Shown here piece after piece: positions 1 through 64,000 of a stretch of 64,000 nucleotides of DNA. The position numbers were made by a program, and so were the translations under genes. The notes beneath the pieces were generated by a model, which ran no database searches, was not told where the DNA came from, and saw only the letters and a program-made list of their open reading frames with translations. Source of the DNA: Empedobacter sedimenti (GTDB lineage: Bacteria > Bacteroidota > Bacteroidia > Flavobacteriales > Weeksellaceae); NCBI RefSeq assembly GCF_030005555.1, contig NZ_JASCQG010000002.1:248001-312000 (forward strand), read 5' to 3'. Position 1 is the stretch's first letter. Each line of letters begins with the position of its first letter.

Positions 1-51
1 AAACTCTTGCATTAAATGATAACCAGCTGATTTCTCGGTTGATATATTTTT

Positions 52-537
52 TCATTTGATTTCTTTTGGTAAAATAATTTTTACTGTTTCTCCTTTTTTT
101 ATCTCTTTCCAATGATCAGATTTGAATTGAATCCAAATAAAACCAGATGTTGGAAGATTGTAGATCAATTCGTTTCCAAATTCATTTGCAACTTCAGTAA
201 AAGCAGGATTGTGTCCAAAAATAAGAACATTTTGTAATTGATTATCTAATTTTTGAATCCAATTATCTAATAAAAAATGCGAAAAGGTATAAAGCTCATC
301 TACAATTTCTATTTCATGATTTGGAAAAGCAATTTTCTGAACAATATGTGAAGTTTCTTTTGCTCTTGTTGCCTTACTTGTATAGATTTTGTCGCACTTA
401 ATATGTAAATTATTTTTCAGAAAATGTGCTACTTTTTCAGTTTTATGAATTCCATTTTCGGTAATTGAACGATATTGATCCGAAACATTTTCGTCCCAAC
501 GACTTTTTGCATGACGCATTAAAAATAGATTTTTCAT
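52..537 (-). CDS. SixA-like phosphohistidine phosphatase
   Basis: A 161-residue member of the histidine phosphatase (phosphoglycerate mutase-like) superfamily, close to SixA, which removes phosphate from phosphohistidine. The catalytic RHAKS motif lies at residues 8-12 with His9 as the nucleophile. The TRAKET segment near 57-62 supplies the second conserved Arg, and FGHNP at 108-111 supplies the second His. The length matches the SixA family and there is no signal peptide, so it is cytoplasmic. It stands alone with no clear operon partner. The family call is firm; the physiological substrate is unknown. Confidence 0.88.
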   Translation of the reverse strand: MKNLFLMRHAKSRWDENVSDQYRSITENGIHKTEKVAHFLKNNLHIKCDKIYTSKATRAKETSHIVQKIAFPNHEIEIVDELYTFSHFLLDNWIQKLDNQLQNVLIFGHNPAFTEVANEFGNELIYNLPTSGFIWIQFKSDHWKEIKKGETVKIILPKEIK

Positions 538-663
538 ACTAACTGAATTAAAAAGAAACAGTAGTTAAATTTAATCAAAATGAATTGATTTATTTAACTA
601 CTGATAAATTTTTATTGAAACGAAATAGGTAAATTCTCCTATTATAGATTAATCTAAATTGTA

Positions 664-1095
664 TTAAATTGACTTTTCGTAATTCGTAAAGTCATTTTTT
701 ACCCAATCTGGCAATTCCATCGATTTTTTATCAATCATATCATACATTACCTGTGTACTTTTTCCTGTACAATGGATAATATCTTCGCCTTCGTCTGATT
801 TGCTTGTTACAATGTATTCAAAATCAAAACTTTTTGTGCCAATTTTAGAAACACGAACACCGATGCGAGGCTCGTTTGCATTAGGACGTAATTCTTTTTG
901 ATAATCAGCCTCTATGTGCGCTATAACAAACATATGTCTTGTCCATTGCCATTTTTTGCTAGAAGCCATCATATAATAAGCGCGTCCGATCTGAAAATAT
1001 TCAAAATAAAAGACATTGTTTACATGTCCAATTGGATCAAAATCACTCCAACGAGGTTCCAAGGTTTTGAAGAATTTAAATTTATCTAAGCTCAT
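664..1095 (-). CDS. Acyl-CoA thioesterase, hotdog fold (YbgC/FadM type)
   Basis: A 143-residue single hotdog domain of the 4-hydroxybenzoyl-CoA thioesterase type. Near the N-terminus it has D-x-D-x-x-G-H-V-N-N (residues 18-27), which holds the catalytic Asp and the helix-start Gly-His-Val-Asn. The family hydrolyses acyl-CoA thioesters in the cytoplasm; the actual acyl chain cannot be read from sequence. It lies only 12 bases before the end of the AI-2E-family gene on the same strand, so the two are probably co-transcribed. Confidence 0.85.
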   Translation of the reverse strand: MSLDKFKFFKTLEPRWSDFDPIGHVNNVFYFEYFQIGRAYYMMASSKKWQWTRHMFVIAHIEADYQKELRPNANEPRIGVRVSKIGTKSFDFEYIVTSKSDEGEDIIHCTGKSTQVMYDMIDKKSMELPDWVKNDFTNYEKSI

Positions 1096-1107
1096 ATTTT
1101 ATAGTTT

Positions 1108-2154
1108 TTATATTGATGATTGATCCTCAGGATTTGGGTCAATAAATTCGTATTTATACAATTTTACTAACCAAAAGAAAACTGAAAATAAGATTGGTCC
1201 AAAAATAATTCCAATGAATCCGAATAAGTTAAGACCAACGATTACACCAAAAATAGTAATTAATGGATGAACATCAGCCATTTTTTTCTGTAAAACTAAA
1301 CGAATAATATTATCAGAAAGTCCGACAACTACAAAACAATAAATTAATAAACCAACAGCATGTCCAGTTTCGCCTTTTGCCAATAAAAATAGGCCTAAAG
1401 GAACGTAGATTAGTGCTGCTCCAACTACAGGTAACATAGCTGCAAATATGGTTAATATAAACCAAGTAAATGCATCGTCAACACCAAAAATAAGATAACC
1501 AATGTAGGCAATTATTGCTTGTATAAAAGCTGTTAAAGGCATACCCACTGCGTTTGATATGACAAGATCTTTTAGGTCTGTATTCATCTTTTTTAGATTA
1601 CTTGTTCTTAAAGGAATTGTTTTGTAGAACCAATTTTCTAATTTGTAATGATTCATCAACATAAAGTAAAGAATTAAAAAAGCAACACCTAATTGTACCG
1701 TCATATCCATTGAGGCGTTCAACGTTTTTTCAATTAATTTTCCACCAACTTGTGTTATTTTTTCGATGTTAGTCGCGCTAAAAATGTCAATATGAAACTT
1801 TGTTTGCAACATTTCTATAATTTTATTGACATCCGTTTTTATTTGTTCAGTATCGTTTAATAGAACCAAAACTTTGTTAGTCAACATTTGGATTAATAGA
1901 TAAAGAGGTCCTATAATTAGGATAGCACTACCAATCATAAGCCCGATGACGCTCCCTAGTTTGTTCCATTTTTTTGTTTTTACCATCCACTGCAAAGGGT
2001 TTAGTAACAAAACGTAAAGGCATATTGCACCAAGAAAGCCAGGGAAAAAACCTAATAGATTTTTAGTGATAAGTCCAAAAACAATCAAAATAATTGCAAT
2101 AAAAGCAAGTTGTAATAGGACATTATTGGAGATGTAATGTTTATGATTATTCAT
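1108..2154 (-). CDS. AI-2E family transporter
   Basis: A 348-residue polytopic inner-membrane protein of the AI-2E transporter family (PF01594, YdiK/PerM/TqsA-like). Two hydrophobic hairpins lie in the first 90 residues, then a soluble stretch of about 60 residues, then a cluster of membrane segments to the end, including the family's GLNLFGFIGIIFGP motif near 305-320. Members export autoinducer-2 or act as Na+/H+ antiporters, so the substrate here is open. It is upstream of the thioesterase gene on the same strand. Confidence 0.85.
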   Translation of the reverse strand: MNNHKHYISNNVLLQLAFIAIILIVFGLITKNLLGFFPGFLGAICLYVLLLNPLQWMVKTKKWNKLGSVIGLMIGSAILIIGPLYLLIQMLTNKVLVLLNDTEQIKTDVNKIIEMLQTKFHIDIFSATNIEKITQVGGKLIEKTLNASMDMTVQLGVAFLILYFMLMNHYKLENWFYKTIPLRTSNLKKMNTDLKDLVISNAVGMPLTAFIQAIIAYIGYLIFGVDDAFTWFILTIFAAMLPVVGAALIYVPLGLFLLAKGETGHAVGLLIYCFVVVGLSDNIIRLVLQKKMADVHPLITIFGVIVGLNLFGFIGIIFGPILFSVFFWLVKLYKYEFIDPNPEDQSSI

Positions 2155-2312
2155 ATTGTTTATTTAGGTTTATTAATAACGTATATTGATTGTTATGTTT
2201 GTATCAAAATCAATGCTAAAAATCGTGAATTTTATGATTTTATTTAAACTTTTTGCAAAATATTTTTTAATCAACTTTCTTTATTACTTTTAATGTTGTT
2301 AAAATTTTACAC

Positions 2313-3332
2313 ATGAGAAAAGTAATTGGCTTAGCTTTCATTTTTTTAGCAATGTTAGCGAATGCTCAGAAATCGAATGAAAAGGTTGTTTTGGTGATAC
2401 ACGGAGGAGCTGGAACAATCTTAAAAGAAAATATGTCTCCAGAAAAAGAGAAAGCGTATCGTTTAGTGCTACAAGAAGCATTGCAAAATGGTTATAAAGT
2501 CATCAAAAATGGAGGAGAAAGTGAAGATGCAGTTATAGAAGCAATTAAAGTAATGGAGAACTCGCCTTTGTTTAATGCAGGTAAAGGCGCTGTTTTTACA
2601 CATGAAGGAAAAAATGAAATGGATGCTTCGATCATGAAAGGTAAAACAATGCAAGCCGGTGCTGTAGCTGGTGTAACAACAATCAAAAATCCTATTTTGG
2701 CAGCTAAAGCTGTGATGAATAATTCTGCTCATGTAATGATGGCTGGCAAAGGAGCAGAAGAATTTGCCATAAAACAAGGTTTAGAAATTGTAGATCCTAG
2801 TTATTTTAGAACAGAAGATCGTTGGAATTCTTTGCAAAAAGTGCTTGAAAAAGACAAAGAAAAAATGGAATTAGACCACGATACAAAGACGCAAGCCTAT
2901 GTACCTTTCAATTTTGTTGATGAAAAATTTGGAACAGTTGGTGCAGTAGCTTTAGATGCAAAAGGTAATATCACAGCAGGAACATCAACTGGTGGAATGA
3001 CCAATAAACGATATGGTAGAATAGGAGATTCACCAATTATTGGTGCGGGAACTTACGCGAACAACGAAGTTGGAGTTTCTTGCACAGGTTGGGGCGAATA
3101 TTTTATTAAGGCAATTGCGGCTTATGATGTTGCAGCATTAATGAAATATAAACAAGTTTCTTCTCAAGAAGCTGGGAAAGAAGTCATCAAAAAGATAGGC
3201 GAAATGGGCGGAGACGGCGGAATGATTGTCTTAGATAAAAATGGTCAAGCAAGTTTCCCTTTTAATACGGCTGGAATGTATCGCGGAAGTATTACACAAT
3301 CTGGTAAGATATTTATCGAAATTTATCAATAA
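2313..3332 (+). CDS. Isoaspartyl peptidase/L-asparaginase
   Basis: A 339-residue Ntn-hydrolase of the plant-type asparaginase family (peptidase T2), which removes beta-aspartyl residues from isoaspartyl dipeptides and hydrolyses asparagine. An N-terminal signal peptide (about residues 1-18, ending ANA-Q) sends it to the periplasm. The proenzyme should self-cleave before Thr208 in FGTVGAV, the nucleophile of the mature beta subunit. The downstream GTSTGGMTNK and GDSPIIGAGTYA motifs form the substrate pocket. The HGGAGT motif is near the N-terminus. It is followed after 42 bases by another secreted protein on the same strand. Confidence 0.93.
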   Translation: MRKVIGLAFIFLAMLANAQKSNEKVVLVIHGGAGTILKENMSPEKEKAYRLVLQEALQNGYKVIKNGGESEDAVIEAIKVMENSPLFNAGKGAVFTHEGKNEMDASIMKGKTMQAGAVAGVTTIKNPILAAKAVMNNSAHVMMAGKGAEEFAIKQGLEIVDPSYFRTEDRWNSLQKVLEKDKEKMELDHDTKTQAYVPFNFVDEKFGTVGAVALDAKGNITAGTSTGGMTNKRYGRIGDSPIIGAGTYANNEVGVSCTGWGEYFIKAIAAYDVAALMKYKQVSSQEAGKEVIKKIGEMGGDGGMIVLDKNGQASFPFNTAGMYRGSITQSGKIFIEIYQ

Positions 3333-3374
3333 ATTTGAAATCTTTATAATTTTAAAAAAATAGAAAATAATATC

Positions 3375-4157
3375 ATGATAAAACAAGTTTTACTTACTGC
3401 AACTATTACTTTATCAACTTTAGTGTCTGCTCAGGTAACTTCTATGATCAACGATAAAAATGTTGATCAAAGCACAAAAGTTTACGGAATGGCACCTTTA
3501 ACAGATACAAATAAAACCTACGATAAATATAATTTTATATTAGAAAATCCATCTGCAATTCAGCAAGCCAAGCCATTATTAGAGTATGGTTATCAGGTAA
3601 CGAATGTACAAGCGCAAGACAACGGATTGATGATTTACATAGTAAAAGATAAAAAAATTGTAGATCAATGGTTGGTAAATCCAGCATTTTACAATGTTTT
3701 TCATGATGGAGCAGCGTTTTCGTATAATGCAGATCAGTTGTCTACACTTGCAGAAAAACATCCGTTAATTTATAAGGAGGAAATTAAATCGTTTAAATCT
3801 GAAAAAGAATATCAAAAGCAACGTCAAGCGTTATTTGCAGATCCTTACAATTTGATTATTACTGAGCCAGATTTTACTTATGAAGGTTATTTTGATGTGC
3901 AATTTCCTAAGAATGAGCAATTCAAAAGCCCAGAAGCTATCGATGCATATTTACGTCCGATGATTGAGAAAGTAACAAAGAAAAAATTTGATATTAGTTA
4001 TGTTTTGTCTGAGAAAAATATAATGGATCGTTCTCAATTTACAATGTCTATTGCAGGAGAAGAAAATATTTTAAAGAAACTAAAATTAGATAATTTACAA
4101 AAAGGTGATTGGAAATCATTGAATTACGAAGCAATTTTGATCAAAAAAAATAATTAA
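3375..4157 (+). CDS. Secreted protein of unknown function
   Basis: A 260-residue protein with a clear signal peptide (residues 1-19, ending VSAQ). I do not recognise a family. The mature part has no internal membrane segment and no obvious catalytic motif. It lies 42 bases after the isoaspartyl peptidase on the same strand and is closed by a strong terminator, so the two secreted proteins probably share a transcript. Confidence 0.7.
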   Translation: MIKQVLLTATITLSTLVSAQVTSMINDKNVDQSTKVYGMAPLTDTNKTYDKYNFILENPSAIQQAKPLLEYGYQVTNVQAQDNGLMIYIVKDKKIVDQWLVNPAFYNVFHDGAAFSYNADQLSTLAEKHPLIYKEEIKSFKSEKEYQKQRQALFADPYNLIITEPDFTYEGYFDVQFPKNEQFKSPEAIDAYLRPMIEKVTKKKFDISYVLSEKNIMDRSQFTMSIAGEENILKKLKLDNLQKGDWKSLNYEAILIKKNN

Positions 4158-4166
4158 AATTAAAAG

Positions 4167-4198
4167 AAGGTTCTCAGAAAATGAAGAACCTTTTTTTT
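4167..4198 (+). terminator. Rho-independent terminator
   Basis: Inverted repeat AAGGTTCT / AGAACCTT with a 10-base loop, followed by a run of Ts. It ends the isoaspartyl peptidase/secreted protein unit. Confidence 0.85.
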
Positions 4199-4239
4199 AT
4201 CCCAAAAGAATTGTAATTTCAATCTTTTAACTACAAAAA

Positions 4240-4809
4240 ATGAACACTAACTTTTATAAAATACTACAACATTCTAAAGAGAATCAATCCATCATTGCAA
4301 TTTATAACGATGTTGGAAGCAATAATTTTTGGGCAGGTTATATTCTTGATTTCAATGACGAATTTTTTACAATGCAACATATTTCAAAATTTGGACATAA
4401 AGATGGAATCTTAATTGAACCATTTTTTACGATAAACCGAATTGATGTTGATGATTATTGTAAGTGTCTTAATTACTTGAAAGAGCATCAAGAAGAACTA
4501 AATAAAGAAAATACAATTTCTTTTACTACAACAGCTGAGGAAAATTGGATGAATCAATTTTTGAAGCAGATTGCTGATCAAACAGAATATGTTTCGAGAT
4601 TACAGCTCAATAATGATAGCCGTTTTTCAGGTTTTATACGTAATTTAACAGAAGAAGATTTTGAGTTAAAATGTGTTGGAGCAGAAGGTACGGATGAAGG
4701 ATCATTATACTTTAAGATTGATGATGTTTCTTCAATTAGAGTAAATGATTTGGAAGCTCGTCGCAGATTGATTTTATATAATTACAGACGTTCTATTATG
4801 AGGGGCTAA
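4240..4809 (+). CDS. Hypothetical protein
   Basis: A 189-residue soluble protein with no signal peptide or membrane segment. It seems to hold two beta-rich halves (about 1-90 and 105-175), each with a strand pattern like FWAGYI / RFSGFIR, which hints at a duplicated small-barrel fold. I do not recognise a family. It is the last host gene before the prophage; its stop is about 100 bases from the phage repressor. Confidence 0.6.
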   Translation: MNTNFYKILQHSKENQSIIAIYNDVGSNNFWAGYILDFNDEFFTMQHISKFGHKDGILIEPFFTINRIDVDDYCKCLNYLKEHQEELNKENTISFTTTAEENWMNQFLKQIADQTEYVSRLQLNNDSRFSGFIRNLTEEDFELKCVGAEGTDEGSLYFKIDDVSSIRVNDLEARRRLILYNYRRSIMRG

Positions 4810-4916
4810 ATGAAAAGTATACCTAAAATAAAGGCTTTAATTAAAAATAAATTGAATTTTGCGTGATTTGGTTTGAATTGAAATTAACAAAAATTAAACC
4901 TGTGAAGTTTATAAGT

Positions 4917-5789
4917 TTAATTTTTGCGCTTCTTTGGCTGTTCCAATTCAATTAAACGAGCTTCTAAATCATTCATACGATCATAAATGGTCGCTGGGTC
5001 TGGAATATTGAACGATAAATAAAGTTTAACTTCCCAGACCTCTTTTATTTCTTTAGGCGTGAAAGTCTTAGTTCCATAAATTCTGTTATCAGATTTCAAA
5101 AGGACATTTCCGTATTTGTCAATACGATTCAATGCTCTTTTTACTAAAATACCTTCATATTCAAACGATTGTATAACAAAAATGTAAACTCTACCATCTT
5201 TTATATCCTCGTTCCAATTTTCTTTCCACTCGCCTACAACATAAGATTGATTCTGTATTGTTGGCTCCATTGAGTCTCCTGCAACTTGAAACATACGAAA
5301 TGTACCATTACTTATATTAGGTAAATTATAAGTAGGTAAAGTCTTTATAAATGCAGCGTCCCCGTAACCTCCAAGATAACCAGCAGCTGCTTTATTGGGT
5401 ACTAAAACAACATTGTCCTTTCCTTGTTTATCTACAGTTACAACTTTTGGAGCATGAAAGTAGTTTTTTTTTGGTTCTTTTGAAAGAGTAACATTTTTTG
5501 CACTTTTCGTTTCTTCTGAAAATGTTACACTATTTGTTACACTATTGTTATGTAACAAATTTTGCACATTTCGTTTTAAAAAGTTTTTATCTCCAGTTAA
5601 TAAAAATTCTCCTGAAACTAATACGCATTTTGCGTAAAGCAAATCTATATCAAACGTATTTCTACTATACCAAGAAGACAAAGTTTGTGGCTTAATTCCT
5701 AAGAATTTAGCAAACTCAGTATCTGTACTAAAGCTATACAGTTCTTTTATAGTGTTTAAAATGAATCGTTTATCAATATCTTTACTCAT
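4917..5789 (-). CDS. Phage repressor, HTH plus S24 peptidase
   Basis: A 290-residue CI/LexA-like repressor. The N-terminal 70 residues form a helix-turn-helix domain of the CI type (TEFAKFLGIKPQTLSSW near 24-40). A linker of about 60 residues follows, then an S24 domain. The Ser/Lys dyad is Ser173 (AGDSMEPT) and Lys217 (LVKRAL). The likely self-cleavage bond is Ala136-Gly137 before YLGGYGD. It should keep the prophage silent and be inactivated by RecA-stimulated self-cleavage after DNA damage (family knowledge). It is divergent from the early operon, and a palindrome overlaps its own start codon, which suggests autoregulation. Confidence 0.92.
   Translation of the reverse strand: MSKDIDKRFILNTIKELYSFSTDTEFAKFLGIKPQTLSSWYSRNTFDIDLLYAKCVLVSGEFLLTGDKNFLKRNVQNLLHNNSVTNSVTFSEETKSAKNVTLSKEPKKNYFHAPKVVTVDKQGKDNVVLVPNKAAAGYLGGYGDAAFIKTLPTYNLPNISNGTFRMFQVAGDSMEPTIQNQSYVVGEWKENWNEDIKDGRVYIFVIQSFEYEGILVKRALNRIDKYGNVLLKSDNRIYGTKTFTPKEIKEVWEVKLYLSFNIPDPATIYDRMNDLEARLIELEQPKKRKN
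5622..5636. promoter_or_regulatory. Operator-like palindrome inside the repressor gene
   Basis: The 15-base palindrome TACGCA-TTT-TGCGTA is identical to the copy over the early promoter at 5824-5838. It lies within the repressor coding sequence, where an auxiliary operator could allow looping. Repressor binding is inferred. Confidence 0.55.
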
Positions 5790-5844
5790 TTTGCGTAAAT
5801 ATTTACTCGTTTTGTTGTTTTATTACGCATTTTGCGTATATTTG
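5781..5844. promoter_or_regulatory. Repressor operators and divergent early promoter
   Basis: Two related palindromes flank an AT-rich spacer. The first (5781-5799, TTTACTCA-TTT-TGCGTAAA, one mismatch) covers the repressor start codon. The second (5824-5838, TACGCA-TTT-TGCGTA, perfect) overlaps a Bacteroidetes -7 box, TATATTTG at 5837-5844, that reads into the early operon. A TTTG at 5811-5814 could serve as its -33 box (22-base spacing). A half site, TTTACTCG, lies between. On the other strand CAAAAGTA (5861-5868) is a candidate -7 box for the repressor. The arrangement explains repression of both directions by one protein. Confidence 0.7.
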
Positions 5845-5884
5845 TCCTGTTAGAACATCACAAAAGTAAGCAAAATAATTAAAT

Positions 5885-6073
5885 ATGAGCAGTATAATAA
5901 AAAATGCACGAAGTAATAAGATTTGGTATCAATTACATAAGGCGACAGGATTTAGTTCTTCTTACTGCAAAAAAGTAGTAACTGGAGATCGAGAAAAAAA
6001 ATCAAAAGGAGCAAAAATGATTCTTAAAAAATTTAATGAAATAGCAGAAATACTTGAACCATGCAACAATTAA
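5885..6073 (+). CDS. Small HTH-like early protein
   Basis: A 62-residue basic protein, the first gene after the early promoter. The part around IWYQLHKATGFSSSYCKKVVTGDREKKS reads like a small helix-turn-helix that recognises DNA, so it could be the Ner/Cro-like second regulator that Mu phages carry here. Position and size support this; the sequence alone does not prove it. Confidence 0.6.
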   Translation: MSSIIKNARSNKIWYQLHKATGFSSSYCKKVVTGDREKKSKGAKMILKKFNEIAEILEPCNN

Positions 6074-6138
6074 ATATAGAATTAGTATTAAAAGATTTCT
6101 TCAAAGAATTAGTAAAGGAAATTAACAACGAAAAATAA
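6061..6138 (+). CDS. Possible 25-residue early peptide
   Basis: A short frame overlapping the end of the preceding gene by 13 bases, with an amphipathic helix-like sequence starting MQQLNIELVLKDFF. It stops 4 bases before the T-arm-like hairpin. Short overlaps of this kind are common in this operon, but the peptide is too small to be certain. Confidence 0.3.
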   Translation: MQQLNIELVLKDFFKELVKEINNEK

Positions 6139-6141
6139 TCA

Positions 6142-6185
6142 TCCTGATTGGCAAACTCCAAGGTTCGAGTCCTTGGCAGGAACAA
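6142..6185 (+). promoter_or_regulatory. tRNA T-arm-like hairpin, copy 1
   Basis: A structured leader in front of the transposase gene. TCCTG (6142-6146) can pair with CAGGA (6177-6181). Inside, CCAAGG / CCTTGG closes a loop TTCGAGT that is canonical for a tRNA T-loop. It looks like a T-arm plus part of an acceptor stem, without D and anticodon arms. The last stem base is 27 nt before the A of the MuA start codon. A second copy lies at 10750. Confidence 0.65.
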
Positions 6186-6207
6186 AGTTTAAATCAAACT
6201 TATAGAA

Positions 6208-8385
6208 ATGAATTTACTGAATAACGACATAATCATACGCAAATATAAAGACGAGGAGAGCCTTTGGGTTTCTCAACGTTTTGTAATGCAAGTTTGTCAA
6301 ATATCAGAAGGACATTTTAGAAGAAATAGAACTTTATTTAAAGATTCAATTGCTAAAGGTTACAAATACGGTGATTTTTTACCTGACACAGGCAAAGCGT
6401 GGCGTTGGGCAAAAGTAAAAGGTCAATTTTATTATGATTATGATAGAATTGCAGATCGTAAACCTACACACTATAGAAGTAAATTAGGCACAAAGCATGA
6501 GCTTTTACAAGCGTATGAAGCTCTGCTAAGTGCTAATAAAAGTAATAAACAAGATTTAGTTACGAATAGTATTATAGGACAAGTAGCATTATCAGTTAAT
6601 AATAATGATGTTCTTTACTATATGTACGATTCTCCTGTAACGTTCACACGTAAACAGGCAGAACAAATGGCTACAGCTAAGGCTTGGTGTATTTGGATGA
6701 CTAAACAAATGGAAAATGATAATTTCAAATTACTTGGCATAACGAAAAAACAAGATTTCTTTACTATTTGTACAGAGATTTTATCGCCTTTAAATCTTGA
6801 AGGTTTCAAAATTAGTTCAGCAGAATACTTACGTAATACTGTTTTGTACAAATTTCCTAAAGAGAATATTTTAGAACAATTAAACTTCTTTATTTCGGAT
6901 AAATACGGAAATCAAAATGCTTTAGTAGTTGGTAAATATCCAATATTTAGCGAAGAAACAGGCGAAATATTCCAGTTTGACATCCATCAAGCAATCATGT
7001 TTAATTTATACATGAATCCTGGTTCTGCATCAAAAGAATATTTACACTCTCTTTGGGAGGATAAATATTGCAATGACATTGTAGAATTTGGAATGCAACC
7101 TGTTGCTTATCGTACATTTTGCCACCACTTATCGCGCTTTAATAACGAAATAAAAACAGCAAGAGAACGACACGGTGTAGAACATTATAAAAAGAATGTT
7201 CAAACCTATGTAACTGCTGAAAAGCTGAAATATTCACACTCTTTATTTTGTGCCGATGGTTCAGGAACTATTAACTACTCTTATGTAGATAAAAAAGGAA
7301 AACAAAACACGATGAAATTATACGTCATCTTAATTACAGATGTTGCAAGTAAAAAAATTGTGGGTTGGGCTCCATCTATAAAAGGTTCACACAAAGAAAC
7401 GCCACAAATGACAATTGAAGCTGTGAAAATGGCGATTGAAAATACAGGGCAACAAACGATGTTTGAATTCATTTCGGATAATCACGGAGCATTTACATCT
7501 GCTGAAAGTAAAAGTTTCTTGAATATGGTATTTAACCGAGTTAGAACCATAGAAGCTGGTAACTCACAAGCTAATCCAGCAGAAACGCAGTTTAGATTGT
7601 TTAAACGTAGTTTAAAAGACATACAATCTTTTATTTCTACTTCTTGGAATGCAGGAATTGAAGGTCAAGCCAATGCAGATTATATCAAAATTGATGATTT
7701 ACCAAGCTATGAGGATGCTTGTATTATGATGCATAACCTTATAAAACGTTGGAATGAAACAAAATTACGAGATCAGGTGACACCAAATGAAAGATATGCG
7801 CACAGCATTCACCCAAATTGTCAACCTATTAGCGATACAGTATTAAGATACTTATTTGCAAATCGTACTGAAGTTGATTTGCGTTACATGAGAGGATTTG
7901 TAAATGTTTACAAAACAAAAGGCTACAACGAATCTAAAGTGTATCAGTTCGAAATTCCAAATTATGGTGCTGATGGTACTGAGCAAATAGCAAAAGCATT
8001 AGGTTATACAAATAATGCAAAAGTAAAAGTGATTTGGGACGAAAATGAAGCCGATTTATACACGTTGGATGGTAAATACATTATGACTTGTTTACCAGCG
8101 ATGAAATCAGTTCAATCTCATGCAGAATTAACAGATGAATTTGCAAATGGTTTAGATCATCAATTAGGACGAAAAAAATCACAAACAAAAGCAATAGATG
8201 AGTTTGAAATGGCTTTAAATGATGCTTTTCAAGAGTTAGGCTATAGCCAATCAATGGCATTTGGTGGAAATAAAGAAAGTTACAACGGCTCTCAAATCGA
8301 AACAGAAACGAAAAAAATCAATAATAAACAAACTAAAACCAAACAGCGAGTTGACCGCGACTTCAACGAAAGCGAATGGTCTTAG
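6208..8385 (+). CDS. MuA-like DDE transposase
   Basis: A 725-residue transposase that should cut the prophage ends and join them to target DNA, both for integration and for replicative lytic growth. The RNase H-like catalytic triad is visible: Asp350 (CADGSG), Asp424 (ISDNHGAF) and Glu459 (NPAETQFR), giving the exact DD35E spacing of MuA. The N-terminal part has a wHTH-like region that should bind the phage ends. The C-terminal 90 residues are rich in Lys and Gln, where MuA contacts MuB and ClpX. It is followed by MuB with a 10-base overlap. Confidence 0.95.
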   Translation: MNLLNNDIIIRKYKDEESLWVSQRFVMQVCQISEGHFRRNRTLFKDSIAKGYKYGDFLPDTGKAWRWAKVKGQFYYDYDRIADRKPTHYRSKLGTKHELLQAYEALLSANKSNKQDLVTNSIIGQVALSVNNNDVLYYMYDSPVTFTRKQAEQMATAKAWCIWMTKQMENDNFKLLGITKKQDFFTICTEILSPLNLEGFKISSAEYLRNTVLYKFPKENILEQLNFFISDKYGNQNALVVGKYPIFSEETGEIFQFDIHQAIMFNLYMNPGSASKEYLHSLWEDKYCNDIVEFGMQPVAYRTFCHHLSRFNNEIKTARERHGVEHYKKNVQTYVTAEKLKYSHSLFCADGSGTINYSYVDKKGKQNTMKLYVILITDVASKKIVGWAPSIKGSHKETPQMTIEAVKMAIENTGQQTMFEFISDNHGAFTSAESKSFLNMVFNRVRTIEAGNSQANPAETQFRLFKRSLKDIQSFISTSWNAGIEGQANADYIKIDDLPSYEDACIMMHNLIKRWNETKLRDQVTPNERYAHSIHPNCQPISDTVLRYLFANRTEVDLRYMRGFVNVYKTKGYNESKVYQFEIPNYGADGTEQIAKALGYTNNAKVKVIWDENEADLYTLDGKYIMTCLPAMKSVQSHAELTDEFANGLDHQLGRKKSQTKAIDEFEMALNDAFQELGYSQSMAFGGNKESYNGSQIETETKKINNKQTKTKQRVDRDFNESEWS

Positions 8386-9326
8386 TTAAATCTTTAATAA
8401 GTATGACAAATTTAACACAAATTCAGAGAACAACCGACATTCCACAAGCAATGCAACGCTTTTTGGACGAAAGAGGTGTAAAACAGCCTGAAATCGTAAA
8501 ATTATCAGGTGTAAACAAAGCCACAGTTAATTTAATTTCTCGTGGTATTGAATTCAACGGAAATACTCGTATTTCTGATAAATACTATAAACAAATTGCG
8601 AATGCAATTGGGTTGAAGTTAGAAAAAGCCTATTGGCAACACTTTAATACGTTCAATTTTAAACAAGCAATTTTAACGTTTGAAAACGCTCGTAAAAACA
8701 AAGAACGTCGAGGTATTGATGGTAATACAGGTCTTGGAAAAACGTACGCTGCAACTGCTTTCAAAAAGAAATATCCAGCAATTGTAACCTTAGTAAAATG
8801 TGATGAAATTGCTAATACAAAAGAGTTTGTTATCTCAATTGCAGAACAATTAGAAGTACCAACTTTCGGAACAAAACACAAAATTTTGAAAGCAGTTGTT
8901 GAGAAATTAAAGTCGAAAGATGAAGCGTTTTTGATGATTGATGAGTTTGAGAACTCTAAAAAAGGAATTATCCCTGTAATCAAGTATTTGGCAGATGAAT
9001 TAGAAGGTGTTGTTCCAATCGTAGTGTTGGGTATTGATGTTGAAAAAATGCTTTCTAATGCAGCTAAAAAAGAGAAACAAGGTTTCATACAGGTTAATCG
9101 TCGTTGGTCTTTCGGTTGGACATTTTTTAACCAAGATATTACAGAGGACATCGAAAATATTTGCGAATTAGTAGGTATAGAACGCAAAACAGTTGTGAAC
9201 TGGTTAAAAGCTCGTGTTCGTGATTTTGGTTCATTAGAAAATATCATAACTGCTGTATTAATCGAGCACGAAAAAAGCGAGGAACCAATTACAACGGAAA
9301 TGTTAAACGAATTATTTGCAAACTAA
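8376..9326 (+). CDS. MuB-like AAA ATPase, target DNA activator
   Basis: A 316-residue AAA+ ATPase of the MuB/TniB/IstB group, which binds target DNA, recruits the transposase and gives target immunity. Residues 15-75 form a Cro/CI-like helix-turn-helix (VKQPEIVKLSGVNKATVNLISRG), as in MuB. Walker A is GNTGLGKT at 116-123 and Walker B is AFLMIDEFE near 186-194. The start used here overlaps the transposase by 10 bases; an ATG at 8403 (MTNLTQ) is an equally possible start. Confidence 0.93.
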   Translation: MVLVKSLISMTNLTQIQRTTDIPQAMQRFLDERGVKQPEIVKLSGVNKATVNLISRGIEFNGNTRISDKYYKQIANAIGLKLEKAYWQHFNTFNFKQAILTFENARKNKERRGIDGNTGLGKTYAATAFKKKYPAIVTLVKCDEIANTKEFVISIAEQLEVPTFGTKHKILKAVVEKLKSKDEAFLMIDEFENSKKGIIPVIKYLADELEGVVPIVVLGIDVEKMLSNAAKKEKQGFIQVNRRWSFGWTFFNQDITEDIENICELVGIERKTVVNWLKARVRDFGSLENIITAVLIEHEKSEEPITTEMLNELFAN

Positions 9327-9454
9327 TGGGAACACTTTATTTATCTAAAATGATGCTTGTTTATCGCAACGAAAACGGCAGAATAACAAAAGTTTACACA
9401 GGACAATTTGCTTTTGATATGATTGGCGAAGAGCCTGTAAATGTAGAAAAATAA
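9326..9454 (+). CDS. Small early phage protein
   Basis: A 42-residue frame whose ATG overlaps the MuB stop codon (TAATG), the coupling used repeatedly in this phage. It has no recognised domain. A strong hairpin follows 15 bases after its stop. Confidence 0.45.
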   Translation: MGTLYLSKMMLVYRNENGRITKVYTGQFAFDMIGEEPVNVEK

Positions 9455-9468
9455 CAATAGAATAAAAT

Positions 9469-9490
9469 AAGCGGGATAAAACCCGCTTTT
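9469..9490 (+). terminator. Internal terminator-like hairpin after MuAB
   Basis: AAGCGGG / CCCGCTT with a 6-base loop, followed by TT, lies between the MuB unit and DUF3164. The T run is short, so it may attenuate rather than stop early transcription, giving more MuA/MuB-region RNA than downstream RNA. Confidence 0.55.
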
Positions 9491-9517
9491 GGTGGTAAAA
9501 AACAATAAAATAACAGT

Positions 9518-10171
9518 ATGGAAGCATCAATAATGAACAAGCCAGCAAGTGAAATGTCAGTAGACGAATTATTGGCATTGGCAAACCAAAAGCAAGAAGC
9601 TGAATTGAAACAAGCAAAACAGCGTAAAGACGCTTATTTCGCAGATAAAAACAACTTTCTGAACGATGTTGTAGCTAAATATCAAGAAGTACAAGACATT
9701 TTGAAAAGTTTGAAAAAAGAAGCGATTACACACGCCGAAAACTTCAATCGTTTAATGTACGAAATTGAAAACAAGGCAGTAAAAGACGCTAAATCGTTCA
9801 AATTAGAAAATGAAACTGTTCGATTAATGGTTGAGGAAAAAGAATTGTTCTCATTCACAGATGAAGCAATCGTTCACATCAACTCAATTCGTGATATTTT
9901 CCGTAAAAAGTTTGAAGGAAGAAACAAAGCTTTTTACAATTTATTAGATGGTATTCTGATGAAAAATTCAAAAGGAGAATATGATCCAAAATTGTTGACA
10001 AAAGCACGCAGACAAGTGAAAGAAATCGGAGACGAAGAGTTGATTTCTGAATTTGATAAACTAACAGATTGTCAAAAAGTGGTTGGTTCTGCTAAATATA
10101 TCCGAGTATATACAAAAGACGCTGAAACTAAGAAATGGAATGATATAACGCTAAATTTTTCAAGTCTATGA
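9518..10171 (+). CDS. DUF3164 family early phage protein
   Basis: A 217-residue soluble, strongly charged, largely helical protein that matches the DUF3164 family found after MuB in Mu-like phages. The stretch AKSFKLENETVRLMVEE followed by a helical region ending in the basic RRQVKEIGDEELI segment is typical. The function is not established; position in the early region suggests a role in replication or host takeover. An in-frame ATG at 9533 is an alternative start. Confidence 0.8.
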   Translation: MEASIMNKPASEMSVDELLALANQKQEAELKQAKQRKDAYFADKNNFLNDVVAKYQEVQDILKSLKKEAITHAENFNRLMYEIENKAVKDAKSFKLENETVRLMVEEKELFSFTDEAIVHINSIRDIFRKKFEGRNKAFYNLLDGILMKNSKGEYDPKLLTKARRQVKEIGDEELISEFDKLTDCQKVVGSAKYIRVYTKDAETKKWNDITLNFSSL

Positions 10172-10266
10172 TCGTAAATATTTTATTCGGATTGTTTGCA
10201 TTAGGAATGCTGTCAATCCTTGGTGTAGTGGTTTATTTTTCTAACAAAGCAAATGACAAAATATGA
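10168..10266 (+). CDS. 32-residue single-pass membrane peptide
   Basis: A very short gene coupled at both ends by ATGA overlaps: its start overlaps the DUF3164 stop and its stop overlaps the next start. The product is almost entirely one hydrophobic segment (residues 2-24) followed by a short basic tail, SNKANDK. The tight coupling on both sides makes it likely to be real. The function is unknown; a superinfection or membrane role is conceivable. Confidence 0.55.
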   Translation: MIVNILFGLFALGMLSILGVVVYFSNKANDKI

Positions 10267-10469
10267 GTGTTGAAATTACAAAAGTATCAAGCGAAATGTA
10301 CATCGTAAATGGAAAATCAATGTTGTTGGAAAATTTTAAATGGAAACCACAAATTGAAAAACTAAATGCAAAGGAAGAAACCGCATTTAAACAGCGTTTA
10401 AACGCTGATTTGTTCAACGAAAAGAATAAAGTTCATGCCATTAACATTAACCGAAATATACGTAATTGA
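10263..10469 (+). CDS. Small early phage protein
   Basis: A 68-residue soluble protein, coupled to the membrane peptide by an ATGA overlap. It has no recognised domain. The C-terminus is basic and overlaps the next gene by 35 bases. Confidence 0.55.
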   Translation: MSVEITKVSSEMYIVNGKSMLLENFKWKPQIEKLNAKEETAFKQRLNADLFNEKNKVHAININRNIRN

Positions 10470-10755
10470 TGACTTGACAAACGAAAAGCTAAAATTTGAA
10501 TCGATGAAAGAGGTTGCAATTTTCATTAGTAAAGTGTTAAATATTGAAGTTGATATGAAAATCCTTTACCGTAACAAATCACGTAAAAATAGAGCATACA
10601 GACGTTTTTATATTACAACTAATGAAAATTTCAAACCTCGAATATTTGTATCATCAAAACTTAGAAATAGTATTAAAACTGAGTTTAAACCGAGTTTAAA
10701 CGAGCGTCAAAATCAAAAATGGTTCTCTAAAAAAACAAGAATCATCAAATCCTGA
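10435..10755 (+). CDS. Small basic early phage protein
   Basis: A 106-residue protein with a very basic C-terminal half (many Lys and Arg, for example NKSRKNRAYRRF), which suggests nucleic-acid binding. No family is recognised. Its stop codon TGA lies inside the 5' arm of the second T-arm-like hairpin, so translation of this gene would run into that structure. Confidence 0.55.
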   Translation: MPLTLTEIYVIDDLTNEKLKFESMKEVAIFISKVLNIEVDMKILYRNKSRKNRAYRRFYITTNENFKPRIFVSSKLRNSIKTEFKPSLNERQNQKWFSKKTRIIKS

Positions 10756-10793
10756 TCGGCAAACTCCGAGGTTCGAGTCCTCGGCAGGAACAA
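10750..10793 (+). promoter_or_regulatory. tRNA T-arm-like hairpin, copy 2
   Basis: The same structure as at 6142. TCCTG (10750-10754) pairs with CAGGA (10785-10789), and CCGAGG / CCTCGG closes the T-loop TTCGAGT. Compared with copy 1 one stem pair changes from A-T to G-C with both sides altered, so pairing is kept. The last stem base is again exactly 27 nt before the downstream ATG. Confidence 0.65.
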
Positions 10794-10815
10794 TCAAACC
10801 AAAAACCATATAATT

Positions 10816-11106
10816 ATGTTTAACACTTATGAATATCAAATGAATTTGAGAGACAAACGGAGTATTGTTTTGACGATTGCGACAAGAACAGGTATCAAAG
10901 ATGCTGATTGTTGGATTAAGTTTAATAATTGGATGTTGAATAGTAGTGTGCTAAAAAAAGAGCTTCACAAATACAATTCAGACGAATTAGATAAGCTTAT
11001 CAAACAATTCAGAGGTTTAGAAGCCAATTATCGCAAGTCAGCGAATAAAACAGGAACAAAAGCGTGGATGCACAAAAATAAGTTCCAACCATTAAGTCAG
11101 AATTAA
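10816..11106 (+). CDS. Early phage protein, unknown
   Basis: A 96-residue soluble, mostly helical and basic protein. It starts 27 nt after the T-arm-like hairpin. I do not recognise a family; the location corresponds roughly to the small early genes between DUF3164 and the late regulator in Mu. Confidence 0.6.
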   Translation: MFNTYEYQMNLRDKRSIVLTIATRTGIKDADCWIKFNNWMLNSSVLKKELHKYNSDELDKLIKQFRGLEANYRKSANKTGTKAWMHKNKFQPLSQN

Positions 11107-11114
11107 AAAAGACT

Positions 11115-11175
11115 TGAGACGCAACATATCCCAAGCCCCATTGACCACGGCAAAGATATTTTAAAAAACGTCTCA
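11115..11175 (+). promoter_or_regulatory. Structured leader before an early gene
   Basis: TGAGACG (11115-11121) and CGTCTCA (11169-11175) are perfect inverted repeats enclosing about 47 bases, which contain a possible inner GCC/GGC pairing. The 3' arm ends 4 bases before the ATG at 11180, so the structure would cover the ribosome landing site. Confidence 0.4.
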
Positions 11176-11179
11176 TACA

Positions 11180-11410
11180 ATGGCATATAATCGCAAAAAC
11201 TATTTAAAAAGAGTTCTCAAGGTTCAGAAAATAACCCTTGAGCATCGTGCCCAAGGGTTATATTTTAAAGAGATATTTCATTTACACATTGAAAGTCAAT
11301 TTAATATCTGCCAAAGAACTTATGAAAATTATTTAGGCGTTAATGCTAAAAAACAGCTCCGAGAGTTTGAAGAAATTGAAAACACAAACCAAATAACGCT
11401 GTTTGAATGA
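11180..11410 (+). CDS. Small early phage protein, possible HTH
   Basis: A 76-residue protein beginning MAYNRKNYLKRVLKVQ. The segment around FNICQRTYENYLGVNAKK resembles the recognition part of a small helix-turn-helix, and similar short proteins are common in Bacteroidetes Mu-like phages. It overlaps the next gene by 4 bases. Confidence 0.55.
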   Translation: MAYNRKNYLKRVLKVQKITLEHRAQGLYFKEIFHLHIESQFNICQRTYENYLGVNAKKQLREFEEIENTNQITLFE

Positions 11411-11736
11411 GAAAAATAAAGTTAAAAGTTGATTATGACGTCCTAAGAGCGTTACTCAACATTACTATTAACGGTCTAAATGCGCCGTTCATTGACAATC
11501 AGGAAGAAAAATTTAAACAATCAGTTAAAGCTGATCTATTTGTTATGTTATCGAAAAAATCGGTGGCTTTAAATCTTAAAAATTTGACTTTAAAATACCA
11601 CGAAGCGTATTTATTACATGATGAAATCGGTAAAATTTCGCACACTTTGGAAGTCTCCAATTATACAAGTCTTAAAGTGCTCAATTTCTATGCAGAATTA
11701 GATCAGTTTTTAACTCAAAATTTACAAATAAGATGA
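11407..11736 (+). CDS. Early phage protein, unknown
   Basis: A 109-residue soluble, helical protein with no recognised family. ATGA overlaps couple it to both neighbours, so it is translated as part of the early operon. Confidence 0.55.
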   Translation: MRKIKLKVDYDVLRALLNITINGLNAPFIDNQEEKFKQSVKADLFVMLSKKSVALNLKNLTLKYHEAYLLHDEIGKISHTLEVSNYTSLKVLNFYAELDQFLTQNLQIR

Positions 11737-12551
11737 AAAATTTAATGGTAACCATTTCAGGTGGACGAAGTTCAGCAATGATGGCTCGTCATATTCAAAC
11801 TTCTGAAAAGTATAAAAATTTTGAAAAGATTTTTGTTTTTTGTAACACAGGTATGGAGCGTCCAGAAACAATTGATTTCTTAAAAAAAATAGAATCAATT
11901 TGGAAAATACCTTTAATAAAAATAGAAGGTATTTATTCTCAAGAAATGGGAAAAGGCGTTGGTTATAGAATTGTCGAATGGAATGATTTAAATATGAATG
12001 CTACGCCATTTTCAGAAGCTATTAAACATAAAAACAAAGGTAAATATGAAGGTTTACCAAACTCAGAAGCACCATATTGTAGTGATATGATGAAAACTAT
12101 TCCATCAAAAAAACTATGCGATGATATTTTTGGAGTAAACAATTATATTAAAGCAATTGGATTTAGGAAAGAGGATATGCCAAAAAGGATTAGTTGGGCT
12201 GAAATATTAGAAGATAAAAAACGTATTTTTCCATTAATCACAGATTTTTATGCGCCGATTTCTCAAAGAGATTTAAATAATTATTTTGACCTCCAACCAT
12301 TCAAATTAGAGTTACATAGTAAGCTAGGAAATTGTGAGTTGTGTTGGAAAAAATCTGATAAAAACTTAATTGAAGCAATAAAATATGGGACAAGATTTAT
12401 TGATTGGTTTAAAACTCATGAATTAATGTATCATAATACTTCATTTCGTGAACGAAAATCTATAAATGATTTAGTTCGATTATCTCAATATCCTCAAACT
12501 TTAGAGATGGATTTTGAAACTATTGAAGACAACTGTATATGTAATTTTTAA
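11733..12551 (+). CDS. PP-loop protein, PAPS-reductase/DndC-like
   Basis: A 272-residue protein of the phosphoadenosine phosphosulfate reductase superfamily. The ATP-binding PP-loop is SGGRSSA at residues 9-15, near the N-terminus as expected. Cys residues follow in APYCSDMMK and in the pair NCELCWKKS, and a CICNF tail ends the protein. Such proteins reduce PAPS or activate sulfur for thiolation of nucleic acids (the DndC family). In a phage with a Mom-like gene a role in nucleic-acid modification or sulfur supply is plausible but not shown. It is coupled upstream by ATGA. Confidence 0.75.
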   Translation: MKNLMVTISGGRSSAMMARHIQTSEKYKNFEKIFVFCNTGMERPETIDFLKKIESIWKIPLIKIEGIYSQEMGKGVGYRIVEWNDLNMNATPFSEAIKHKNKGKYEGLPNSEAPYCSDMMKTIPSKKLCDDIFGVNNYIKAIGFRKEDMPKRISWAEILEDKKRIFPLITDFYAPISQRDLNNYFDLQPFKLELHSKLGNCELCWKKSDKNLIEAIKYGTRFIDWFKTHELMYHNTSFRERKSINDLVRLSQYPQTLEMDFETIEDNCICNF

Positions 12552-12552
12552 T

Positions 12553-13074
12553 ATGCAAAAAATAGATTTCACAGAAACATTAAACGAAAAGCCTTCCTAT
12601 TTTATTTATAAAATTTGGGAAGGCTTTTTCCGTAATAATATTGCAAGATGCGACTATTATTACAATCAATTTTTAGACGGTTATCAGTTACAATTTGGCA
12701 AAGAATGGGATAATATGGATGAGGATAATTTATTGAGTTGTCCTAAATTTCATACAATACGTTCTAAAACAGGATTGTTGACAGAAGATTGCGAACTCGA
12801 ATTAGTCATCAACAAAGGAACTCCAAAGGAATTTACTTTTTCGCCGACACTTTATGTCCATTCAATCCAGCAAATTTGGATGATAGACGAACCAGAAGGC
12901 TTTGGATTTACGGTAAATATTGACGGAATTATCCGAAATGATGCTTTAATAGAGCAATTGGCAATTAACGATGGTTTTGAAAGTTTAGAAGCCTTTAAAA
13001 CCTATTTTAAACAAAAAATGATAAACGGATCATATGAGGGTTTTATTATTCATTGGACACGAATAAAATATTAG
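12553..13074 (+). CDS. ASCH-like phage protein
   Basis: A 173-residue protein taken from the ATG just after the PP-loop gene's stop; a further upstream in-frame ATG at 12514 would overlap that gene. The central part (KFHTIRSKTGLL ... TLYVHSIQQIWM) and the C-terminus (LAINDGFESLEAF ... GFIIHWTRIKY) follow the pattern of ASCH-domain (PUA-like) phage proteins, which bind modified or structured RNA. The function is not known. It is 3 bases before the nuclease gene. Confidence 0.6.
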   Translation: MQKIDFTETLNEKPSYFIYKIWEGFFRNNIARCDYYYNQFLDGYQLQFGKEWDNMDEDNLLSCPKFHTIRSKTGLLTEDCELELVINKGTPKEFTFSPTLYVHSIQQIWMIDEPEGFGFTVNIDGIIRNDALIEQLAINDGFESLEAFKTYFKQKMINGSYEGFIIHWTRIKY

Positions 13075-13077
13075 ATT

Positions 13078-13614
13078 ATGAATAACATAATGATAGACAT
13101 CGAAACGCTTTCAACAGAATTTGACGCTGTAATCTTATCCATTGCAGCTGTCCGTTTTGATATAAGTACAGGAATAAAAGATGAAGATAATTTTTACACC
13201 AAAGTTGATAAACAAAGTTGTATTGATTTTAATCTAAAAATGAATCCTGAAACAGTAGATTGGTGGATGCAACAAGAAGATAAAGCACGACAAGAGTTTT
13301 TATCTACTGTAAATAGAAAAAACATTAAAGATGCTTTAAAAGATTTATCCAATTTTATTTTAGAAACGGACAAAGTTTGGAGCAATGGAGCAACCTTTGA
13401 TTTGGTTATTTTACGAAGTGCTTACAAAGCTTGTAAATTGAAATTACCGTGGGAATTTTACAACGAGCGAGATGTACGTACACTTTCAGATTTAATTCCT
13501 ACAATCAAAGAAAATGAACCTTTTGTAGGTACAAAACACAATCCGTTATTTGATTGTATGCACCAAATAAAATATTGCAGTAAAGTATATCAACAATTGT
13601 TATACAACAAGTAG
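13078..13614 (+). CDS. DEDDh 3'-5' exonuclease, Rv2179c-like
   Basis: A 178-residue 3'-5' exonuclease of the RNase T/Rv2179c-like exoribonuclease family. All metal ligands can be placed: Asp7 and Glu9 (MIDIET), Asp108 (GATFDLVIL), and the final pair His154 and Asp159 (KHNPLFDC), which makes it DEDDh. It could trim RNA or single-stranded DNA ends during phage replication. It follows the ASCH-like gene by 3 bases in the same operon. Confidence 0.82.
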   Translation: MNNIMIDIETLSTEFDAVILSIAAVRFDISTGIKDEDNFYTKVDKQSCIDFNLKMNPETVDWWMQQEDKARQEFLSTVNRKNIKDALKDLSNFILETDKVWSNGATFDLVILRSAYKACKLKLPWEFYNERDVRTLSDLIPTIKENEPFVGTKHNPLFDCMHQIKYCSKVYQQLLYNK

Positions 13615-13660
13615 TTTATGAAAAAAAATGTAACTTTATTAAAATTTAAATGTACTTAAT

Positions 13661-13846
13661 ATGGCAGATGTAGAGTTTAAGATTGGAAATGTTGTAGAAT
13701 TAAAATCAACATTAAGTGGTTATCACCCTCAATTTGTAGTTTCCGATATTATAGGAAATGAGCTTGAAGTAGTTTGGTTTAATACTGATACTAAAGAATT
13801 TAATAAAGCTAGTTTATCTAAAGACGTTTTTAGAATAGCTTATTAA
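13661..13846 (+). CDS. DUF2158-like small protein
   Basis: A 61-residue protein with the DUF2158 (YodC-like) pattern: F-K-I-G-N-V-V-E-L-K-S at the start and a central V-V-W-F-N before the end. The function is unknown. It closes the early operon and is followed 5 bases later by a strong terminator. Confidence 0.6.
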   Translation: MADVEFKIGNVVELKSTLSGYHPQFVVSDIIGNELEVVWFNTDTKEFNKASLSKDVFRIAY

Positions 13847-13850
13847 ATGT

Positions 13851-13879
13851 AAAAACACTCATTAATTTGAGTGTTTTTT
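13851..13879 (+). terminator. Terminator of the early operon
   Basis: A 10-bp inverted repeat AAAAACACTC / GAGTGTTTTT with an 8-base loop and a T run. It separates the early operon from the secreted cargo gene. Confidence 0.88.
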
Positions 13880-13936
13880 GTTTTTACGGGAAACAGTAAG
13901 AAAATTAATTAAAATAATATCTAATTTTATAAAAAT

Positions 13937-14881
13937 TTGAAAATGAAAAAAATACTACTCATATTAATTGCCTTTTTATCAGTAAATAGTTTTGCTCAAG
14001 AAAAACCTGACTGGAATTACGATTATAACCAACCAATTAGTGCTTTTTTTCCTCAAACATTACCTGTGTTTACTGAAAAATATTTAGTTACTCAAAATAC
14101 ATATTATGAATTGAATTGGGTAGCAAATAATTTACGTAGATTGATTGAAAAACGTTTAAAATTAAGATTTAATAATGATGAACAAATTTTAAAAGAAAGT
14201 TCATCAACGGATGTATATAAATCATTATCTGGACGTACAATTGATAAATTATCTGTAAAATATAATATTTTTACTTATTATGGTAAATATGTAGTCAGTT
14301 CAATTGAAATTACAGGAAGTCAAGCTTCATTAATAAGTTTATTTGCTTATTTATATAATGTTGATTTACACAAATTGACATCTAAAACTTTTAGTAAAGA
14401 TTTTGCACAAGATCGTGCAGTTTTGAATTTAAATGATAATAAAATTGTTATTAAAAATGATTTATTTAAAACTATATCTGATTTTAAAAATGATTTTGAA
14501 ATAAGAAAAAACAAGTATAAAGTTGATAAATTAGCTTATGATTCAGAATTAGAAAAGGAAAAAAAGGAATATGAATTGGCTCTGATACAACAGAAAAAGG
14601 ATTACGAAGAGTACTATAAAAATAAAATTGAAAAAAGAAAACAAGATTCAATTAGAGATATAGAAATTAAAGCATCTATGCCTAAAGAATCCGTTGGAAT
14701 GTTTTTTTATAAAAAAGTAGGTTCTATCATAAAATTTACAGAAGAACCTACTGATGAAGTTTTAAAAAAGTTAATTGTAGAAAAAGCAAAACAGGATAAA
14801 AATGGAAATTTTGCAGTTTATGTTAAGACAATTACAATTAAAGATGAAAAAACTTATGAAATAAAATTGAATAAACGTTAA
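13937..14881 (+). CDS. Secreted coiled-coil protein, prophage cargo
   Basis: A 314-residue protein with an N-terminal signal peptide (about residues 1-20, ending SFAQ) and a highly charged coiled coil around 180-245 (KKEYELALIQQKKDYEEYYKNK region). I recognise no family. It sits alone between the early terminator and the convergent leftward virion genes; its stop overlaps the end of the 14878 gene by 4 bases. A secreted protein in an isolated unit fits a lysogenic-conversion gene more than a virion part; this is inference. Confidence 0.65.
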   Translation: MKMKKILLILIAFLSVNSFAQEKPDWNYDYNQPISAFFPQTLPVFTEKYLVTQNTYYELNWVANNLRRLIEKRLKLRFNNDEQILKESSSTDVYKSLSGRTIDKLSVKYNIFTYYGKYVVSSIEITGSQASLISLFAYLYNVDLHKLTSKTFSKDFAQDRAVLNLNDNKIVIKNDLFKTISDFKNDFEIRKNKYKVDKLAYDSELEKEKKEYELALIQQKKDYEEYYKNKIEKRKQDSIRDIEIKASMPKESVGMFFYKKVGSIIKFTEEPTDEVLKKLIVEKAKQDKNGNFAVYVKTITIKDEKTYEIKLNKR

Positions 14882-15402
14882 ACGTCATAATCAATTCTTT
14901 CAACCAAATTACCTGAAAGTCGCACTTTGTCATACAAACCCTCATGGATATTTCTTTGAGGGTTTTTTCGTCCCATATACGAGCATTCGTATTCTAAAAT
15001 ATAGATGTCGACAATCGAATCCATTTTATTAAATCCCTCTTTTGTCAATTCTAATTTTCCTGTATGTTCGCTCTCAAAACCATCTAAAACAGTATGTACT
15101 TGGTTGATGTAATTCAAGAATTTTAAACCTAATTCTCGGTTAAGAGAAATGTTTGATGTATCTCGTAATTGCTCATAAGCCAAACGAAAAGTTACAGTAG
15201 CTGTTGGAGGTTCTGTGGTATGATCAATATCCCAATCAACGAAAAGAGAATTATCTCCAAACAAATCAAAATTATCTTCGTCCAAATCTTGACCTGCATA
15301 AATATCAATGTATTTTGGTGGCGAAACACCTTCTTTTATAAATTCATCTAAAACTGATTCAGATTCGAATTTTGCAGTTATTTTATTATAAAAATCTTTC
15401 AT
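14878..15402 (-). CDS. Putative tail-completion protein (gp37-like)
   Basis: A 174-residue protein at the end of the leftward virion block, after gpG. The core (DWDIDHTTEPPTATVTFRLAYE, then RDTSNISLNRELGLKF) looks like a tail terminator or neck protein fold, and the place next to gpG in Mu-like phages is held by gp37-type proteins. The assignment is by position mainly. Confidence 0.45.
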   Translation of the reverse strand: MKDFYNKITAKFESESVLDEFIKEGVSPPKYIDIYAGQDLDEDNFDLFGDNSLFVDWDIDHTTEPPTATVTFRLAYEQLRDTSNISLNRELGLKFLNYINQVHTVLDGFESEHTGKLELTKEGFNKMDSIVDIYILEYECSYMGRKNPQRNIHEGLYDKVRLSGNLVERIDYDV

Positions 15403-15425
15403 TTTAAATGGTGTTTAAACATTGT

Positions 15426-15953
15426 TTAACTATTTAGAATTTTGTCGATTTCACGTTGTGTTAAACGTTCAATTCTTCGCATTAATAAAGCAGACTCTCC
15501 TAAAAATTGACGTTGAGGATAAGTCGTATTCATTTTACGAGTGTGTGCCTTAACAGTTGTCGTCCCATTAGAAACTCGTTTTTTCAGTACACGTCCTGTA
15601 CGTTCGCTTCTTGCACGTTTGGTTACTTTTCGTGTATGAGATTTAACTCGTACAGTTTTATTAATCGTACCACCGTCATTGTGTATTTGTGCATACGGGA
15701 CATCTGTACCAATGGTTACAGAATTACGAGTATAACTTAGTTTACGAATAGATCGTTTTAAACGTCCTGATTTTGTCATTAACGAACCTCTGTCTTTTCG
15801 CTCTCGTTTTTTCCATGCTACACGAGAGCGGTCAACCCAGTTTTTCTGTACAAATCGTTCTTTAGAAAAGTTAACCGCTTCGATAGCTACCATGTTGGGA
15901 AACTTCTCGTAAAGTTTCCCTAAGGCTTTTAATTTTCTTAGATAATCCGACAT
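15426..15953 (-). CDS. Phage virion morphogenesis protein, gpG-like
   Basis: A 175-residue very basic protein of the Phage_tail_S/gpG family (PF05069), which acts in head-tail completion. The family pattern is present: WKKRERKDRG, then TKSGRLKRSI, then VPYAQIHNDGG, and the C-terminal PQRQFLG. It is 2 bases after the tape measure gene on the same strand. Confidence 0.85.
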   Translation of the reverse strand: MSDYLRKLKALGKLYEKFPNMVAIEAVNFSKERFVQKNWVDRSRVAWKKRERKDRGSLMTKSGRLKRSIRKLSYTRNSVTIGTDVPYAQIHNDGGTINKTVRVKSHTRKVTKRARSERTGRVLKKRVSNGTTTVKAHTRKMNTTYPQRQFLGESALLMRRIERLTQREIDKILNS

Positions 15954-15955
15954 AA

Positions 15956-17740
15956 TTAGGCGTTTTCAGCATCAATAATCAATCGCATAAACATTTCCTT
16001 CATCCAAGCTTCAAATTGGTCTTTTGTCATTCCTTTGCCACTCTCATTTTTAATATGAACATCACCTTTGCTAAATGCATCAATTTTGATGTCTATTTTC
16101 TTCACTTGATTAGCAGAACCAGCAACTTTGTTAATATCGTCTTTTGTTTTCTTAGAACCTTTACCTAATTTTTTGCCATTTGCATCAGTAGAACCTCCCA
16201 AAGGTTTTGGTTGATATAAACTTGCTTTTTCTGCTAATGCTTTAAATCCTGCACTATTTTGTTGATCTTCGAGTATTTTTGCCAACATAGGTTTAGTTTT
16301 TCCCGTCTTTTCATCAATTGTTACAAGATTGTTATTATCTCTAATCGATTTGATTTTATTCAAAGCTGAATCTGCAATTCCTGTTGGATCAAATTCAGAA
16401 ATCATTTCAAAAATCTGTTGCAATGGTTTTAAGAATGTGTCCATTAAAACAACACCTATACGTTTTAAACCTCCAATTATTCCATCAGTTTTAAAAGCAT
16501 TTACAATACTATCCCAATTGTTCTTTATAGCCATAAATCCATTTACAACCCAACCAATCGGACCGAGAAATTGTAACAATGCTGCTCCCCATTCGTCATA
16601 TTTGTAAATTGCTATTGCTATCAAAGCAACTAAAGCAACAATTGCAGCTATAATCAATCCAACTGGGTTAGCATACATTGCAACATTAAGTAAAGTTTGA
16701 GCTGTAGCCCAGCCTTTTGTTAATAACGTAGCTATTCCCATTACAGCATTATAAGTTCCAATACCTGTAGCCAAACCTAAAATTAATGTTGCTAAAATAG
16801 AGACATAGGGATTTCCATTTCTAATTTCAGTAAAAAACCAAATAAACGGTTGTATCATCCCTGTTGTAACATCTGCTAAAAACATTATAGATGCTGTTAT
16901 ATTATCCATTCCGATTGCTTGAATAAGATTAGAAAAACTATCAACTATACCTGCTTTTAATTGTCCAAGAGCTCCCTCAAATGTTTTAGTAGATTTAGCA
17001 GCCTCTACAGCAATTGGATCAGTTCCTAAATCTAACAAAGCCTTATTAAATTCGATTGCTGATATTTGACCTTCTTCCATTGCTTGCCTAAAATTACCAG
17101 TAAATGCACCATTTTTCCGTAAAGCTTCTTGTATTTTTCCACTCGCTCCTGGAATAGCATTTGCTAACTGATTCCAATCTTGAGTAACCAATTTACCCGC
17201 TCCATTGGCTTGGGTTAAAACTAATGCAACCGACTTATAGGTGTCAGCATTTCCTCCAGCAACCGCATTCAGATTTCCTGCTGCCTGTGTAAGAGCTGAA
17301 TAATTTTGTACACCATTTGCAGCTAATTGTGCTGTTGTATTGGCAATTGTTTGCAGATCGTACACCGTATCATCCGCATACTTTTTTACTTCGCCACGAG
17401 CTTTTGCAATAGCAGATGAATTGAACCCACCAAATTGCATAGTTTGTTCAAACTTGGTTAATGAATCTACTGCATCAATAGCTTCGCCACTCAATTCTTT
17501 AATTCCGTTAACAGCCATCGACATAACTTCCATACCTATACCAGCACCTAAGCCAAAATTGAAACTATTGTTTAAATTTTCAATTTGTGATGTATCAATA
17601 TTTGGTAATCGTAACGAGTTTAATCTTTGTTGTGCCGAATTAACTGTAGAATTAATTCTGTTTTGTGCTCTACTCAGCGCATTATTAAACAGTCTATCAG
17701 ATAGTTCTAATAATATTTCTAATTTACTTCTACCTGCCAT
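15956..17740 (-). CDS. Tail tape measure protein
   Basis: A 594-residue tape measure protein, which sets tail length and leaves through the tube at DNA ejection. The N-terminal 280 residues hold the tape-measure domain (TIGR02675 type), with KFEQTMQFGGFNSSAIAKARGEVKKY and the QDWNQLANAIPGASGKIQEAL segment. A hydrophobic membrane-spanning region follows at about 305-385. The C-terminal part is charged. At roughly 1.5 A per residue the tail would be near 90 nm. It is unusual that this gene is on the strand opposite the tail tube and chaperone genes. Confidence 0.85.
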   Translation of the reverse strand: MAGRSKLEILLELSDRLFNNALSRAQNRINSTVNSAQQRLNSLRLPNIDTSQIENLNNSFNFGLGAGIGMEVMSMAVNGIKELSGEAIDAVDSLTKFEQTMQFGGFNSSAIAKARGEVKKYADDTVYDLQTIANTTAQLAANGVQNYSALTQAAGNLNAVAGGNADTYKSVALVLTQANGAGKLVTQDWNQLANAIPGASGKIQEALRKNGAFTGNFRQAMEEGQISAIEFNKALLDLGTDPIAVEAAKSTKTFEGALGQLKAGIVDSFSNLIQAIGMDNITASIMFLADVTTGMIQPFIWFFTEIRNGNPYVSILATLILGLATGIGTYNAVMGIATLLTKGWATAQTLLNVAMYANPVGLIIAAIVALVALIAIAIYKYDEWGAALLQFLGPIGWVVNGFMAIKNNWDSIVNAFKTDGIIGGLKRIGVVLMDTFLKPLQQIFEMISEFDPTGIADSALNKIKSIRDNNNLVTIDEKTGKTKPMLAKILEDQQNSAGFKALAEKASLYQPKPLGGSTDANGKKLGKGSKKTKDDINKVAGSANQVKKIDIKIDAFSKGDVHIKNESGKGMTKDQFEAWMKEMFMRLIIDAENA

Positions 17741-17770
17741 ATTAATTTATTTTGTATATTTGTATCAAGA

Positions 17771-17830
17771 AAAGGTTAAACCCGATAGGCTCACTGCTTG
17801 CAAAGTCTTCACCGTTGGGGTTTAACCTTT
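17771..17830. terminator. 13-bp hairpin between MuF and tape measure genes
   Basis: Perfect arms AAAGGTTAAACCC (17771-17783) and GGGTTTAACCTTT (17818-17830) enclose a 34-base loop. Both strands follow the stem with T-rich sequence. On the minus strand it sits at the stop of the MuF-like gene and forms the leader of the tape measure gene. On the plus strand a perfect -7 box, TATATTTG, lies just upstream at 17755-17762, so a short antisense RNA ending at this stem is possible. Confidence 0.65.
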
Positions 17831-19150
17831 TTCTTTTATTAATAATCCGCTTCTTGTAGTTTTTTCCTCTTTCATTTCAAACCATGTTTTTATTTCAAGA
17901 TTTGTATTATTCATTTCACATAAAACAACAATTGTTTTATTCTTATAAAACTTAATGTATCTTAAGGTTTGATTTTTTTTGTTATTTTCTCTACTTAACC
18001 AAACTTCATCAGGTTTAGAAATTATATTTTTAATATGAGGAACTAATTGATGACGTTCTTCTTTGATATAATGTCCTTTAGTATGTCTTTTAAACACTTC
18101 TTCAGGAAGAATTAATTTTCGTTCAAAATAATCTTCAAACCCCATGAAATTTTTATTTCCTTTAGTTTTTCCTGTTACTTTGAATAATTCACTTACATTA
18201 TCTTCTGTAATTGATTTGTCCAGTTTAATTGGTTTTAAATCTTTTTTAAACTTATCATAAGCTTCTAAGTGATATTTATCAAAAGACATATCATTGATTT
18301 TTTTTGACATTCCTTTTATATCAGCATAAAATTGTTCAGTTGTAAATACTTTTCTTAGATCACCTCTATTTATAGCGAATTGAGAATCCTTCCATTTACC
18401 ATCTGAACGCATCATTTTTTCTACAGCTTCATTTCCTGATGTCACATGATCTGGTTTACTTGGCAATTGAATCATTTCACAACGACAACCGTAACCATTC
18501 GGTGGAAAAAGTTTCATTGCTTTTTTATCACTTAAATTAAAAACTAACCCTTCTAATTTTTGATGTTGACTTCTAACTCTTGAATCTCCAACAGTCTGAT
18601 ATTGTACAAAAGGAAAATCATCTATTTCTGACATAAATTTATTATATGCAGCTGCGTTTTGTCCTACCGAAATAGACAGATTATATTCAGCTAATAACCA
18701 TTCTTCGTTAAATTCGGATGTTTCTTTTAAAGCTAATTTTTTGAAATCCTCAAATGACCTGATTTGCAACTTCTCTTTATCAATGAGTAAATCTGTCATT
18801 GCAGCTAAACGAGCCTCGGTTTTACTTTCAGCAAATTCAAACAAATTGAACTCCATCATTTGATACGCCAAAGTATCGGGAGTGTTCCAACCCGAAGTAA
18901 CGCCGTAACCTTGTTTTAAACCTTCTACTAAATGCAAGGCTTCTTTTGCAATCAATCGCCCTTGTGTGCCTAAACTATCCTCATCGTTATAAGTTTGTTT
19001 TGCAAGCTCTTCGTTCAGTCTATCCAAAAACGAAGGTTCATCGCCATTCGCTACAGGATGAGTTCCACAACAATTATGAATAGTCGGGACGTTTCCAACT
19101 TGCAACAGTTTTACCTGTATTCTTTTGCTTGGGATTGTTGTTTTCTTCAT
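17822..19150 (-). CDS. MuF-like head morphogenesis protein with PBECR-like toxin domain
   Basis: A head morphogenesis protein of the Mu gpF/SPP1 gp7 family, about 442 residues from the ATG chosen here. An earlier in-frame ATG at 19210 exists, and both starts overlap the portal gene, so the true start may be a non-ATG codon nearer 19073. The MuF core is recognised by SRVRSQHQKLEG followed by KLFPPNGYGCRCEM. The last 110 residues (from EEVFKRHTKGHYI to TWFEMKEEKTTRSGLLI) fit the phage Barnase-EndoU-ColicinE5/D-RelE-like nuclease (PBECR) group. MuF fusions of this type are known as polymorphic toxins of temperate phages. No immunity gene is evident. Confidence 0.75.
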   Translation of the reverse strand: MKKTTIPSKRIQVKLLQVGNVPTIHNCCGTHPVANGDEPSFLDRLNEELAKQTYNDEDSLGTQGRLIAKEALHLVEGLKQGYGVTSGWNTPDTLAYQMMEFNLFEFAESKTEARLAAMTDLLIDKEKLQIRSFEDFKKLALKETSEFNEEWLLAEYNLSISVGQNAAAYNKFMSEIDDFPFVQYQTVGDSRVRSQHQKLEGLVFNLSDKKAMKLFPPNGYGCRCEMIQLPSKPDHVTSGNEAVEKMMRSDGKWKDSQFAINRGDLRKVFTTEQFYADIKGMSKKINDMSFDKYHLEAYDKFKKDLKPIKLDKSITEDNVSELFKVTGKTKGNKNFMGFEDYFERKLILPEEVFKRHTKGHYIKEERHQLVPHIKNIISKPDEVWLSRENNKKNQTLRYIKFYKNKTIVVLCEMNNTNLEIKTWFEMKEEKTTRSGLLIKEKG

Positions 19151-20387
19151 CTTGTTGATTATTTTGATTAGTGATGATTTGGCGTTGTTTTTTACCTGTA
19201 ATTGGCACATTGAAAGTTGTAGATAGCCATTCAGGGTCTACTTCATGATCTTGTAAAATTCCTTGAACGATATTCCAATATTGTTGCAAGTCGATTTCCT
19301 CTTTCGATTCTATCCATTCTAAAACATCATCGTTAGATAATTCAGAATATCCCTGTGCAATTAATAATGGAATTAACTCATCATTTACATTGAAAGATAT
19401 ATCACGTCTATCTGCTTGTGATATTTTGAAATCTAACGATCTTTCGTGTACTTCTGTTTGCGAACGATTCGCTGCATTTGCTGTTAATGTATTTGATCCA
19501 ACAATTACAGCAGAAATCTCATTACTGTTTTGTTCAATGAATTTTGAATAAACATTGTAAGCATCGGTTCTATTGGCTTCATCAAATTTGATGGTTGTAC
19601 CTTCTGGAAAAACTCCGATACTTGCTTCTGCTAATGCCAATAATTGTTCTTCAACTTTATCTAAATGCTCGTTATCACTTCGATTAGTTGTTGCAGAAAC
19701 TAATGGCATTCCAAATTTTTCGCAAAACTCTGCCCATGATTGCGCAACATTTCTTTTCCAAATGATGTTCGGAATTATATTATTAATCAATCCTAAATCA
19801 TCATCACCCAATTGTAAAACCCAATTTTTATGCATTGGGTCTGTGTAGTCAATAAATGTTTGAGAATTTAAATCGGGATAAATACGTTTATAATTAGTTG
19901 CTGTATTTCGTTTTGGAATTTCTCTAAATTCAATTTTATGTCCATCAAAATTCTGAAATTCGATAACTTTTGCACCTCTTACTATTGCGGTTGTGTATAA
20001 AGTCAGATAATCAAAAAACCATTTTTGTTGAAATAATTCAGTCGCTTGTTCGTTTATTTCGCCTGTTCGTTTATTTCTTATTTGATAACCTGTACTTAAA
20101 GTTGCAGAATAACGCAATTGTTCTTGTGCTTTCAATGTTGCATCAATACCTAAATCATCAATCAAATCGGCGTAAGTATTAAATCTCGGATGCTCGTGTA
20201 AACTTACAAGCATTAAAGACTGTCTCCATTTATCAATATCTTTTCGAGATATATCTTTGAATGATTTTGCAATTTGGTCGATTACACGATCAATATTTTG
20301 GTTTTTTCCACTTCTTTTTCGTGGAATAGTTGAAGCTATGTTTTTAGGCGTTTTTGACGCGTTAAATAAATTATTAAATAATTTCAT
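19074..20387 (-). CDS. DUF935 portal protein (Mu gp29-like)
   Basis: A 437-residue portal protein that forms the ring at the capsid vertex through which DNA enters and leaves. It matches the DUF935 family of Mu-like phages: HPRFNTYADLID near the N-terminus, EFREIPKRN and the KFGMPLVSATTN block in the middle, and GSNTLTANAANRSQTEVHERS near 300. The C-terminal 40 residues are a low-complexity Asn/Gln/Lys tail that overlaps the MuF gene. Confidence 0.9.
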   Translation of the reverse strand: MKLFNNLFNASKTPKNIASTIPRKRSGKNQNIDRVIDQIAKSFKDISRKDIDKWRQSLMLVSLHEHPRFNTYADLIDDLGIDATLKAQEQLRYSATLSTGYQIRNKRTGEINEQATELFQQKWFFDYLTLYTTAIVRGAKVIEFQNFDGHKIEFREIPKRNTATNYKRIYPDLNSQTFIDYTDPMHKNWVLQLGDDDLGLINNIIPNIIWKRNVAQSWAEFCEKFGMPLVSATTNRSDNEHLDKVEEQLLALAEASIGVFPEGTTIKFDEANRTDAYNVYSKFIEQNSNEISAVIVGSNTLTANAANRSQTEVHERSLDFKISQADRRDISFNVNDELIPLLIAQGYSELSNDDVLEWIESKEEIDLQQYWNIVQGILQDHEVDPEWLSTTFNVPITGKKQRQIITNQNNQQDEENNNPKQKNTGKTVASWKRPDYS

Positions 20388-20442
20388 CGTTAAAATTTTT
20401 AGAATAGCTTAAAAGCGAGTTTAAACACAGTTTAAACAATTA

Positions 20443-20871
20443 TTAATACTTATGATTTTGTTGTTTGTATCTGCTCACAATACGAATGCTTGATTTAGCC
20501 TTGCCTGTATCTTCATCAACAATTTTTGGTAAATCTGCACTTGCTTCTCCTTTTGATATAGATTTTAACCATTCCAATGCATCAGCATAACGGTCTGAAC
20601 GATGTTGAGGAATTTTATTAGGAGCTAAACTTGTGTACAAATGATACAAAGCACAATCAATCGTTATCATTACAATAAATGAATTTCTTTCTGTTCCTTG
20701 CGCTGAAAAGATTTTTACAGTATCATAAAAACCATTGATGTAATTTTTGATTTGATCAATCGCCATTTGTTCTGCACCAGCTAATTTTGTATCAGAATAA
20801 TTTTCAACTAATATTCCTTTGATTTCTTTGCGAATTAAAACGCTGTAATCATCTTCATTAATAAAACTCAT
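20443..20871 (-). CDS. gp36-like protein (DUF1320)
   Basis: A 142-residue protein of the Mu gp36/DUF1320 family, a head-to-tail connector candidate. It starts with the typical MSFINEDDY, and has the family's helical core, ending with RYADALEWLKSISKGEASADL. It is 1 base after the terminase gene on the same strand. Confidence 0.8.
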   Translation of the reverse strand: MSFINEDDYSVLIRKEIKGILVENYSDTKLAGAEQMAIDQIKNYINGFYDTVKIFSAQGTERNSFIVMITIDCALYHLYTSLAPNKIPQHRSDRYADALEWLKSISKGEASADLPKIVDEDTGKAKSSIRIVSRYKQQNHKY

Positions 20872-20872
20872 T

Positions 20873-22444
20873 TTAAAATTTGTTTTTTTTGCGTTGGTTT
20901 ATCTTTTTTCTTGAAACAGTACGAGCCTTGAATTTTTCAATAAATGATGCTTTATTAACTTCTGCCATTCCTGATTGTAAAAAATCGGGTCCGTCATCAT
21001 TTGCTGTACTACCTTTTTCGAATGCGTACAATTGATCTTCCATTGTAGCGTAATCGTTGGACTCTTTAAATTCTTCGTTAAAGAATACATTTAGTCTTTC
21101 GAAGAAACCAGCCATCGATTCGATACGGTCATATTTATTAATCTTTGATTTCTTATCAGCAACTACAGGAATGTAGTAACCTCGTTCCTCTCCAACTAAG
21201 TCAAAATCGTTAACAAACTCATCCATTGCGAAAAGTCCTTCAATCAAATATTTGATGTTGTATTTTGAAAGATTATGTTTCTCATATAAATCATAAAGCC
21301 ATTCTGCAACTGCTTTACGAGTAGATTGTCTAAGAAAACAGAATATTAAATGATACTCTTTGTCTTTTCGCCCAATTAATCCCATTCCTTTGTAATCTCC
21401 TGCGTCTTTGTAGGATAAATCGCCATAAAAACAAAGCGCATCATACTGATCGAACCGTAAACGTTTTTTGTATTGGATAAATTCAGGTTTAAAAATTTCA
21501 CCATCTTGTATATGTTTGTGCATATACTCACGCATAAATGAGCGGTACGGTGTATTATCATACTTTTGTCGCCAATATTCTGCTGATGTTTTTTCTTTCC
21601 AATTCGGTTCAAATGTTACTAATGATTTTACAGCTGCAACTGTTAATATAAAATGTTTAACCTTTCGACCAGCTTGTTTTGCTTTTTCGTTGATACGGTT
21701 AAATTCTTGTTTAAGCTGGTTGATAATTGTGTTTTTGTGGAAATTGTTATTTGCTACAACAAAGCGTTTTCTTTTCGCACCTTCATCAAAAGTACCTTGT
21801 AAATCTTCCCAAACCCACTCATAAGCTCTACGAGATAATTTCTCGTTGTTACATAGTTTCTTCGTGTCAACATCATCAACCACAATATAATCTGGACGTT
21901 GTGCACCTTCACGAAGTCCACGAACCGACTGACGAAAACCACGAGAAACAAAACGAACACCGTCAATGGTAGAAAAATCTCCCTCAGCCCAATCTCCATA
22001 CTTAAAGCGTTTACCGTAATCATTGATTAATCTTGGATTATGCTGTAATTGAGCTTGAATATCTGAAATCAGTTTTTTTGCCTTATCAACGGTTTCACCA
22101 ATCAATAACATGAAAAACAAATCCTTTTTCACTAAATACAAATACAAAGGAATTCCCATATCCAAATGCACGGATTTAGCACCTGATCGATAGATTTCAC
22201 CTAATAATGAGCCTTCAGGATTATCAATAATTAACTTGGCTAACTTCTTATGAAACCAAGCACATTTTGATTTAGCATACATTTGAAAATGATATTCAAA
22301 CCAAGCGACATAATCCTTTTCAAGTTCATTGATTCGTTTGATTTTTTCTTTTGGCGTTTCATTGATGTTGACAGTTGCCGATTGCTCAATTTTCCGACAA
22401 TGTTCCTCATACTGTTTAAGTATTTTTTCAAAACTTTTTGTCAT
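20873..22444 (-). CDS. Terminase large subunit (Mu gp28-like)
   Basis: A 523-residue packaging motor: ATPase plus endonuclease. The ATPase part shows a Walker A-like RSGAKSV at 86-92 and Walker B YIVVDDVD at 186-193. The RNase H-like nuclease half begins with FYGDLSYKDAGD, placing the first metal Asp at 342. The length fits the family. Its start overlaps the stop of the small subunit (ATGA-type contact at 22444). Confidence 0.9.
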   Translation of the reverse strand: MTKSFEKILKQYEEHCRKIEQSATVNINETPKEKIKRINELEKDYVAWFEYHFQMYAKSKCAWFHKKLAKLIIDNPEGSLLGEIYRSGAKSVHLDMGIPLYLYLVKKDLFFMLLIGETVDKAKKLISDIQAQLQHNPRLINDYGKRFKYGDWAEGDFSTIDGVRFVSRGFRQSVRGLREGAQRPDYIVVDDVDTKKLCNNEKLSRRAYEWVWEDLQGTFDEGAKRKRFVVANNNFHKNTIINQLKQEFNRINEKAKQAGRKVKHFILTVAAVKSLVTFEPNWKEKTSAEYWRQKYDNTPYRSFMREYMHKHIQDGEIFKPEFIQYKKRLRFDQYDALCFYGDLSYKDAGDYKGMGLIGRKDKEYHLIFCFLRQSTRKAVAEWLYDLYEKHNLSKYNIKYLIEGLFAMDEFVNDFDLVGEERGYYIPVVADKKSKINKYDRIESMAGFFERLNVFFNEEFKESNDYATMEDQLYAFEKGSTANDDGPDFLQSGMAEVNKASFIEKFKARTVSRKKINQRKKNKF

Positions 22445-22911
22445 TATTCCTCTTGATTAATTCGGTATTGTAAAAAGCGTTTATGCCATTCTGTAAATTC
22501 AATTGCTAAGCGTGGTTCTTGGTCTGCCATCCAATTATCAAACTCTTTGAAAACCGAAAAAATGACTTGTACAGAGGTACGAGATGAAAGGGTTTCAATT
22601 ACTTTACTAACTTTTGCCAAAGCATCTGCGTCAATAGTAGAGTTTTCTCCACTTGCAATACTTTTTAGCTCTTTCATCAAGACTTCTTTAATCTTATGAG
22701 GAGCTGCTAAAAATTCATTTCGTTTATTATCCCAGTTCCCTTCTTTGCGCCAACGTGAAAGCGTTTGTTCAGAAACTCCAACCAATGGAGATATTTCTTT
22801 TGCAGTTAGTCCATCTTCTATAAATAGTTTTTCTGCAAGCTCTTTTTTTGCTTTGTTATTGATATTTCCACCTCCTTTAATTACCTCCATTTTATTGGCT
22901 TTTATTAACAA
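22444..22911 (-). CDS. Terminase small subunit (gp27/DUF1804-like)
   Basis: A 155-residue DNA-binding packaging subunit. The N-terminal helix-turn-helix is clear (AKEISPLVGVSEQTLSRWRKEGNW), as in DUF1804/gpP-like small terminases; the rest is helical and should form the oligomer. It is the first gene of the leftward virion block and is coupled to the large subunit. An ATG at 22890 (MEVIKGGG) is an alternative start. Confidence 0.82.
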   Translation of the reverse strand: MLIKANKMEVIKGGGNINNKAKKELAEKLFIEDGLTAKEISPLVGVSEQTLSRWRKEGNWDNKRNEFLAAPHKIKEVLMKELKSIASGENSTIDADALAKVSKVIETLSSRTSVQVIFSVFKEFDNWMADQEPRLAIEFTEWHKRFLQYRINQEE

Positions 22912-23017
22912 AATTCTTTGATAATCAAGTGATAATCTAATAAACCCTAAAGCCTTGCCGAAGATTTAGGAAAGACCCGAAAACCTTTAAATATTTGCTC
23001 AATAAAATTTCAAAAAA
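22912..23017. promoter_or_regulatory. Divergent late control region
   Basis: The only gap between the leftward terminase block and the rightward capsid block, so both late promoters should lie here. It contains an inverted repeat CCTAAA / TTTAGG at about 22946-22971. No -7 box fits the consensus exactly in either direction, which would agree with dependence on a phage activator; this is inference. Confidence 0.45.
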
Positions 23018-24118
23018 GTGATTTTAGCAGTAGATGATAATGTAATTAGAGCAATAGGTATTATTTGGGAAGGTGACGGTGTTTACTTCACACGTGTACT
23101 TAATGAAGTTGAACGATTACACAATAATATAGTTATCAAACTCCACACTTTCGGAGGTAGTGTTTTCGATGGAAACTTGATTTATAATGTATGTAATGCA
23201 TCTACAAAAATTGAACGACTTGAAATTATTGGTATAGCTGCATCGATGGGAGCGATAATCAGTCAATCTCGCAAAAATGTTTATATGGTTAGAAATGGAT
23301 TTATGATGATTCATCCTCCATCGGGCTATGCTAACGGTACTGCAAAAGATTTAAAAGCAACGGTAAATCTATTGGAACAAATGGAGAAAAACTTTTGTAA
23401 TGATTTGAGTGCAACTACTGGAAAAACTACAAAATGGATTCAAGAAAATTGGTTAGATGGTTCTGATCATTGGTTTTCTGCGGAACAGGCATTGAAAGAA
23501 AACTTAATTGATGGGATTATTGAAAATGAAACAGAGGTTGACCGATTTGACCCATCAGAAATAGAAAACGAAAACGAGGTTTATGCACGTTATGCAGCCT
23601 TGTATATTCCAAATATTACTAATAATAAAATTGAAACAGACGAAATGAAAAAAGAAGTCATTGAAGCTATGAATTTACAAGGCGTGAACGAAAACAGTTC
23701 AGATACAGCAGTAATTCAGGCACTCGTAACGAGATATTCAGCTTTAGAAAAGAAAGATGAAGATTATAAAAAAGAACTTGCTGATTTACAAGCAAAACTT
23801 GACGAACAATCAAATGGAGCTGTTGCATCTATTATTGCTGAAGCTGTAAAAGCTGGTAAAATCAAAAAAGAAGATGAGCCAACTTATGAGGCTATTGGTA
23901 AAACATCAGGAATAGAAGCTTTGCAAACAGTTTTTGCAAATATGAACACTCGTAAACCTATTGCTGGTCAAATTAACGGTGGAACAGACGCTAATTTAGA
24001 CAGAGCAAGTTGGGATTTTGATAAATGGCAAACAGAAGACCCACGAGGTTTTGAAGCTTTGGCAAAATCAGATCCTGAAAAATTTAAAACATTGTTTAAC
24101 GCTAAATACACAAAATAA
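23018..24118 (+). CDS. ClpP-like head maturation protease with scaffold tail
   Basis: A 366-residue capsid protease of the S14 (ClpP-like) family fused to a scaffold. The catalytic Ser76 is in GIAASMGA and His99 in MMIHPP, with HTFGGSVFDG forming the oxyanion region. From about residue 205 the protein becomes a charged coiled coil (KKELADLQAKL), typical of a scaffold that is cleaved off in assembly. The start codon is GTG at 23018. It overlaps the capsid gene by one base. Confidence 0.87.
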   Translation: MILAVDDNVIRAIGIIWEGDGVYFTRVLNEVERLHNNIVIKLHTFGGSVFDGNLIYNVCNASTKIERLEIIGIAASMGAIISQSRKNVYMVRNGFMMIHPPSGYANGTAKDLKATVNLLEQMEKNFCNDLSATTGKTTKWIQENWLDGSDHWFSAEQALKENLIDGIIENETEVDRFDPSEIENENEVYARYAALYIPNITNNKIETDEMKKEVIEAMNLQGVNENSSDTAVIQALVTRYSALEKKDEDYKKELADLQAKLDEQSNGAVASIIAEAVKAGKIKKEDEPTYEAIGKTSGIEALQTVFANMNTRKPIAGQINGGTDANLDRASWDFDKWQTEDPRGFEALAKSDPEKFKTLFNAKYTK

Positions 24119-25020
24119 TGGCTGGAGTATATAGAGAAATTTGGACAGGCGAATTAGTCGAAGGGTTTAGACCTTTTGTTGACGCATCATTTTTAATCAA
24201 CATTACTGACTATTCTGAATTTGTTACAAGTTCAAGAAATGGAGAAAATGAGGTAATTCATTTAGTTGATATTGGTGCTGATCCTGAGGTATTAATTAAC
24301 AATACTGCTTATCCAATCGGTTACTCTGAATTAGAAGATGGCGACATCGCATTCAATTTAGATAAGTATCAAACAGTAGCTACAAAAGTGACAGATGATG
24401 AGTTGTATGCTATTACTTACGATAAAATTGCAAAAGTAAACGAGAAACATCGTTTGGCAATTCTAACAAAGAAATTTGGTAAAGCTATTCATGCAATTGC
24501 ACCAAAATCGAAATCAATCGATACACCTGTAATTGGAACGTCTGGTGCAACAGAAGCTGGAAAAAAAGTTGCGACTTTGAAAGATATTATTGATTTGGCA
24601 AAAGCAATGACTGATGCAGGTGTACCAAATGATGGTAAACGAATTTTAGTTTTAGACGATTCGCATTTATTTGATATTCTGAAAGAAGATACAAACCTGT
24701 ATAAAAATTATGTCAATGTAGCTACTGGTCAATTATTGCCGTTGTTATATGGTTTCAAAGTGTATTCGTACGGAAACAATCCTTTTTATGCAGGAACTAC
24801 AAAAGCAAGTTACGGAGCTGTTTATGACGATGCTACTCACAGTAAAGCGTCTATTGCATTTTATGCACCTGATATGTTCAGAGCAGAAGGTAAAACGAAA
24901 ATGTACTTCGATGAACCTGATACACAAACTCAATCATCAGCAGTCAATTTTAGACACTATTATTTAGTAGCACCTAAAAAAGACCGTGCAATGGCTGCAT
25001 TAGTAACTACAAAAGCTTAA
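24118..25020 (+). CDS. Major capsid protein
   Basis: A 300-residue protein directly after the protease/scaffold gene, where the major capsid gene is expected. The mixed alpha/beta sequence, the central LKDIIDLAKAMTDAGVP and KRILVLDDSHLFDIL helix-strand region, and the length suit an HK97-fold capsid of Bacteroidetes phages. The family is inferred from position and pattern, not from an invariant motif. Confidence 0.8.
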   Translation: MAGVYREIWTGELVEGFRPFVDASFLINITDYSEFVTSSRNGENEVIHLVDIGADPEVLINNTAYPIGYSELEDGDIAFNLDKYQTVATKVTDDELYAITYDKIAKVNEKHRLAILTKKFGKAIHAIAPKSKSIDTPVIGTSGATEAGKKVATLKDIIDLAKAMTDAGVPNDGKRILVLDDSHLFDILKEDTNLYKNYVNVATGQLLPLLYGFKVYSYGNNPFYAGTTKASYGAVYDDATHSKASIAFYAPDMFRAEGKTKMYFDEPDTQTQSSAVNFRHYYLVAPKKDRAMAALVTTKA

Positions 25021-25022
25021 CT

Positions 25023-25238
25023 ATGAAATTACAAGATCAAGCCAAAAAAATATTTTCTCAAAGCTCACATGATGAGCTTTGGGCAAACCCATCAGGAGAG
25101 TTCTTCAGTTCAAAAAATCTTGCTGAACTGAGTTTAAATAAAGGTCAAAAATTGACTTCATTCAAACGTGATGATAAAGCGTCTGAAAAACAAGAAGTAA
25201 AGGAAGATTCAAAAGATAAAGCAAATGAGCAATCTTAA
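25023..25238 (+). CDS. Small head or connector protein
   Basis: A 71-residue highly charged protein (MKLQDQAKKIFSQ start, lysine- and glutamate-rich end). Similar short genes stand between the capsid and sheath genes in Bacteroidetes contractile phages. The role is unknown. It overlaps the sheath gene by 14 bases. Confidence 0.55.
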   Translation: MKLQDQAKKIFSQSSHDELWANPSGEFFSSKNLAELSLNKGQKLTSFKRDDKASEKQEVKEDSKDKANEQS

Positions 25239-26460
25239 TGGAGTTACTACTAAAAAAGGAAAAGTTGGTGCAAATCGTACCAATAACGAACGTGCTGTTT
25301 CAGGATTAGTTATTGCATCGGTTGTATTGGCAGGTTTAGGGTTCAATACACCTGTAACCATTTACAATGTTGAAGATTTAGACCAATATGGTTTAGATGC
25401 AGATTTTGACAAAACAAATAATGTTAATGTTTACCGTCATATTTCGGAGTTCTACAGAATGGCTGGCGCAGGTACTGAATTACATTTTATGTTAGTTGAG
25501 CAATCATCAAACCTTAAAACGTTAGTTCAATCTGAAAGCGTAAAAACATTATTGGCTTATGCAGATTATGAAATTCGTCAAATTGCATTTGCTCTTAATC
25601 CTACAGAAGCACCAGCAGTTGTTGACGGAATGCCAACCGATGTTATTGAAGCAATTCCATTGGCACAAGCATTAGCAGTTTGGGCATTTGAGCAAAATAT
25701 GCCTTGTCAAATCTTTTTAGAAGGTTACGGATTAGATGGAAATTCAAATGTTGTGGAGGATTTACGAGCAATTGAAAATGTAGAAGCGACAAAGGTTTCT
25801 GTAGTAATTGGTCAAGATTGGAAATATGCAGATTCTAAAACAGGTTTAGCACAAAATTTTGCTGATGTCGGAACTGTTTTAGGTGTTTGTTCATCTGCTA
25901 ACATTGCTCAAAACATTGGCGACAATGAAGCATTTGATTTGAACGACTCAACAAAAGATGCTTGGATGATTGCAGGATTATCTAATCATAAAAAGAATAC
26001 AGAAATCTATTCACAGCTTCAAACCTTTGAAGATAAAGGATATATTTTCGGATTGTCTTATGCTGGTTTAGCAGGTATTCGTATAAATAACGATCATGTT
26101 TGCGCTCCAATTATTGTTGACCAAGAAGGTAATATGAATGAGCATACAATTGCTTATGGACGTGTAATGGATGATGCAATTCGACAATTACGATCAGTTT
26201 TTTTACCTAAAATCAAAAAGACTTATCCAGTTGATGAAGAAGGTAAATTATTAACTCGTGCTTTAGTTTCTTTAGAACAAATTGGCGATGATGTTTTTGA
26301 TGAAATGCAAAATGCAAATGAGCTTTCACTTGGAAAAACAACAATTGACCCTGATAGTGATTTACTCGTAAAAAAAGAATTGCTTGTAAGTTACAAGATT
26401 GTACCAATGGGAACACTTGGAGAAATTACAGGAACTATTAACATTAAAAATAGTTTATAA
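25225..26460 (+). CDS. Contractile tail sheath protein (DUF2586)
   Basis: A 411-residue protein that matches the DUF2586 family, the sheath of contractile tails in Bacteroidetes phages. The features are the N-terminal ERAVSGLVIA, the ISEFYRMAGAGTELHFMLVEQ block and the C-terminal DLLVKKELLVSYKIVPMG strand that joins neighbouring subunits. It identifies the virion as a myovirus. It is coupled to the tube gene by TAATG. Confidence 0.85.
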   Translation: MSNLNGVTTKKGKVGANRTNNERAVSGLVIASVVLAGLGFNTPVTIYNVEDLDQYGLDADFDKTNNVNVYRHISEFYRMAGAGTELHFMLVEQSSNLKTLVQSESVKTLLAYADYEIRQIAFALNPTEAPAVVDGMPTDVIEAIPLAQALAVWAFEQNMPCQIFLEGYGLDGNSNVVEDLRAIENVEATKVSVVIGQDWKYADSKTGLAQNFADVGTVLGVCSSANIAQNIGDNEAFDLNDSTKDAWMIAGLSNHKKNTEIYSQLQTFEDKGYIFGLSYAGLAGIRINNDHVCAPIIVDQEGNMNEHTIAYGRVMDDAIRQLRSVFLPKIKKTYPVDEEGKLLTRALVSLEQIGDDVFDEMQNANELSLGKTTIDPDSDLLVKKELLVSYKIVPMGTLGEITGTINIKNSL

Positions 26461-26882
26461 TGGCAAAAATTACACGAAACGGAAAGTCATACGATAGTGT
26501 TGATGTAAAGTGTAACATCAACGGTGTTGATATTGAAGTAACATCATTAACATACGGAAATGAGCAAGAACATCAATTAAATTGGACGCTTGGTTCATCA
26601 GAAGCAACCTCTTGGAGTACAGGTAAAAGAACGCCTAACGCTTCTATGGGAGTAATGATGCACGATATTACACCATTAGAAACTGCAATGATTGGTAGAA
26701 GTATTTTAGACATCAAACCATTTTATTTGATTGTCTCTTTTACAAACGAATACAATTTACTTGTAGTAGATCGTCTTTTGGTAAAATTTACAAAAGAAGG
26801 TCGAGAAGTTACAGGCGAAATGGGGCTTAAAATGGATTATCCATTATTTGCTTTGAAAGTAGACCTTAACATGAAAGCATAG
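26460..26882 (+). CDS. Tail tube protein
   Basis: A 140-residue beta-rich protein directly after the sheath, in the place and with the size of the tail tube. The pattern of alternating strands (GVDIEVTSLTYG, RTPNASMGVMMHD, VDRLLVKFTKEG) suits the gp19-like tube fold. No membrane or signal segment. Confidence 0.75.
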   Translation: MAKITRNGKSYDSVDVKCNINGVDIEVTSLTYGNEQEHQLNWTLGSSEATSWSTGKRTPNASMGVMMHDITPLETAMIGRSILDIKPFYLIVSFTNEYNLLVVDRLLVKFTKEGREVTGEMGLKMDYPLFALKVDLNMKA

Positions 26883-26911
26883 TTTTAAACCCTTTTTAAA
26901 TACATTTTAAA

Positions 26912-27229
26912 ATGTCAAAAAATCAAAAAGAATTAACACCTGAACAAATTGAAAAAGCAGGTGGAGAAAATAATTTACGTCGATTAACATTAGTAGATTC
27001 TAATGATAACGAAGTTCAAGTAATTGCAAAAGTTCCAAGTAGAACAACCATTGGTGAATATTTAAAATTTGCTAATGTTAATCCAACTAAAGCACAAGAA
27101 ATCTTGATTAATCAATCCTTGCTTACAGATAAAGATTTGGTTAAATCAGATGATTTATTGTTTTTATCTGCTGTAGCTGGTATTGCTGAGATCATGCCAT
27201 TGGGAACTGCTAAAGTGGAAAAGTATTAA
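26912..27229 (+). CDS. Tail assembly chaperone, short form
   Basis: A 105-residue charged protein between the tube gene and the baseplate genes, the usual place of the tail assembly chaperone. It ends at TAA 27227-27229 immediately before a second open frame without a usable start codon, which suggests that a longer form is made by -1 frameshifting (see the next entry). Confidence 0.7.
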   Translation: MSKNQKELTPEQIEKAGGENNLRRLTLVDSNDNEVQVIAKVPSRTTIGEYLKFANVNPTKAQEILINQSLLTDKDLVKSDDLLFLSAVAGIAEIMPLGTAKVEKY

Positions 27230-27420
27230 CCGATTGTACAGGACTGATAGAAGATGATGGGTATGATCAAATTTTTAAAATCAATGCTTATATCTCTCAT
27301 TTTCTACACATACCATTTCCTGAACAATTGGATGATGATACTTGGGCGATAAAATGGGCACAAGTGAAATGGTTAGCAGATAAAGGCATTTTGTCTTTGA
27401 GTAAAAAAGAAATAGAATAG
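27214..27420 (+). CDS. Frameshift extension of the tail assembly chaperone
   Basis: An open frame in the -1 phase from 27214 to the TAG at 27418-27420, without an ATG and encoding a compact sequence (DDGYDQIFKINAYISHFLHI and DTWAIKWAQVKWLADKG). It overlaps the short form only over 27214-27229, which contains GGAAAAG in slip phase (27218-27224: G-GAA-AAG). A -1 shift there gives a fusion of about 170 residues. The slippery site is imperfect at the P-site codon. The pattern follows the gpG/gpGT principle of long-tailed phages. Confidence 0.6.
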   Translation, partial: SGKVLTDCTGLIEDDGYDQIFKINAYISHFLHIPFPEQLDDDTWAIKWAQVKWLADKGILSLSKKEIE

Positions 27421-27422
27421 AA

Positions 27423-28088
27423 ATGAAGAAAACTCAAATAAACCTTTCCGCTCGTTATGCAGCTGCTTTTGGAGTAGCTTCTTTGGTTGACGTTGTCAAA
27501 AAAGAATTGAAACCAAAAAAAATGTATGACGTAGATTATTATCAGGAACGTAGTTCAGATTTTGAAAAAGTAAGTTTCGAAATTAATTTAACTGAAAAAG
27601 ACGGGAAACGTTATGATGAAAAGCTTGAGTTTTCTTCTGTATTAAAAGGTGAACAAGGTAATATTTTCGCACCTCCATTGATGATTAATTTTTCTCAAGA
27701 TAAATCATTAATTGAAACAGAGGTTAACGATGATGATGCAGTTGTAATTGAACGTTGGGGTACTAAACCTTGGAATATTGAAATAAAAGGATTGTTGATT
27801 GATTTGGATAATCGCATTTATCCAAGTGATGAAATTAAAAGATTAAATACATTTTGGTCGAAAAATACAATAATTGTAGTGTCAGGATTACAATTTGAAG
27901 AACGCCAAATTGATGCTATTTATTTCAAAAGTATTGAGTTTACACCATTAGAAGGATTTCAAGATACTATACAATTTAGTGCACAGGCAAATAGTATAAA
28001 ATCAGTTTCTTTTACACTTGGTAAACCAGATGTGAAATTTGATTTCGGATCAGTAGAAGTATCTCAAGAAGACGGAACAGTTTTTTGA
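27423..28088 (+). CDS. DUF6046-like tail/baseplate protein
   Basis: A 221-residue protein resembling DUF6046, a family of Bacteroidetes contractile phages. The middle part (IERWGTKPWNIEIKGLLID, then YPSDEIKRLNTFW) is typical. It probably connects the tube to the baseplate hub. It begins 2 bases after the chaperone extension; in most related phages the tape measure gene would stand between them. Confidence 0.6.
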   Translation: MKKTQINLSARYAAAFGVASLVDVVKKELKPKKMYDVDYYQERSSDFEKVSFEINLTEKDGKRYDEKLEFSSVLKGEQGNIFAPPLMINFSQDKSLIETEVNDDDAVVIERWGTKPWNIEIKGLLIDLDNRIYPSDEIKRLNTFWSKNTIIVVSGLQFEERQIDAIYFKSIEFTPLEGFQDTIQFSAQANSIKSVSFTLGKPDVKFDFGSVEVSQEDGTVF

Positions 28089-28090
28089 TT

Positions 28091-29095
28091 ATGAATTATT
28101 TGTATTACAATATCAACCTGAAAATCAAAATCGGTAAACGAGTTGAGTTTTATCGTTGTCAATCTATCCAAATAGAAAGAAGCGTTCAGACTTTGATAAA
28201 TACAGCTAAAATCATTTTACCTCGTGAATATCGAAATGCGATTGATGAAAACGGAAACGCAGTTGATTTACATGGAAAATCGATTTTAGATTTCATTAAA
28301 CGAAAAGATAAAGTCGAAATTTCATTCGGTTATGATGGGCATTTCTCTAAAGAATTTGTCGGTTATATTACTAAAATAGGTGCAGATGCTCCTTTAGAGA
28401 TTGAATGTCAAGATGAAATGTTTATGCTTAAATCTGCTAAACGTTATTCAGGATATTTTAAAACAGGAAGCGTAAAAGATATTTTAAAAGCAGTTATTCC
28501 AGCGAAATATGATGTCATTTATGATGCTGATTATTTTATCGGAAAATGGAAAATTGAAGATGCCACACCTTATGAAGTATTACAAGAACTGAAAGAAAAA
28601 GCATCGATTAGAGCATGGTTTGGTTATGATGGAAAATTAAACGTTGGAATGTTGGTTGATTTTAAACCTCGAAGAGTTCATCAATTAAATTTTTCTGAAA
28701 ATATACGCCGTGGTTCTGATATTAAGTTTGAAAGAAAAGAAAGTAAATCGCTTTACTTGTCGGTTAAATCATTACAAAAAGATGGTTCAACAATCGAAAA
28801 ATCTCTTGGAGAAAAAGGCGAAAATGAAATGACAATTCAAATGCCCGGGCTTTCAAAAACTGAACTGAATGATTTTATTAAAAAATACTATCAATCAAAA
28901 AGTTTTGACGGATTTGAAGGAACGATTGATACGTGGTGTTATCCATTAATCAAAGAAGGTGATGCTGCAGATTTAGTGCGTCCTTTTTATGAAGATAAAC
29001 ATCAAGACGGACGATACTTTGTTGAAAGTGTTACAATCAATATTGACGAATCATTTGGGATCAAAAGAAGTTTAAAAATCAGTTACAAATTGTAG
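28091..29095 (+). CDS. Baseplate hub protein, gpD/gp27-like
   Basis: A 334-residue hub protein of the late-control D/T4 gp27 class, which forms the central ring holding the spike. The N-terminal strands (RCQSIQIERSVQTLINTAKIILP), the GHFSKEFVGYITKIG segment and the central TPYEVLQELKEKASIRAWF helix follow this fold. The start ATG is 3 bases after the preceding stop. Confidence 0.75.
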   Translation: MNYLYYNINLKIKIGKRVEFYRCQSIQIERSVQTLINTAKIILPREYRNAIDENGNAVDLHGKSILDFIKRKDKVEISFGYDGHFSKEFVGYITKIGADAPLEIECQDEMFMLKSAKRYSGYFKTGSVKDILKAVIPAKYDVIYDADYFIGKWKIEDATPYEVLQELKEKASIRAWFGYDGKLNVGMLVDFKPRRVHQLNFSENIRRGSDIKFERKESKSLYLSVKSLQKDGSTIEKSLGEKGENEMTIQMPGLSKTELNDFIKKYYQSKSFDGFEGTIDTWCYPLIKEGDAADLVRPFYEDKHQDGRYFVESVTINIDESFGIKRSLKISYKL

Positions 29096-29097
29096 TT

Positions 29098-29583
29098 ATG
29101 GAATTAGGAGAAATCTTTGAATCTGCTGTAAAAAAAGCAAATAAAAAAGGTGTTAAACGGTTCCCATTGATGACAGAAACAGTTACAGAGGTTACTGAAA
29201 CAACCTGTACAACTTCTGATGGTGTTGATGATATTCGATTAAACGCAATTGATACAGAATTAGATTCTAAAATTGCTATTTATCCAAAGATAGGTTCTAA
29301 AATCATTTATGGACGATTGAATGATACGGATGATTTATTTGTATTGAAATACTCAGAAATAGACCGAATTGTTATCAAAATGGATAAACAAATCTTTGAA
29401 ATGAAAGATGGAAAATTCAGAATATTAAATGCTGAAACCAATCTTAAAACTGTTTTAAACGATTTGTTTTCTACTCTCGAAAATGCAATAATTCAGACGC
29501 CAAGTGGAGCTGGTAAATTCATTGATTTGAATAAACAAAAATTCAAATCTTTAAATCAACAAATTGATAAACTTTTATTCTAA
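29098..29583 (+). CDS. Baseplate spike protein, gpV/gp5-like OB fold
   Basis: A 161-residue protein right after the hub. The N-terminal 100 residues are strand-rich and look like an OB domain (PKIGSKIIYGRLNDTDDLFVLKYSE). The IVIKMDKQIFEMKDGKFRI stretch resembles the repeated strands of a spike needle. It is coupled by TAATG to the next gene. Confidence 0.6.
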   Translation: MELGEIFESAVKKANKKGVKRFPLMTETVTEVTETTCTTSDGVDDIRLNAIDTELDSKIAIYPKIGSKIIYGRLNDTDDLFVLKYSEIDRIVIKMDKQIFEMKDGKFRILNAETNLKTVLNDLFSTLENAIIQTPSGAGKFIDLNKQKFKSLNQQIDKLLF

Positions 29584-29786
29584 TGGCTTTAAATGACGAA
29601 CAATTAGTACAGGATATTATTTCGATTCAAGACGAAATGATTCAGTCAGAAAATTACGAAGAAAGTAAACGTATGTATGCTGAAAAGTTGATGCTAGCAA
29701 TCAAAAATTATTTAATGTCATCAGTCATTCAAATTACGGGAACATCAAACCAAGGAGCTTTTACAGGACAAGGAAAAATAGAATAA
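29583..29786 (+). CDS. Small baseplate-region protein
   Basis: A 67-residue protein joined to both neighbours by TAATG overlaps. It has a helical first half and a Gly-rich end (GTSNQGAFTGQGKIE). Mu-like Bacteroidetes phages carry such a gene before gp25; the role is unknown. Confidence 0.5.
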   Translation: MALNDEQLVQDIISIQDEMIQSENYEESKRMYAEKLMLAIKNYLMSSVIQITGTSNQGAFTGQGKIE

Positions 29787-30070
29787 TGAAAGATTTTAAA
29801 CGCACAGATGAACAAGACTTAGAAATCATAAATGGTGACTTTGTGATTGATGAAAGTGATCAACAACATATCGAAGATATTTTCATCGCTCAGAAAGGAG
29901 AATTTAAAGAGTTTCCACAGCTTGGATTTGGTGCAATAAATTATTTAAAAACTACTATTTCTCCTTACAAATTTGAAAGAGATTTAAGAATACAATTAGA
30001 ATACGACAATTACTCGAATCCTACTATTGACACAACAAACGGTATTGAAAATACACAAATTACAATTTAA
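29786..30070 (+). CDS. Baseplate wedge protein, gp25/gpW-like
   Basis: A 94-residue protein with the size and pattern of the gp25-like wedge: an N-terminal strand pair (DLEIINGDFVIDESD), then FKEFPQLGFGAINYLKT, then a C-terminal strand region. gp25 homologues initiate sheath assembly at the baseplate. TAATG couplings on both sides. Confidence 0.65.
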   Translation: MKDFKRTDEQDLEIINGDFVIDESDQQHIEDIFIAQKGEFKEFPQLGFGAINYLKTTISPYKFERDLRIQLEYDNYSNPTIDTTNGIENTQITI

Positions 30071-30447
30071 TGGATTGGACACAAATATTCGTAACGATTT
30101 TAGGATACTTATTGGGTGCGGGAGGTTTAGTTTTTTGGTTTTTAGAACGAAGAAAATTTAATGCTGAAGTATCAGCAGTTTTAGAAAGTGTACAAGCTTC
30201 TAAAATTGATAATGACGTAAAACTATCCAATCATTATAAAGACATCTTAGACGATTTGAAACAACGATATGAAGATAGGTATCAAGAATATGAAGCATTG
30301 ATGCAATCAAAAGAGAAGATTTTGAAAGAAGAAATTTCAATGTTAAATCGAAAAATCAAAATGCTAAAAACTGAAAATATCGAGTTGCGAAAACGTATTG
30401 CAGAACTTGAAAAACAAACGAAACATGCAAATCAAAGTCCTACATAA
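30070..30447 (+). CDS. Membrane-anchored coiled-coil protein
   Basis: A 125-residue protein with one N-terminal transmembrane segment (about residues 7-25, FVTILGYLLGAGGLVFWFL) and a long coiled coil from 30 to the end (LKQRYEDRYQEYEALMQSK onward). The topology suggests a holin-like or inner-membrane accessory protein, but it stands within the baseplate genes rather than by the lysozyme. The function is undecided. Confidence 0.5.
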   Translation: MDWTQIFVTILGYLLGAGGLVFWFLERRKFNAEVSAVLESVQASKIDNDVKLSNHYKDILDDLKQRYEDRYQEYEALMQSKEKILKEEISMLNRKIKMLKTENIELRKRIAELEKQTKHANQSPT

Positions 30448-30724
30448 TCAAACGCTTTTAGATATTTCAATTTATCTATTTGGAACTGCCATTGGAGCAA
30501 TGTCTTTGGCAATTGCGAATGACATCAGTTTAACGGACGATTTGGAGGTCGGACAAATATTAAACGTTCCTGTAAATAGTGATTTTGAACAAAGATTAAT
30601 CGCAGAATATTTCCAAAATAAAGGATTGAAACCTGCAACAGGCATCACAACAATTGAGAAAGAAATAGAAACGCCAAGCGGTATTGATTACTGGGCGATT
30701 GAGGTAGATTTTGTAGTACAATAA
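30425..30724 (+). CDS. LysM-like tail protein
   Basis: A 99-residue protein (start at MQIKVLHNQTLLD; an earlier ATG at 30398 would deepen the overlap). The N-terminal 50 residues fit a LysM-like fold: QTLLDISIYLFGT then AMSLAIANDISLTDDLEVGQILNVP. Such gpX-like proteins bind glycan or structure the baseplate hub. Confidence 0.65.
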   Translation: MQIKVLHNQTLLDISIYLFGTAIGAMSLAIANDISLTDDLEVGQILNVPVNSDFEQRLIAEYFQNKGLKPATGITTIEKEIETPSGIDYWAIEVDFVVQ

Positions 30725-30727
30725 ATT

Positions 30728-31561
30728 ATGAGTGTAGAAAATTATCAAAGAGAAATGATTTTGGCAAAAGAAGCCAATAAAAGTTTAGAAGGTTTGACTT
30801 CTACATCCAAAACGTCTATTTGGCGAATGATGTTGTACATCATGGCGTATTCTGTTGAACAAATTGCACAATTATTTGCTTTGCATCGCTCCGAAACTGA
30901 TGTCAAAATATCAACACAAAAAACACATCGTTTGCCGTGGATTCAAAGTTTGTATTTGAATTTTCAATATGGTTTTGAATTAATCAAAGAAAAAGATTTG
31001 TTTGATAATACTGGTGCAACCGATGAAGAAATCGAAGCTTCAAAAATTATTAAATATTGTGCAGTCAACGAAAGTTCAACTGAGCGTGAAATCATCATTA
31101 AAATAGCTACTGAAAAAGATAATGTTTTATCGCCGTTGGAAGCTGATAAAATAGAAGCGATTTACGAGTATACAAAGCGTGTAAAAGGAGGAGGTGTTCC
31201 GTACATAATCATCAATTATTTGCCTGATCGTTTGAGATTGAATATTCGTGTATTTCGTGATCCTTTGGTGATTAACGCTAATGGAATGGATATTACTTCA
31301 GCTAAATATCCTGTACAAGAAGCGTTACAAGAATTTATGAAAGAGCTTCCATTTAATGGAGAGTTAAGGATTCAAGATTTAGCAAATAAGTTGGAAGCGA
31401 TTACAGGGGTTAATTTGGTTTCGGTTGATTTAGCACAATCATGTTGGATAGATGCTGATAATAACGATTACGGCGATTGGACAACGATCGATGTTCGGAG
31501 GATTCCCGAAAGTGGCTATTTCACGATTGAAAACTATAACGGAATAAGCTATGAAGTATAA
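30728..31561 (+). CDS. Baseplate J-like protein (Mu gp47)
   Basis: A 277-residue wedge protein with the gpJ/gp47 pattern: a helical N-terminus (WRMMLYIMAYSVEQIAQLF), a central VKGGGVPYIIINY segment and a C-terminal domain with LRLNIRVFRDP and FNGELRIQDLANKLEAITGV. It links the hub to the fibre-bearing outer parts. It overlaps the next gene by 11 bases. Confidence 0.75.
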   Translation: MSVENYQREMILAKEANKSLEGLTSTSKTSIWRMMLYIMAYSVEQIAQLFALHRSETDVKISTQKTHRLPWIQSLYLNFQYGFELIKEKDLFDNTGATDEEIEASKIIKYCAVNESSTEREIIIKIATEKDNVLSPLEADKIEAIYEYTKRVKGGGVPYIIINYLPDRLRLNIRVFRDPLVINANGMDITSAKYPVQEALQEFMKELPFNGELRIQDLANKLEAITGVNLVSVDLAQSCWIDADNNDYGDWTTIDVRRIPESGYFTIENYNGISYEV

Positions 31562-32012
31562 TATAGACTTTAATAAGCTCGTGGTTCTGCTGTTGCCGAC
31601 TTTTATGCGTCAACCCAAAATCGTCGCTTATTTACGTTCGGCAATTGCCCCAGTTATTAATATTCATTACGAATTTTTACAACGACGTTTGGATGATCAT
31701 TATAAGTTAGATCATAATTGGCAAGTTTGCTATTTAGAAGCTGTATTGAACGATAAATTTGATATTTCGGAAAGACGAATCAAGATTATCGAATGCGATA
31801 AATACCAAAGAAAATACATTTATACAGAAGGCGAAAAGAAGCCTAAATATTTAGGTACAATTTACATCCGCCCAAGTTCTAATTATGGAGATGATAGTTT
31901 TGATTTTAGCGTCGATATGAATGGCGTAAGTGCGAATATATATGATATAGAAGCACAGGTAAAATTTTACAAGTTAGAAGGGACACGATTTAACGTAATA
32001 AATTTAGGATAG
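31551..32012 (+). CDS. Baseplate protein, gpI/gp48-like
   Basis: A 153-residue protein in the slot of gpI (tail protein I/Mu gp48), the partner of gpJ. The pattern LLPTFMRQPKIVAYLRSAI followed by LQRRLDDHYKLDHNWQVCYLEAVLND fits, with a short beta-rich C-terminus. Assignment rests mainly on order. It ends at the base before the next start. Confidence 0.55.
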   Translation: MKYNIDFNKLVVLLLPTFMRQPKIVAYLRSAIAPVINIHYEFLQRRLDDHYKLDHNWQVCYLEAVLNDKFDISERRIKIIECDKYQRKYIYTEGEKKPKYLGTIYIRPSSNYGDDSFDFSVDMNGVSANIYDIEAQVKFYKLEGTRFNVINLG

Positions 32013-32885
32013 ATGAATAGAATAAATATACAGCAAACAGGAGGTTTTCCACTTGAAACAGACACGCTAAATGCAATGCAAAATACCTATGATATCTTTA
32101 ATTCATTAGGAAATATCATTGCTCCATTAGCCATTATTAAAGGTTGCGAAATTTTAGGAAATAGCGTTGCAAATGGTGTGGTATATATCAATGGTGAAAT
32201 AGTAGAATTTCGTGGTGGACAAGCGGGCGCAACAGTTATTATTCGAGAAGAAACGCAAAACAAAAACTTTGAGAATGGCGAAAACAAATTAGTTTATCGT
32301 ACACGTTATGCAACATTTGGATCAAGTGTACAAACAACGAATTATCCTTGGTCTGACTTTCATCGACCAAAAACATTACAACAATTAGAAGCCGAAAAAG
32401 CTGAAAAAGCAACTTTAGATAATATTGTAACACGTGTAAAAAAGCTCGAAGTTTTTGCACGTCCGTTTTCGAGTGGTTTTGGAGCGGTTTTATTTCTGCG
32501 TCCTGCGAATGAAATTCCTGAAGGTTGGGAAGAGGTAACAGACTTACGTGGTCGAATGCCAATTGGACAAAATCCTGACGATGCAAATTTATCATCAGTT
32601 TTAGAAAACTTCTTAGGAGGCTCAAAAACAAAAGCAATTTATAAAAGCAATTTACCTGCTGAAGGTGTCGCCTATAAAGATGCGTATTACATCGAAAATG
32701 CAACAAATGGAGGATTGGATGGAACTATTTACGTTGGTGAAAATAAGTTCGGTTCGAATAAATCTGATAATGATAATAACAGATTATTCTATAGAAATGC
32801 AACAACTGATAATCTTGGTAATGGTGTTGAGTTGGATGTAATGAATCCTTACCGCATTGTCATCTTCATTAAACCAATACAATAA
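32013..32885 (+). CDS. Tail collar/fibre protein
   Basis: A 290-residue fibre protein. The N-terminal part (MNRINIQQTGGFPLETDTL) should attach to the baseplate. The C-terminal 130 residues hold a tail-collar-like domain: AVLFLRPANEIPEGWEEV and LRGRMPIGQNPDD, with the ending PYRIVIFIKPI. It probably trimerises. It is next to the larger fibre gene. Confidence 0.7.
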   Translation: MNRINIQQTGGFPLETDTLNAMQNTYDIFNSLGNIIAPLAIIKGCEILGNSVANGVVYINGEIVEFRGGQAGATVIIREETQNKNFENGENKLVYRTRYATFGSSVQTTNYPWSDFHRPKTLQQLEAEKAEKATLDNIVTRVKKLEVFARPFSSGFGAVLFLRPANEIPEGWEEVTDLRGRMPIGQNPDDANLSSVLENFLGGSKTKAIYKSNLPAEGVAYKDAYYIENATNGGLDGTIYVGENKFGSNKSDNDNNRLFYRNATTDNLGNGVELDVMNPYRIVIFIKPIQ

Positions 32886-32887
32886 CT

Positions 32888-34780
32888 ATGGCATTAGATA
32901 ATAACACACAATTAGTTTACACAGATAAAACCACACTTAAAAATTGGTTTAAGCGTTTAGATAAACCAAAACAAGCGCAATTTTGGGAATGGTTTGATAG
33001 CTATTGGCATAAGTCAGAAAGTTTGCCAATTAGTTCTATTTCGGGGCTTGGTGATTTGATTGATGGTAAAGCTGAGACAGAACATACACACTCAGAATAC
33101 GCAAAAAATGATGCTACATCGTTAACGGCGCAAAATATTACACAATGGCAAAATAAATTAGGAATAAACGATTTAGATTATGTAGTAATTCCAACAGAAG
33201 ATGCTACTGAAAATAGTCATCCGTATGTTGTTGTAATAGATAACGAAGGTAAATCAGCACGACGAAACGCAACTGATTTTGGTAAAGTAGATACGATTGA
33301 CGGCATCGAACCCGAAGAAAATAAAGATGTAAAATTAGGTGCGGTTCGAAAATCTGAAAGTAACGAGGTTGAGGCTGGTTTTGATTTACATCAAGTTGAT
33401 GGTGCTTCAATTGGTGTTGATGTGAATGGAGTTAAAGTTTTTAAAGGTGGTATTACAGCTACTTTTGGAACTACAAGTATTTATGTTGATAACTTGGTTC
33501 CTGATGCTGCATATAAATTTCAAGAAATTCTATTCCCTAAAAGATTGGTAAAAAATGTAGAGGAAAAAGTATATCCAGTTACGTATGTTAATGGTGTAAA
33601 AGCCAATGAAAATGGGCGTGTTGATATTTCAGGTATTCCGTGGAATTTTGCAAATTCAAGTATTCGATATTCAGGAATATTAGATAAATCAGCAGATGCA
33701 ACATATAATCAATTATTAGGCGTAGATAGCAATGGTTATGTAGCTAAAGTTGGTTTAAACGCTGTTACTAATGCGATGGTAAAATCAACAGATGCACAGA
33801 AAGATGCTTTTAGAATTGCAAGTAGAAAAAGTGGTGAAACTTATAGTACAGGTCAACCACGTGTTGATACTATATTACCACCTGTAATTGATAATACCAA
33901 AGATTATATTCAATATGTAACGTTAGTGGGTCTTAATTTATTTGTTAATAATTCAAACCCTTCAACAGCATCAGTTAGTATAATTAGATATAAAGATATT
34001 AATAATCAATTAATACCTGAAGAAACACATATTATTGATAACTATCAAGTTTATCAAACAAATCAAAGTATTCTTTCATTTGGTATTGATTATAGTTTAT
34101 TTCCGACAGGTTATTATAAAGTAAAAGTAGTGCACAATGGTTTTGAAAATATCGGTACTTCTGACATTTTAGTTACTACGCAAGTAACAACAAAACCTAT
34201 TGTATTAGATAATTGGGAGGTTTATACACCTTATGATGCTTCAAGTTTAATTGTTAGTCCTACTTCAATTAAGAAAACTTATACAACTAACAGAGGTAAT
34301 ATTTTGGAACAACAAGTTAAACACTTTATAATTTTAGAGGAAGATGTTATCAATGGTTTTCGAATAAATTTCACATATAAACTTACACCTGCTGGCTCTG
34401 AATTAGGTAATGTTACTTGGCGTTCGGCAATTAATTTTGGTTTAGGTTATGATAAACCTGTTAATGGAACTATTGTTCCTGAAATATTAGTATCATTCTT
34501 TAGAGGAGTTATAACTGTAGGGACTAAAACTTTAAATATTCCAATAATAAATGCACCAACTGTTTATGATATTGATATAGTAGTTAAAAATGGTTTAGCT
34601 ACTGTAATTGTAAATAGTAAAGCAGATGGTAAGATTCTAACTAATACGTTCTCTTTTGAACAATTAAATAAGAAAATGTATTTCTACTCTACATTCATAG
34701 GTAGTAATGCGGATAGTGCAATTCAAATCAATGGAACTGTACAAGAATTATTATTTACAAATACCTATCAAACATTTTAA
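32888..34780 (+). CDS. Tail fibre, probable receptor-binding protein
   Basis: A 630-residue protein, the largest of the fibre region. The N-terminus (FKRLDKPKQAQFWEWFDSYWHKSESLP and ISGLGDLIDGKAETEHTHSEYAK) has the typical Bacteroidetes fibre start with a collar-like HTH motif (His-Thr-His). The distal half (about 330-630) is a beta-sandwich-rich sequence likely to bind the host surface. The last third is more AT-rich and less similar in style, as often seen in exchanged receptor modules. Confidence 0.75.
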   Translation: MALDNNTQLVYTDKTTLKNWFKRLDKPKQAQFWEWFDSYWHKSESLPISSISGLGDLIDGKAETEHTHSEYAKNDATSLTAQNITQWQNKLGINDLDYVVIPTEDATENSHPYVVVIDNEGKSARRNATDFGKVDTIDGIEPEENKDVKLGAVRKSESNEVEAGFDLHQVDGASIGVDVNGVKVFKGGITATFGTTSIYVDNLVPDAAYKFQEILFPKRLVKNVEEKVYPVTYVNGVKANENGRVDISGIPWNFANSSIRYSGILDKSADATYNQLLGVDSNGYVAKVGLNAVTNAMVKSTDAQKDAFRIASRKSGETYSTGQPRVDTILPPVIDNTKDYIQYVTLVGLNLFVNNSNPSTASVSIIRYKDINNQLIPEETHIIDNYQVYQTNQSILSFGIDYSLFPTGYYKVKVVHNGFENIGTSDILVTTQVTTKPIVLDNWEVYTPYDASSLIVSPTSIKKTYTTNRGNILEQQVKHFIILEEDVINGFRINFTYKLTPAGSELGNVTWRSAINFGLGYDKPVNGTIVPEILVSFFRGVITVGTKTLNIPIINAPTVYDIDIVVKNGLATVIVNSKADGKILTNTFSFEQLNKKMYFYSTFIGSNADSAIQINGTVQELLFTNTYQTF

Positions 34781-34797
34781 TTAATAAAAAACTACCA

Positions 34798-35211
34798 ATG
34801 GATAACGTGAAAGGAAGAATACTTTTAAAACAGCAAATTTCAAATCTGAAGGAAGTAGGATTTGAAGATATAGAGCGTACGGTTAATGTAATGCAAGCGC
34901 ATATAGATGGCGGGAATTACGAGCAATTTTATGTCAATTATTTTATCTCATACACTCGTGATGGTGTAGATGTTTCGCATTTGTTTAAAAACCAAACATC
35001 ATACGATTGGTACATCAATAATAGCGAAATGATCCAACAACGAGATGAGAATTTCGAACCTGTATTGGATGATGAAGGTAATTTTATTTTATTACCTGCT
35101 TTTGATTACATCATGGGTGTTTTCGACAGTATGAATGCTATTTCCTATGATGTGTTGAAAGCGTATATTTTGGAAAACGATAACGATGGTAAATGGGACT
35201 TAACGGCATAA
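34798..35211 (+). CDS. Phage protein, possible fibre accessory
   Basis: A 137-residue acidic protein with no recognised family. It follows the fibre gene, where fibre-assembly factors stand in many Mu-like phages. It overlaps the next gene by 19 bases. Confidence 0.5.
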   Translation: MDNVKGRILLKQQISNLKEVGFEDIERTVNVMQAHIDGGNYEQFYVNYFISYTRDGVDVSHLFKNQTSYDWYINNSEMIQQRDENFEPVLDDEGNFILLPAFDYIMGVFDSMNAISYDVLKAYILENDNDGKWDLTA

Positions 35212-35498
35212 ACGGTTGCGGGGCTTGCAATGGCTTTTGGAGTTGGTTCAAGCCACCGCATCACCAATTCTTTAAAGTACAATGCAATCAACATGATGAA
35301 GCGTATAATCTTGGAGGAATAAGAATCGATAGAAAAATAGCAGATTTGATTTTATTAAAAAATATGAGAATCGCAGTTAATGAATATTTTCATAACCGTA
35401 AAACATTCAGTAGAATTTGGTTCTTATTCCTTTGTCAACTCTACTATTTAGGAGTGAGAATTTTCGGCGCTTCATCATTCAACTTCACAGAAAAATAA
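35193..35498 (+). CDS. Phospholipase A2-like protein
   Basis: A 101-residue protein with the PLA2 signature C-x-x-H-D-x-x-Y at residues 31-38 (CNQHDEAY). The His34-Asp35 pair would be catalytic. Two more Cys near the N-terminus (GCGACNG) and a hydrophobic helix near 75-92 are visible. PLA2 cleaves the sn-2 ester of phospholipids. Next to lysozyme and spanin it could help lyse or perturb the membrane; this role is inferred. Confidence 0.65.
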   Translation: MGLNGINGCGACNGFWSWFKPPHHQFFKVQCNQHDEAYNLGGIRIDRKIADLILLKNMRIAVNEYFHNRKTFSRIWFLFLCQLYYLGVRIFGASSFNFTEK

Positions 35499-35532
35499 AC
35501 ATTAAAACAGTATTTAAAATCAATTTAAAGCA

Positions 35533-35548
35533 CGTGTAGTTTTACACG
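35533..35548. other. Small hairpin before the lysozyme gene
   Basis: CGTGTA / TACACG with loop GTTT in the 80-base gap ahead of the lysozyme. It could modulate lysis gene expression; it has no T run, so it is not a terminator. Confidence 0.3.
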
Positions 35549-35578
35549 AGCAGGATAACTAATTTAAAATTTTAAGGT

Positions 35579-36025
35579 ATGAATACAGGAAAAAAAGGAC
35601 TTGAACTAATCAAGAAATACGAAGGTTTTTTTGCAAAACCTTACTTAGACCCTATTGGAATCCCAACCATTGGGTACGGTGCGACTTATTATCCAAACAA
35701 AGTAAAAGTAACAATGAAGGATAAGCCGTTGACAGAAAAAGAAGCATCTGACTTATTAGTTCAGATGTTGAAAGTGTATGAGAACCAAGTTGCATTATTG
35801 GTAACAAAACCAATCAATCAAAATCAATTTGATGCGTTGGTAAGTTTTACATACAATCTCGGAGCGACTAATCTGAGTAAATCTACTTTATTAAAAAAAG
35901 TCAATAAAAATCCAAATGATCCAACTATTGCAAATGAATTTATGCAATGGGTGAATGCTGGTGGTAAAAAATTTAATGGACTTGTAAAACGTAGAAAAGA
36001 TGAAGCAGCTTTGTATTTTTCTTAG
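35579..36025 (+). CDS. GH24 lysozyme (endolysin)
   Basis: A 148-residue T4-type lysozyme that cuts the glycan chains of peptidoglycan. The catalytic triad has exact T4 spacing: Glu15 (KKYEGF), Asp24 (YLDPIG) and Thr30 (PTIGYG). The RRKDEAALY end is typical. There is no signal peptide, so export needs a holin. It overlaps the spanin gene by 26 bases. Confidence 0.92.
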   Translation: MNTGKKGLELIKKYEGFFAKPYLDPIGIPTIGYGATYYPNKVKVTMKDKPLTEKEASDLLVQMLKVYENQVALLVTKPINQNQFDALVSFTYNLGATNLSKSTLLKKVNKNPNDPTIANEFMQWVNAGGKKFNGLVKRRKDEAALYFS

Positions 36026-36584
36026 TGTAGTGTTTTTACTTCTTGCGTGTGCAACGAAGCGAAAAACAAAGGAGGTCGAGAAAACGGAAATCAAGACAGA
36101 AAATCTTATAAATAACGATTCTGTTTTCCAATTGAAATCAAAAGTTTCTAAACTTGAAACGAATCAAACTTTTAACGAGTTTGAAAGCGTTCTAAAAGCT
36201 CTTAATGTTCAATATGATGGCGAACAAGGTAATGATTTGAAAGTTATCTTAAATCGAACAGAAAACGGTACTGAGTTAAATGTTTCAGGTAAAGGTAAAG
36301 CGAACTATAATGAGCAATCCGAAAAAACGTATAATTTAACAAAGTCAGAATTTTTATTGATTTATGATAGTCTCAGAAAATTTGAGTTAGCTCAAAATAA
36401 AATGCAACGAGATCAATTGTTTTTAGATCATTTTAAATCAAATACCGAAAAGGATAAAACAGATATATCAATTTGGATTTACGTGATTATTGGTTGTGTC
36501 CTCTGTTTGGTTATTTTTCTTATTTGGATAACAATATTAATTAAAAACTATATAAATAAAGTAATCGCTTTTGGAGTGAAATAA
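36000..36584 (+). CDS. Unimolecular spanin-like lipoprotein
   Basis: A 194-residue protein with a lipoprotein signal (lipobox LLAC, Cys17) at the N-terminus and one strong transmembrane segment at the C-terminus (about 156-182, IWIYVIIGCVLCLVIFLIW). The charged periplasmic middle has helical stretches. This outer-membrane-anchor plus inner-membrane-anchor layout is that of a unimolecular spanin, which fuses both membranes in the last step of lysis. It overlaps the lysozyme, as spanin genes often do. Confidence 0.7.
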   Translation: MKQLCIFLSVVFLLLACATKRKTKEVEKTEIKTENLINNDSVFQLKSKVSKLETNQTFNEFESVLKALNVQYDGEQGNDLKVILNRTENGTELNVSGKGKANYNEQSEKTYNLTKSEFLLIYDSLRKFELAQNKMQRDQLFLDHFKSNTEKDKTDISIWIYVIIGCVLCLVIFLIWITILIKNYINKVIAFGVK

Positions 36585-36587
36585 AAG

Positions 36588-36697
36588 TCCTCCGCAAAAA
36601 TTAAATATCTCACCTTTCAATTTTTAGCGTATAAAAACCCCTACAGCGGAGGACATAAACCTTCTTTGTAGGGGTTTTTATAATTGAAAAGTGAGAA
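36588..36697 (+). promoter_or_regulatory. Structured leader with crossing helices before the Mom-like gene
   Basis: Three pairs of inverted repeats: A GTCCTCCGC (36588-36596) with A' GCGGAGGAC (36647-36655), 9 bp; B (36609-36623) with B' (36683-36697), 14 of 15 bp; and C ATAAAAACCCCTAC (36632-36645) with C' GTAGGGGTTTTTAT (36669-36682), 14 bp. B and C nest into one long hairpin, while A' sits in its loop and pairs with A outside, so the helices cross. C-C' also reads as a terminator (G-rich arm then TTTTT). It starts 4 bases after the spanin stop and ends 19 bases before the mom start. Confidence 0.8.
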
Positions 36698-36715
36698 TAC
36701 AAATTTAATAAAAAA

Positions 36716-37447
36716 ATGGAGAAAATAATAGAAACAAAGAATTTAGGGAAATTAATTATTAAACCAATTGAAAAACAAATAGCTAAAGAATTAATTATTA
36801 AAAATCATTATTCTCATAAGTGGAATGATGGCGGTTTTGGAGTTTTTAATATTGGGATTTTTGATTTTGAAAATCCTGAAAAATGCCTTGGTTGTGCTGT
36901 ATATGGATATATGAAGAATTTAAAAGCTAAATTGTTTTCTCATCCAAACCCTGATGCTTGGATGATTGAATTAAATAGAATGTGGATAGATGATAGTTTA
37001 GGTCATAATGCAGAGAGTCTTTTAATTGCTCATTCCATCAAAATGATAAAACAATTAGATAAAAATGTCGTAGCTATTCAATCATTTGCAGATGGACGGT
37101 TAGGCTGTGGAACTATATATAAAGCGTCAAACTTTAAGTATTATGGCTATCATTTTACAAGGTTTCTAAAACATAAAATAACAGGTGAAATTTCGCACGA
37201 ACAGAATTTCACAAATAGCACATCTAAAAAGCGTTTTATACGTGGTAATATTGGCTTTTTATTGGAAGATTGGGAAGTATTCCGTGTAAAAACATACCGA
37301 TATATCTATCCATTGGATAAAAAAGTAACATTTAGATTTAAACAAGAACCCTATCCAATATATGAGAAAGGTCAAGAACCTATCGAATGGAAAAGGAATT
37401 TATCACTTCTAAAATTAAGACTTCAAGCCCTTATTAGCGAATTGTAA
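36716..37447 (+). CDS. Mom-like adenine modification protein
   Basis: A 243-residue protein resembling phage Mu Mom, which turns adenine in phage DNA into N6-carbamoylmethyl-adenine and so protects it from restriction. The motifs are NHYSH at 30-34, IELNRMWIDD near 84-93, and the SFADGRLGCGTIYKASNF block at 123-140 with YYG after it. It is the last phage gene, the same place that mom has in Mu. No com-like zinc-finger gene is next to it; a structured leader is there instead. Confidence 0.82.
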   Translation: MEKIIETKNLGKLIIKPIEKQIAKELIIKNHYSHKWNDGGFGVFNIGIFDFENPEKCLGCAVYGYMKNLKAKLFSHPNPDAWMIELNRMWIDDSLGHNAESLLIAHSIKMIKQLDKNVVAIQSFADGRLGCGTIYKASNFKYYGYHFTRFLKHKITGEISHEQNFTNSTSKKRFIRGNIGFLLEDWEVFRVKTYRYIYPLDKKVTFRFKQEPYPIYEKGQEPIEWKRNLSLLKLRLQALISEL

Positions 37448-37476
37448 ACATAACATCCCAATTACTATATAAAGTT

Positions 37477-37550
37477 AGTGATTAATAGTGATTTGACCAA
37501 ATAAATAAGTGTAAAAAAGTGATATTTTTTGAGTATTTTTGTAAGGTGAT
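37477..37550. repeat. Phased AGTGATT repeats
   Basis: AGTGATT at 37477 and 37487, AGTGTAA at 37508, AGTGATA at 37518 and GGTGATT near 37545. The spacings (10, 21, 10 and about 27 bases) keep the copies near the same helical face, upstream of the -7 box at 37534. They may be activator sites or phage-end sites. Confidence 0.4.
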
Positions 37551-37668
37551 TGAGTATAAGTAAACGGGTTAAAAGCTGCGTGGTTGCAAACATGAAAATC
37601 CCTACATCCAAAACTTCAGCTATATTCTAATGAAAAGGCTATTAGACTGCGTTTAATAGCCTTTTACG
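37534..37668 (+). ncRNA. Candidate small RNA 1
   Basis: A -7 box TATTTTTG (37534-37541) is followed by about 90 bases with no conserved gene and then a 12-bp perfect terminator (AAAAGGCTATTA, 37633-37644, with TAATAGCCTTTT, 37654-37665). A 12-codon frame from the ATG near 37598 (MKIPTSKTSAIF) could be a leader peptide instead. No -33 TTTG box is at the usual place. The predicted transcript is about 37548-37668. Confidence 0.4.
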
Positions 37669-37694
37669 TTTCTTCTTTATATGATTTATTTGAT

Positions 37695-37850
37695 TATATT
37701 TGTAGAGTTGAAATGGAATTGATATATAAGTTATCGTATTGACATCCGCACGTAACCACACGTCTGAGTAGAGAAGCAACTACCTGATAAACTCTTTCAA
37801 CATGGATAACATTAAAGCCGTTTAAATCTATTTTAAACGGCTTTAATTTT
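37695..37850 (+). ncRNA. Candidate small RNA 2
   Basis: A perfect -7 box TATATTTG (37695-37702) precedes about 105 bases of unique sequence and a 16-bp perfect terminator stem (ATTAAAGCCGTTTAAA, 37811-37826, with its complement at 37832-37847). No frame longer than 10 codons is present. The layout is the same as for candidate 1 directly upstream. Predicted transcript about 37709-37850. Whether it belongs to phage or host is not known. Confidence 0.45.
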
Positions 37851-37857
37851 GTAAAAA

Positions 37858-37920
37858 GTTTTGCGATTTATACATTAAACTTGTTTTGAAAAAATGTATT
37901 TTTCGTTTTGCCGATTATAC
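37858..37920. repeat. Repeated GTTTTGC...GATT..ATAC element
   Basis: GTTTTGCGATTTATAC at 37858-37873 and GTTTTGCCGATTATAC at 37905-37920, 47 bases apart. A related ATTTTGCGTGATTT occurs at 4856-4869 next to the left prophage border, and the core TTTTGCG also lies in the repressor operators. They may be repressor or transposase sites near the prophage ends. Confidence 0.35.
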
Positions 37921-37952
37921 TATCGATTTTTTTGATGAGTAATATGATAAAA

Positions 37953-37990
37953 AATAAAAGCCTTTCTTTTGAAAGGCTTTTATTTTTTTG
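37953..37990. terminator. Bidirectional terminator
   Basis: A perfect 14-bp stem (37953-37966 with 37971-37984, loop TTTT) with T runs on both strands. It ends the nifU-like gene from the right and any transcript leaving the prophage side from the left. Confidence 0.88.
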
Positions 37991-38008
37991 ATTAAAATTA
38001 TTTCAATT

Positions 38009-38890
38009 TTATCCATTTACAGCTTCTACATTGTCAACAACATCAGGCATCATTTGTTTCAAAATTCCTTCAATACCATTTTTTAATGTTGCTGTAGAAG
38101 AAGGACAACCAGAACAAGCACCTTGTAATAACATTTTTGCAGTGCGAGTTTCTTCATCAAATTCGATTAACTCGATATTTCCACCATCATTTGCAACAGC
38201 TGGTTGAACGTATTCGTCTAAAATAGCTTTGATTTGTTGTTCTACAGAAGAAAATTCTTCGGCAGATTTTACAACAACATGCTCAGGAGCTTCAGTTGTA
38301 AATTCATAAAACTCTTCAAAAACTGGACCACCAGCTTGTAAATAGTTGGTAATAAATGATCGAACATCCATCATCCAAAGTGACCAATCTTCTGATTCGT
38401 TTTTTGTAACCGAAACATAATTATCAACAATAAAAACCTCTTCGATAAAAGGATATTCTTGGTAAAGTGCAACAGCTAAAGGAACTCCAGCAGCTTTTTC
38501 TTTCGATTTTATTTCGATAATCTCTGGCGCTAACATTGTATTCGAAACAAATTTCATCGCAGCAGGATTTGGCGTCATTTCTGCATAAATAGAAACTGGC
38601 GCTTTTTTCATCGGAGCTAAAATTGCGTTTTCTTCTAAATGATCGTTAATAATCTCTTTCAAATCCTCTACAACATCAGCCCATTCAATACCGTCAATTT
38701 TTTCGATTGCAACAAAATTTGCTGTGATAAAAATTTTGTTGATGAATGGTATCGTTAATAAAACTTGTGCTAAAGGAGATTCGGCAGCTGTAGAATCTTT
38801 GTCAAATTCTACACCACCTTGTGTTAAAGTCTCGTCGCAAACGAACTTCATCACATTATTATTGGGTGTAATTTCTTCTTGTACTCTCAT
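38009..38890 (-). CDS. NifU-like Fe-S cluster scaffold with two Nfu N domains
   Basis: A 293-residue iron-sulfur scaffold. Two copies of an Nfu N-terminal domain come first (each begins with a T-P-N-x-x-x-M-K-F pattern, near residues 7 and 102). A C-terminal NifU domain with the cluster-binding CSGCPSS motif (near 258-264) follows. It should carry Fe-S clusters to apoproteins in the cytoplasm. The start at 38890 is preferred over 38908 because a -7 box (CAAAAATA on the plus strand, 38898-38905) lies directly before it, which implies a nearly leaderless transcript. Confidence 0.85.
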   Translation of the reverse strand: MRVQEEITPNNNVMKFVCDETLTQGGVEFDKDSTAAESPLAQVLLTIPFINKIFITANFVAIEKIDGIEWADVVEDLKEIINDHLEENAILAPMKKAPVSIYAEMTPNPAAMKFVSNTMLAPEIIEIKSKEKAAGVPLAVALYQEYPFIEEVFIVDNYVSVTKNESEDWSLWMMDVRSFITNYLQAGGPVFEEFYEFTTEAPEHVVVKSAEEFSSVEQQIKAILDEYVQPAVANDGGNIELIEFDEETRTAKMLLQGACSGCPSSTATLKNGIEGILKQMMPDVVDNVEAVNG

Positions 38891-38949
38891 AATAGTACAA
38901 AAATACACTATAAAAATGTATCTTTAGCATCAGAATTATAGATTTTGTT

Positions 38950-39462
38950 ATGGCGATAATTAAAGAATTAAATGGGCATGCACCGAAGTTCGGTAATAAC
39001 TGCTTTTTAGCGGATAACGCAGTGATTGTAGGAGAAGTAGAAATGGGAGATGATTGCTCTATTTGGTTTTCTGCTGTTGTTCGTGGAGATGTACATTTTA
39101 TTAAAATGGGAAATAAAGTGAATATTCAAGATAATGCAACAATCCATGCAACGTATCAAAAATCACCCACAGTTATTGGGAACAATGTTTCGATAGGGCA
39201 TAATGCGATTGTACATGGTTGTACAATACACGATAATGTTTTGGTAGGTATGGGCGCAATTGTGATGGATGATTGTGTTGTAGAATCTAACTCGTTAATA
39301 GCTGCAGGTGCAATTTTAACAAAAGGAACGCACGTAAAAGAAGGTGAATTATGGGCAGGAATTCCGGCAAAGAAAATAAAAGATGTTCCTCAGAGTCTAA
39401 AAGAAGGTGAGATAGAACGTATTGCTAATAATTATTTGATGTATAGTAGTTGGTATAAATAG
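38950..39462 (+). CDS. Gamma carbonic anhydrase family protein
   Basis: A 170-residue left-handed beta-helix protein of the gamma-carbonic anhydrase/PaaY-YrdA group. The hexapeptide repeats run from about 10 to 130 (for example NAVIVGEVEMGDDCSIWFSAVV). The zinc ligands are the His in NATIHATY and the pair in SIGHNAIVHG. The C-terminal helix starts with LWAGIPAKKIKDV. Family members hydrate CO2 or are only structural; activity here is not certain. It is divergent from nifU. Confidence 0.88.
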   Translation: MAIIKELNGHAPKFGNNCFLADNAVIVGEVEMGDDCSIWFSAVVRGDVHFIKMGNKVNIQDNATIHATYQKSPTVIGNNVSIGHNAIVHGCTIHDNVLVGMGAIVMDDCVVESNSLIAAGAILTKGTHVKEGELWAGIPAKKIKDVPQSLKEGEIERIANNYLMYSSWYK

Positions 39463-39597
39463 ATATTTGATTTTAATTAATTAAAAATTAAATAACATAT
39501 TGATTTTATACATTATATTTTATTATTTTTAGAGTATTTAAGAATAACTTCAATGATCAATTGTTTTAATAATCTTGAAGTAAGAAAAATTATTTTT

Positions 39598-40686
39598 ATG
39601 TATTTTAATACGAAATTGTTCGTATCAACATTATTAGCTCAATCTCTTTTGTTTACTTCTTGTATAAAAGATGAGGCAGCGGATACTGATGCTGATATTT
39701 TAGAAGCTCAGATTCCTTCAGAATATTTAAAAACAGAGCCGATTATAACGAATACTTCTGTAGAATTTAAAGTAAAATCGACTATAGATTTGACAAAACA
39801 ATCACCAATATTTATTATTTCTCCTAATGCAACAATTTCTCCTGTAAATGGAACGGAAAGGGATTATAGTAAAACACAATATGTTACTGTAACAGCAGAA
39901 GATATGCGTTGGTCAAAAGTATACTCGGTTAATTTTACAGTAGATGATCTTAACCATTATTATAATTTCAATCAAGCAGAACTAACAGATAGAGACCGCT
40001 ATTATCGTTTTTATGAAGTTGGGGCAAATGGAAATAAAATTTATGAATGGGATAGTGGTAATCAAGGATACGCTACAATTGCAGGAAGTACGCCACCAGA
40101 AAATTATCCTACATCTGTAACGCAAGGTAGAAAAGGAGGAAAAGCTGTAAAGATGGTTACAGTATATACAGATAAAATGGGAGAGAGTATGGGAAATCCT
40201 ATTGCAGCAGGAAATTTATTTATTGGAACTTTTAAACTAAATATTTTCAATCCTCTTAAGTCTACTCGTTTTGGGTTACCATTTGATGGTGGTTTACCAA
40301 AAAAATTGCGTGGTGTTTATACGTATAAAGCTGGAGATGTTGTTACAGATAAAAATTATAAACCTATACCAGGAAAAAAAGATGATTTTATTATTTATGC
40401 CATTTTATTTGAAAGTAGAGCAAAAGATAATTATTTAGATGGTACACATAAGTTTATGGATAGCAGAAATGTAGCAATTGCAAAAATACAACCTGAACAA
40501 CGTAAAGAAACTACAAAATGGACAACATTTGAAACTCCTTTCGAACTAGTAAAAGGAAAAACATTTGATCCAACAAAAGAATACATGCTTACTATTGTAA
40601 TGTCATCTAGTATTAATGGAGATGAATTTGAAGGTGCAGTTGGTAGTACTTTAGTTGTAGACGAAATCGAATTATTGTTAGATTAA
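39598..40686 (+). CDS. PCMD-domain lipoprotein
   Basis: A 362-residue lipoprotein (signal with lipobox FTSC, then IKDEAADTD) of the PCMD family, a putative carbohydrate-binding domain of Bacteroidetes. The C-terminal 230 residues hold the jelly-roll-like part (NHYYNFNQAELTDRDRYYRFYEVG to TLVVDEIELLLD). The ATG at 39598 is preferred because it starts the signal peptide directly. It is followed 1 base later by a beta-barrel protein, so the two likely form a surface pair. Confidence 0.78.
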   Translation: MYFNTKLFVSTLLAQSLLFTSCIKDEAADTDADILEAQIPSEYLKTEPIITNTSVEFKVKSTIDLTKQSPIFIISPNATISPVNGTERDYSKTQYVTVTAEDMRWSKVYSVNFTVDDLNHYYNFNQAELTDRDRYYRFYEVGANGNKIYEWDSGNQGYATIAGSTPPENYPTSVTQGRKGGKAVKMVTVYTDKMGESMGNPIAAGNLFIGTFKLNIFNPLKSTRFGLPFDGGLPKKLRGVYTYKAGDVVTDKNYKPIPGKKDDFIIYAILFESRAKDNYLDGTHKFMDSRNVAIAKIQPEQRKETTKWTTFETPFELVKGKTFDPTKEYMLTIVMSSSINGDEFEGAVGSTLVVDEIELLLD

Positions 40687-40687
40687 A

Positions 40688-41479
40688 ATGTTGTTTATGA
40701 GTAAAATATTACCAAAAATAGGATTCTTTTTCTTGTTAAGTAACATCGTTTTTTCGCAATCTACAATAGAGGATAACGAAATAAAGTCTGGTTTTTTCAA
40801 TGATTTAGATTATCAAATAAGAGGTCAATTTAGTATAGGAGGAAGTACTCCACTTGGTATTCCTGTAGAGATAAGAGAGTTGAATAGATATAATCCATCT
40901 CTACAATTGGGAGTAGAAGTAAATAGTACAAAATGGTTGAAGAATAATCCAAAAATTGGAATTAGAGGAGGTTTGCGTATTGAGCAGAAAGGAATGAAAA
41001 CAGATGCTCGAGTTAAAAATTATTATACTCAAATTGATGGTGAAGGTGGTAAACAAACAAATGGTTATTTTACTGGAAATGTTAATACAACAGTGAGTAA
41101 TACATATACAACATTACCAGTTTTAATCGTTTACAATGCTTATCCTCGTTGGAATTTTTATGGAGGAGTTTATCTTTCTGCAACTATCGAACAAAAATTT
41201 ACTGGATATGTTTATGATGGTGTTTTACGAGAAGGACTACCAACAGGAACTCCAGTTGTATTTGAAGGTTCTGCAAAAGGAGAATACGATTTTTCAGATG
41301 AAATGAGAAGAATGCAATGGGGATTTGATTTAGGTGCTGAATATAAAATGAAATCACATTTAAGATTATTTGCCGAATTAAATTGGAATGCAAATCAATT
41401 ATTTAAACACGATTTTGACGCAATATCGTTCAAAATGTATAATATTTATGGCAATTTTGGTTTTGGTTATCAGTTTTAA
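40688..41479 (+). CDS. Outer-membrane beta-barrel protein
   Basis: A 263-residue protein with a signal peptide ending VFSQ and alternating amphipathic strands with an aromatic C-terminus (NIYGNFGFGYQF), typical of an outer-membrane barrel inserted by BAM. A second ATG at 40697 (MSKILPK) is an equally good start. It follows the PCMD lipoprotein by 1 base. Confidence 0.75.
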   Translation: MLFMSKILPKIGFFFLLSNIVFSQSTIEDNEIKSGFFNDLDYQIRGQFSIGGSTPLGIPVEIRELNRYNPSLQLGVEVNSTKWLKNNPKIGIRGGLRIEQKGMKTDARVKNYYTQIDGEGGKQTNGYFTGNVNTTVSNTYTTLPVLIVYNAYPRWNFYGGVYLSATIEQKFTGYVYDGVLREGLPTGTPVVFEGSAKGEYDFSDEMRRMQWGFDLGAEYKMKSHLRLFAELNWNANQLFKHDFDAISFKMYNIYGNFGFGYQF

Positions 41480-41480
41480 A

Positions 41481-41831
41481 TTATTCAAGTAAATCTGGTC
41501 GCTTTGACTTAGGTAGAGTAAGAATAACAAGATTATAAGAATCCTTGATCCAATCTTTTATTTGCGAATCTTTCGCATCTTGATTCACTTTTACTGTATT
41601 CCAATGTTTTTTGTTCATGTGATAACCAGGATTAACAGCTTCGTAAGTAGCACGTAATTCTAATGCTTGATCTGGATCACATTTTACATTTACAGACTCA
41701 AAAGAGTCAATATTAGCAAGGCAAAACATTTTGCCTGCGATGTAAAATACTAAAGTCGATTGATCAAACGGAAATTTTTCTTCGACCAAAGGTAAACTCA
41801 AACAATAATCTCTTAACTCTTCTATGTGCAT
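41481..41831 (-). CDS. MmcQ/YjbR family protein
   Basis: A 116-residue single-domain protein of the MmcQ/YjbR (CyaY-like fold) family: MHIEELRDYCLSLPLVEEKFPFD at the start and YHMNKKHWNTVKV in the middle. It may bind DNA; the function is unclear. The ATG at 41831 is preferred to 41879, because the terminator of the neighbouring SusD gene lies across 41865-41893. Confidence 0.8.
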   Translation of the reverse strand: MHIEELRDYCLSLPLVEEKFPFDQSTLVFYIAGKMFCLANIDSFESVNVKCDPDQALELRATYEAVNPGYHMNKKHWNTVKVNQDAKDSQIKDWIKDSYNLVILTLPKSKRPDLLE

Positions 41832-41864
41832 AACATGATTTTGAGTGAAGATACAAATAAAACG

Positions 41865-41893
41865 AAAACGGCTGATCATTGATCAGCCGTTTT
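41865..41893 (-). terminator. Terminator of the SusCD operon
   Basis: A near-perfect inverted repeat, AAAACGGCTGATC with GATCAGCCGTTTT, loop of about 3 bases, 26 bases after the susD stop on the minus strand. Confidence 0.8.
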
Positions 41894-41918
41894 CTATAAA
41901 ATAGGAGTGCGAAAGCAA

Positions 41919-43355
41919 TTATTTCACATCCCACCAAACACGCGTATTAATATCGTCTGCGCCCATTTGTTGTAAGGCTTGTTGATATCCTTCAGGATTG
42001 TAGTTTCTTACAGTTGTTGGGAACAATAAACGACGAGGCATTTCTTTGTTGTTTGCCATTGTAGAAGTTGTTGGTAATTTAGGGAAACCTGTTCTACGAT
42101 ATTCGTACCACTGCTGATAATCTGTAAAGAAAAGAGCAAAATATTTTTGATCAATGATACGTTCTAAAGTACCATTGTATTTCACACTTTCTTTTGCCAT
42201 AAATTCTGCACTTGGATCTAAAGTTGTCCATAAATTAATAGCAGATTTTACCCCATTATTGTAATGTAATTCGGCATCAGATCCAAAACCTTTTAAGGCT
42301 GCTTCTGCTTTTATAAACTCTACTTCAGAATAAGTCAATAATGGAATTTTCATCGGAGCCACTACAATTGCATTATTTGGAGAAGAAGGATTGAATTTGA
42401 AATCAGAACTATTTCCTTCGTATGCAGCAGGAATTCCTTTATATCCTAACGATGTTCCATCTAAATTTGATGCTTTATTTACAAATATTGGTAAACGAGG
42501 ATCGTTAGTTCCGCTCATTTTATCAATAAAAAATGTCGTAAAAACTCGGCTATCTCGGTAATCTTGCTCTCTTGGCCAAGGCGATAAACTTGGTGCTAAA
42601 CCTGTGATTGGTAAAATTGCTGATTCCGCATTACTTGTAAAAACAGGATATAATGTTGGATTATCTGTAATTCGCTTAATTTCAGTAAAAGCACTCGCAT
42701 TTCTGTTAGTAGTTCTTAGTAATAGACGTAAACGAAGCGAATTCGTGAATTTTTGCCATTTTTTTACATCTCCATTAAATAAGATTTCACTTCCATATTT
42801 CAATCCTAATTTAGTAGCATACAAAGAGTTTGCTTTTTCTAAATCATTGATTAATTGTGTATAAATATCTTGTTGTCTATCAAATTTTGGCTTGTTAATT
42901 CCTTGCTCAGCTTTTGCAGCTTCTGTAAAAGGAACATCACCAAACATATCTGTCAAATTTGAAATAACCAAAGCACGCATAGTTAGTGCAATTGCTTGGT
43001 AATTAACATCTCCTGCTTTTGTAGAAACAGCTAACATTTCTTCTAAGTTGACTAAGTTTTCGTAAGCACTATTCCAGCTCGAATTTCCTGTTCCGTTCGT
43101 AACCTCGTAACGATGTAAACCTAATGCGTTACTTGGATAAGGAAAATGAACTTGCATTAATTGGGCTGTAATATCATAGTTTTTTAAGACATTATTTTCA
43201 GCCAAATTGTAAATAACTGGATTAAGAACCGAAGCAGAATTAATTTCGGTAATTTTATTTGGATCTTCGTTTGTTTCTTCAAAATCGTTTGTACAAGACG
43301 AAACAGATGTGATGATTGCTAAGGCGAAGAATATTTTGATTGCTATTTTTTTCAT
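41919..43355 (-). CDS. SusD/RagB family outer-membrane lipoprotein
   Basis: A 478-residue surface lipoprotein (signal with Cys in VSSC, then TNDFEETNEDPN) of the SusD-like type with TPR helices that cap a SusC barrel and bind the nutrient. Typical parts are the IALTMRALVISNLTDMFGDVPFTEA helix pair and the C-terminal WWDVK end. It lies 18 bases after the SusC gene. The transported nutrient cannot be told from sequence. Confidence 0.9.
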   Translation of the reverse strand: MKKIAIKIFFALAIITSVSSCTNDFEETNEDPNKITEINSASVLNPVIYNLAENNVLKNYDITAQLMQVHFPYPSNALGLHRYEVTNGTGNSSWNSAYENLVNLEEMLAVSTKAGDVNYQAIALTMRALVISNLTDMFGDVPFTEAAKAEQGINKPKFDRQQDIYTQLINDLEKANSLYATKLGLKYGSEILFNGDVKKWQKFTNSLRLRLLLRTTNRNASAFTEIKRITDNPTLYPVFTSNAESAILPITGLAPSLSPWPREQDYRDSRVFTTFFIDKMSGTNDPRLPIFVNKASNLDGTSLGYKGIPAAYEGNSSDFKFNPSSPNNAIVVAPMKIPLLTYSEVEFIKAEAALKGFGSDAELHYNNGVKSAINLWTTLDPSAEFMAKESVKYNGTLERIIDQKYFALFFTDYQQWYEYRRTGFPKLPTTSTMANNKEMPRRLLFPTTVRNYNPEGYQQALQQMGADDINTRVWWDVK

Positions 43356-43373
43356 TTTAAATAATTTGAACGA

Positions 43374-46300
43374 TTACAAAGCTGCTTTAAGCGTTAATCC
43401 GAAAGATGCTGTAGATGGCATTTGTCCCATTTCTACACCCGGTACGTATACGTTTCCATTTAACGAAGCTGTTTCAGGATCATATAAAGGGAAATCACTT
43501 ATGGTAAATAAATCACGTCCGTAAAGTGTTAATGATAAAGCATCTAATCCTGTTTTGTTAATTAATTTCTTTGGAAAATCGAATGTGAAACTAACATCGC
43601 GTAATTTGATATAAGAAGCTTCAAATGAATTTGATTCTAGGTTTGCTCTTCTGTAATAATCACCATAATATGTTGCAACATCAACTTTTGTTGTGTTCGG
43701 AGTATAAGTTCCGTCAGCGTTTTTTACAACTCCGTCGCCAATAATGTAACCTACATCGCGACCTGGTAAAGTACCCGCTAATTTTCCTTGTTCCATCATT
43801 TTATGATGCGTTTGCGAATAAACAATTCCACCATATTGACCATCTAACGTAAAGCTAAATCTGAAACTTTTGTATTTAAATTCGTTTGTGAAACCTGCTC
43901 TCCAATCTGGTGTTGCATTTCCAATATACTCTAACTTTCCGCTTTTTACTGGTAAGCCAGTTTTTGCATCATAAATGATTTGACCGTTTTCGTTACGAGA
44001 AAAGTTTTCTCCGTATAAAGCTGTAAGTGGACCACCAATTTTTGCAATTTGGTAAGCTGTACCAGATTGTCCAATAATCATTTGGTCACCTTCTACACCT
44101 TCTACTAAAGATTTAACTTTGTTCTCATTTTTCGTCCAAGTTCCAGTCATTTTCCATTGAAAGTTCTCATTCTTGATCGGAGAATAACTTGCCGAAATTT
44201 CTATTCCTCGGTTTTCAATTTCTCCTCCATTAACCACTTTTTTAGAATAACCAGTAGTGATGTTTGTCGGAACTTCGAAAATTTGATTTTTTGTACTTTG
44301 TTGATAAACAGTAAAATCTAAGCTTAATCTTTTCTTGAATAATAAAGCTTCGAAACCAGTTTCCCAAGAAGTAGTAGATTCTGGCTTTATATCTGGATTG
44401 AACAATGTTTTTGAAACTGTTGCTGAAGATGAAAATTCACTTTGTTCATAGTAACGATTTGTCCAACCAGTCGTTCCTCCATTTCCTACTTTTGCAAAAG
44501 AGAATCTATATTTTAAGTAATTAACAGGTCCTTTTATTTTGAATAAATCTGATAAAATAAAACTTGACGAAACAGAAGGGTAGAAGAACGAACTGTATTT
44601 TAATGCAACTGTAGAGTTCCAGTCATTACGAGCAGTAACATCCACAAAAATCATGTCTTTCCAACCAAAAGAGAACATTCCGTACATCGAGTTTTCTTTT
44701 TCATTACTATCATCAGTACGCACAAAAGGAGACGTTAATCCATTTGATAATTTATACACACCTGGAGAAGCCAAGCCATTTACATAAGCAGTTAAATTTC
44801 TGTATTCGTAGTTTTTTCTGTTTCCTCCAACGTTTCCAGTAAAGTTAAAATCTCCCCATTGGTCGTTATATGTTAACAAGAAATCTACATTGGTTTCTGT
44901 TTTCGAAATATCTTGACGTTTATAGTATCCTGTTGGAGTACGATTCATATCAAAAGGACGTTTCTGCTCACGTAATTGAGTGTAGGTATTAATTGCAGGA
45001 CGTATCATTAAATTAAGTTTATTACTCAATTTGAAATCTACTTTTACATTTCCGACAAGTTGATTACTATTTAATGGATTTACAGCTTCATAAGCAATTG
45101 TATAAGGATTATCCATGTACGAACTATATGGACGAATCATTTTTACTCCTTCAAAACCTTTTTTCCACATTGGTTTGTACCAAGCTAAATCTACGTTAGG
45201 ATTTTGGAAAATCATAAAATAAGCGATAGAACCATTGTTGTATCCAGTTCCTGGTAAATTATCACTTGTTTTTTTCGTGTAATTAATCGCCGTAGAGACT
45301 TTAATACGATCCGAAACATTGTAATTTCCATTAATAGAAGCCGTATAGTTTTCGTAACCTGTATTTGGCATGATCCAACTATTTTTTTGATGTCCTAACG
45401 AAGCACGAATTGTTCCGTGTTCATTTCCTCCAGATAATGTCACAGCATTGCTAAATGTAAAACCAGTTTGCCAATAACCTTTACGATTGTCTTTATAAGC
45501 ACGCCAAGGCGTTCTTTCTAAACCTTGTCCTTCGACAGTTGGTGAATATTGAAAAAATGATTGTCCATTAAACTTAGGACCAAAAGCAGATGATGTACTC
45601 GATGTACTTGGTCCGTCAGCAGATGATCCGTATGAATAATATGGATTTCCGTTTTTATCGATGTTTTTTCCTGTTCCTTGTCCATATTCGTACTGAAAAT
45701 CAGGCCAATTGTTTACAACATCTATTGCAACAGTCGATTTATATTCTAATCCAAGTTTTTTCCCTTTTTTTCCGGACTTTGTAGTAATAATTAAAGCTCC
45801 ATTTGCAGCTTTATTTCCATAAAGAGCGGCTGCAGCAGGACCTTTCAGTACTGTTACACTTTCGATATCTGCTTGATTAATATCTGACATTCCATTTCCG
45901 AAATCTACAGGAGAATCATCACCCATATAAGCCGTATTATTTCCAGACGAAGACATTTCATTACTCATCGGGACTCCATCAATAACGATTAAAGCAGAGT
46001 TTTTCCCTGCATTGATAGAATTTGCTCCACGCAAAATAATTTGTTGCGAATTAATAGGACCATTTCCTCCCGAAATAATATTAAGACCAGCTACTTTACC
46101 TTTCAGACCAGAAGACCAGTTATTTGCTTCTGCTGTTGCAAGTTCGTCCGAATTGACATTTTGTTGTGCAAAACCAAGCTTTTTTTGCTCACGCTTTATT
46201 CCCAAAGCCGTTACAACTACTTCGTTAAGTTGATTAGTTTCTTCATGTATTGTCACCTTCACATTTTGTAGATCAGAAGGTTTAACCTCAATAATTTGAT

Positions 46301-46577
46301 GATTTGATGAAGAAATAATTAAAGTAGGATTTTTGATTTCTTGTGTTGTAATGATTTCAAAATATCCATCAGCATCAGTAAAAGTTTTGATAGAAGTACC
46401 TTTAATTATGACTTCTGCATCCGCAATTCCAAATCCATTTTGATCAACAACTTGACCTTTGATGGGATTTTGCGGATTACTGATTGTGTAATTATAATCT
46501 GGCTTATAGGTTTCAGCATTGGCGTGTAAACTTAAAAATCCACCTAATAAAAGTAGTGGTAGTTTTAATTTTTTCAT
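43374..46577 (-). CDS. SusC/RagA TonB-linked outer-membrane transporter
   Basis: A 1067-residue TonB-dependent transporter. After a signal peptide (residues 1-21) a carboxypeptidase-like regulatory domain runs from about 38 to 115 (IKGQVVDQNGFGIADAEVIIKG). Then follow the TonB box-like ETNQLNEVVVTALGIKR, the plug with LRGANSINAGKNSALIVIDGVPM, and a 22-strand barrel ending at FGLTLKAAL. It is the energised partner of the SusD lipoprotein downstream. Confidence 0.93.
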   Translation of the reverse strand: MKKLKLPLLLLGGFLSLHANAETYKPDYNYTISNPQNPIKGQVVDQNGFGIADAEVIIKGTSIKTFTDADGYFEIITTQEIKNPTLIISSSNHQIIEVKPSDLQNVKVTIHEETNQLNEVVVTALGIKREQKKLGFAQQNVNSDELATAEANNWSSGLKGKVAGLNIISGGNGPINSQQIILRGANSINAGKNSALIVIDGVPMSNEMSSSGNNTAYMGDDSPVDFGNGMSDINQADIESVTVLKGPAAAALYGNKAANGALIITTKSGKKGKKLGLEYKSTVAIDVVNNWPDFQYEYGQGTGKNIDKNGNPYYSYGSSADGPSTSSTSSAFGPKFNGQSFFQYSPTVEGQGLERTPWRAYKDNRKGYWQTGFTFSNAVTLSGGNEHGTIRASLGHQKNSWIMPNTGYENYTASINGNYNVSDRIKVSTAINYTKKTSDNLPGTGYNNGSIAYFMIFQNPNVDLAWYKPMWKKGFEGVKMIRPYSSYMDNPYTIAYEAVNPLNSNQLVGNVKVDFKLSNKLNLMIRPAINTYTQLREQKRPFDMNRTPTGYYKRQDISKTETNVDFLLTYNDQWGDFNFTGNVGGNRKNYEYRNLTAYVNGLASPGVYKLSNGLTSPFVRTDDSNEKENSMYGMFSFGWKDMIFVDVTARNDWNSTVALKYSSFFYPSVSSSFILSDLFKIKGPVNYLKYRFSFAKVGNGGTTGWTNRYYEQSEFSSSATVSKTLFNPDIKPESTTSWETGFEALLFKKRLSLDFTVYQQSTKNQIFEVPTNITTGYSKKVVNGGEIENRGIEISASYSPIKNENFQWKMTGTWTKNENKVKSLVEGVEGDQMIIGQSGTAYQIAKIGGPLTALYGENFSRNENGQIIYDAKTGLPVKSGKLEYIGNATPDWRAGFTNEFKYKSFRFSFTLDGQYGGIVYSQTHHKMMEQGKLAGTLPGRDVGYIIGDGVVKNADGTYTPNTTKVDVATYYGDYYRRANLESNSFEASYIKLRDVSFTFDFPKKLINKTGLDALSLTLYGRDLFTISDFPLYDPETASLNGNVYVPGVEMGQMPSTASFGLTLKAAL

Positions 46578-46615
46578 CTTGTTTGCTTTAAATTTTGATT
46601 GTGTTAAAATTTTAA

Positions 46616-46623
46616 CAAAACTA
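46616..46623 (-). promoter_or_regulatory. -7 box of the SusCD operon
   Basis: CAAAACTA on the plus strand reads as TAGTTTTG on the minus strand (TAnnTTTG), 39 bases before the SusC start. No -33 TTTG is at the standard distance. Confidence 0.5.
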
Positions 46624-46774
46624 GAGCTTCTGCAGTTTAATTGTTTTAAGTAGGGATTAAGTTAAACTTAACTAAACATTACTAAAATAGAGGTATTGAT
46701 ATTAATTTTACAAACGAGTAATGGTTTATTGATTTTAAATTAACTTTTAAAAATTGTTATTTTATTTATTTAAA

Positions 46775-46799
46775 AAAGCCATCTTTTTGAGATGGCTTT
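46775..46799 (-). terminator. Terminator of the phosphoesterase gene
   Basis: AAAGCCATCT / AGATGGCTTT with a 5-base loop, followed by a T run on the minus strand, 25 bases after the stop. Confidence 0.85.
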
Positions 46800-46823
46800 A
46801 ACTATTTAGGATGAATGATTTAA

Positions 46824-48377
46824 TTATTTGATCACTTCAAAAGAAGATTTTTCAGTAAACGTGTTTCCGTATAAATCGGTTGCACGAACTTCTATTGCAT
46901 AATTTCCAACTTTTAGTTTATTTGGTAAACGAACCGACCATAAATGCTGAGAAATTTCTGGAGCAGAAGGTCTTCTTCCTATTGATGTAATTTCTGCATT
47001 ATCAATTTTAATCAATGTATTCATGTAATTGTAATCAACAGAAGGGTTCCATTCCATCGCTTTCCATTCACCATTTGCAATACGATATTCAACTTTATTT
47101 GCCTGATGTCCCATGAAGAAATTAGCAAACAAAAAGGCTTGATTGCGTTTACCTTCTTTCACTTTTTTAGTATGGTACAAATCAATTTGTCTTTCTTTTG
47201 GTGCATTTGCCACTTTGTAATCAAATTTATATTGATTACCATCTACATGTAAAAAAGCATAACCTTTTGGTGTACCATCTCGCATAGTAGAAGCAGGAAC
47301 TCCTTTTGCATCTTTTGGACCCGAATACCAATCACCAGAAGTTGTACCTACATTATATTCGTGATGAGGTTTTTGTTGCTGCCATCCATCTTGATTTGCA
47401 TAGAAAATCTGTTCTTGGAAATGTGTATGCGCAGACATCGAAACTGTATTTGGATAATCTTTTAACAATTCAAATAATTGATTGCGATCTTCTGGACGCG
47501 TGTCACGCAACGGAATATGAAATGCTAAAACAATTAAATGATCTTTTGGAACAAATTTTAAATCATTTTTGATAAACTCTAATTGATCAGGACGAAAACC
47601 TCCCCAATATCCTTTTCCATCGCGAGGATCTGGATACAAAATATCATCTAAAACTATAAAATGTGCTTTACCAATGTTATAAGAATAGTTATTTGGACCA
47701 AAGTTTTTCTCAAATGTTTCGTCCGAATATTGATCTTCTTTTGCATCATAATTCATATCATGATTTCCCATTACATTGTACCAAGGCAAACCAACTTTAC
47801 CTACAGTTTTGATGTAAGACGGATGTAAATTTAAATCGTCACCAACCAAATCTCCTAAAGAAAGTCCAAACTCCATTCCTTTGATTCCTTTTACATCATC
47901 AATAATACCTTTAGAGAAAAATTCCATTTCTTCTTCTGTATAAGCCTGTGGATCTCCAAAGATTAAGGCAGAAAATTTCTCGTTCTCTTTTGTAGAAATT
48001 AAACCAAAATCTATACTTTTTGGCGTTTGCCCAGTTGGCTCAGAACCTGTATATTCTAATTTCGGAGAACCATTCGGTTTATTGATGTAATAGTAAATTG
48101 GTTGATTGTTTTCGTTTGTCGGAACCTTGTAGTTCGATGGTTTTACGACAAATAATATGGTTTCATTATCAACATCTAATTGATATTCACCTTTTTGGTT
48201 TGTAGAAACAACTTGTTTTCCGTTACTTACTTGTACATTGGCTAAGCGTTTTTCAGATTTATCAAACTTGTTGTTTAAATTTTTGTCCTCGTAGACAATT
48301 CCTTTTGCAACTTGTTGTGCGTGAACAGAAGTTATTAATCCTCCTAAAAATACCAGCGATAAAACGATTTTTTTCAT
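46824..48377 (-). CDS. Secreted calcineurin-like phosphoesterase
   Basis: A 517-residue protein with signal peptide (from ATG 48377; an upstream in-frame ATG at 48410 is not needed). An N-terminal SdrD-like/metallophosphatase N domain (VAKGIVYEDKNLNNKFDKSE) precedes the catalytic domain with FGDPQAY, SLGDLVGDDL, MGNHDMNYD, and SAHTHFQEQ metal-binding motifs. A C-terminal beta domain follows. It hydrolyses phosphoesters in the periplasm or outside. It stands in line with the SusCD genes and may serve uptake of phosphorylated compounds. Confidence 0.88.
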   Translation of the reverse strand: MKKIVLSLVFLGGLITSVHAQQVAKGIVYEDKNLNNKFDKSEKRLANVQVSNGKQVVSTNQKGEYQLDVDNETILFVVKPSNYKVPTNENNQPIYYYINKPNGSPKLEYTGSEPTGQTPKSIDFGLISTKENEKFSALIFGDPQAYTEEEMEFFSKGIIDDVKGIKGMEFGLSLGDLVGDDLNLHPSYIKTVGKVGLPWYNVMGNHDMNYDAKEDQYSDETFEKNFGPNNYSYNIGKAHFIVLDDILYPDPRDGKGYWGGFRPDQLEFIKNDLKFVPKDHLIVLAFHIPLRDTRPEDRNQLFELLKDYPNTVSMSAHTHFQEQIFYANQDGWQQQKPHHEYNVGTTSGDWYSGPKDAKGVPASTMRDGTPKGYAFLHVDGNQYKFDYKVANAPKERQIDLYHTKKVKEGKRNQAFLFANFFMGHQANKVEYRIANGEWKAMEWNPSVDYNYMNTLIKIDNAEITSIGRRPSAPEISQHLWSVRLPNKLKVGNYAIEVRATDLYGNTFTEKSSFEVIK

Positions 48378-48524
48378 TGTGTGAATCTTTTTGTTTTTGT
48401 AGACGCACAAAATTCTATATTTTACTTTCGTTTTGGATTAACACAATAATAAGTAAAGTTTAAATAAAAGTAAATATTTAAAAACGTTTTTATAGCTGAT
48501 GAAAGATAATGTTACACGAAAAAA

Positions 48525-48554
48525 AATCGTTCGAATTAATAATTTCGAACGATT
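48525..48554 (-). terminator. Terminator overlapping a coding end
   Basis: AATCGTTCGAA / TTCGAACGATT, 11 bp, begins inside the last codons of the 48536 gene and is followed on the minus strand by eight Ts. Confidence 0.8.
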
Positions 48555-49123
48555 ATATGATAACATCTCATTTTGACTTCTTTTACAAAATAGATTTTTC
48601 CAGTTTTGGCAAATTTCTTCAAAACATCCTCTAAATGTTTTTCTAATTTAGAATCTGGTCTAATTTTATGATTAAATCTTACATAAGAAATATCAAAAGC
48701 AGCTCCAAAATTATGCGAACTGTCATTTGACGAAGCATTGCTATTTACTCCACGCAAACGATCTTGATCATGTAAAGTACGAGTAAGTGATGTAACAACA
48801 AAGAAATTTTGTCCGGTTACATTAACAAACTCTCTGGCAATATCATTTAATACATCTCGTCCTTTGGGAACTAAATACGAATGACTATGAGATAAATCGC
48901 CTACACGCCATCCATAACCACGTTGTTTTACCTTAACTAATTTTCCTTGATTGATATATTTATTAAGCAGTTTATCATTTTTTATTAAATCTACCTTATG
49001 CGATTTTGCTGCATTAAGATGCTGCACATACTCTTTTGAAGGTTCAATAACCACTCGTTTAGTTTGTGCAAAACCAATGCTAGACCAATAAAATGTAAAT
49101 AATACTAAAAAAAAATTTTTCAT
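48536..49123 (-). CDS. DUF5715 / M15-like secreted peptidase, copy 1
   Basis: A 195-residue secreted protein (signal ending GFAQ). The core has the metal pattern of M15 D-Ala-D-Ala carboxypeptidase-like enzymes: SSHNFGAAFDISY (His and Asp) and a late His in RCYHIIV. The upstream VTSLTRTLHDQDRLRGVNSNAS matches the DUF5715 family. It may act on cell-wall peptides. A close paralogue is next to it on the same strand. Confidence 0.75.
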   Translation of the reverse strand: MKNFFLVLFTFYWSSIGFAQTKRVVIEPSKEYVQHLNAAKSHKVDLIKNDKLLNKYINQGKLVKVKQRGYGWRVGDLSHSHSYLVPKGRDVLNDIAREFVNVTGQNFFVVTSLTRTLHDQDRLRGVNSNASSNDSSHNFGAAFDISYVRFNHKIRPDSKLEKHLEDVLKKFAKTGKIYFVKEVKMRCYHIIVRNY

Positions 49124-49167
49124 TATAACAACAAATCTAAGCAAAAATAGAAAAGAACATTCTAATT

Positions 49168-49812
49168 TTACATAGTTGTTGATCTAAATTGATCAGGATT
49201 TCTTACAGTAACATGAAAACAATGCTGTCTATATTCTTTTATGTAATAGATTTTTCCGTCATCTTGCAATTGTTTTAGAATAGCTTCTAAATTATCACGA
49301 TGCGTTTTACTATATGTATATTTGTTATTGAATTTTGTGTAAGACAAATCAAAAGAAGCGCCATAGTTATGAGAACTTTCGCCTTTAGCAGCATTACTAT
49401 TTACACGTCGTAAACTAGCTTGACTCTCTTCCGATCTTGTAAGTGAAGTAACAGTCATCGTTACATTATTTTCTTCAAAAAATTTTGATGCAATTTTTTC
49501 TAAAACAGTTTTAGCTCTGTTATTTAAAAATGCTTTACTATGTGTTAATTTTTCAATATTGTATCCATTTCCTTCTTCCGGAATTGCGACCAATTTTTTC
49601 ATGATAACTAAGCCTTCAATATCGTCAAAACTTTTTACAATAGGAACATTAAAAGATTCTGCAGCCATTAAATGGTCATCATAAGTTACTTTTTTTGTTG
49701 CAATTGTAATTGAAGATGATGCCGAATTCTCCGCTAAAAAATAACTTTCTTGACTTTGTGCTGAAGCAAATATTCCGCAGAAAAGACAAGAAAGAACAAT
49801 TAATTTTTTCAT
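49168..49812 (-). CDS. DUF5715 / M15-like secreted peptidase, copy 2
   Basis: A 214-residue secreted protein with signal peptide (ending ASAQ). It shares with its neighbour VTSLTRSEESQASLRRVNSNAA, then ESSHNYGASFDLSY, then the RQHCFHVTVRN end with the last His. The two genes are a tandem duplication, with the stop of this copy about 44 bases before the start of the next one. An upstream in-frame ATG at 49833 is less likely. Confidence 0.75.
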   Translation of the reverse strand: MKKLIVLSCLFCGIFASAQSQESYFLAENSASSSITIATKKVTYDDHLMAAESFNVPIVKSFDDIEGLVIMKKLVAIPEEGNGYNIEKLTHSKAFLNNRAKTVLEKIASKFFEENNVTMTVTSLTRSEESQASLRRVNSNAAKGESSHNYGASFDLSYTKFNNKYTYSKTHRDNLEAILKQLQDDGKIYYIKEYRQHCFHVTVRNPDQFRSTTM

Positions 49813-50021
49813 TCTTATATAATTACGTGGCAAAATTAAACGTAATGACTTAATGAAGAGTTGTTAAAAAGTATAATATTTAGGTAAATTTTATTTAAAG
49901 TTTTCTTAAAATTATTCTCATCGTGTCATGATTAAATAATTATACTTGTTTTTGAGTTTTTAGTTTTACTTAAAAAATCTAAAAAAAAAAAATTCATTTA
50001 ATTTATAATAAAGTATATACG

Positions 50022-50029
50022 TTATATTT
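50022..50029 (+). promoter_or_regulatory. -7 box before the YadA-like gene
   Basis: A perfect TATATTTG, 25 bases before the ATG at 50054. It excludes the TTG at 50036 as a normal start. Confidence 0.6.
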
Positions 50030-50053
50030 GATATATTGAAAAAACACATTAAA

Positions 50054-51145
50054 ATGATAAAAAACTTACTTTCTTTAGTCATTGGGTTATTTTTTATAAA
50101 CAATTACGCTCAAGTTGGGATTGGTACTAATAATCCAAAGTCAACACTTCATGTATCAGAGAATGATAGTAGTCCGATAAAAGGAATTATTATCCCGAAT
50201 ATTACATTCAATGTAGCCTCTACAATGACTATTTCTGCTGAACAGAATAGTATGATAGTTTATATCAAAGATATTATTGGTGATAATAAAGTTCCTAGAA
50301 TGAAAAATGTTTATTATCCTGGGTTTTATTATTTAGATAATTTGATATGGGAACCTTTAAATTCTCCTGTTTTTATTACAAATAATAATCCAATTTCTTC
50401 AAATAATGATTATGATACAGGAATAAGACTTGTTAAACATGTTAAAAACTCGACATATTCGGGGTATTACGCTCCTCTAGGAAGAAGTTCTGTAGATTTT
50501 AGTTATGCTTATACAGGAAATCTTGCAGGTTATGGAGCTAAAGGAGATTATAGTTTTGCTACAGGAATTCAGAATTTAGCAAGCGGTAATAGATCAGCCG
50601 TTTTTGGTGGTCTTAATGAATCTTCAGGTAACAATTCTATGTCTTGGAATGGTTCAAGTTCTAGTTTGAGTAGTAATAAAGCAAAAGGTAATTCATCGAC
50701 AGCTTGGGGATGGAGAACGACATCAGAAGGTAATATTTCTACAGCTTTCGGTTATAGTACAGTTGCAAATGCTCCATTAGAAGTGGTTTTTGGATATGAT
50801 AATACAAGTTATACCGCGTTAGATGTTACGACAAACAATACTTTAAATGGTATGATTGTCCCAAAGAATACAGATAGGCTTTTAACAATAGGTAATGGAA
50901 CACCATCTATTAAAGCTGATGCTTTAACATTATTAAGAAATGGAAAACTAGGAGTTGGAATTAGTAATTTCGAAACGACAACTAGTGATGCTATAGTACA
51001 AGTAAATGGATCAATAAAAGTAGCTTCAGAGAATCCTACATTAGCTTCAAGTGTATGTAATGCAAGTAATTTAGGGAAAATTATTTTTGTAGAGGATAGC
51101 TTTTATGGTTGTAAATCTGTAGGTTGGAAAAAATTGGATAATTAA
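50054..51145 (+). CDS. Secreted protein with YadA-head-like repeats
   Basis: A 363-residue secreted protein (signal to NNYAQ, then VGIGTNNPKSTLHV, the start seen in many flavobacterial fibre-like proteins). From about 155 to 245 it carries repeats of the YadA head type: GDYSFATGIQNLASG, NRSAVFGGLNESSG, NSSTAWGWRTTSEG, NISTAFGYSTVANA. Two Cys stand near the C-terminus. It probably forms a trimeric left-handed beta-roll on the surface. There is no membrane anchor domain of the autotransporter type. Confidence 0.72.
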   Translation: MIKNLLSLVIGLFFINNYAQVGIGTNNPKSTLHVSENDSSPIKGIIIPNITFNVASTMTISAEQNSMIVYIKDIIGDNKVPRMKNVYYPGFYYLDNLIWEPLNSPVFITNNNPISSNNDYDTGIRLVKHVKNSTYSGYYAPLGRSSVDFSYAYTGNLAGYGAKGDYSFATGIQNLASGNRSAVFGGLNESSGNNSMSWNGSSSSLSSNKAKGNSSTAWGWRTTSEGNISTAFGYSTVANAPLEVVFGYDNTSYTALDVTTNNTLNGMIVPKNTDRLLTIGNGTPSIKADALTLLRNGKLGVGISNFETTTSDAIVQVNGSIKVASENPTLASSVCNASNLGKIIFVEDSFYGCKSVGWKKLDN

Positions 51146-51212
51146 TAATTATCACAATTTATAAATAATTCTTAAAACCTAAAACAGAAGTTTTTTATCC
51201 TACTAAATTCCG

Positions 51213-51220
51213 TATTTTTG
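51213..51220 (+). promoter_or_regulatory. -7 box of the aguB-bla-aguA operon
   Basis: TATTTTTG matches TAnnTTTG, 39 bases before aguB. It is the only promoter-like site before the three genes, so the beta-lactamase gene is expected to be read from it. Confidence 0.55.
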
Positions 51221-51258
51221 TACTTATTATTCATTTTTATTTTTAGACTATTTATCAA

Positions 51259-52134
51259 ATGGCAAAAGTTAAAGTTGGAATGGTACAAATGACTTGTACT
51301 AATAACAAACAAGAGAATTTAGACAAAGCAATAGAGCAAGTAAAAGTAGCAGCTGCAAAAGGTGCTCAAATTGTATGCTTGCAAGAATTGTTTACATCAT
51401 TATATTTCTGTGACGTCGAAGATTATGACAATTTCGATTTAGCAGAAGCAATTCCTGGACCATCAACAGATGCGTTATCAGCGGTAGCAAAAGAATTAGG
51501 TGTTGTGATTATCGCTTCATTATTCGAGAAACGCGCTCAAGGTTTATACCACAATACAACAGCAATTTTAGATGCTGATGGACAATATTTAGGAAAGTAC
51601 CGAAAAATGCATATTCCTGATGATCCTGCGTTTTATGAAAAATTTTATTTTACACCTGGAGATTTAGGTTACAAAGTTTTTGATACTAAATTTGGTAAAA
51701 TTGGTATTTTAATTTGTTGGGATCAATGGTATCCGGAAGCTTCACGAATCACAGCATTGATGGGTGCAGAAATTTTATTTTACCCAACTGCAATTGGTTG
51801 GGATACAACGCAAGATGAAGAAACAAATCAAGATCAATACAATGCTTGGCAAACAATTCAGCGTTCGCATGCGGTTGCGAATGGAGTTCCTGTTGTTTCT
51901 GTGAACCGTGTTGGTTTTGAGCAAGATGGCGCGATGAAATTCTGGGGAGGTTCTTTTGCTACAAATGCGCAAGGAAAATTGTTGTATTTGGCAACGCACG
52001 ATAAAGAGGAGACTGAAGTGGTTGAATTAGATTTGAACGAATCTGATTTCTTCCGTAAACATTGGCCTTTTTTAAGAGATCGTCGTATCGATTCTTATCA
52101 ACCAATTACAAAACGTTTTATAGACGAGGATTAA
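51259..52134 (+). CDS. aguB: N-carbamoylputrescine amidohydrolase
   Basis: A 291-residue nitrilase-family enzyme that turns N-carbamoylputrescine into putrescine, CO2 and ammonia. The Glu-Lys-Cys triad is visible as Glu43 (LQELFTS), Lys116 (GKYRKMHIP) and Cys153 (ILICWDQW). The GWD and HWPFLRDRRID sequences toward the end are typical of AguB. Its stop overlaps the ATG of the beta-lactamase gene. Confidence 0.93.
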   Translation: MAKVKVGMVQMTCTNNKQENLDKAIEQVKVAAAKGAQIVCLQELFTSLYFCDVEDYDNFDLAEAIPGPSTDALSAVAKELGVVIIASLFEKRAQGLYHNTTAILDADGQYLGKYRKMHIPDDPAFYEKFYFTPGDLGYKVFDTKFGKIGILICWDQWYPEASRITALMGAEILFYPTAIGWDTTQDEETNQDQYNAWQTIQRSHAVANGVPVVSVNRVGFEQDGAMKFWGGSFATNAQGKLLYLATHDKEETEVVELDLNESDFFRKHWPFLRDRRIDSYQPITKRFIDED

Positions 52135-52841
52135 TGAAGAAATTATTTTCACTTATTGCATTGATAGGAAGTTTTGCATTTGGTCAAATAAAACCAATTC
52201 AGATTGATCCAATTAATGATAATCTATTTGTTTATCAGACATATAACACAGTGAATGATGTTGAATATAATGCAAATTCATTGTATCTGGTAACAAGTAA
52301 GGGAATCGTTTTGTTTGATGTTCCTTGGCAAAGACCTCAATATCAAGAGTTAAATGATATGTTGCAACAAAAATATCATTTACCTATTGTCGCTGTTTTT
52401 GTTACACATTCGCACGAAGACAGAGCAGGGGACTTAAGCTTTTATAATAACTTAAATATTCCTACTTATGCAACATCTTTAACTAATTCTAAATTGAAGA
52501 AAGAAGGAAAAGCAACTTCAAAATTTGAGATTGAATTAGGTAAAACATACAAATTTGGTAATGAAAAATTTGTTGTTGAATATTTTGGAGAAGGACATAC
52601 TTCTGATAATGTTGTGATTTGGTTTCCGAAGTACAAAGTGTTGAATGGAGGTTGTTTGATAAAAGGTGCTGACGCAATAAACTTGGGTTACACAGGAGAA
52701 GCTAATGTTGCTGAATGGCCAAAAACAGTACAGAAATTAGTTGTAAAACATCCAAAAATTAAACAAGTTATTCCAGGTCATGATAATTGGAAAGCTACTG
52801 GACATATCGAAAATACGTTTAAACTTTTAGAAAATAAATAA
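52134..52841 (+). CDS. Subclass B1 metallo-beta-lactamase, EBR/IND-like
   Basis: A 235-residue secreted zinc hydrolase that opens beta-lactam rings, in this class including carbapenems (family knowledge). Signal peptide at residues 1-18 (FAFGQ). All B1 zinc ligands are present: His92, His94 and Asp96 (THSHEDRAGD), His155 (GEGHTSDN), Cys174 (GGCLIKGA) and His216 (IPGHDNW). The start ATG overlaps the aguB stop (TAATG), so it is translated as part of the agu operon. The EBR group of Empedobacter is the closest by motif and size; the allele cannot be given from memory. Confidence 0.92.
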   Translation: MKKLFSLIALIGSFAFGQIKPIQIDPINDNLFVYQTYNTVNDVEYNANSLYLVTSKGIVLFDVPWQRPQYQELNDMLQQKYHLPIVAVFVTHSHEDRAGDLSFYNNLNIPTYATSLTNSKLKKEGKATSKFEIELGKTYKFGNEKFVVEYFGEGHTSDNVVIWFPKYKVLNGGCLIKGADAINLGYTGEANVAEWPKTVQKLVVKHPKIKQVIPGHDNWKATGHIENTFKLLENK

Positions 52842-52843
52842 AA

Positions 52844-53908
52844 TTGAACACTATAGATACATCAAAATTCCCAAAAGATTTAGGATATAGATTTCCTGCC
52901 GAATGGGAAGAACACGAAGCAACATGGTTGTCTTGGCCACACAAAGAAGAATCTTGGCCAGATCGTATTCAGTTAATTTATCCAGCTTACGCTGAATTTA
53001 TTGCTGAATTATCAAAAGGTGAAAAAGTTCGCATTAATGTAAAAGACGAGGAAATGAAAGCGTTTGCTTTGTCTTTTATCGAAAAAACAGATGCAGATTT
53101 ATCACAAGTTGAGTTTTATTTTAACGAAACAAATGATGCGTGGTGTCGTGATCATGGTCCTGCATTTTTGTTAAATAAAAACAATCCCGATAACCCAAAA
53201 ATTATTATTGATTGGGGATTCAATGCGTGGGGAGGAAAATATCCACCTTTTGAAAATGATGATGTTGTGCCAACAAGAATTGGTGCAGAATTTAATTTGC
53301 CTGTTTTTCATCCTGGAATTATTATGGAAGGAGGTTCGGTAGAATTTAATGGAAAAGATACGTTGATGACGTCAAAATCTTGTTTATTGAATGAAAATCG
53401 TAATCCAGATTATTCACAAGAACAAATCGAAGAGTTTTTAAGAAATTATTACGGCGTTTCGCAAATTCTTTGGGTAGAAGACGGAATTGTTGGTGATGAT
53501 ACAGATGGACACATTGATGATACAATTCGTTTTGTAAATGAAGATACCGTTTTGACAGTTGTTGAAACTGATGAAACAGACGATAATTACGAATTGTTAC
53601 AAGTAAATCTTCGTCAACTGCAAGAGATGAAATTAGAAGATGGACGATCTTTAAATATTATCGAATTACCTATGCCAGATGCAGTTTATTGCGAAGGTGA
53701 GCGTTTACCTGCTTCTTATGCTAATTTTTATATTGCAAATAAATCGGTAATTGTACCGACTTATCGTTGTGCAAAAGATGCGATTGCTTTAGATATTATT
53801 CAGAAATGTTTTCCAGATCGTAAAGTTGTAGGAATTGATTCTACAGATATTATTTGGGGATTAGGATCATTCCATTGTTTAAGTCAACAAGAACCAAAAT
53901 TGATTTAA
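52844..53908 (+). CDS. aguA: Agmatine deiminase
   Basis: A 354-residue peptidyl-arginine-deiminase-like enzyme that turns agmatine into N-carbamoylputrescine, the substrate of AguB. It begins with a TTG codon 2 bases after the beta-lactamase stop; there is no ATG at that place. Marks are RFPAEWEEHEATWLSWPH, NDAWCRDHGPAFL, MEGGSVEFNG, DTDGHIDDTIRF and the catalytic Cys in LGSFHCLSQQEP. A terminator follows. Confidence 0.92.
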   Translation: MNTIDTSKFPKDLGYRFPAEWEEHEATWLSWPHKEESWPDRIQLIYPAYAEFIAELSKGEKVRINVKDEEMKAFALSFIEKTDADLSQVEFYFNETNDAWCRDHGPAFLLNKNNPDNPKIIIDWGFNAWGGKYPPFENDDVVPTRIGAEFNLPVFHPGIIMEGGSVEFNGKDTLMTSKSCLLNENRNPDYSQEQIEEFLRNYYGVSQILWVEDGIVGDDTDGHIDDTIRFVNEDTVLTVVETDETDDNYELLQVNLRQLQEMKLEDGRSLNIIELPMPDAVYCEGERLPASYANFYIANKSVIVPTYRCAKDAIALDIIQKCFPDRKVVGIDSTDIIWGLGSFHCLSQQEPKLI

Positions 53909-53941
53909 TACTCTTTAAATTCCGTATAATAATAAATACAA

Positions 53942-53980
53942 AAAAGCTAGTTGATGAAATTTTCAACTAGCTTTTGTTTT
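53942..53980 (+). terminator. Terminator of the agu operon
   Basis: AAAAGCTAGTTGA / TCAACTAGCTTTT, 13 bp, followed by TTTTG-type sequence. Confidence 0.85.
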
Positions 53981-54315
53981 GAAAAATATTTACGGTTTGG
54001 TTGGTTTGAGAAAGATAATGGTTTAGTTTATCTTTTGTTGTTTAGGTATTCTTGTATTCGGTAGGTTAGTAATGAATCGAATGTATTTATTTTTCTAATG
54101 TAATATGTTATGAATTTCTTCTTCTCTGTTTGTTGAGACAAATGTCATAACTTTTGATGTTTATAGAAAATTTTTCGAGACTCTAAATGTCTACAACTAA
54201 AAAAATGAAGAACACAAAGTGACTACATTAAGTGTTGAAAAATTAATTATATTATTTAATATTAATGTGTTATATTTTAAAATTTCGGAAAATTAATCAT
54301 AAAATAAATTTAGAT
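53981..54315. other. Intergenic region without recognisable gene
   Basis: About 335 AT-rich bases between the agu terminator and the end of dinB. No frame of credible coding character, no strong inverted repeat and no RNA gene is seen. Confidence 0.6.
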
Positions 54316-55389
54316 CTAAAAATCCGAAAACGGAATTTCTAACTGTTTTCCGTAAGAATCTTCGTTGTCTAAATTAGAAATTGAAACTCCTAATAACCGA
54401 ACAGGCTTGTCTGTAGTATAACCTTCGCTCAATAAATCATAACAAATTTGATCAAAAAGAGGTTTACTTTTGATAGAAAATGAAGCTGATTTACTTTTCG
54501 TACTTAAAGTAAAATCGTTGTATTTAATTTTAATTGTAATAGTTCTTCCATAAATAGTTGTTTTCAAAGACCAGTTCCAAACATCTTCTATTAGTGGAGT
54601 TAAAGCAATCTCCATTTCATTAATAGAGCCTAAATCTTCGAGAAATGTAGTTTCAGAACCAGACGATTTTCTTACTCTAGTAGGATTTACCTCTCTAAAA
54701 TCTATTCCTCTTACAATATTGTAATAATATTTACCAGACTTTCCAAACTCTCTAACTAATTTGGTTAAATCCATTGATTTAAGGTCTTCTCCTGTATGTA
54801 TTCCCATTCTCTGCATTCGTTCAGCAGTAACTTTTCCTATACCATGAAATTTTTTGATTGGTAGTTTTTCAATAAAACGTTCTGCCATTTTTGGAGTGAT
54901 GACATAAATTCCGTCTGGTTTATTGTAATCTGAAGCAATTTTGGCTAAAAATTTATTGTACGAAACACCAGCAGAAGCTGTTAGATTAGTTCGCTCTTTT
55001 ATTTTAGCCTTTATTTCGAGTGCAATTTCAGTAGCAGTTTCTATGTTTTTGAGATTGTTTGTTACATCTAGAAATGCTTCATCTAATGATAATGGTTCAA
55101 CTAAATCTGTATATTCAAGGAAAATTTCACGTATTTGATCTGAAACTTCTTTGTATACATGAAAACGAGGTTTTACAAAGATAAGATGTGGACATTTTCG
55201 TTTTGCTACAACAGATGACATTGCAGATCCGACCCCATATTTTCTTGCTTCGTAGCTTGCTGTTGCTAATATTCCACGTTTTTCATCTCCACCAACAGCA
55301 ATTGCTTTTCCTCTTAATTCAGGAAAATCTCGTTGTTCAACAGAGGCAAAAAAAGCATCCATATCGATATGAATTATTTTTCGGAGCAT
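54316..55389 (-). CDS. dinB: DNA polymerase IV
   Basis: A 357-residue Y-family translesion polymerase. The catalytic acids are Asp9 (HIDMDAFFASVE) and the Asp-Glu of the SLDEAFLDV motif near 102-110. The thumb has HGIGKVTAERM (helix-hairpin-helix), and the little finger follows from about 235 to the end. The end SYGKQLEIPFSDF is close to a beta-clamp-binding QLxLPF-like motif. Confidence 0.93.
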   Translation of the reverse strand: MLRKIIHIDMDAFFASVEQRDFPELRGKAIAVGGDEKRGILATASYEARKYGVGSAMSSVVAKRKCPHLIFVKPRFHVYKEVSDQIREIFLEYTDLVEPLSLDEAFLDVTNNLKNIETATEIALEIKAKIKERTNLTASAGVSYNKFLAKIASDYNKPDGIYVITPKMAERFIEKLPIKKFHGIGKVTAERMQRMGIHTGEDLKSMDLTKLVREFGKSGKYYYNIVRGIDFREVNPTRVRKSSGSETTFLEDLGSINEMEIALTPLIEDVWNWSLKTTIYGRTITIKIKYNDFTLSTKSKSASFSIKSKPLFDQICYDLLSEGYTTDKPVRLLGVSISNLDNEDSYGKQLEIPFSDF

Positions 55390-55407
55390 TGCACAAAAAT
55401 ACAGGCT

Positions 55408-57675
55408 TTATTTCAGATTATATTCCTGAATAAACTTTTTTAAGTTTTTCTTATCAGCTACTATTGTTAAATAATCTCCTAATTCTATTGCAGTATTTCG
55501 ATCAGGATTATTGATGATTTCTCCATCTCTTTCAATAGAAACAACAATTCCCCTTGAAGAGTCTTTTATCCAGCCAATTGTTTTGTTTTCTAGAATACAA
55601 AAATTATTAGGAATAACAACTTTATCTAATGTAAAATTGTTGGTGTCTTTGATTTCGTTATTTTCTGGTGGTGTATCACCAATAATTTGTAAATATTTCT
55701 CAAAACGTTGTATATGTTCATCAGTACCAATGATTCCAATTTTGTCGAAAGGATATAAAATTGATTCTGAATTAGGAGTCTGAATAATACGATCTCCACG
55801 CTTGATATAAGCGATGTTAATTTGAAATTTTGTTCGCCAATCCAATTCACCCAAAGGAACACCAATAAAATTGGCATTTTGCGGGATAATCATATCTGAT
55901 ATATGTGTGTTATCCCAAGTATATTGGAAACGTTCTGTTCTTTTTGCTTCTTCAGCTTTTGTATGTAGAATTTCTCGCTCATTTAAATTATAAATGAACT
56001 TTTTCTGGATGTAATCATAGAATTTATTGAAATATTTAGAAAGTAAAAGCATCAATATCAAAAGTCCTATTGATAAAATAATAGATGCAATTGTACTCGA
56101 AAAGAACTGGTTGTAAATAAAAATAACAGCAACTACAACTAATGTAAGACGAATAGATATAATGGCTATAATTGGCGCACGATTGTAGATAGATTCGTCC
56201 CAAAATTCTCTAATTATTTCTCTTTTAGGTCGATTTCCAATAATTGCCCAAATAAATGGAATACATAAGACAAATGTAAGAATAAGACAAACTAAACTTG
56301 CTCCAAAATAGGAAAACCAATCCGTTAGTAAAAACAACACATAACTACGGATAATAATTGTTATTGCAACAATGATGATTCCGTTTATAAAAATTGTAGA
56401 AACTGTTTGTTTGATAATTTGTTTCCATTTATTTTCATCTTGAATATGTTGAGTATCTGATGAGTATTTTTCGATTCCTTGTATAAATTTTTGAGGAAGA
56501 ATTTTTTCTAGTAGTGAATAAACTTTGTCCGAAGATTTGATTAAATAGGGAGTAGTAAATGTTGTAATTGCTGAAACACCGACTGCAACAGGGAATAAGA
56601 AATCGCTTGTAACGCCAAGAGAAAGTCCTAAACCAGCAACAATAAAAGCAAATTCGCCAATTTGTGCCATGCTCATTCCTACTTGAACAGATTGTTTTAA
56701 GGGTTGCCCCGAAATTATTGCACCTAATGTTGTGAAAATTAATTTTCCGAAAATTGTCAACAACGTGACTATTAAAATAGCCCATTTATGTTCGTACATC
56801 GAAACGGGGTCAATCATCATTCCGATAGAAATAAAGAAAATTGTTGCGAATAGATTTTTTACAGATTGAAAATTATGTTCTATTTTTTCTGCATAAACAG
56901 TTTCTGCCAAAATAGATCCCATAACAAAAGCGCCTAATTCGATAGAAAAACCTACGCTGTCCGCTATATAAACCATTGCCAAACACAATCCTATTGAAAT
57001 AATGAGTAAAGTTTCTGCATCGAGATATTTCTTTATTGATCGTAAAAAAGTTGGAATGATAAAGATTCCTCCAATAAACCAAATAGCTAGAAAAAAACCT
57101 AGTTTTAAGAATGAAGCAAACATTTCTGTACCATTAAAGTGTTGGCTAACCGCCATTGTAGAAAGCATGACCATTAATAAAATGACTACAATATCTTCTA
57201 CAATTAAAATTCCGAAAACAACATTCGCGAACTTCTTTCGTTTCAATCCTAATTCATCAAATGCCCTGATAATAATGGTTGTTGATGAACTTGCTAATAA
57301 ACCGCCGAGAAAAATACTATCCATAGTAGACCAATTCATAAATCGACCAACAAAATAACCCACGGTTACAATGCAGACAATTTCTACAATTGCAGTAATG
57401 GAGGCAGAGCCGCCTACATTGAGTAATTTTTTGAAACTAAACTCTAATCCTAAACTAAAAAGCAGAAAAATAACACCAATTTTTGCCCAAATCTCCACAT
57501 TGTGTTCTTCCGCAACGGACGGAATATACTCGAAATGTGGTCCGACTAAAAAACCTGCAATAATATAACCTAAAACTAAAGGTTGATTAATTCGTTTGAA
57601 AATAAGTGTTGTGACTGCACCTACACAAAGGATTAATCCAAGATCGGTAATGAGTTTTGGCAAGTGTTCTTCCAT
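55408..57675 (-). CDS. CPA2 family cation:proton antiporter
   Basis: A 755-residue inner-membrane protein. The first 390 residues carry about 12 transmembrane segments of the KefB/CPA2 type, with LVLGYIIAGFLVGP and LLASSSTTIIIRAF motifs. A second group of membrane segments is at 420-560, and two C-terminal RCK_C-like (TrkA-C) domains at about 600-660 and 685-755 may gate transport by ligand. It probably exchanges K+ or Na+ for H+. It ends 18 bases before dinB on the same strand. Confidence 0.87.
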   Translation of the reverse strand: MEEHLPKLITDLGLILCVGAVTTLIFKRINQPLVLGYIIAGFLVGPHFEYIPSVAEEHNVEIWAKIGVIFLLFSLGLEFSFKKLLNVGGSASITAIVEIVCIVTVGYFVGRFMNWSTMDSIFLGGLLASSSTTIIIRAFDELGLKRKKFANVVFGILIVEDIVVILLMVMLSTMAVSQHFNGTEMFASFLKLGFFLAIWFIGGIFIIPTFLRSIKKYLDAETLLIISIGLCLAMVYIADSVGFSIELGAFVMGSILAETVYAEKIEHNFQSVKNLFATIFFISIGMMIDPVSMYEHKWAILIVTLLTIFGKLIFTTLGAIISGQPLKQSVQVGMSMAQIGEFAFIVAGLGLSLGVTSDFLFPVAVGVSAITTFTTPYLIKSSDKVYSLLEKILPQKFIQGIEKYSSDTQHIQDENKWKQIIKQTVSTIFINGIIIVAITIIIRSYVLFLLTDWFSYFGASLVCLILTFVLCIPFIWAIIGNRPKREIIREFWDESIYNRAPIIAIISIRLTLVVVAVIFIYNQFFSSTIASIILSIGLLILMLLLSKYFNKFYDYIQKKFIYNLNEREILHTKAEEAKRTERFQYTWDNTHISDMIIPQNANFIGVPLGELDWRTKFQINIAYIKRGDRIIQTPNSESILYPFDKIGIIGTDEHIQRFEKYLQIIGDTPPENNEIKDTNNFTLDKVVIPNNFCILENKTIGWIKDSSRGIVVSIERDGEIINNPDRNTAIELGDYLTIVADKKNLKKFIQEYNLK

Positions 57676-57776
57676 AAATAGCGTTTAATCTCTACTAATT
57701 TAAGAATTTTTTAAAAGATAATTAATTGTTCAACTATTGATTAACTTTATATCATTATCAATTTTTTGTAAAAAAG

Positions 57777-57807
57777 AAAAGCGAAGAGTTTCTATCTCTT
57801 CGCTTTT
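57777..57807 (-). terminator. Terminator of the DUF4132 gene
   Basis: AAAAGCGAAGAG / CTCTTCGCTTTT with a 7-base loop and T-rich sequence on the minus strand. Confidence 0.85.
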
Positions 57808-57812
57808 TCTAT

Positions 57813-60800
57813 TTAGTTGATCTCTCTTTTTATTTGACTTAAAATAGTTGGATCTTTTATTTCATTATCTTTTGCTAATAATAAAACTTTTGAGATGACT
57901 TCTGCAGATTTAGGATCATCATCAGCAAAAGGTAAAAATATTCGACCTCTATGTTGCGATTGCACAGGTAAAATAGATAAATACAAACCTGGTACTTGAT
58001 GCACAACAGCGCTTCCTAAATGTACACTATATTCTGCCATTTCTCCTTTTATGTAAGCATGACTTCCTTTTGTTTCGACATTTTTCAGTTTGAATAATCG
58101 AGTCGTTTCATTTAATAAAACTGTTCGCATTTCAATTGTAGAATGACTTGCTTCAGGATCAACACTGCCAACATGAGCTACACTAACGACCAAATCAATG
58201 TCACGCATTACTTCCGAGAAAATTCGAGGATTAATTTCTTCGAAAGGAATATTTTTATGTGTTTTTAATGAATGAAATTCGATAGTTTCTAAAGTTGGAC
58301 TTTCAACATCAGCTGGAGAAAACCAATCTGCCAAAGCATATAACTTAACTTGATAACCTTCTTTGTGAAAAACCTTTTGCAAACCTTCTTCGTAATCAAC
58401 TTTCCAGCCTCGAGTTTTCAATAAAGCTAATGTTTGCTTTGGTTGTACTTGATGTCCTGCATAGCGACGAGAAATAGATTTCTCCTTCAGTTCATCTGCC
58501 GTAGGAATATATAATTCTCTGAAAATTTGTTTAAAAGGTTGCTTTAATTTTTGATCAAAACAATAATGTTGGTAATCACTCCAAACAGAATTTTGATGTA
58601 AATCATAACAATGTGCAATTCTGAAAGTTTCTGTAGAATCAATAGATTGTAAATTCCCTTTTGCGTCCTTTAATTGTCCGTTTACATAAAAACCAATTGT
58701 ATTTTTGCTTGAAATAAAAACTAATTTCTCTAAATGTTTTGAAATGATTGGATGCGAAAATAGATTTTCAATTTCTGAAAATAAAAATTCATCTCCACGA
58801 ATCATCGCTTCTTCTAATCCTTTTCTCGAACGAGTAAATTGTTCTCGCAATGTTTTACGATAATTGGTTAGCTCGACAACTGCTTTGTCTTTTTTTAGTT
58901 TTGGAGGAATCGATTTTAATTGTTTATCACCTTTAAAAGTTACCAAATCTGCTTTTCCGTCTTCATCAATAATCAAACCTATTGTTGTACCATCAATTTC
59001 GACTTGTGTATCTTTTGATAAAATTTGCTGAACTTGTTGCGATTCCATTGCCCAAGTTAAACGAATAGGATCTGGATAACCTGCATTTCTTGCTAAGTTT
59101 TCTAGTGCAACTCGCAAAGCTAAAGCTTCGCTTGTTTGCTTCATCGATCCGAACTCTCTACTTTCTTTTTTGAATTGTTGTAAATATTCATAGCGAGATA
59201 AAACATCTTTTTCTGCATTTGTTTTGCTCAATGGAACCAAACCGTAAACACGCAAATAATCTTGATCTCGTTTATCTTTTACTTTGGCTGTAACTTCTCT
59301 AATTTTTAAATCTCCTGTCAAAGTATCTGCATAAAGTCTTGCTCTACGATGTCCATTTCCGTCAGAAATATATTTCGCAGCTTCGTACAAAATCTCCCAA
59401 CGCGATTTTCCTAATTCTTTATATGCTTTTGTAAACCAATCTTTGTCAACAGCTCCATCTTTGAAATCTTGAATATCAATTGAAGAATATTTTGCAACTT
59501 CACTTTCTAATTCAGCATTTTCAGCTTGATATCCAGATGTTTTTGTATGCGCATGCATCCACCAAATCGCGGCGTCTAAACCTTTCCAATCTAAATAATT
59601 ACTAACTAATTTTTGCCATTGAGGAGCATAAACAGAGGCTTCGATTAAACGACTTTCTGAAATTTTAGCTTTCTTTACTAATTGATTGAATTCTTCTTGC
59701 GTATCAGTTTCTAGCGGTAAACATCGTTTAATTAAGAAACTAAATAACTTTTGTTTTGTAACATCTGTATAATGCCAAGAATAAATGTATCCTTTGAAAA
59801 GTTTAGCTTTTCCGAGTTTATCTAAAATTTCAACAAAACGATTTATTCCGTAAATATGCTCAAAACTTTGAACAAATTGAGTGACATTTGTATTGGAATC
59901 TCCACGTTTTAGCTCAACATCTAGAAATTTTTCTCGAATATTTTCAATCATTTCAGTTAAGAAAGGAAAATCTTCTTGCATGGTTTTACTTCCTTGGTAG
60001 CGATAATTTTTTCGATCACTTGTGATTTCATTGATACGATCAGGATCTAGAATTCCTTCGTACATTTCATCTTTTGTGATGAATTTATTTTGGTAAGCCA
60101 AACAATAAATATAAAGCGGCGGTTTATTAAATTTTATATTTTCTTCTAAACCATAGTATTGACGCCATCTGTAGATATTCCAAACTTTTTGGACATCATC
60201 TTTTTCTAGATTAATAAGGTTTATTTTGTTCAGGAAAACATCAAAAAAGCGTTCGTTTTGCCAACCATTTCCAAATTCTTCGTTGTAATAATAATTGTTT
60301 TTATCTCTTTTACTTTGATAATTAATAACGTCTTTTGGTAAGGCAGAAAACAATTGAATTGTCCCATCAATCACGAAATTATTTGCATCTTCAAACGGGA
60401 ATTTTTCTTGTAGAATAAACAAAATTGATTTTAAAGGATTGTTCCAATAATAATCAGTTTTTAAAGGATTTGGAATTTTTCCTTTGTTATAGAACACATA
60501 ATTTTCTAAAATAGTTCGCCAAACTTTTCGATCACATTCTTCTTCCATCGTCAATAAATAAAGATCGATAGGTGTTAACTTGCTGTCTAAATACCATTTT
60601 TCCCACGTTTCGTGTAGCGGATAATTTGCAAATTTTTCGTCAGTAGTTAAGTTTTGAGTATTTCGTTTCAAAGGATTAAAACTATTTCCCAGCAAATCTG
60701 TAATTACGCTATTGTTCCAATCTTCATACTCATATTCGTAATCTTTATTTTGAAGATAAAGATCTTTCAATTGTTCTAAATTTTTAACAATTTCGTTTTC

Positions 60801-62846
60801 AGATTTAGAAAAACCGTATTTATTTTTCTTTGTATGATTCAAATAAACCGAATTTTTATCCAATTTAGGTAATTCGAACGGCGTAATATTAGCTGGATTG
60901 TAAATTCCAAAACCATTTTCTATAGATAAAATATCGTTAGAACTTTTTGGATCTAATTGTTTTAAAAGAATAGTTTCTTTTTCAGTGATTTTTTTGCGCT
61001 CGTTAAAAGAATTGACAGTTTGTTTTATAAAATCAGTAGCACGTTTCTCTTTGTTTAATTGTAATAAAATATCTAATCCCGCCAAACGCTGTTCAGCATC
61101 ACCTTTTTCAATTAAATTTTGAGTAAATGATGAAATGTTTTCATCATTTTGAAGAAGAATTAATTGAATCAAATGTTTGCGAAGATTGGCACCTTTTCGT
61201 TTAAATAAATCTTGAATCGATTCAATTTCTTGTTGATTTAATTCTGTATGTTTCAACGTATTTAAAGCAGAAGCAACAATACTTTCGCCACGATCTTTAA
61301 TCGTTTTTAAGGCAAATTCTCGTTGAAAATCAGATACTTTAGTTGTCGATTTTTTCTGATCCATATAATAATACGAATAACTGTAAAAATCTTTTAATAC
61401 CAAACGCGATAAAGATTCGCGTAACGAAAGACTTAATTGATCAAATTGAGCTAAAATTCGTTCAAGTTTTGTTTGATCTTCTCCAATCAAATTAATTGCA
61501 ACTGAATATAAATCGTCTTTCGAGAATTTTGTATTTAACCAAGAAAATACTTTTCCTTCGAATGTTTTTTCCTTTTCTTGAATTGTTTCTGCAAGATGTA
61601 AAACTTTATCAAAAAGACCAATTAGAGTATCATCGTTAGGAAATTTGAATGATGAAGTTACAGAAATCATTCGCGGTAAAAAGAAAGAGAAAATTTGTAA
61701 ATTAACTTCGTCTAAAGCTTTATTATAAAGCCTTATTTCTTTTTCGTAAATAGAAGTTTCGCTTGCAAATTTTAATGCTAAACATTTCTTTTCAATTGTT
61801 CCTTTGTCAAGTAATTTTTCTACATAATTTAATGAAGCATCAATATCTGTAACACCTTGCGACCAAAGTGCCATATAAACTTCGTTGTTATTTTTGCTTT
61901 CTATTCCTTTTTCAATCGTTTCAGGATGAGTCAAAAATTGATCAGAAAAAGCTAAGATATTACGAATTGTTGTTTCTTTTTCAGCTTCCCAACCCAATCC
62001 TGTCCAAGTATCTACAGCGCGAACAACAGAAGAAAAACGAGCTAACTTTTCATTAATAATAACTTTTATCAAAGATTGTAATGCGCCAACACTTGTTTCG
62101 TCTAAGGTTTCGAGAATTGTTTGTCGCAAACCTTCTTGTCGCTGTGCAGAAAGTAAAAGTTTTTCAACCAATTCCCACGCTTCAGGTTTATGAGAATTTA
62201 ATAATGCTTTGATAATATTTCGTGAAACTTTTCCTATAGGATCTTTTCCATAAATAATATCTTCCATTAATTGATAAATCTGTTGATTTCCTTCATCTAT
62301 CATTTCAGACCAAATCAATGTGTAACTATCATTAATACCGATGTCAGAAGAATATCTAATTTGCTCAACAATTGGTAAATCATAGTATTTATAGCCTTCG
62401 GAAGTGTATTGAGAAGGTTTTGTCAATAAATTTCGTAGAAAATTGATTTGTTTGACAAGAATGTAATCTTTTTGATTTGGTGCGCGGAAAGAACGTCTGT
62501 AATATCCCGATTGATAAATTCGTTCAGACATTTTATTCCAACTATTTTTTACATAAGGAGCCAATTCTTCACCATAAAAAAGTTCTAATAATTTATAGTA
62601 TTTTTTATCTTCCCAGATATTGTCAGAAATTAATTCTTTTAATTTGAAAAACGGCTTAGTACCGTAATCAATTTCTGAGTAATAATCCGTGTTACCTTTT
62701 AGAATTAACAATCCTAATTCGGCAACTTCTTTTTTGATTGATTTTGGTAAAAGAGAAAGTTCTGTGGATTTTTTTAATTTTTTTTCTAGCTCTTTTGATT
62801 TGTTTTTTGTCTCAAATGGAGTCAAAATTTCAATAAGTGTAGGCAT
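57813..62846 (-). CDS. Giant DUF5724/DUF4132 protein
   Basis: A 1677-residue soluble protein, by far the largest in the window. The N-terminal and middle parts are helical repeats (ARM/HEAT-like) assigned to DUF5724. The C-terminal part from about 1230 has the DUF4132 pattern (RLTWAMESQQVQQIL, RFTRSRKGLEEAMIRGDEFLF, SRRYAGHQVQPKQTLALLKTRGW). No signal peptide or membrane segment. The molecular function is unknown; relatives occur with MoxR-type AAA proteins and WGR domains (family knowledge). It lies 22 bases after a small gene on the same strand. Confidence 0.8.
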   Translation of the reverse strand: MPTLIEILTPFETKNKSKELEKKLKKSTELSLLPKSIKKEVAELGLLILKGNTDYYSEIDYGTKPFFKLKELISDNIWEDKKYYKLLELFYGEELAPYVKNSWNKMSERIYQSGYYRRSFRAPNQKDYILVKQINFLRNLLTKPSQYTSEGYKYYDLPIVEQIRYSSDIGINDSYTLIWSEMIDEGNQQIYQLMEDIIYGKDPIGKVSRNIIKALLNSHKPEAWELVEKLLLSAQRQEGLRQTILETLDETSVGALQSLIKVIINEKLARFSSVVRAVDTWTGLGWEAEKETTIRNILAFSDQFLTHPETIEKGIESKNNNEVYMALWSQGVTDIDASLNYVEKLLDKGTIEKKCLALKFASETSIYEKEIRLYNKALDEVNLQIFSFFLPRMISVTSSFKFPNDDTLIGLFDKVLHLAETIQEKEKTFEGKVFSWLNTKFSKDDLYSVAINLIGEDQTKLERILAQFDQLSLSLRESLSRLVLKDFYSYSYYYMDQKKSTTKVSDFQREFALKTIKDRGESIVASALNTLKHTELNQQEIESIQDLFKRKGANLRKHLIQLILLQNDENISSFTQNLIEKGDAEQRLAGLDILLQLNKEKRATDFIKQTVNSFNERKKITEKETILLKQLDPKSSNDILSIENGFGIYNPANITPFELPKLDKNSVYLNHTKKNKYGFSKSENEIVKNLEQLKDLYLQNKDYEYEYEDWNNSVITDLLGNSFNPLKRNTQNLTTDEKFANYPLHETWEKWYLDSKLTPIDLYLLTMEEECDRKVWRTILENYVFYNKGKIPNPLKTDYYWNNPLKSILFILQEKFPFEDANNFVIDGTIQLFSALPKDVINYQSKRDKNNYYYNEEFGNGWQNERFFDVFLNKINLINLEKDDVQKVWNIYRWRQYYGLEENIKFNKPPLYIYCLAYQNKFITKDEMYEGILDPDRINEITSDRKNYRYQGSKTMQEDFPFLTEMIENIREKFLDVELKRGDSNTNVTQFVQSFEHIYGINRFVEILDKLGKAKLFKGYIYSWHYTDVTKQKLFSFLIKRCLPLETDTQEEFNQLVKKAKISESRLIEASVYAPQWQKLVSNYLDWKGLDAAIWWMHAHTKTSGYQAENAELESEVAKYSSIDIQDFKDGAVDKDWFTKAYKELGKSRWEILYEAAKYISDGNGHRRARLYADTLTGDLKIREVTAKVKDKRDQDYLRVYGLVPLSKTNAEKDVLSRYEYLQQFKKESREFGSMKQTSEALALRVALENLARNAGYPDPIRLTWAMESQQVQQILSKDTQVEIDGTTIGLIIDEDGKADLVTFKGDKQLKSIPPKLKKDKAVVELTNYRKTLREQFTRSRKGLEEAMIRGDEFLFSEIENLFSHPIISKHLEKLVFISSKNTIGFYVNGQLKDAKGNLQSIDSTETFRIAHCYDLHQNSVWSDYQHYCFDQKLKQPFKQIFRELYIPTADELKEKSISRRYAGHQVQPKQTLALLKTRGWKVDYEEGLQKVFHKEGYQVKLYALADWFSPADVESPTLETIEFHSLKTHKNIPFEEINPRIFSEVMRDIDLVVSVAHVGSVDPEASHSTIEMRTVLLNETTRLFKLKNVETKGSHAYIKGEMAEYSVHLGSAVVHQVPGLYLSILPVQSQHRGRIFLPFADDDPKSAEVISKVLLLAKDNEIKDPTILSQIKREIN

Positions 62847-62868
62847 ATTTTTTTAAGTTTAGTTTGTT

Positions 62869-63306
62869 TTACCAATAACTTCCAGCAAGGAAAGTAAGTC
62901 GTATAAATGTAAAAGATTGATTTGATGTTAATGAAACTTCTTCTGCTAAATCTTCAAATTGTTGATCACCTAAAAATATAGCAAACATACCGTCTTCAAA
63001 AGCTTGTCGTGCGGTTTCTTGTGCTTTGGATAAATCAGCTTTGTTCTCGTTATAAATACTTGAAAAACCTACTTTACCTGATTCAATTAATAGTGGTAAA
63101 TAGTTTTCTTTTGGAAGTTTTTGCACATCTTCGTCTTCTTTTTCTATCGGTTTTTGATTGTAATTTTCAACTTGTTGTTGAACGATAAAATCAAGAAGCT
63201 CTTGAATAGAAATTGTATCTTTTTGTGTATCAATATTTATCGGCTGTTCAGCTAGAATTGGGTGTTTTTTACCTAATTGTTTCACATTGACGTGAATAGT
63301 TTTCAT
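62869..63306 (-). CDS. Small partner of the DUF4132 protein
   Basis: A 145-residue soluble protein whose start is taken at 63306 (MKTIHVNVKQLG); an earlier in-frame ATG at 63360 adds a weakly conserved hydrophobic piece. The middle is charged, and the end (FEDGMFAIFLGDQQFEDLAEEVSL) is compact. It stands 22 bases before the giant gene and probably shares its transcript. The family is not recognised with certainty. Confidence 0.65.
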   Translation of the reverse strand: MKTIHVNVKQLGKKHPILAEQPINIDTQKDTISIQELLDFIVQQQVENYNQKPIEKEDEDVQKLPKENYLPLLIESGKVGFSSIYNENKADLSKAQETARQAFEDGMFAIFLGDQQFEDLAEEVSLTSNQSFTFIRLTFLAGSYW

Positions 63307-63400
63307 ATAAGTTTGTGTTAGTATGAGTTTTCTAAAATTAATAAAAATAACCTTTTGCAAAGATTAAAGTTTTGCTAAAGTTAGACTGTTTTATAACAAA

Positions 63401-63435
63401 AAAACTCACTAATTCTGATGAACTAATGAGTTTAT
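63401..63435 (-). terminator. Terminator of the methyltransferase gene
   Basis: An imperfect stem AAACTCACTAATT / AACTAATGAGTTT with G-U pairs and a T run on the minus strand. Confidence 0.65.
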
Positions 63436-63457
63436 ATTTTATTATCGAAAGGATATT

Positions 63458-64000
63458 TTATAAAGTGATTTTAGCTAAATAAGAATCTCCTTCGGTTTTT
63501 ATTTTTGTACATTTTAATTGATGATATTCGCACGCATTTTTTAACGTATCAAAATCCAAATACAACCATTGAATAGGTTCTTCTTGCTCGCCTTTATAAT
63601 GAACCGTAAAATCTAATTCACCATAATAATTTCCATTGCTCGGAATCCATTTTCCACCGTCTTCGTCTTCATCAAACATATAAATAATGTCGGTTCCATC
63701 AATCAAAACTTGACCATTTTCGGCTAATAAATTTTTGATTTTATCTAAGAAAACATTGATTAAAACTAAATTCTGAAAAATTCCGGTTCCGTTCATCAAA
63801 AATAGAATCGTATCATATTTCTCAGTATCATTGATTTCAAGGAAATTCTGAACTTTTGCATTGTTAATTCCTCTCAACAAACAAGTTTCAATTGCTTTTG
63901 GAGAAATATCAATTGCTAAAACATTCAACCCTTTATTTTGTAAATAAAGTGAATGAGAACCCGCTCCACAACCAACGTCCAATATTTTTCCTTTTGATAA
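63458..64000 (-). CDS. Class I SAM-dependent methyltransferase, 5' end missing
   Basis: The frame is open to the window edge, so the N-terminus is not included. SAM-binding motif I, LDVGCGAGSHS, lies at the visible start, followed by LNVLAIDISPKAIE (motif II) and DTILFLMNGTGIF (motif post-II). The substrate is not deducible. Terminated by the hairpin at 63401. Confidence 0.8.
   Translation of the reverse strand, partial: LSKGKILDVGCGAGSHSLYLQNKGLNVLAIDISPKAIETCLLRGINNAKVQNFLEINDTEKYDTILFLMNGTGIFQNLVLINVFLDKIKNLLAENGQVLIDGTDIIYMFDEDEDGGKWIPSNGNYYGELDFTVHYKGEQEEPIQWLYLDFDTLKNACEYHQLKCTKIKTEGDSYLAKITL

Follow-up and report, generated by a model that had tools for sequence, protein, structure and literature searches.

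The 64,000-nucleotide stretch of Empedobacter sedimenti DNA analysed here (the window) contains a transposable, Mu-like prophage, recognised by reading its open reading frames (ORFs), with a repressor, a transposase, a MuB-like ATPase and structural genes (Table 1). By the same reading its head-gene block (14878-22911) lies on the minus strand, opposite to the early and tail genes, and the early region also holds a protein with a PAPS-reductase domain (11733-12551, PF01507), which might be sulfur- or modification-related. A lysozyme gene and an unnamed gene precede a DNA-modification gene that the initial annotation called Mom-like, and which is a true member of the Mom family, at 207.7 bits against a PF25680 cut-off of 27.1. 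The 131-bp gap between the unnamed gene and the Mom-family gene is occupied by a set of inverted repeats; the stop codon of the former ends 2 nt before strand A of these repeats, and the final bases of the minus-strand element described below overlap it.

Table 1. Genes of the prophage and parts of the element, in window positions; 5' and 3' arms refer to the minus-strand RNA
Feature	Position	Strand	Remarks
Repressor	4917-5789		ORF reading
Transposase	6208-8385		ORF reading; rve match 29.8 bits, slightly below the Pfam cut-off of 32.6
MuB-like ATPase	8376-9326		ORF reading
Lysozyme	35579-36025		PF00959
Unnamed gene	36000-36584	plus	No family match; immediately upstream of the element
Whole element	36574-36707	minus	Match of covariance model R1 (47.0 bits, E 6.7e-8), from the -7 box to beyond the U-run
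U-run	36579-36586	minus	TTTTATTT, directly after A; terminator-like 3' end
Helix strand A	36587-36595		GTCCTCCGC on plus, GCGGAGGAC on minus; 3'-terminal strand of the minus RNA
Helix strand D	36596-36605	minus	3' arm of hairpin D
Helix strand B	36608-36622	minus	3' arm of the outer helix
Helix strand D'	36616-36625	minus	5' arm of hairpin D
Helix strand C	36630-36652	minus	3' arm of the long inner hairpin
Helix strand A'	36646-36654		GCGGAGGAC on plus, GTCCTCCGC on minus; hairpin tip, partner of A
Helix strand C'	36660-36682	minus	5' arm of the long inner hairpin; includes the A'' purine motif
Helix strand B'	36682-36696	minus	5' arm of the outer helix
-7 box	36700-36707	minus	TAAATTTG, fits TAnnTTTG, Bacteroidota type
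Mom-family gene	36716-37447	plus	PF25680, phrog_1384; DNA-modification cassette of this prophage

The three inverted repeats that had been noticed, with lengths given as 9, 14 and 14 bp, are indeed there, as the perfectly complementary A:A' (9 bp), B:B' (15 nt, 93% complementary) and C:C' (23 nt, 87%), with A beginning at 36587 rather than 36588. An additional crossing pair, D:D' (10 nt, 90%), was missing from that list; part of strand B lies in the loop of hairpin D, so that D crosses B. The structure exceeds chance on either strand, as the initial annotation had held for the repeats: the fold of the plus strand has an energy of -49.1 kcal/mol, whereas 200 shuffled versions average -22.8 (sd 3.5; z -7.5), and the minus-strand fold of the element has -43.9 kcal/mol (z -6.3). 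The outer helix ends (B', 36696) 19 nt upstream of the Mom-family ATG at 36716, which is unpaired in the plus-strand fold; a 180-nt fold adds a weak 5-bp helix at the ATG.

On the minus strand, the element begins with a match to TAnnTTTG, which we take to be the vegetative -7 box of Bacteroidota, and ends with a run of U. The covariance model R1, built in the minus orientation from helices B and C only (alignment A4, below), found the element on this strand and, at E ≤ 1, nothing on the window's plus strand. A repeated element of the host was ruled out, the sole other match in the genome being the element's own inverted self-match. A known RNA family was likewise rejected at the Rfam gathering level: release 15 gave no family at the gathering cut-off in the window or in 16 element loci, and such matches as there were stayed below threshold.

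Mom relatives were taken from viral contigs, species genomes and phage records. Comparison of their upstream regions, which the initial annotation had suggested, revealed the identical order of pairing segments in quite different sequences. A structure-only scan of 61 distinct mom loci (≥50% identity), over 1.5 kb of upstream sequence each, matched 46, with A at the 3' side of the minus strand, and 44 of these score at least 30, compared with 0, 1, 0, 0 and 1 matches at this level in five shuffled sets of 61 regions (0, 4, 1, 1 and 6 matches at ≥27). Within the 46, L233 scored 27.5, inside the shuffled range, and L018, which has neither a descriptor nor a model match, is probably a false positive. 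Nine of the 15 loci without a structure-only match have a model or descriptor match elsewhere (L083, L089, L092, L093, L094, L014, L127, L206 and L340; L127 only at E 0.0035), and L126, L100-L103 and L164 have none of the three. Mom relatives below ~50% identity gave no descriptor match above 29.0, the background level.

The same scan is an independent test of the promoter. The TAnnTTTG motif stands at the start of helix B in 38 of the 46 matches, against 31 of 4339 shuffled 20-nt windows, a T-rich tail follows A in 42, and on the plus strand no TAnnTTTG occurs within 60 nt before A in any of the 46. In the opposite orientation 17 of the 61 loci match, 14 of them overlapping the minus-type place, and the window itself scores 39.8 in the plus orientation versus 40.8 in the minus; the symmetry of the hairpin permits a third helix on the plus strand in some loci, the window included. 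By position, the window's plus-strand match is underlain by a perfect 8-bp pairing between the plus-strand hairpin tip and the start of the mom coding sequence (36662-36669 with 36734-36741), which is either chance or a plus-strand fold.

Helices B, C and A in alignment A4 (ten rows) are paired in 94.9% of 370 cells, and both sides have changed in 20 of 37 pairs, a figure reached by none of 500 shuffles; when partners are shifted by 1-3 columns, pairing falls to 33-46%. Since the rows of A2 and A4 were chosen by a script that required A, B and C, this pairing is partly selection, and the structure-only scan is the unbiased test. Helix D was not a criterion; all its cells in A4 are paired, with both sides changed in 3 of 7 pairs. 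RNAalifold on 38 sequence-aligned rows found only helix A (compensatory changes in 5 of 8 pairs), as B and C are too variable to be aligned by sequence. Two further alignments were set aside: A3, whose C arms did not line up in register, and A5, which mixed strands. R1 produced 74 matches over 82 sources. Of these, 21 lie on the plus strand, coincide in place with the minus-strand matches and are weaker; the best of them reached 49.1 bits, compared with 145.8 on the minus strand of that locus. Little unpaired sequence is conserved in the element except the short purine motif.

The counts that follow refer to 84 distinct elements, which carry the -7 box by construction. Two matches in L057 (28.5 and 29.0), a second one in L091 and a plus-strand match in L263 (32.5) without an adjoining gene were omitted before counting, and L014, L015, L016, L083 and L089 were added by hand. 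For the question of strand, G·U and A·C wobbles were counted in 78 fitted elements (all except L095 and the five added by hand), with G·T and A·C scored equally. Read on the minus strand, the ratio of G·U to A·C is 50:9 in helix A and 32:6 in helix D (found in 74 elements), 20:23 in helix B, which is strand-neutral, and 34:54 in helix C, which leans to the plus strand. The crossing helices A and D thus belong to the minus strand, and the long hairpin is maintained in both; with no minus-strand bias in B and C, it may also act in the plus-strand mRNA. The wobbles separate the strands better than does the orientation of the structure-only matches. A crossing helix had been proposed for the mom leader RNA; the crossing exists, and its conservation is that of minus-strand pairs.

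At least five T occur in the 8 nt after A in 75 of 78 elements, and TTG is weakly enriched at -33 distance (21 of 84 elements versus 11.4 expected). On the plus strand, TAnnTTTG is rarer than expected, both inside the element (1 of 78, 6.25 expected) and over the 150 nt that precede A (1 of 78, 5.75 expected), so that the cassette, as judged from this vegetative-type motif, seems reliant on read-through from upstream. In L013, L016 and L097 a G-run was seen by eye ahead of an A-rich stretch upstream of A; it was not counted, and a local plus-strand pairing with A (GGGG..GCCCC), a fifth pairing, is possible there.

Regarding the genes behind the element, the first recognisable one is Mom in 44 of the 84 cases and another gene, for the most part of DNA-modification type, in 40, namely a thymidylate-synthase (TS) gene in 9, D12a in 7, Mor-like, C5 and D12b in 6 each, GNAT/ATPase in 4 and N6/N4 in 2. 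A mom-specific leader is rejected by these counts, and so is the proposal of the initial annotation that a cis-acting RNA replaces Com at mom. Its remark that no com gene is present holds to the extent that the Com Zn-ribbon (PF10122) has no match in the window's own genome; as 14 control genomes are silent too, this is no proof of absence. The cassette families comprise D12 adenine methyltransferases (PF02086), a second type with a weaker D12 match, the thymidylate-synthase family (PF00303), C5 methyltransferases (PF00145), N6/N4 methyltransferases (PF01555, with a ParB-like start by ORF reading), an ATPase/GNAT protein recognised at Pfam cut-offs and followed in some loci by a formyltransferase (PF00551), and a small Mor/HTH-like protein that stays below the cut-off. 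From their place, the TS-like, GNAT/ATPase and formyltransferase proteins would also modify DNA.

The cassette gene lies downstream, in one orientation, in 84 of 84 elements, and in the upstream stretch in none; given that these loci supplied the probes and that many of the downstream stretches are short, the figure is a sign of consistency and not an unbiased rate. The first cassette-protein match starts at most 52 nt from the -7 box in 66 of the 84, and only 42 share their first gene with the nearest-neighbour element. No Mom occurs in the downstream stretch covered for 36 elements (the shortest being 552 nt), some of which may have it further on, because the full 3.5 kb is covered in only 4 of the 36. 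Two pattern scans that used neither promoter nor gene, followed by a descriptor script requiring the promoter, brought the set, L191 and L192 included, to 49 distinct elements; the locus contains mom in 12 of these. L191 and L192 are the two carriers from an R1 search of 395 genomes at class level; D12-like methyltransferase genes follow their elements, and no mom was found in the carriers' 17-19 kb loci (L193, L194), which makes them clear Mom-less carriers. By annotation to the end of the record, hankyphage, Peternella_1 and BK068092 are Mom-less as well. Absences in the R1 genome searches (395 genomes at class and 14 at genus level) mean nothing, since these searches missed the window's own genome.

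Some of the cassette proteins deserve mention in their own right. The ATPase/GNAT protein stands in L345 (3361-4961), L283, L297 and L312 at the position of Mom or a methyltransferase in sister phages, is followed by a formyltransferase-like protein in L345 and L283, and has homologues in Pseudomonas and Gordonia phages; such loci are candidates for a DNA modification of unknown kind, of formyl or acyl type. Its small neighbour in BK068092 is annotated as 'acr candidate'. Proteins of the thymidylate-synthase family occur in L217, L329 and L347 (ThyA of hankyphage), and several loci pair them with a divergent D12-like methyltransferase, a combination possibly serving pyrimidine hypermodification rather than nucleotide supply.

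Among phage records, hankyphage jmh43_hp (PV107405) carries the element at 40543-40693 on the minus strand (81.0 bits), between the Avd gene of its diversity-generating retroelement (DGR) and hp44-ThyA-DNA methyltransferase, and Winogradskyella phage Peternella_1 (MT732475) carries it at 38606-38753, also minus (51.7 bits), before an adenine methyltransferase. Elizabethkingia phage TCUEAP3 has a descriptor match only, without an R1 match. Reverse transcriptase genes lie upstream of the element in L115, L124, L192 and L220 by ORF reading and in hankyphage by annotation; in the window, the stretch before the element has none, and the idea of a retron or DGR part was rejected. An annotated short CDS of BK068092.1 (33150-33263, L345 3085-3198), which overlaps the element there (L345 3001-3138), is unlikely to be a gene. 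The element is absent from one record each of Moraxella and Pseudomonas phages with related genes, from an Akkermansia phage record with related genes (where a descriptor match elsewhere, at 25.5, is at background level) and from the 3.8 kb examined of Bacteroides phage BF1-TP2 (L352), which has two DNA methyltransferase genes. Mom genes without such repeats, which the initial annotation had named as evidence against its proposal, exist in part of the family: descriptor and model searches found no element at the mom loci L018, L019, L021, L100-L105 and L126, and L105 is a Sphingobacteriales metagenome-assembled genome at 43% identity. Carriers and element-less loci together indicate that the element marks a phage lineage, not every modification gene of Bacteroidota.

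Near-identical phage backbones carry different cassettes, and they part at the element. L253 (D12a) and L237 (GNAT/ATPase, then C5) are 94.6% identical over 3.0 kb, up to a point 9-11 nt beyond the -7 box at its outer edge, and have different cassettes from there on; between them helix B shows a compensated change, TCTGACACTA/TAGTGTCAGA versus TCTCACACTA/TAGTGTGAGA. The elements of L265 (D12b) and L145 (Mom) are 96% identical, and identity ends at +27 to +31. BLAST finds a single direct stretch in common, the element (about -134 to -4), in the pairs L331/L146 and L334/L109. Porphyromonas phage BK068096 (mom) shares 89.5% identity over 3.1 kb, running into the element, with BK068092 (ATPase/GNAT, formyltransferase), and 88.4%, through the element as far as the -7 box, with PP754929; beyond these points, among the loci compared, only the last 91-93 nt at the right end match. 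The identity of BK068096 and BK068092 in 60-nt windows drops from 0.93-1.00 before the element to 0.67 and 0.62 within it, a divergence that is not unique, as a stretch ~1 kb upstream is equally low (0.48-0.70).

Taken together, a unit of ~135 nt heads exchangeable DNA-modification cassettes, which complete phage records place at the right end, in Bacteroidota transposable phages. As to its identity, the sequences make it very probable that the unit is a conserved structured RNA of the minus strand. On balance, we favour with moderate confidence a doubly pseudoknotted noncoding RNA that runs antisense to the cassette leader and restricts late read-through; the mechanism of repression by this RNA is offered more tentatively.

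In this proposal, minus-strand transcription would start just left of the -7 box (36707-36700), head away from mom and stop at the U-run (36586-36579), giving a transcript of ~120 nt. The RNA would fold into a long hairpin in which B encloses C; A, at the 3' end, would pair into the hairpin tip (A') and D would cross B, the pseudoknots thus locking both ends. The cassette, lacking a vegetative-type promoter motif of its own, would depend on late read-through, and in the lysogen the minus-strand RNA, complementary to the cassette leader, and its opposed promoter would restrain that read-through. Late transcription would then overrun the minus-strand RNA, and the enzymes would be made only once phage DNA is made. 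The hairpin would act in both strands, the pseudoknots would stabilise the minus-strand RNA, and a plus-strand terminator at the C hairpin with its U-run may coexist with the antisense control. We infer the production of the minus-strand RNA, its ends and its antisense or interference role from the features of the locus. A promoter of its own, opposing the target leader, is present at the level of the motif only, in the 38 of 46 structure-only matches given above. Counting against an antisense role, the predicted RNA stops short of the ribosome-binding region, and simple antisense RNAs have no need of conserved pseudoknots.

Those two features keep in view a trans-acting structured RNA with a job of its own, for example in overcoming host defence, which would merely be co-located with the anti-restriction locus at the right end and to which the locked ends would give a long life. 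Conservation of the crossing helices restricted to the minus strand, the promoter motif and the U-run all suit such an RNA, as does the possibility that the element persists while the adjoining cassette changes, the nearest neighbour sharing its first gene in only 42 of 84 cases. However, a cassette gene lies downstream, pointing away from the element, in all 84, its first protein match no more than 52 nt from the -7 box in 66, and conserved unpaired sequence is scant apart from the purine motif; we consider this explanation unlikely. We see still less reason to expect a plus-strand leader, in which the C hairpin and a U-run would terminate late transcription before the cassette and the crossing pairs would be an alternative fold. 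The terminator that the initial annotation had placed at C:C' does find some echo, in that the 8 nt following the GC core of C contain at least five U on the plus strand in 59 of 78 elements, versus 42 of 78 on the minus; moreover, the C wobbles lean to the plus strand (34:54), the plus strand lacks a vegetative-type promoter motif, and 14 of 61 loci allow a third helix there at a coinciding position. Yet a consensus terminator scan of window positions 36000-37600 found none, the wobble bias of A and D is that of the minus strand, and the promoter box lies on that strand. Least of all do we expect a DNA site, either a folded single strand or an anchor for cassette recombination like a cassette-border site: exchange does break in or at the edge of the element and G·T wobbles suit single-stranded DNA equally, but promoter box and U-run call for no DNA role, and homologous exchange is possible through the common sequence alone.

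The minus-strand antisense RNA that we favour would answer a need of these phages, whose DNA-modification enzymes must stay silent in the lysogen and be on for the phage's own DNA. With one RNA architecture placed before many unrelated modification genes, the anti-restriction gene could be swapped and its control kept. It is quite possible that the element represents a new class of phage RNA, a single doubly pseudoknotted architecture with stems free to vary, serving across the phylum as control unit or RNA partner of interchangeable modification cassettes in place of gene-specific regulators such as Com. In practical terms, the gene behind an element becomes a candidate modification gene, which offers a handle for finding unknown systems, and hankyphage, which is common in gut Bacteroides, is a carrier for which RNA-seq already exists (B. 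thetaiotaomicron jmh43, ArrayExpress E-MTAB-14274); according to PMC12135933, the read counts took strand into account.

Among known systems, CopA/CopT and RNA-OUT are antisense RNAs encoded in cis, whose hairpins match between the sense and antisense strands. The element resembles them in its opposed promoter motif, the complementarity of its RNA to the leader and the long hairpin in both strands, and differs in that its crossing helices are conserved on one strand only and that one architecture precedes many unrelated genes; repression, moreover, is here what we infer. The attC-type cassette border of integrons is likened to the element solely because cassettes swap there. Modification genes at the right end are known from transposable phages of Bacteroidota (fF4-like, PMC7761591; hankyphage, PMC12135933 and PMC6199706), the same kind of phage and the same genome end, and the accessible portions of these three papers make no mention of an RNA element of this kind; nor did any paper about such an RNA appear by title or opening of the abstract in a literature search whose scope left out most subscription papers and bioRxiv preprints. 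Closest in setting is com-mom of Mu, also a transposable phage with an RNA structure just upstream of mom and a modification wanted late. According to the available part of PMC6483171, the mom start codon of Mu lies within an inhibitory stem that Com opens; here, in contrast, the outer helix ends 19 nt before the ATG and leaves the start codon outside, the crossing pairs belong to the minus strand, and another gene than mom comes first in 40 of 84 elements. Whereas Mu has a protein, Com, fitted to one mRNA, these phages appear to have one RNA architecture standing before many genes.
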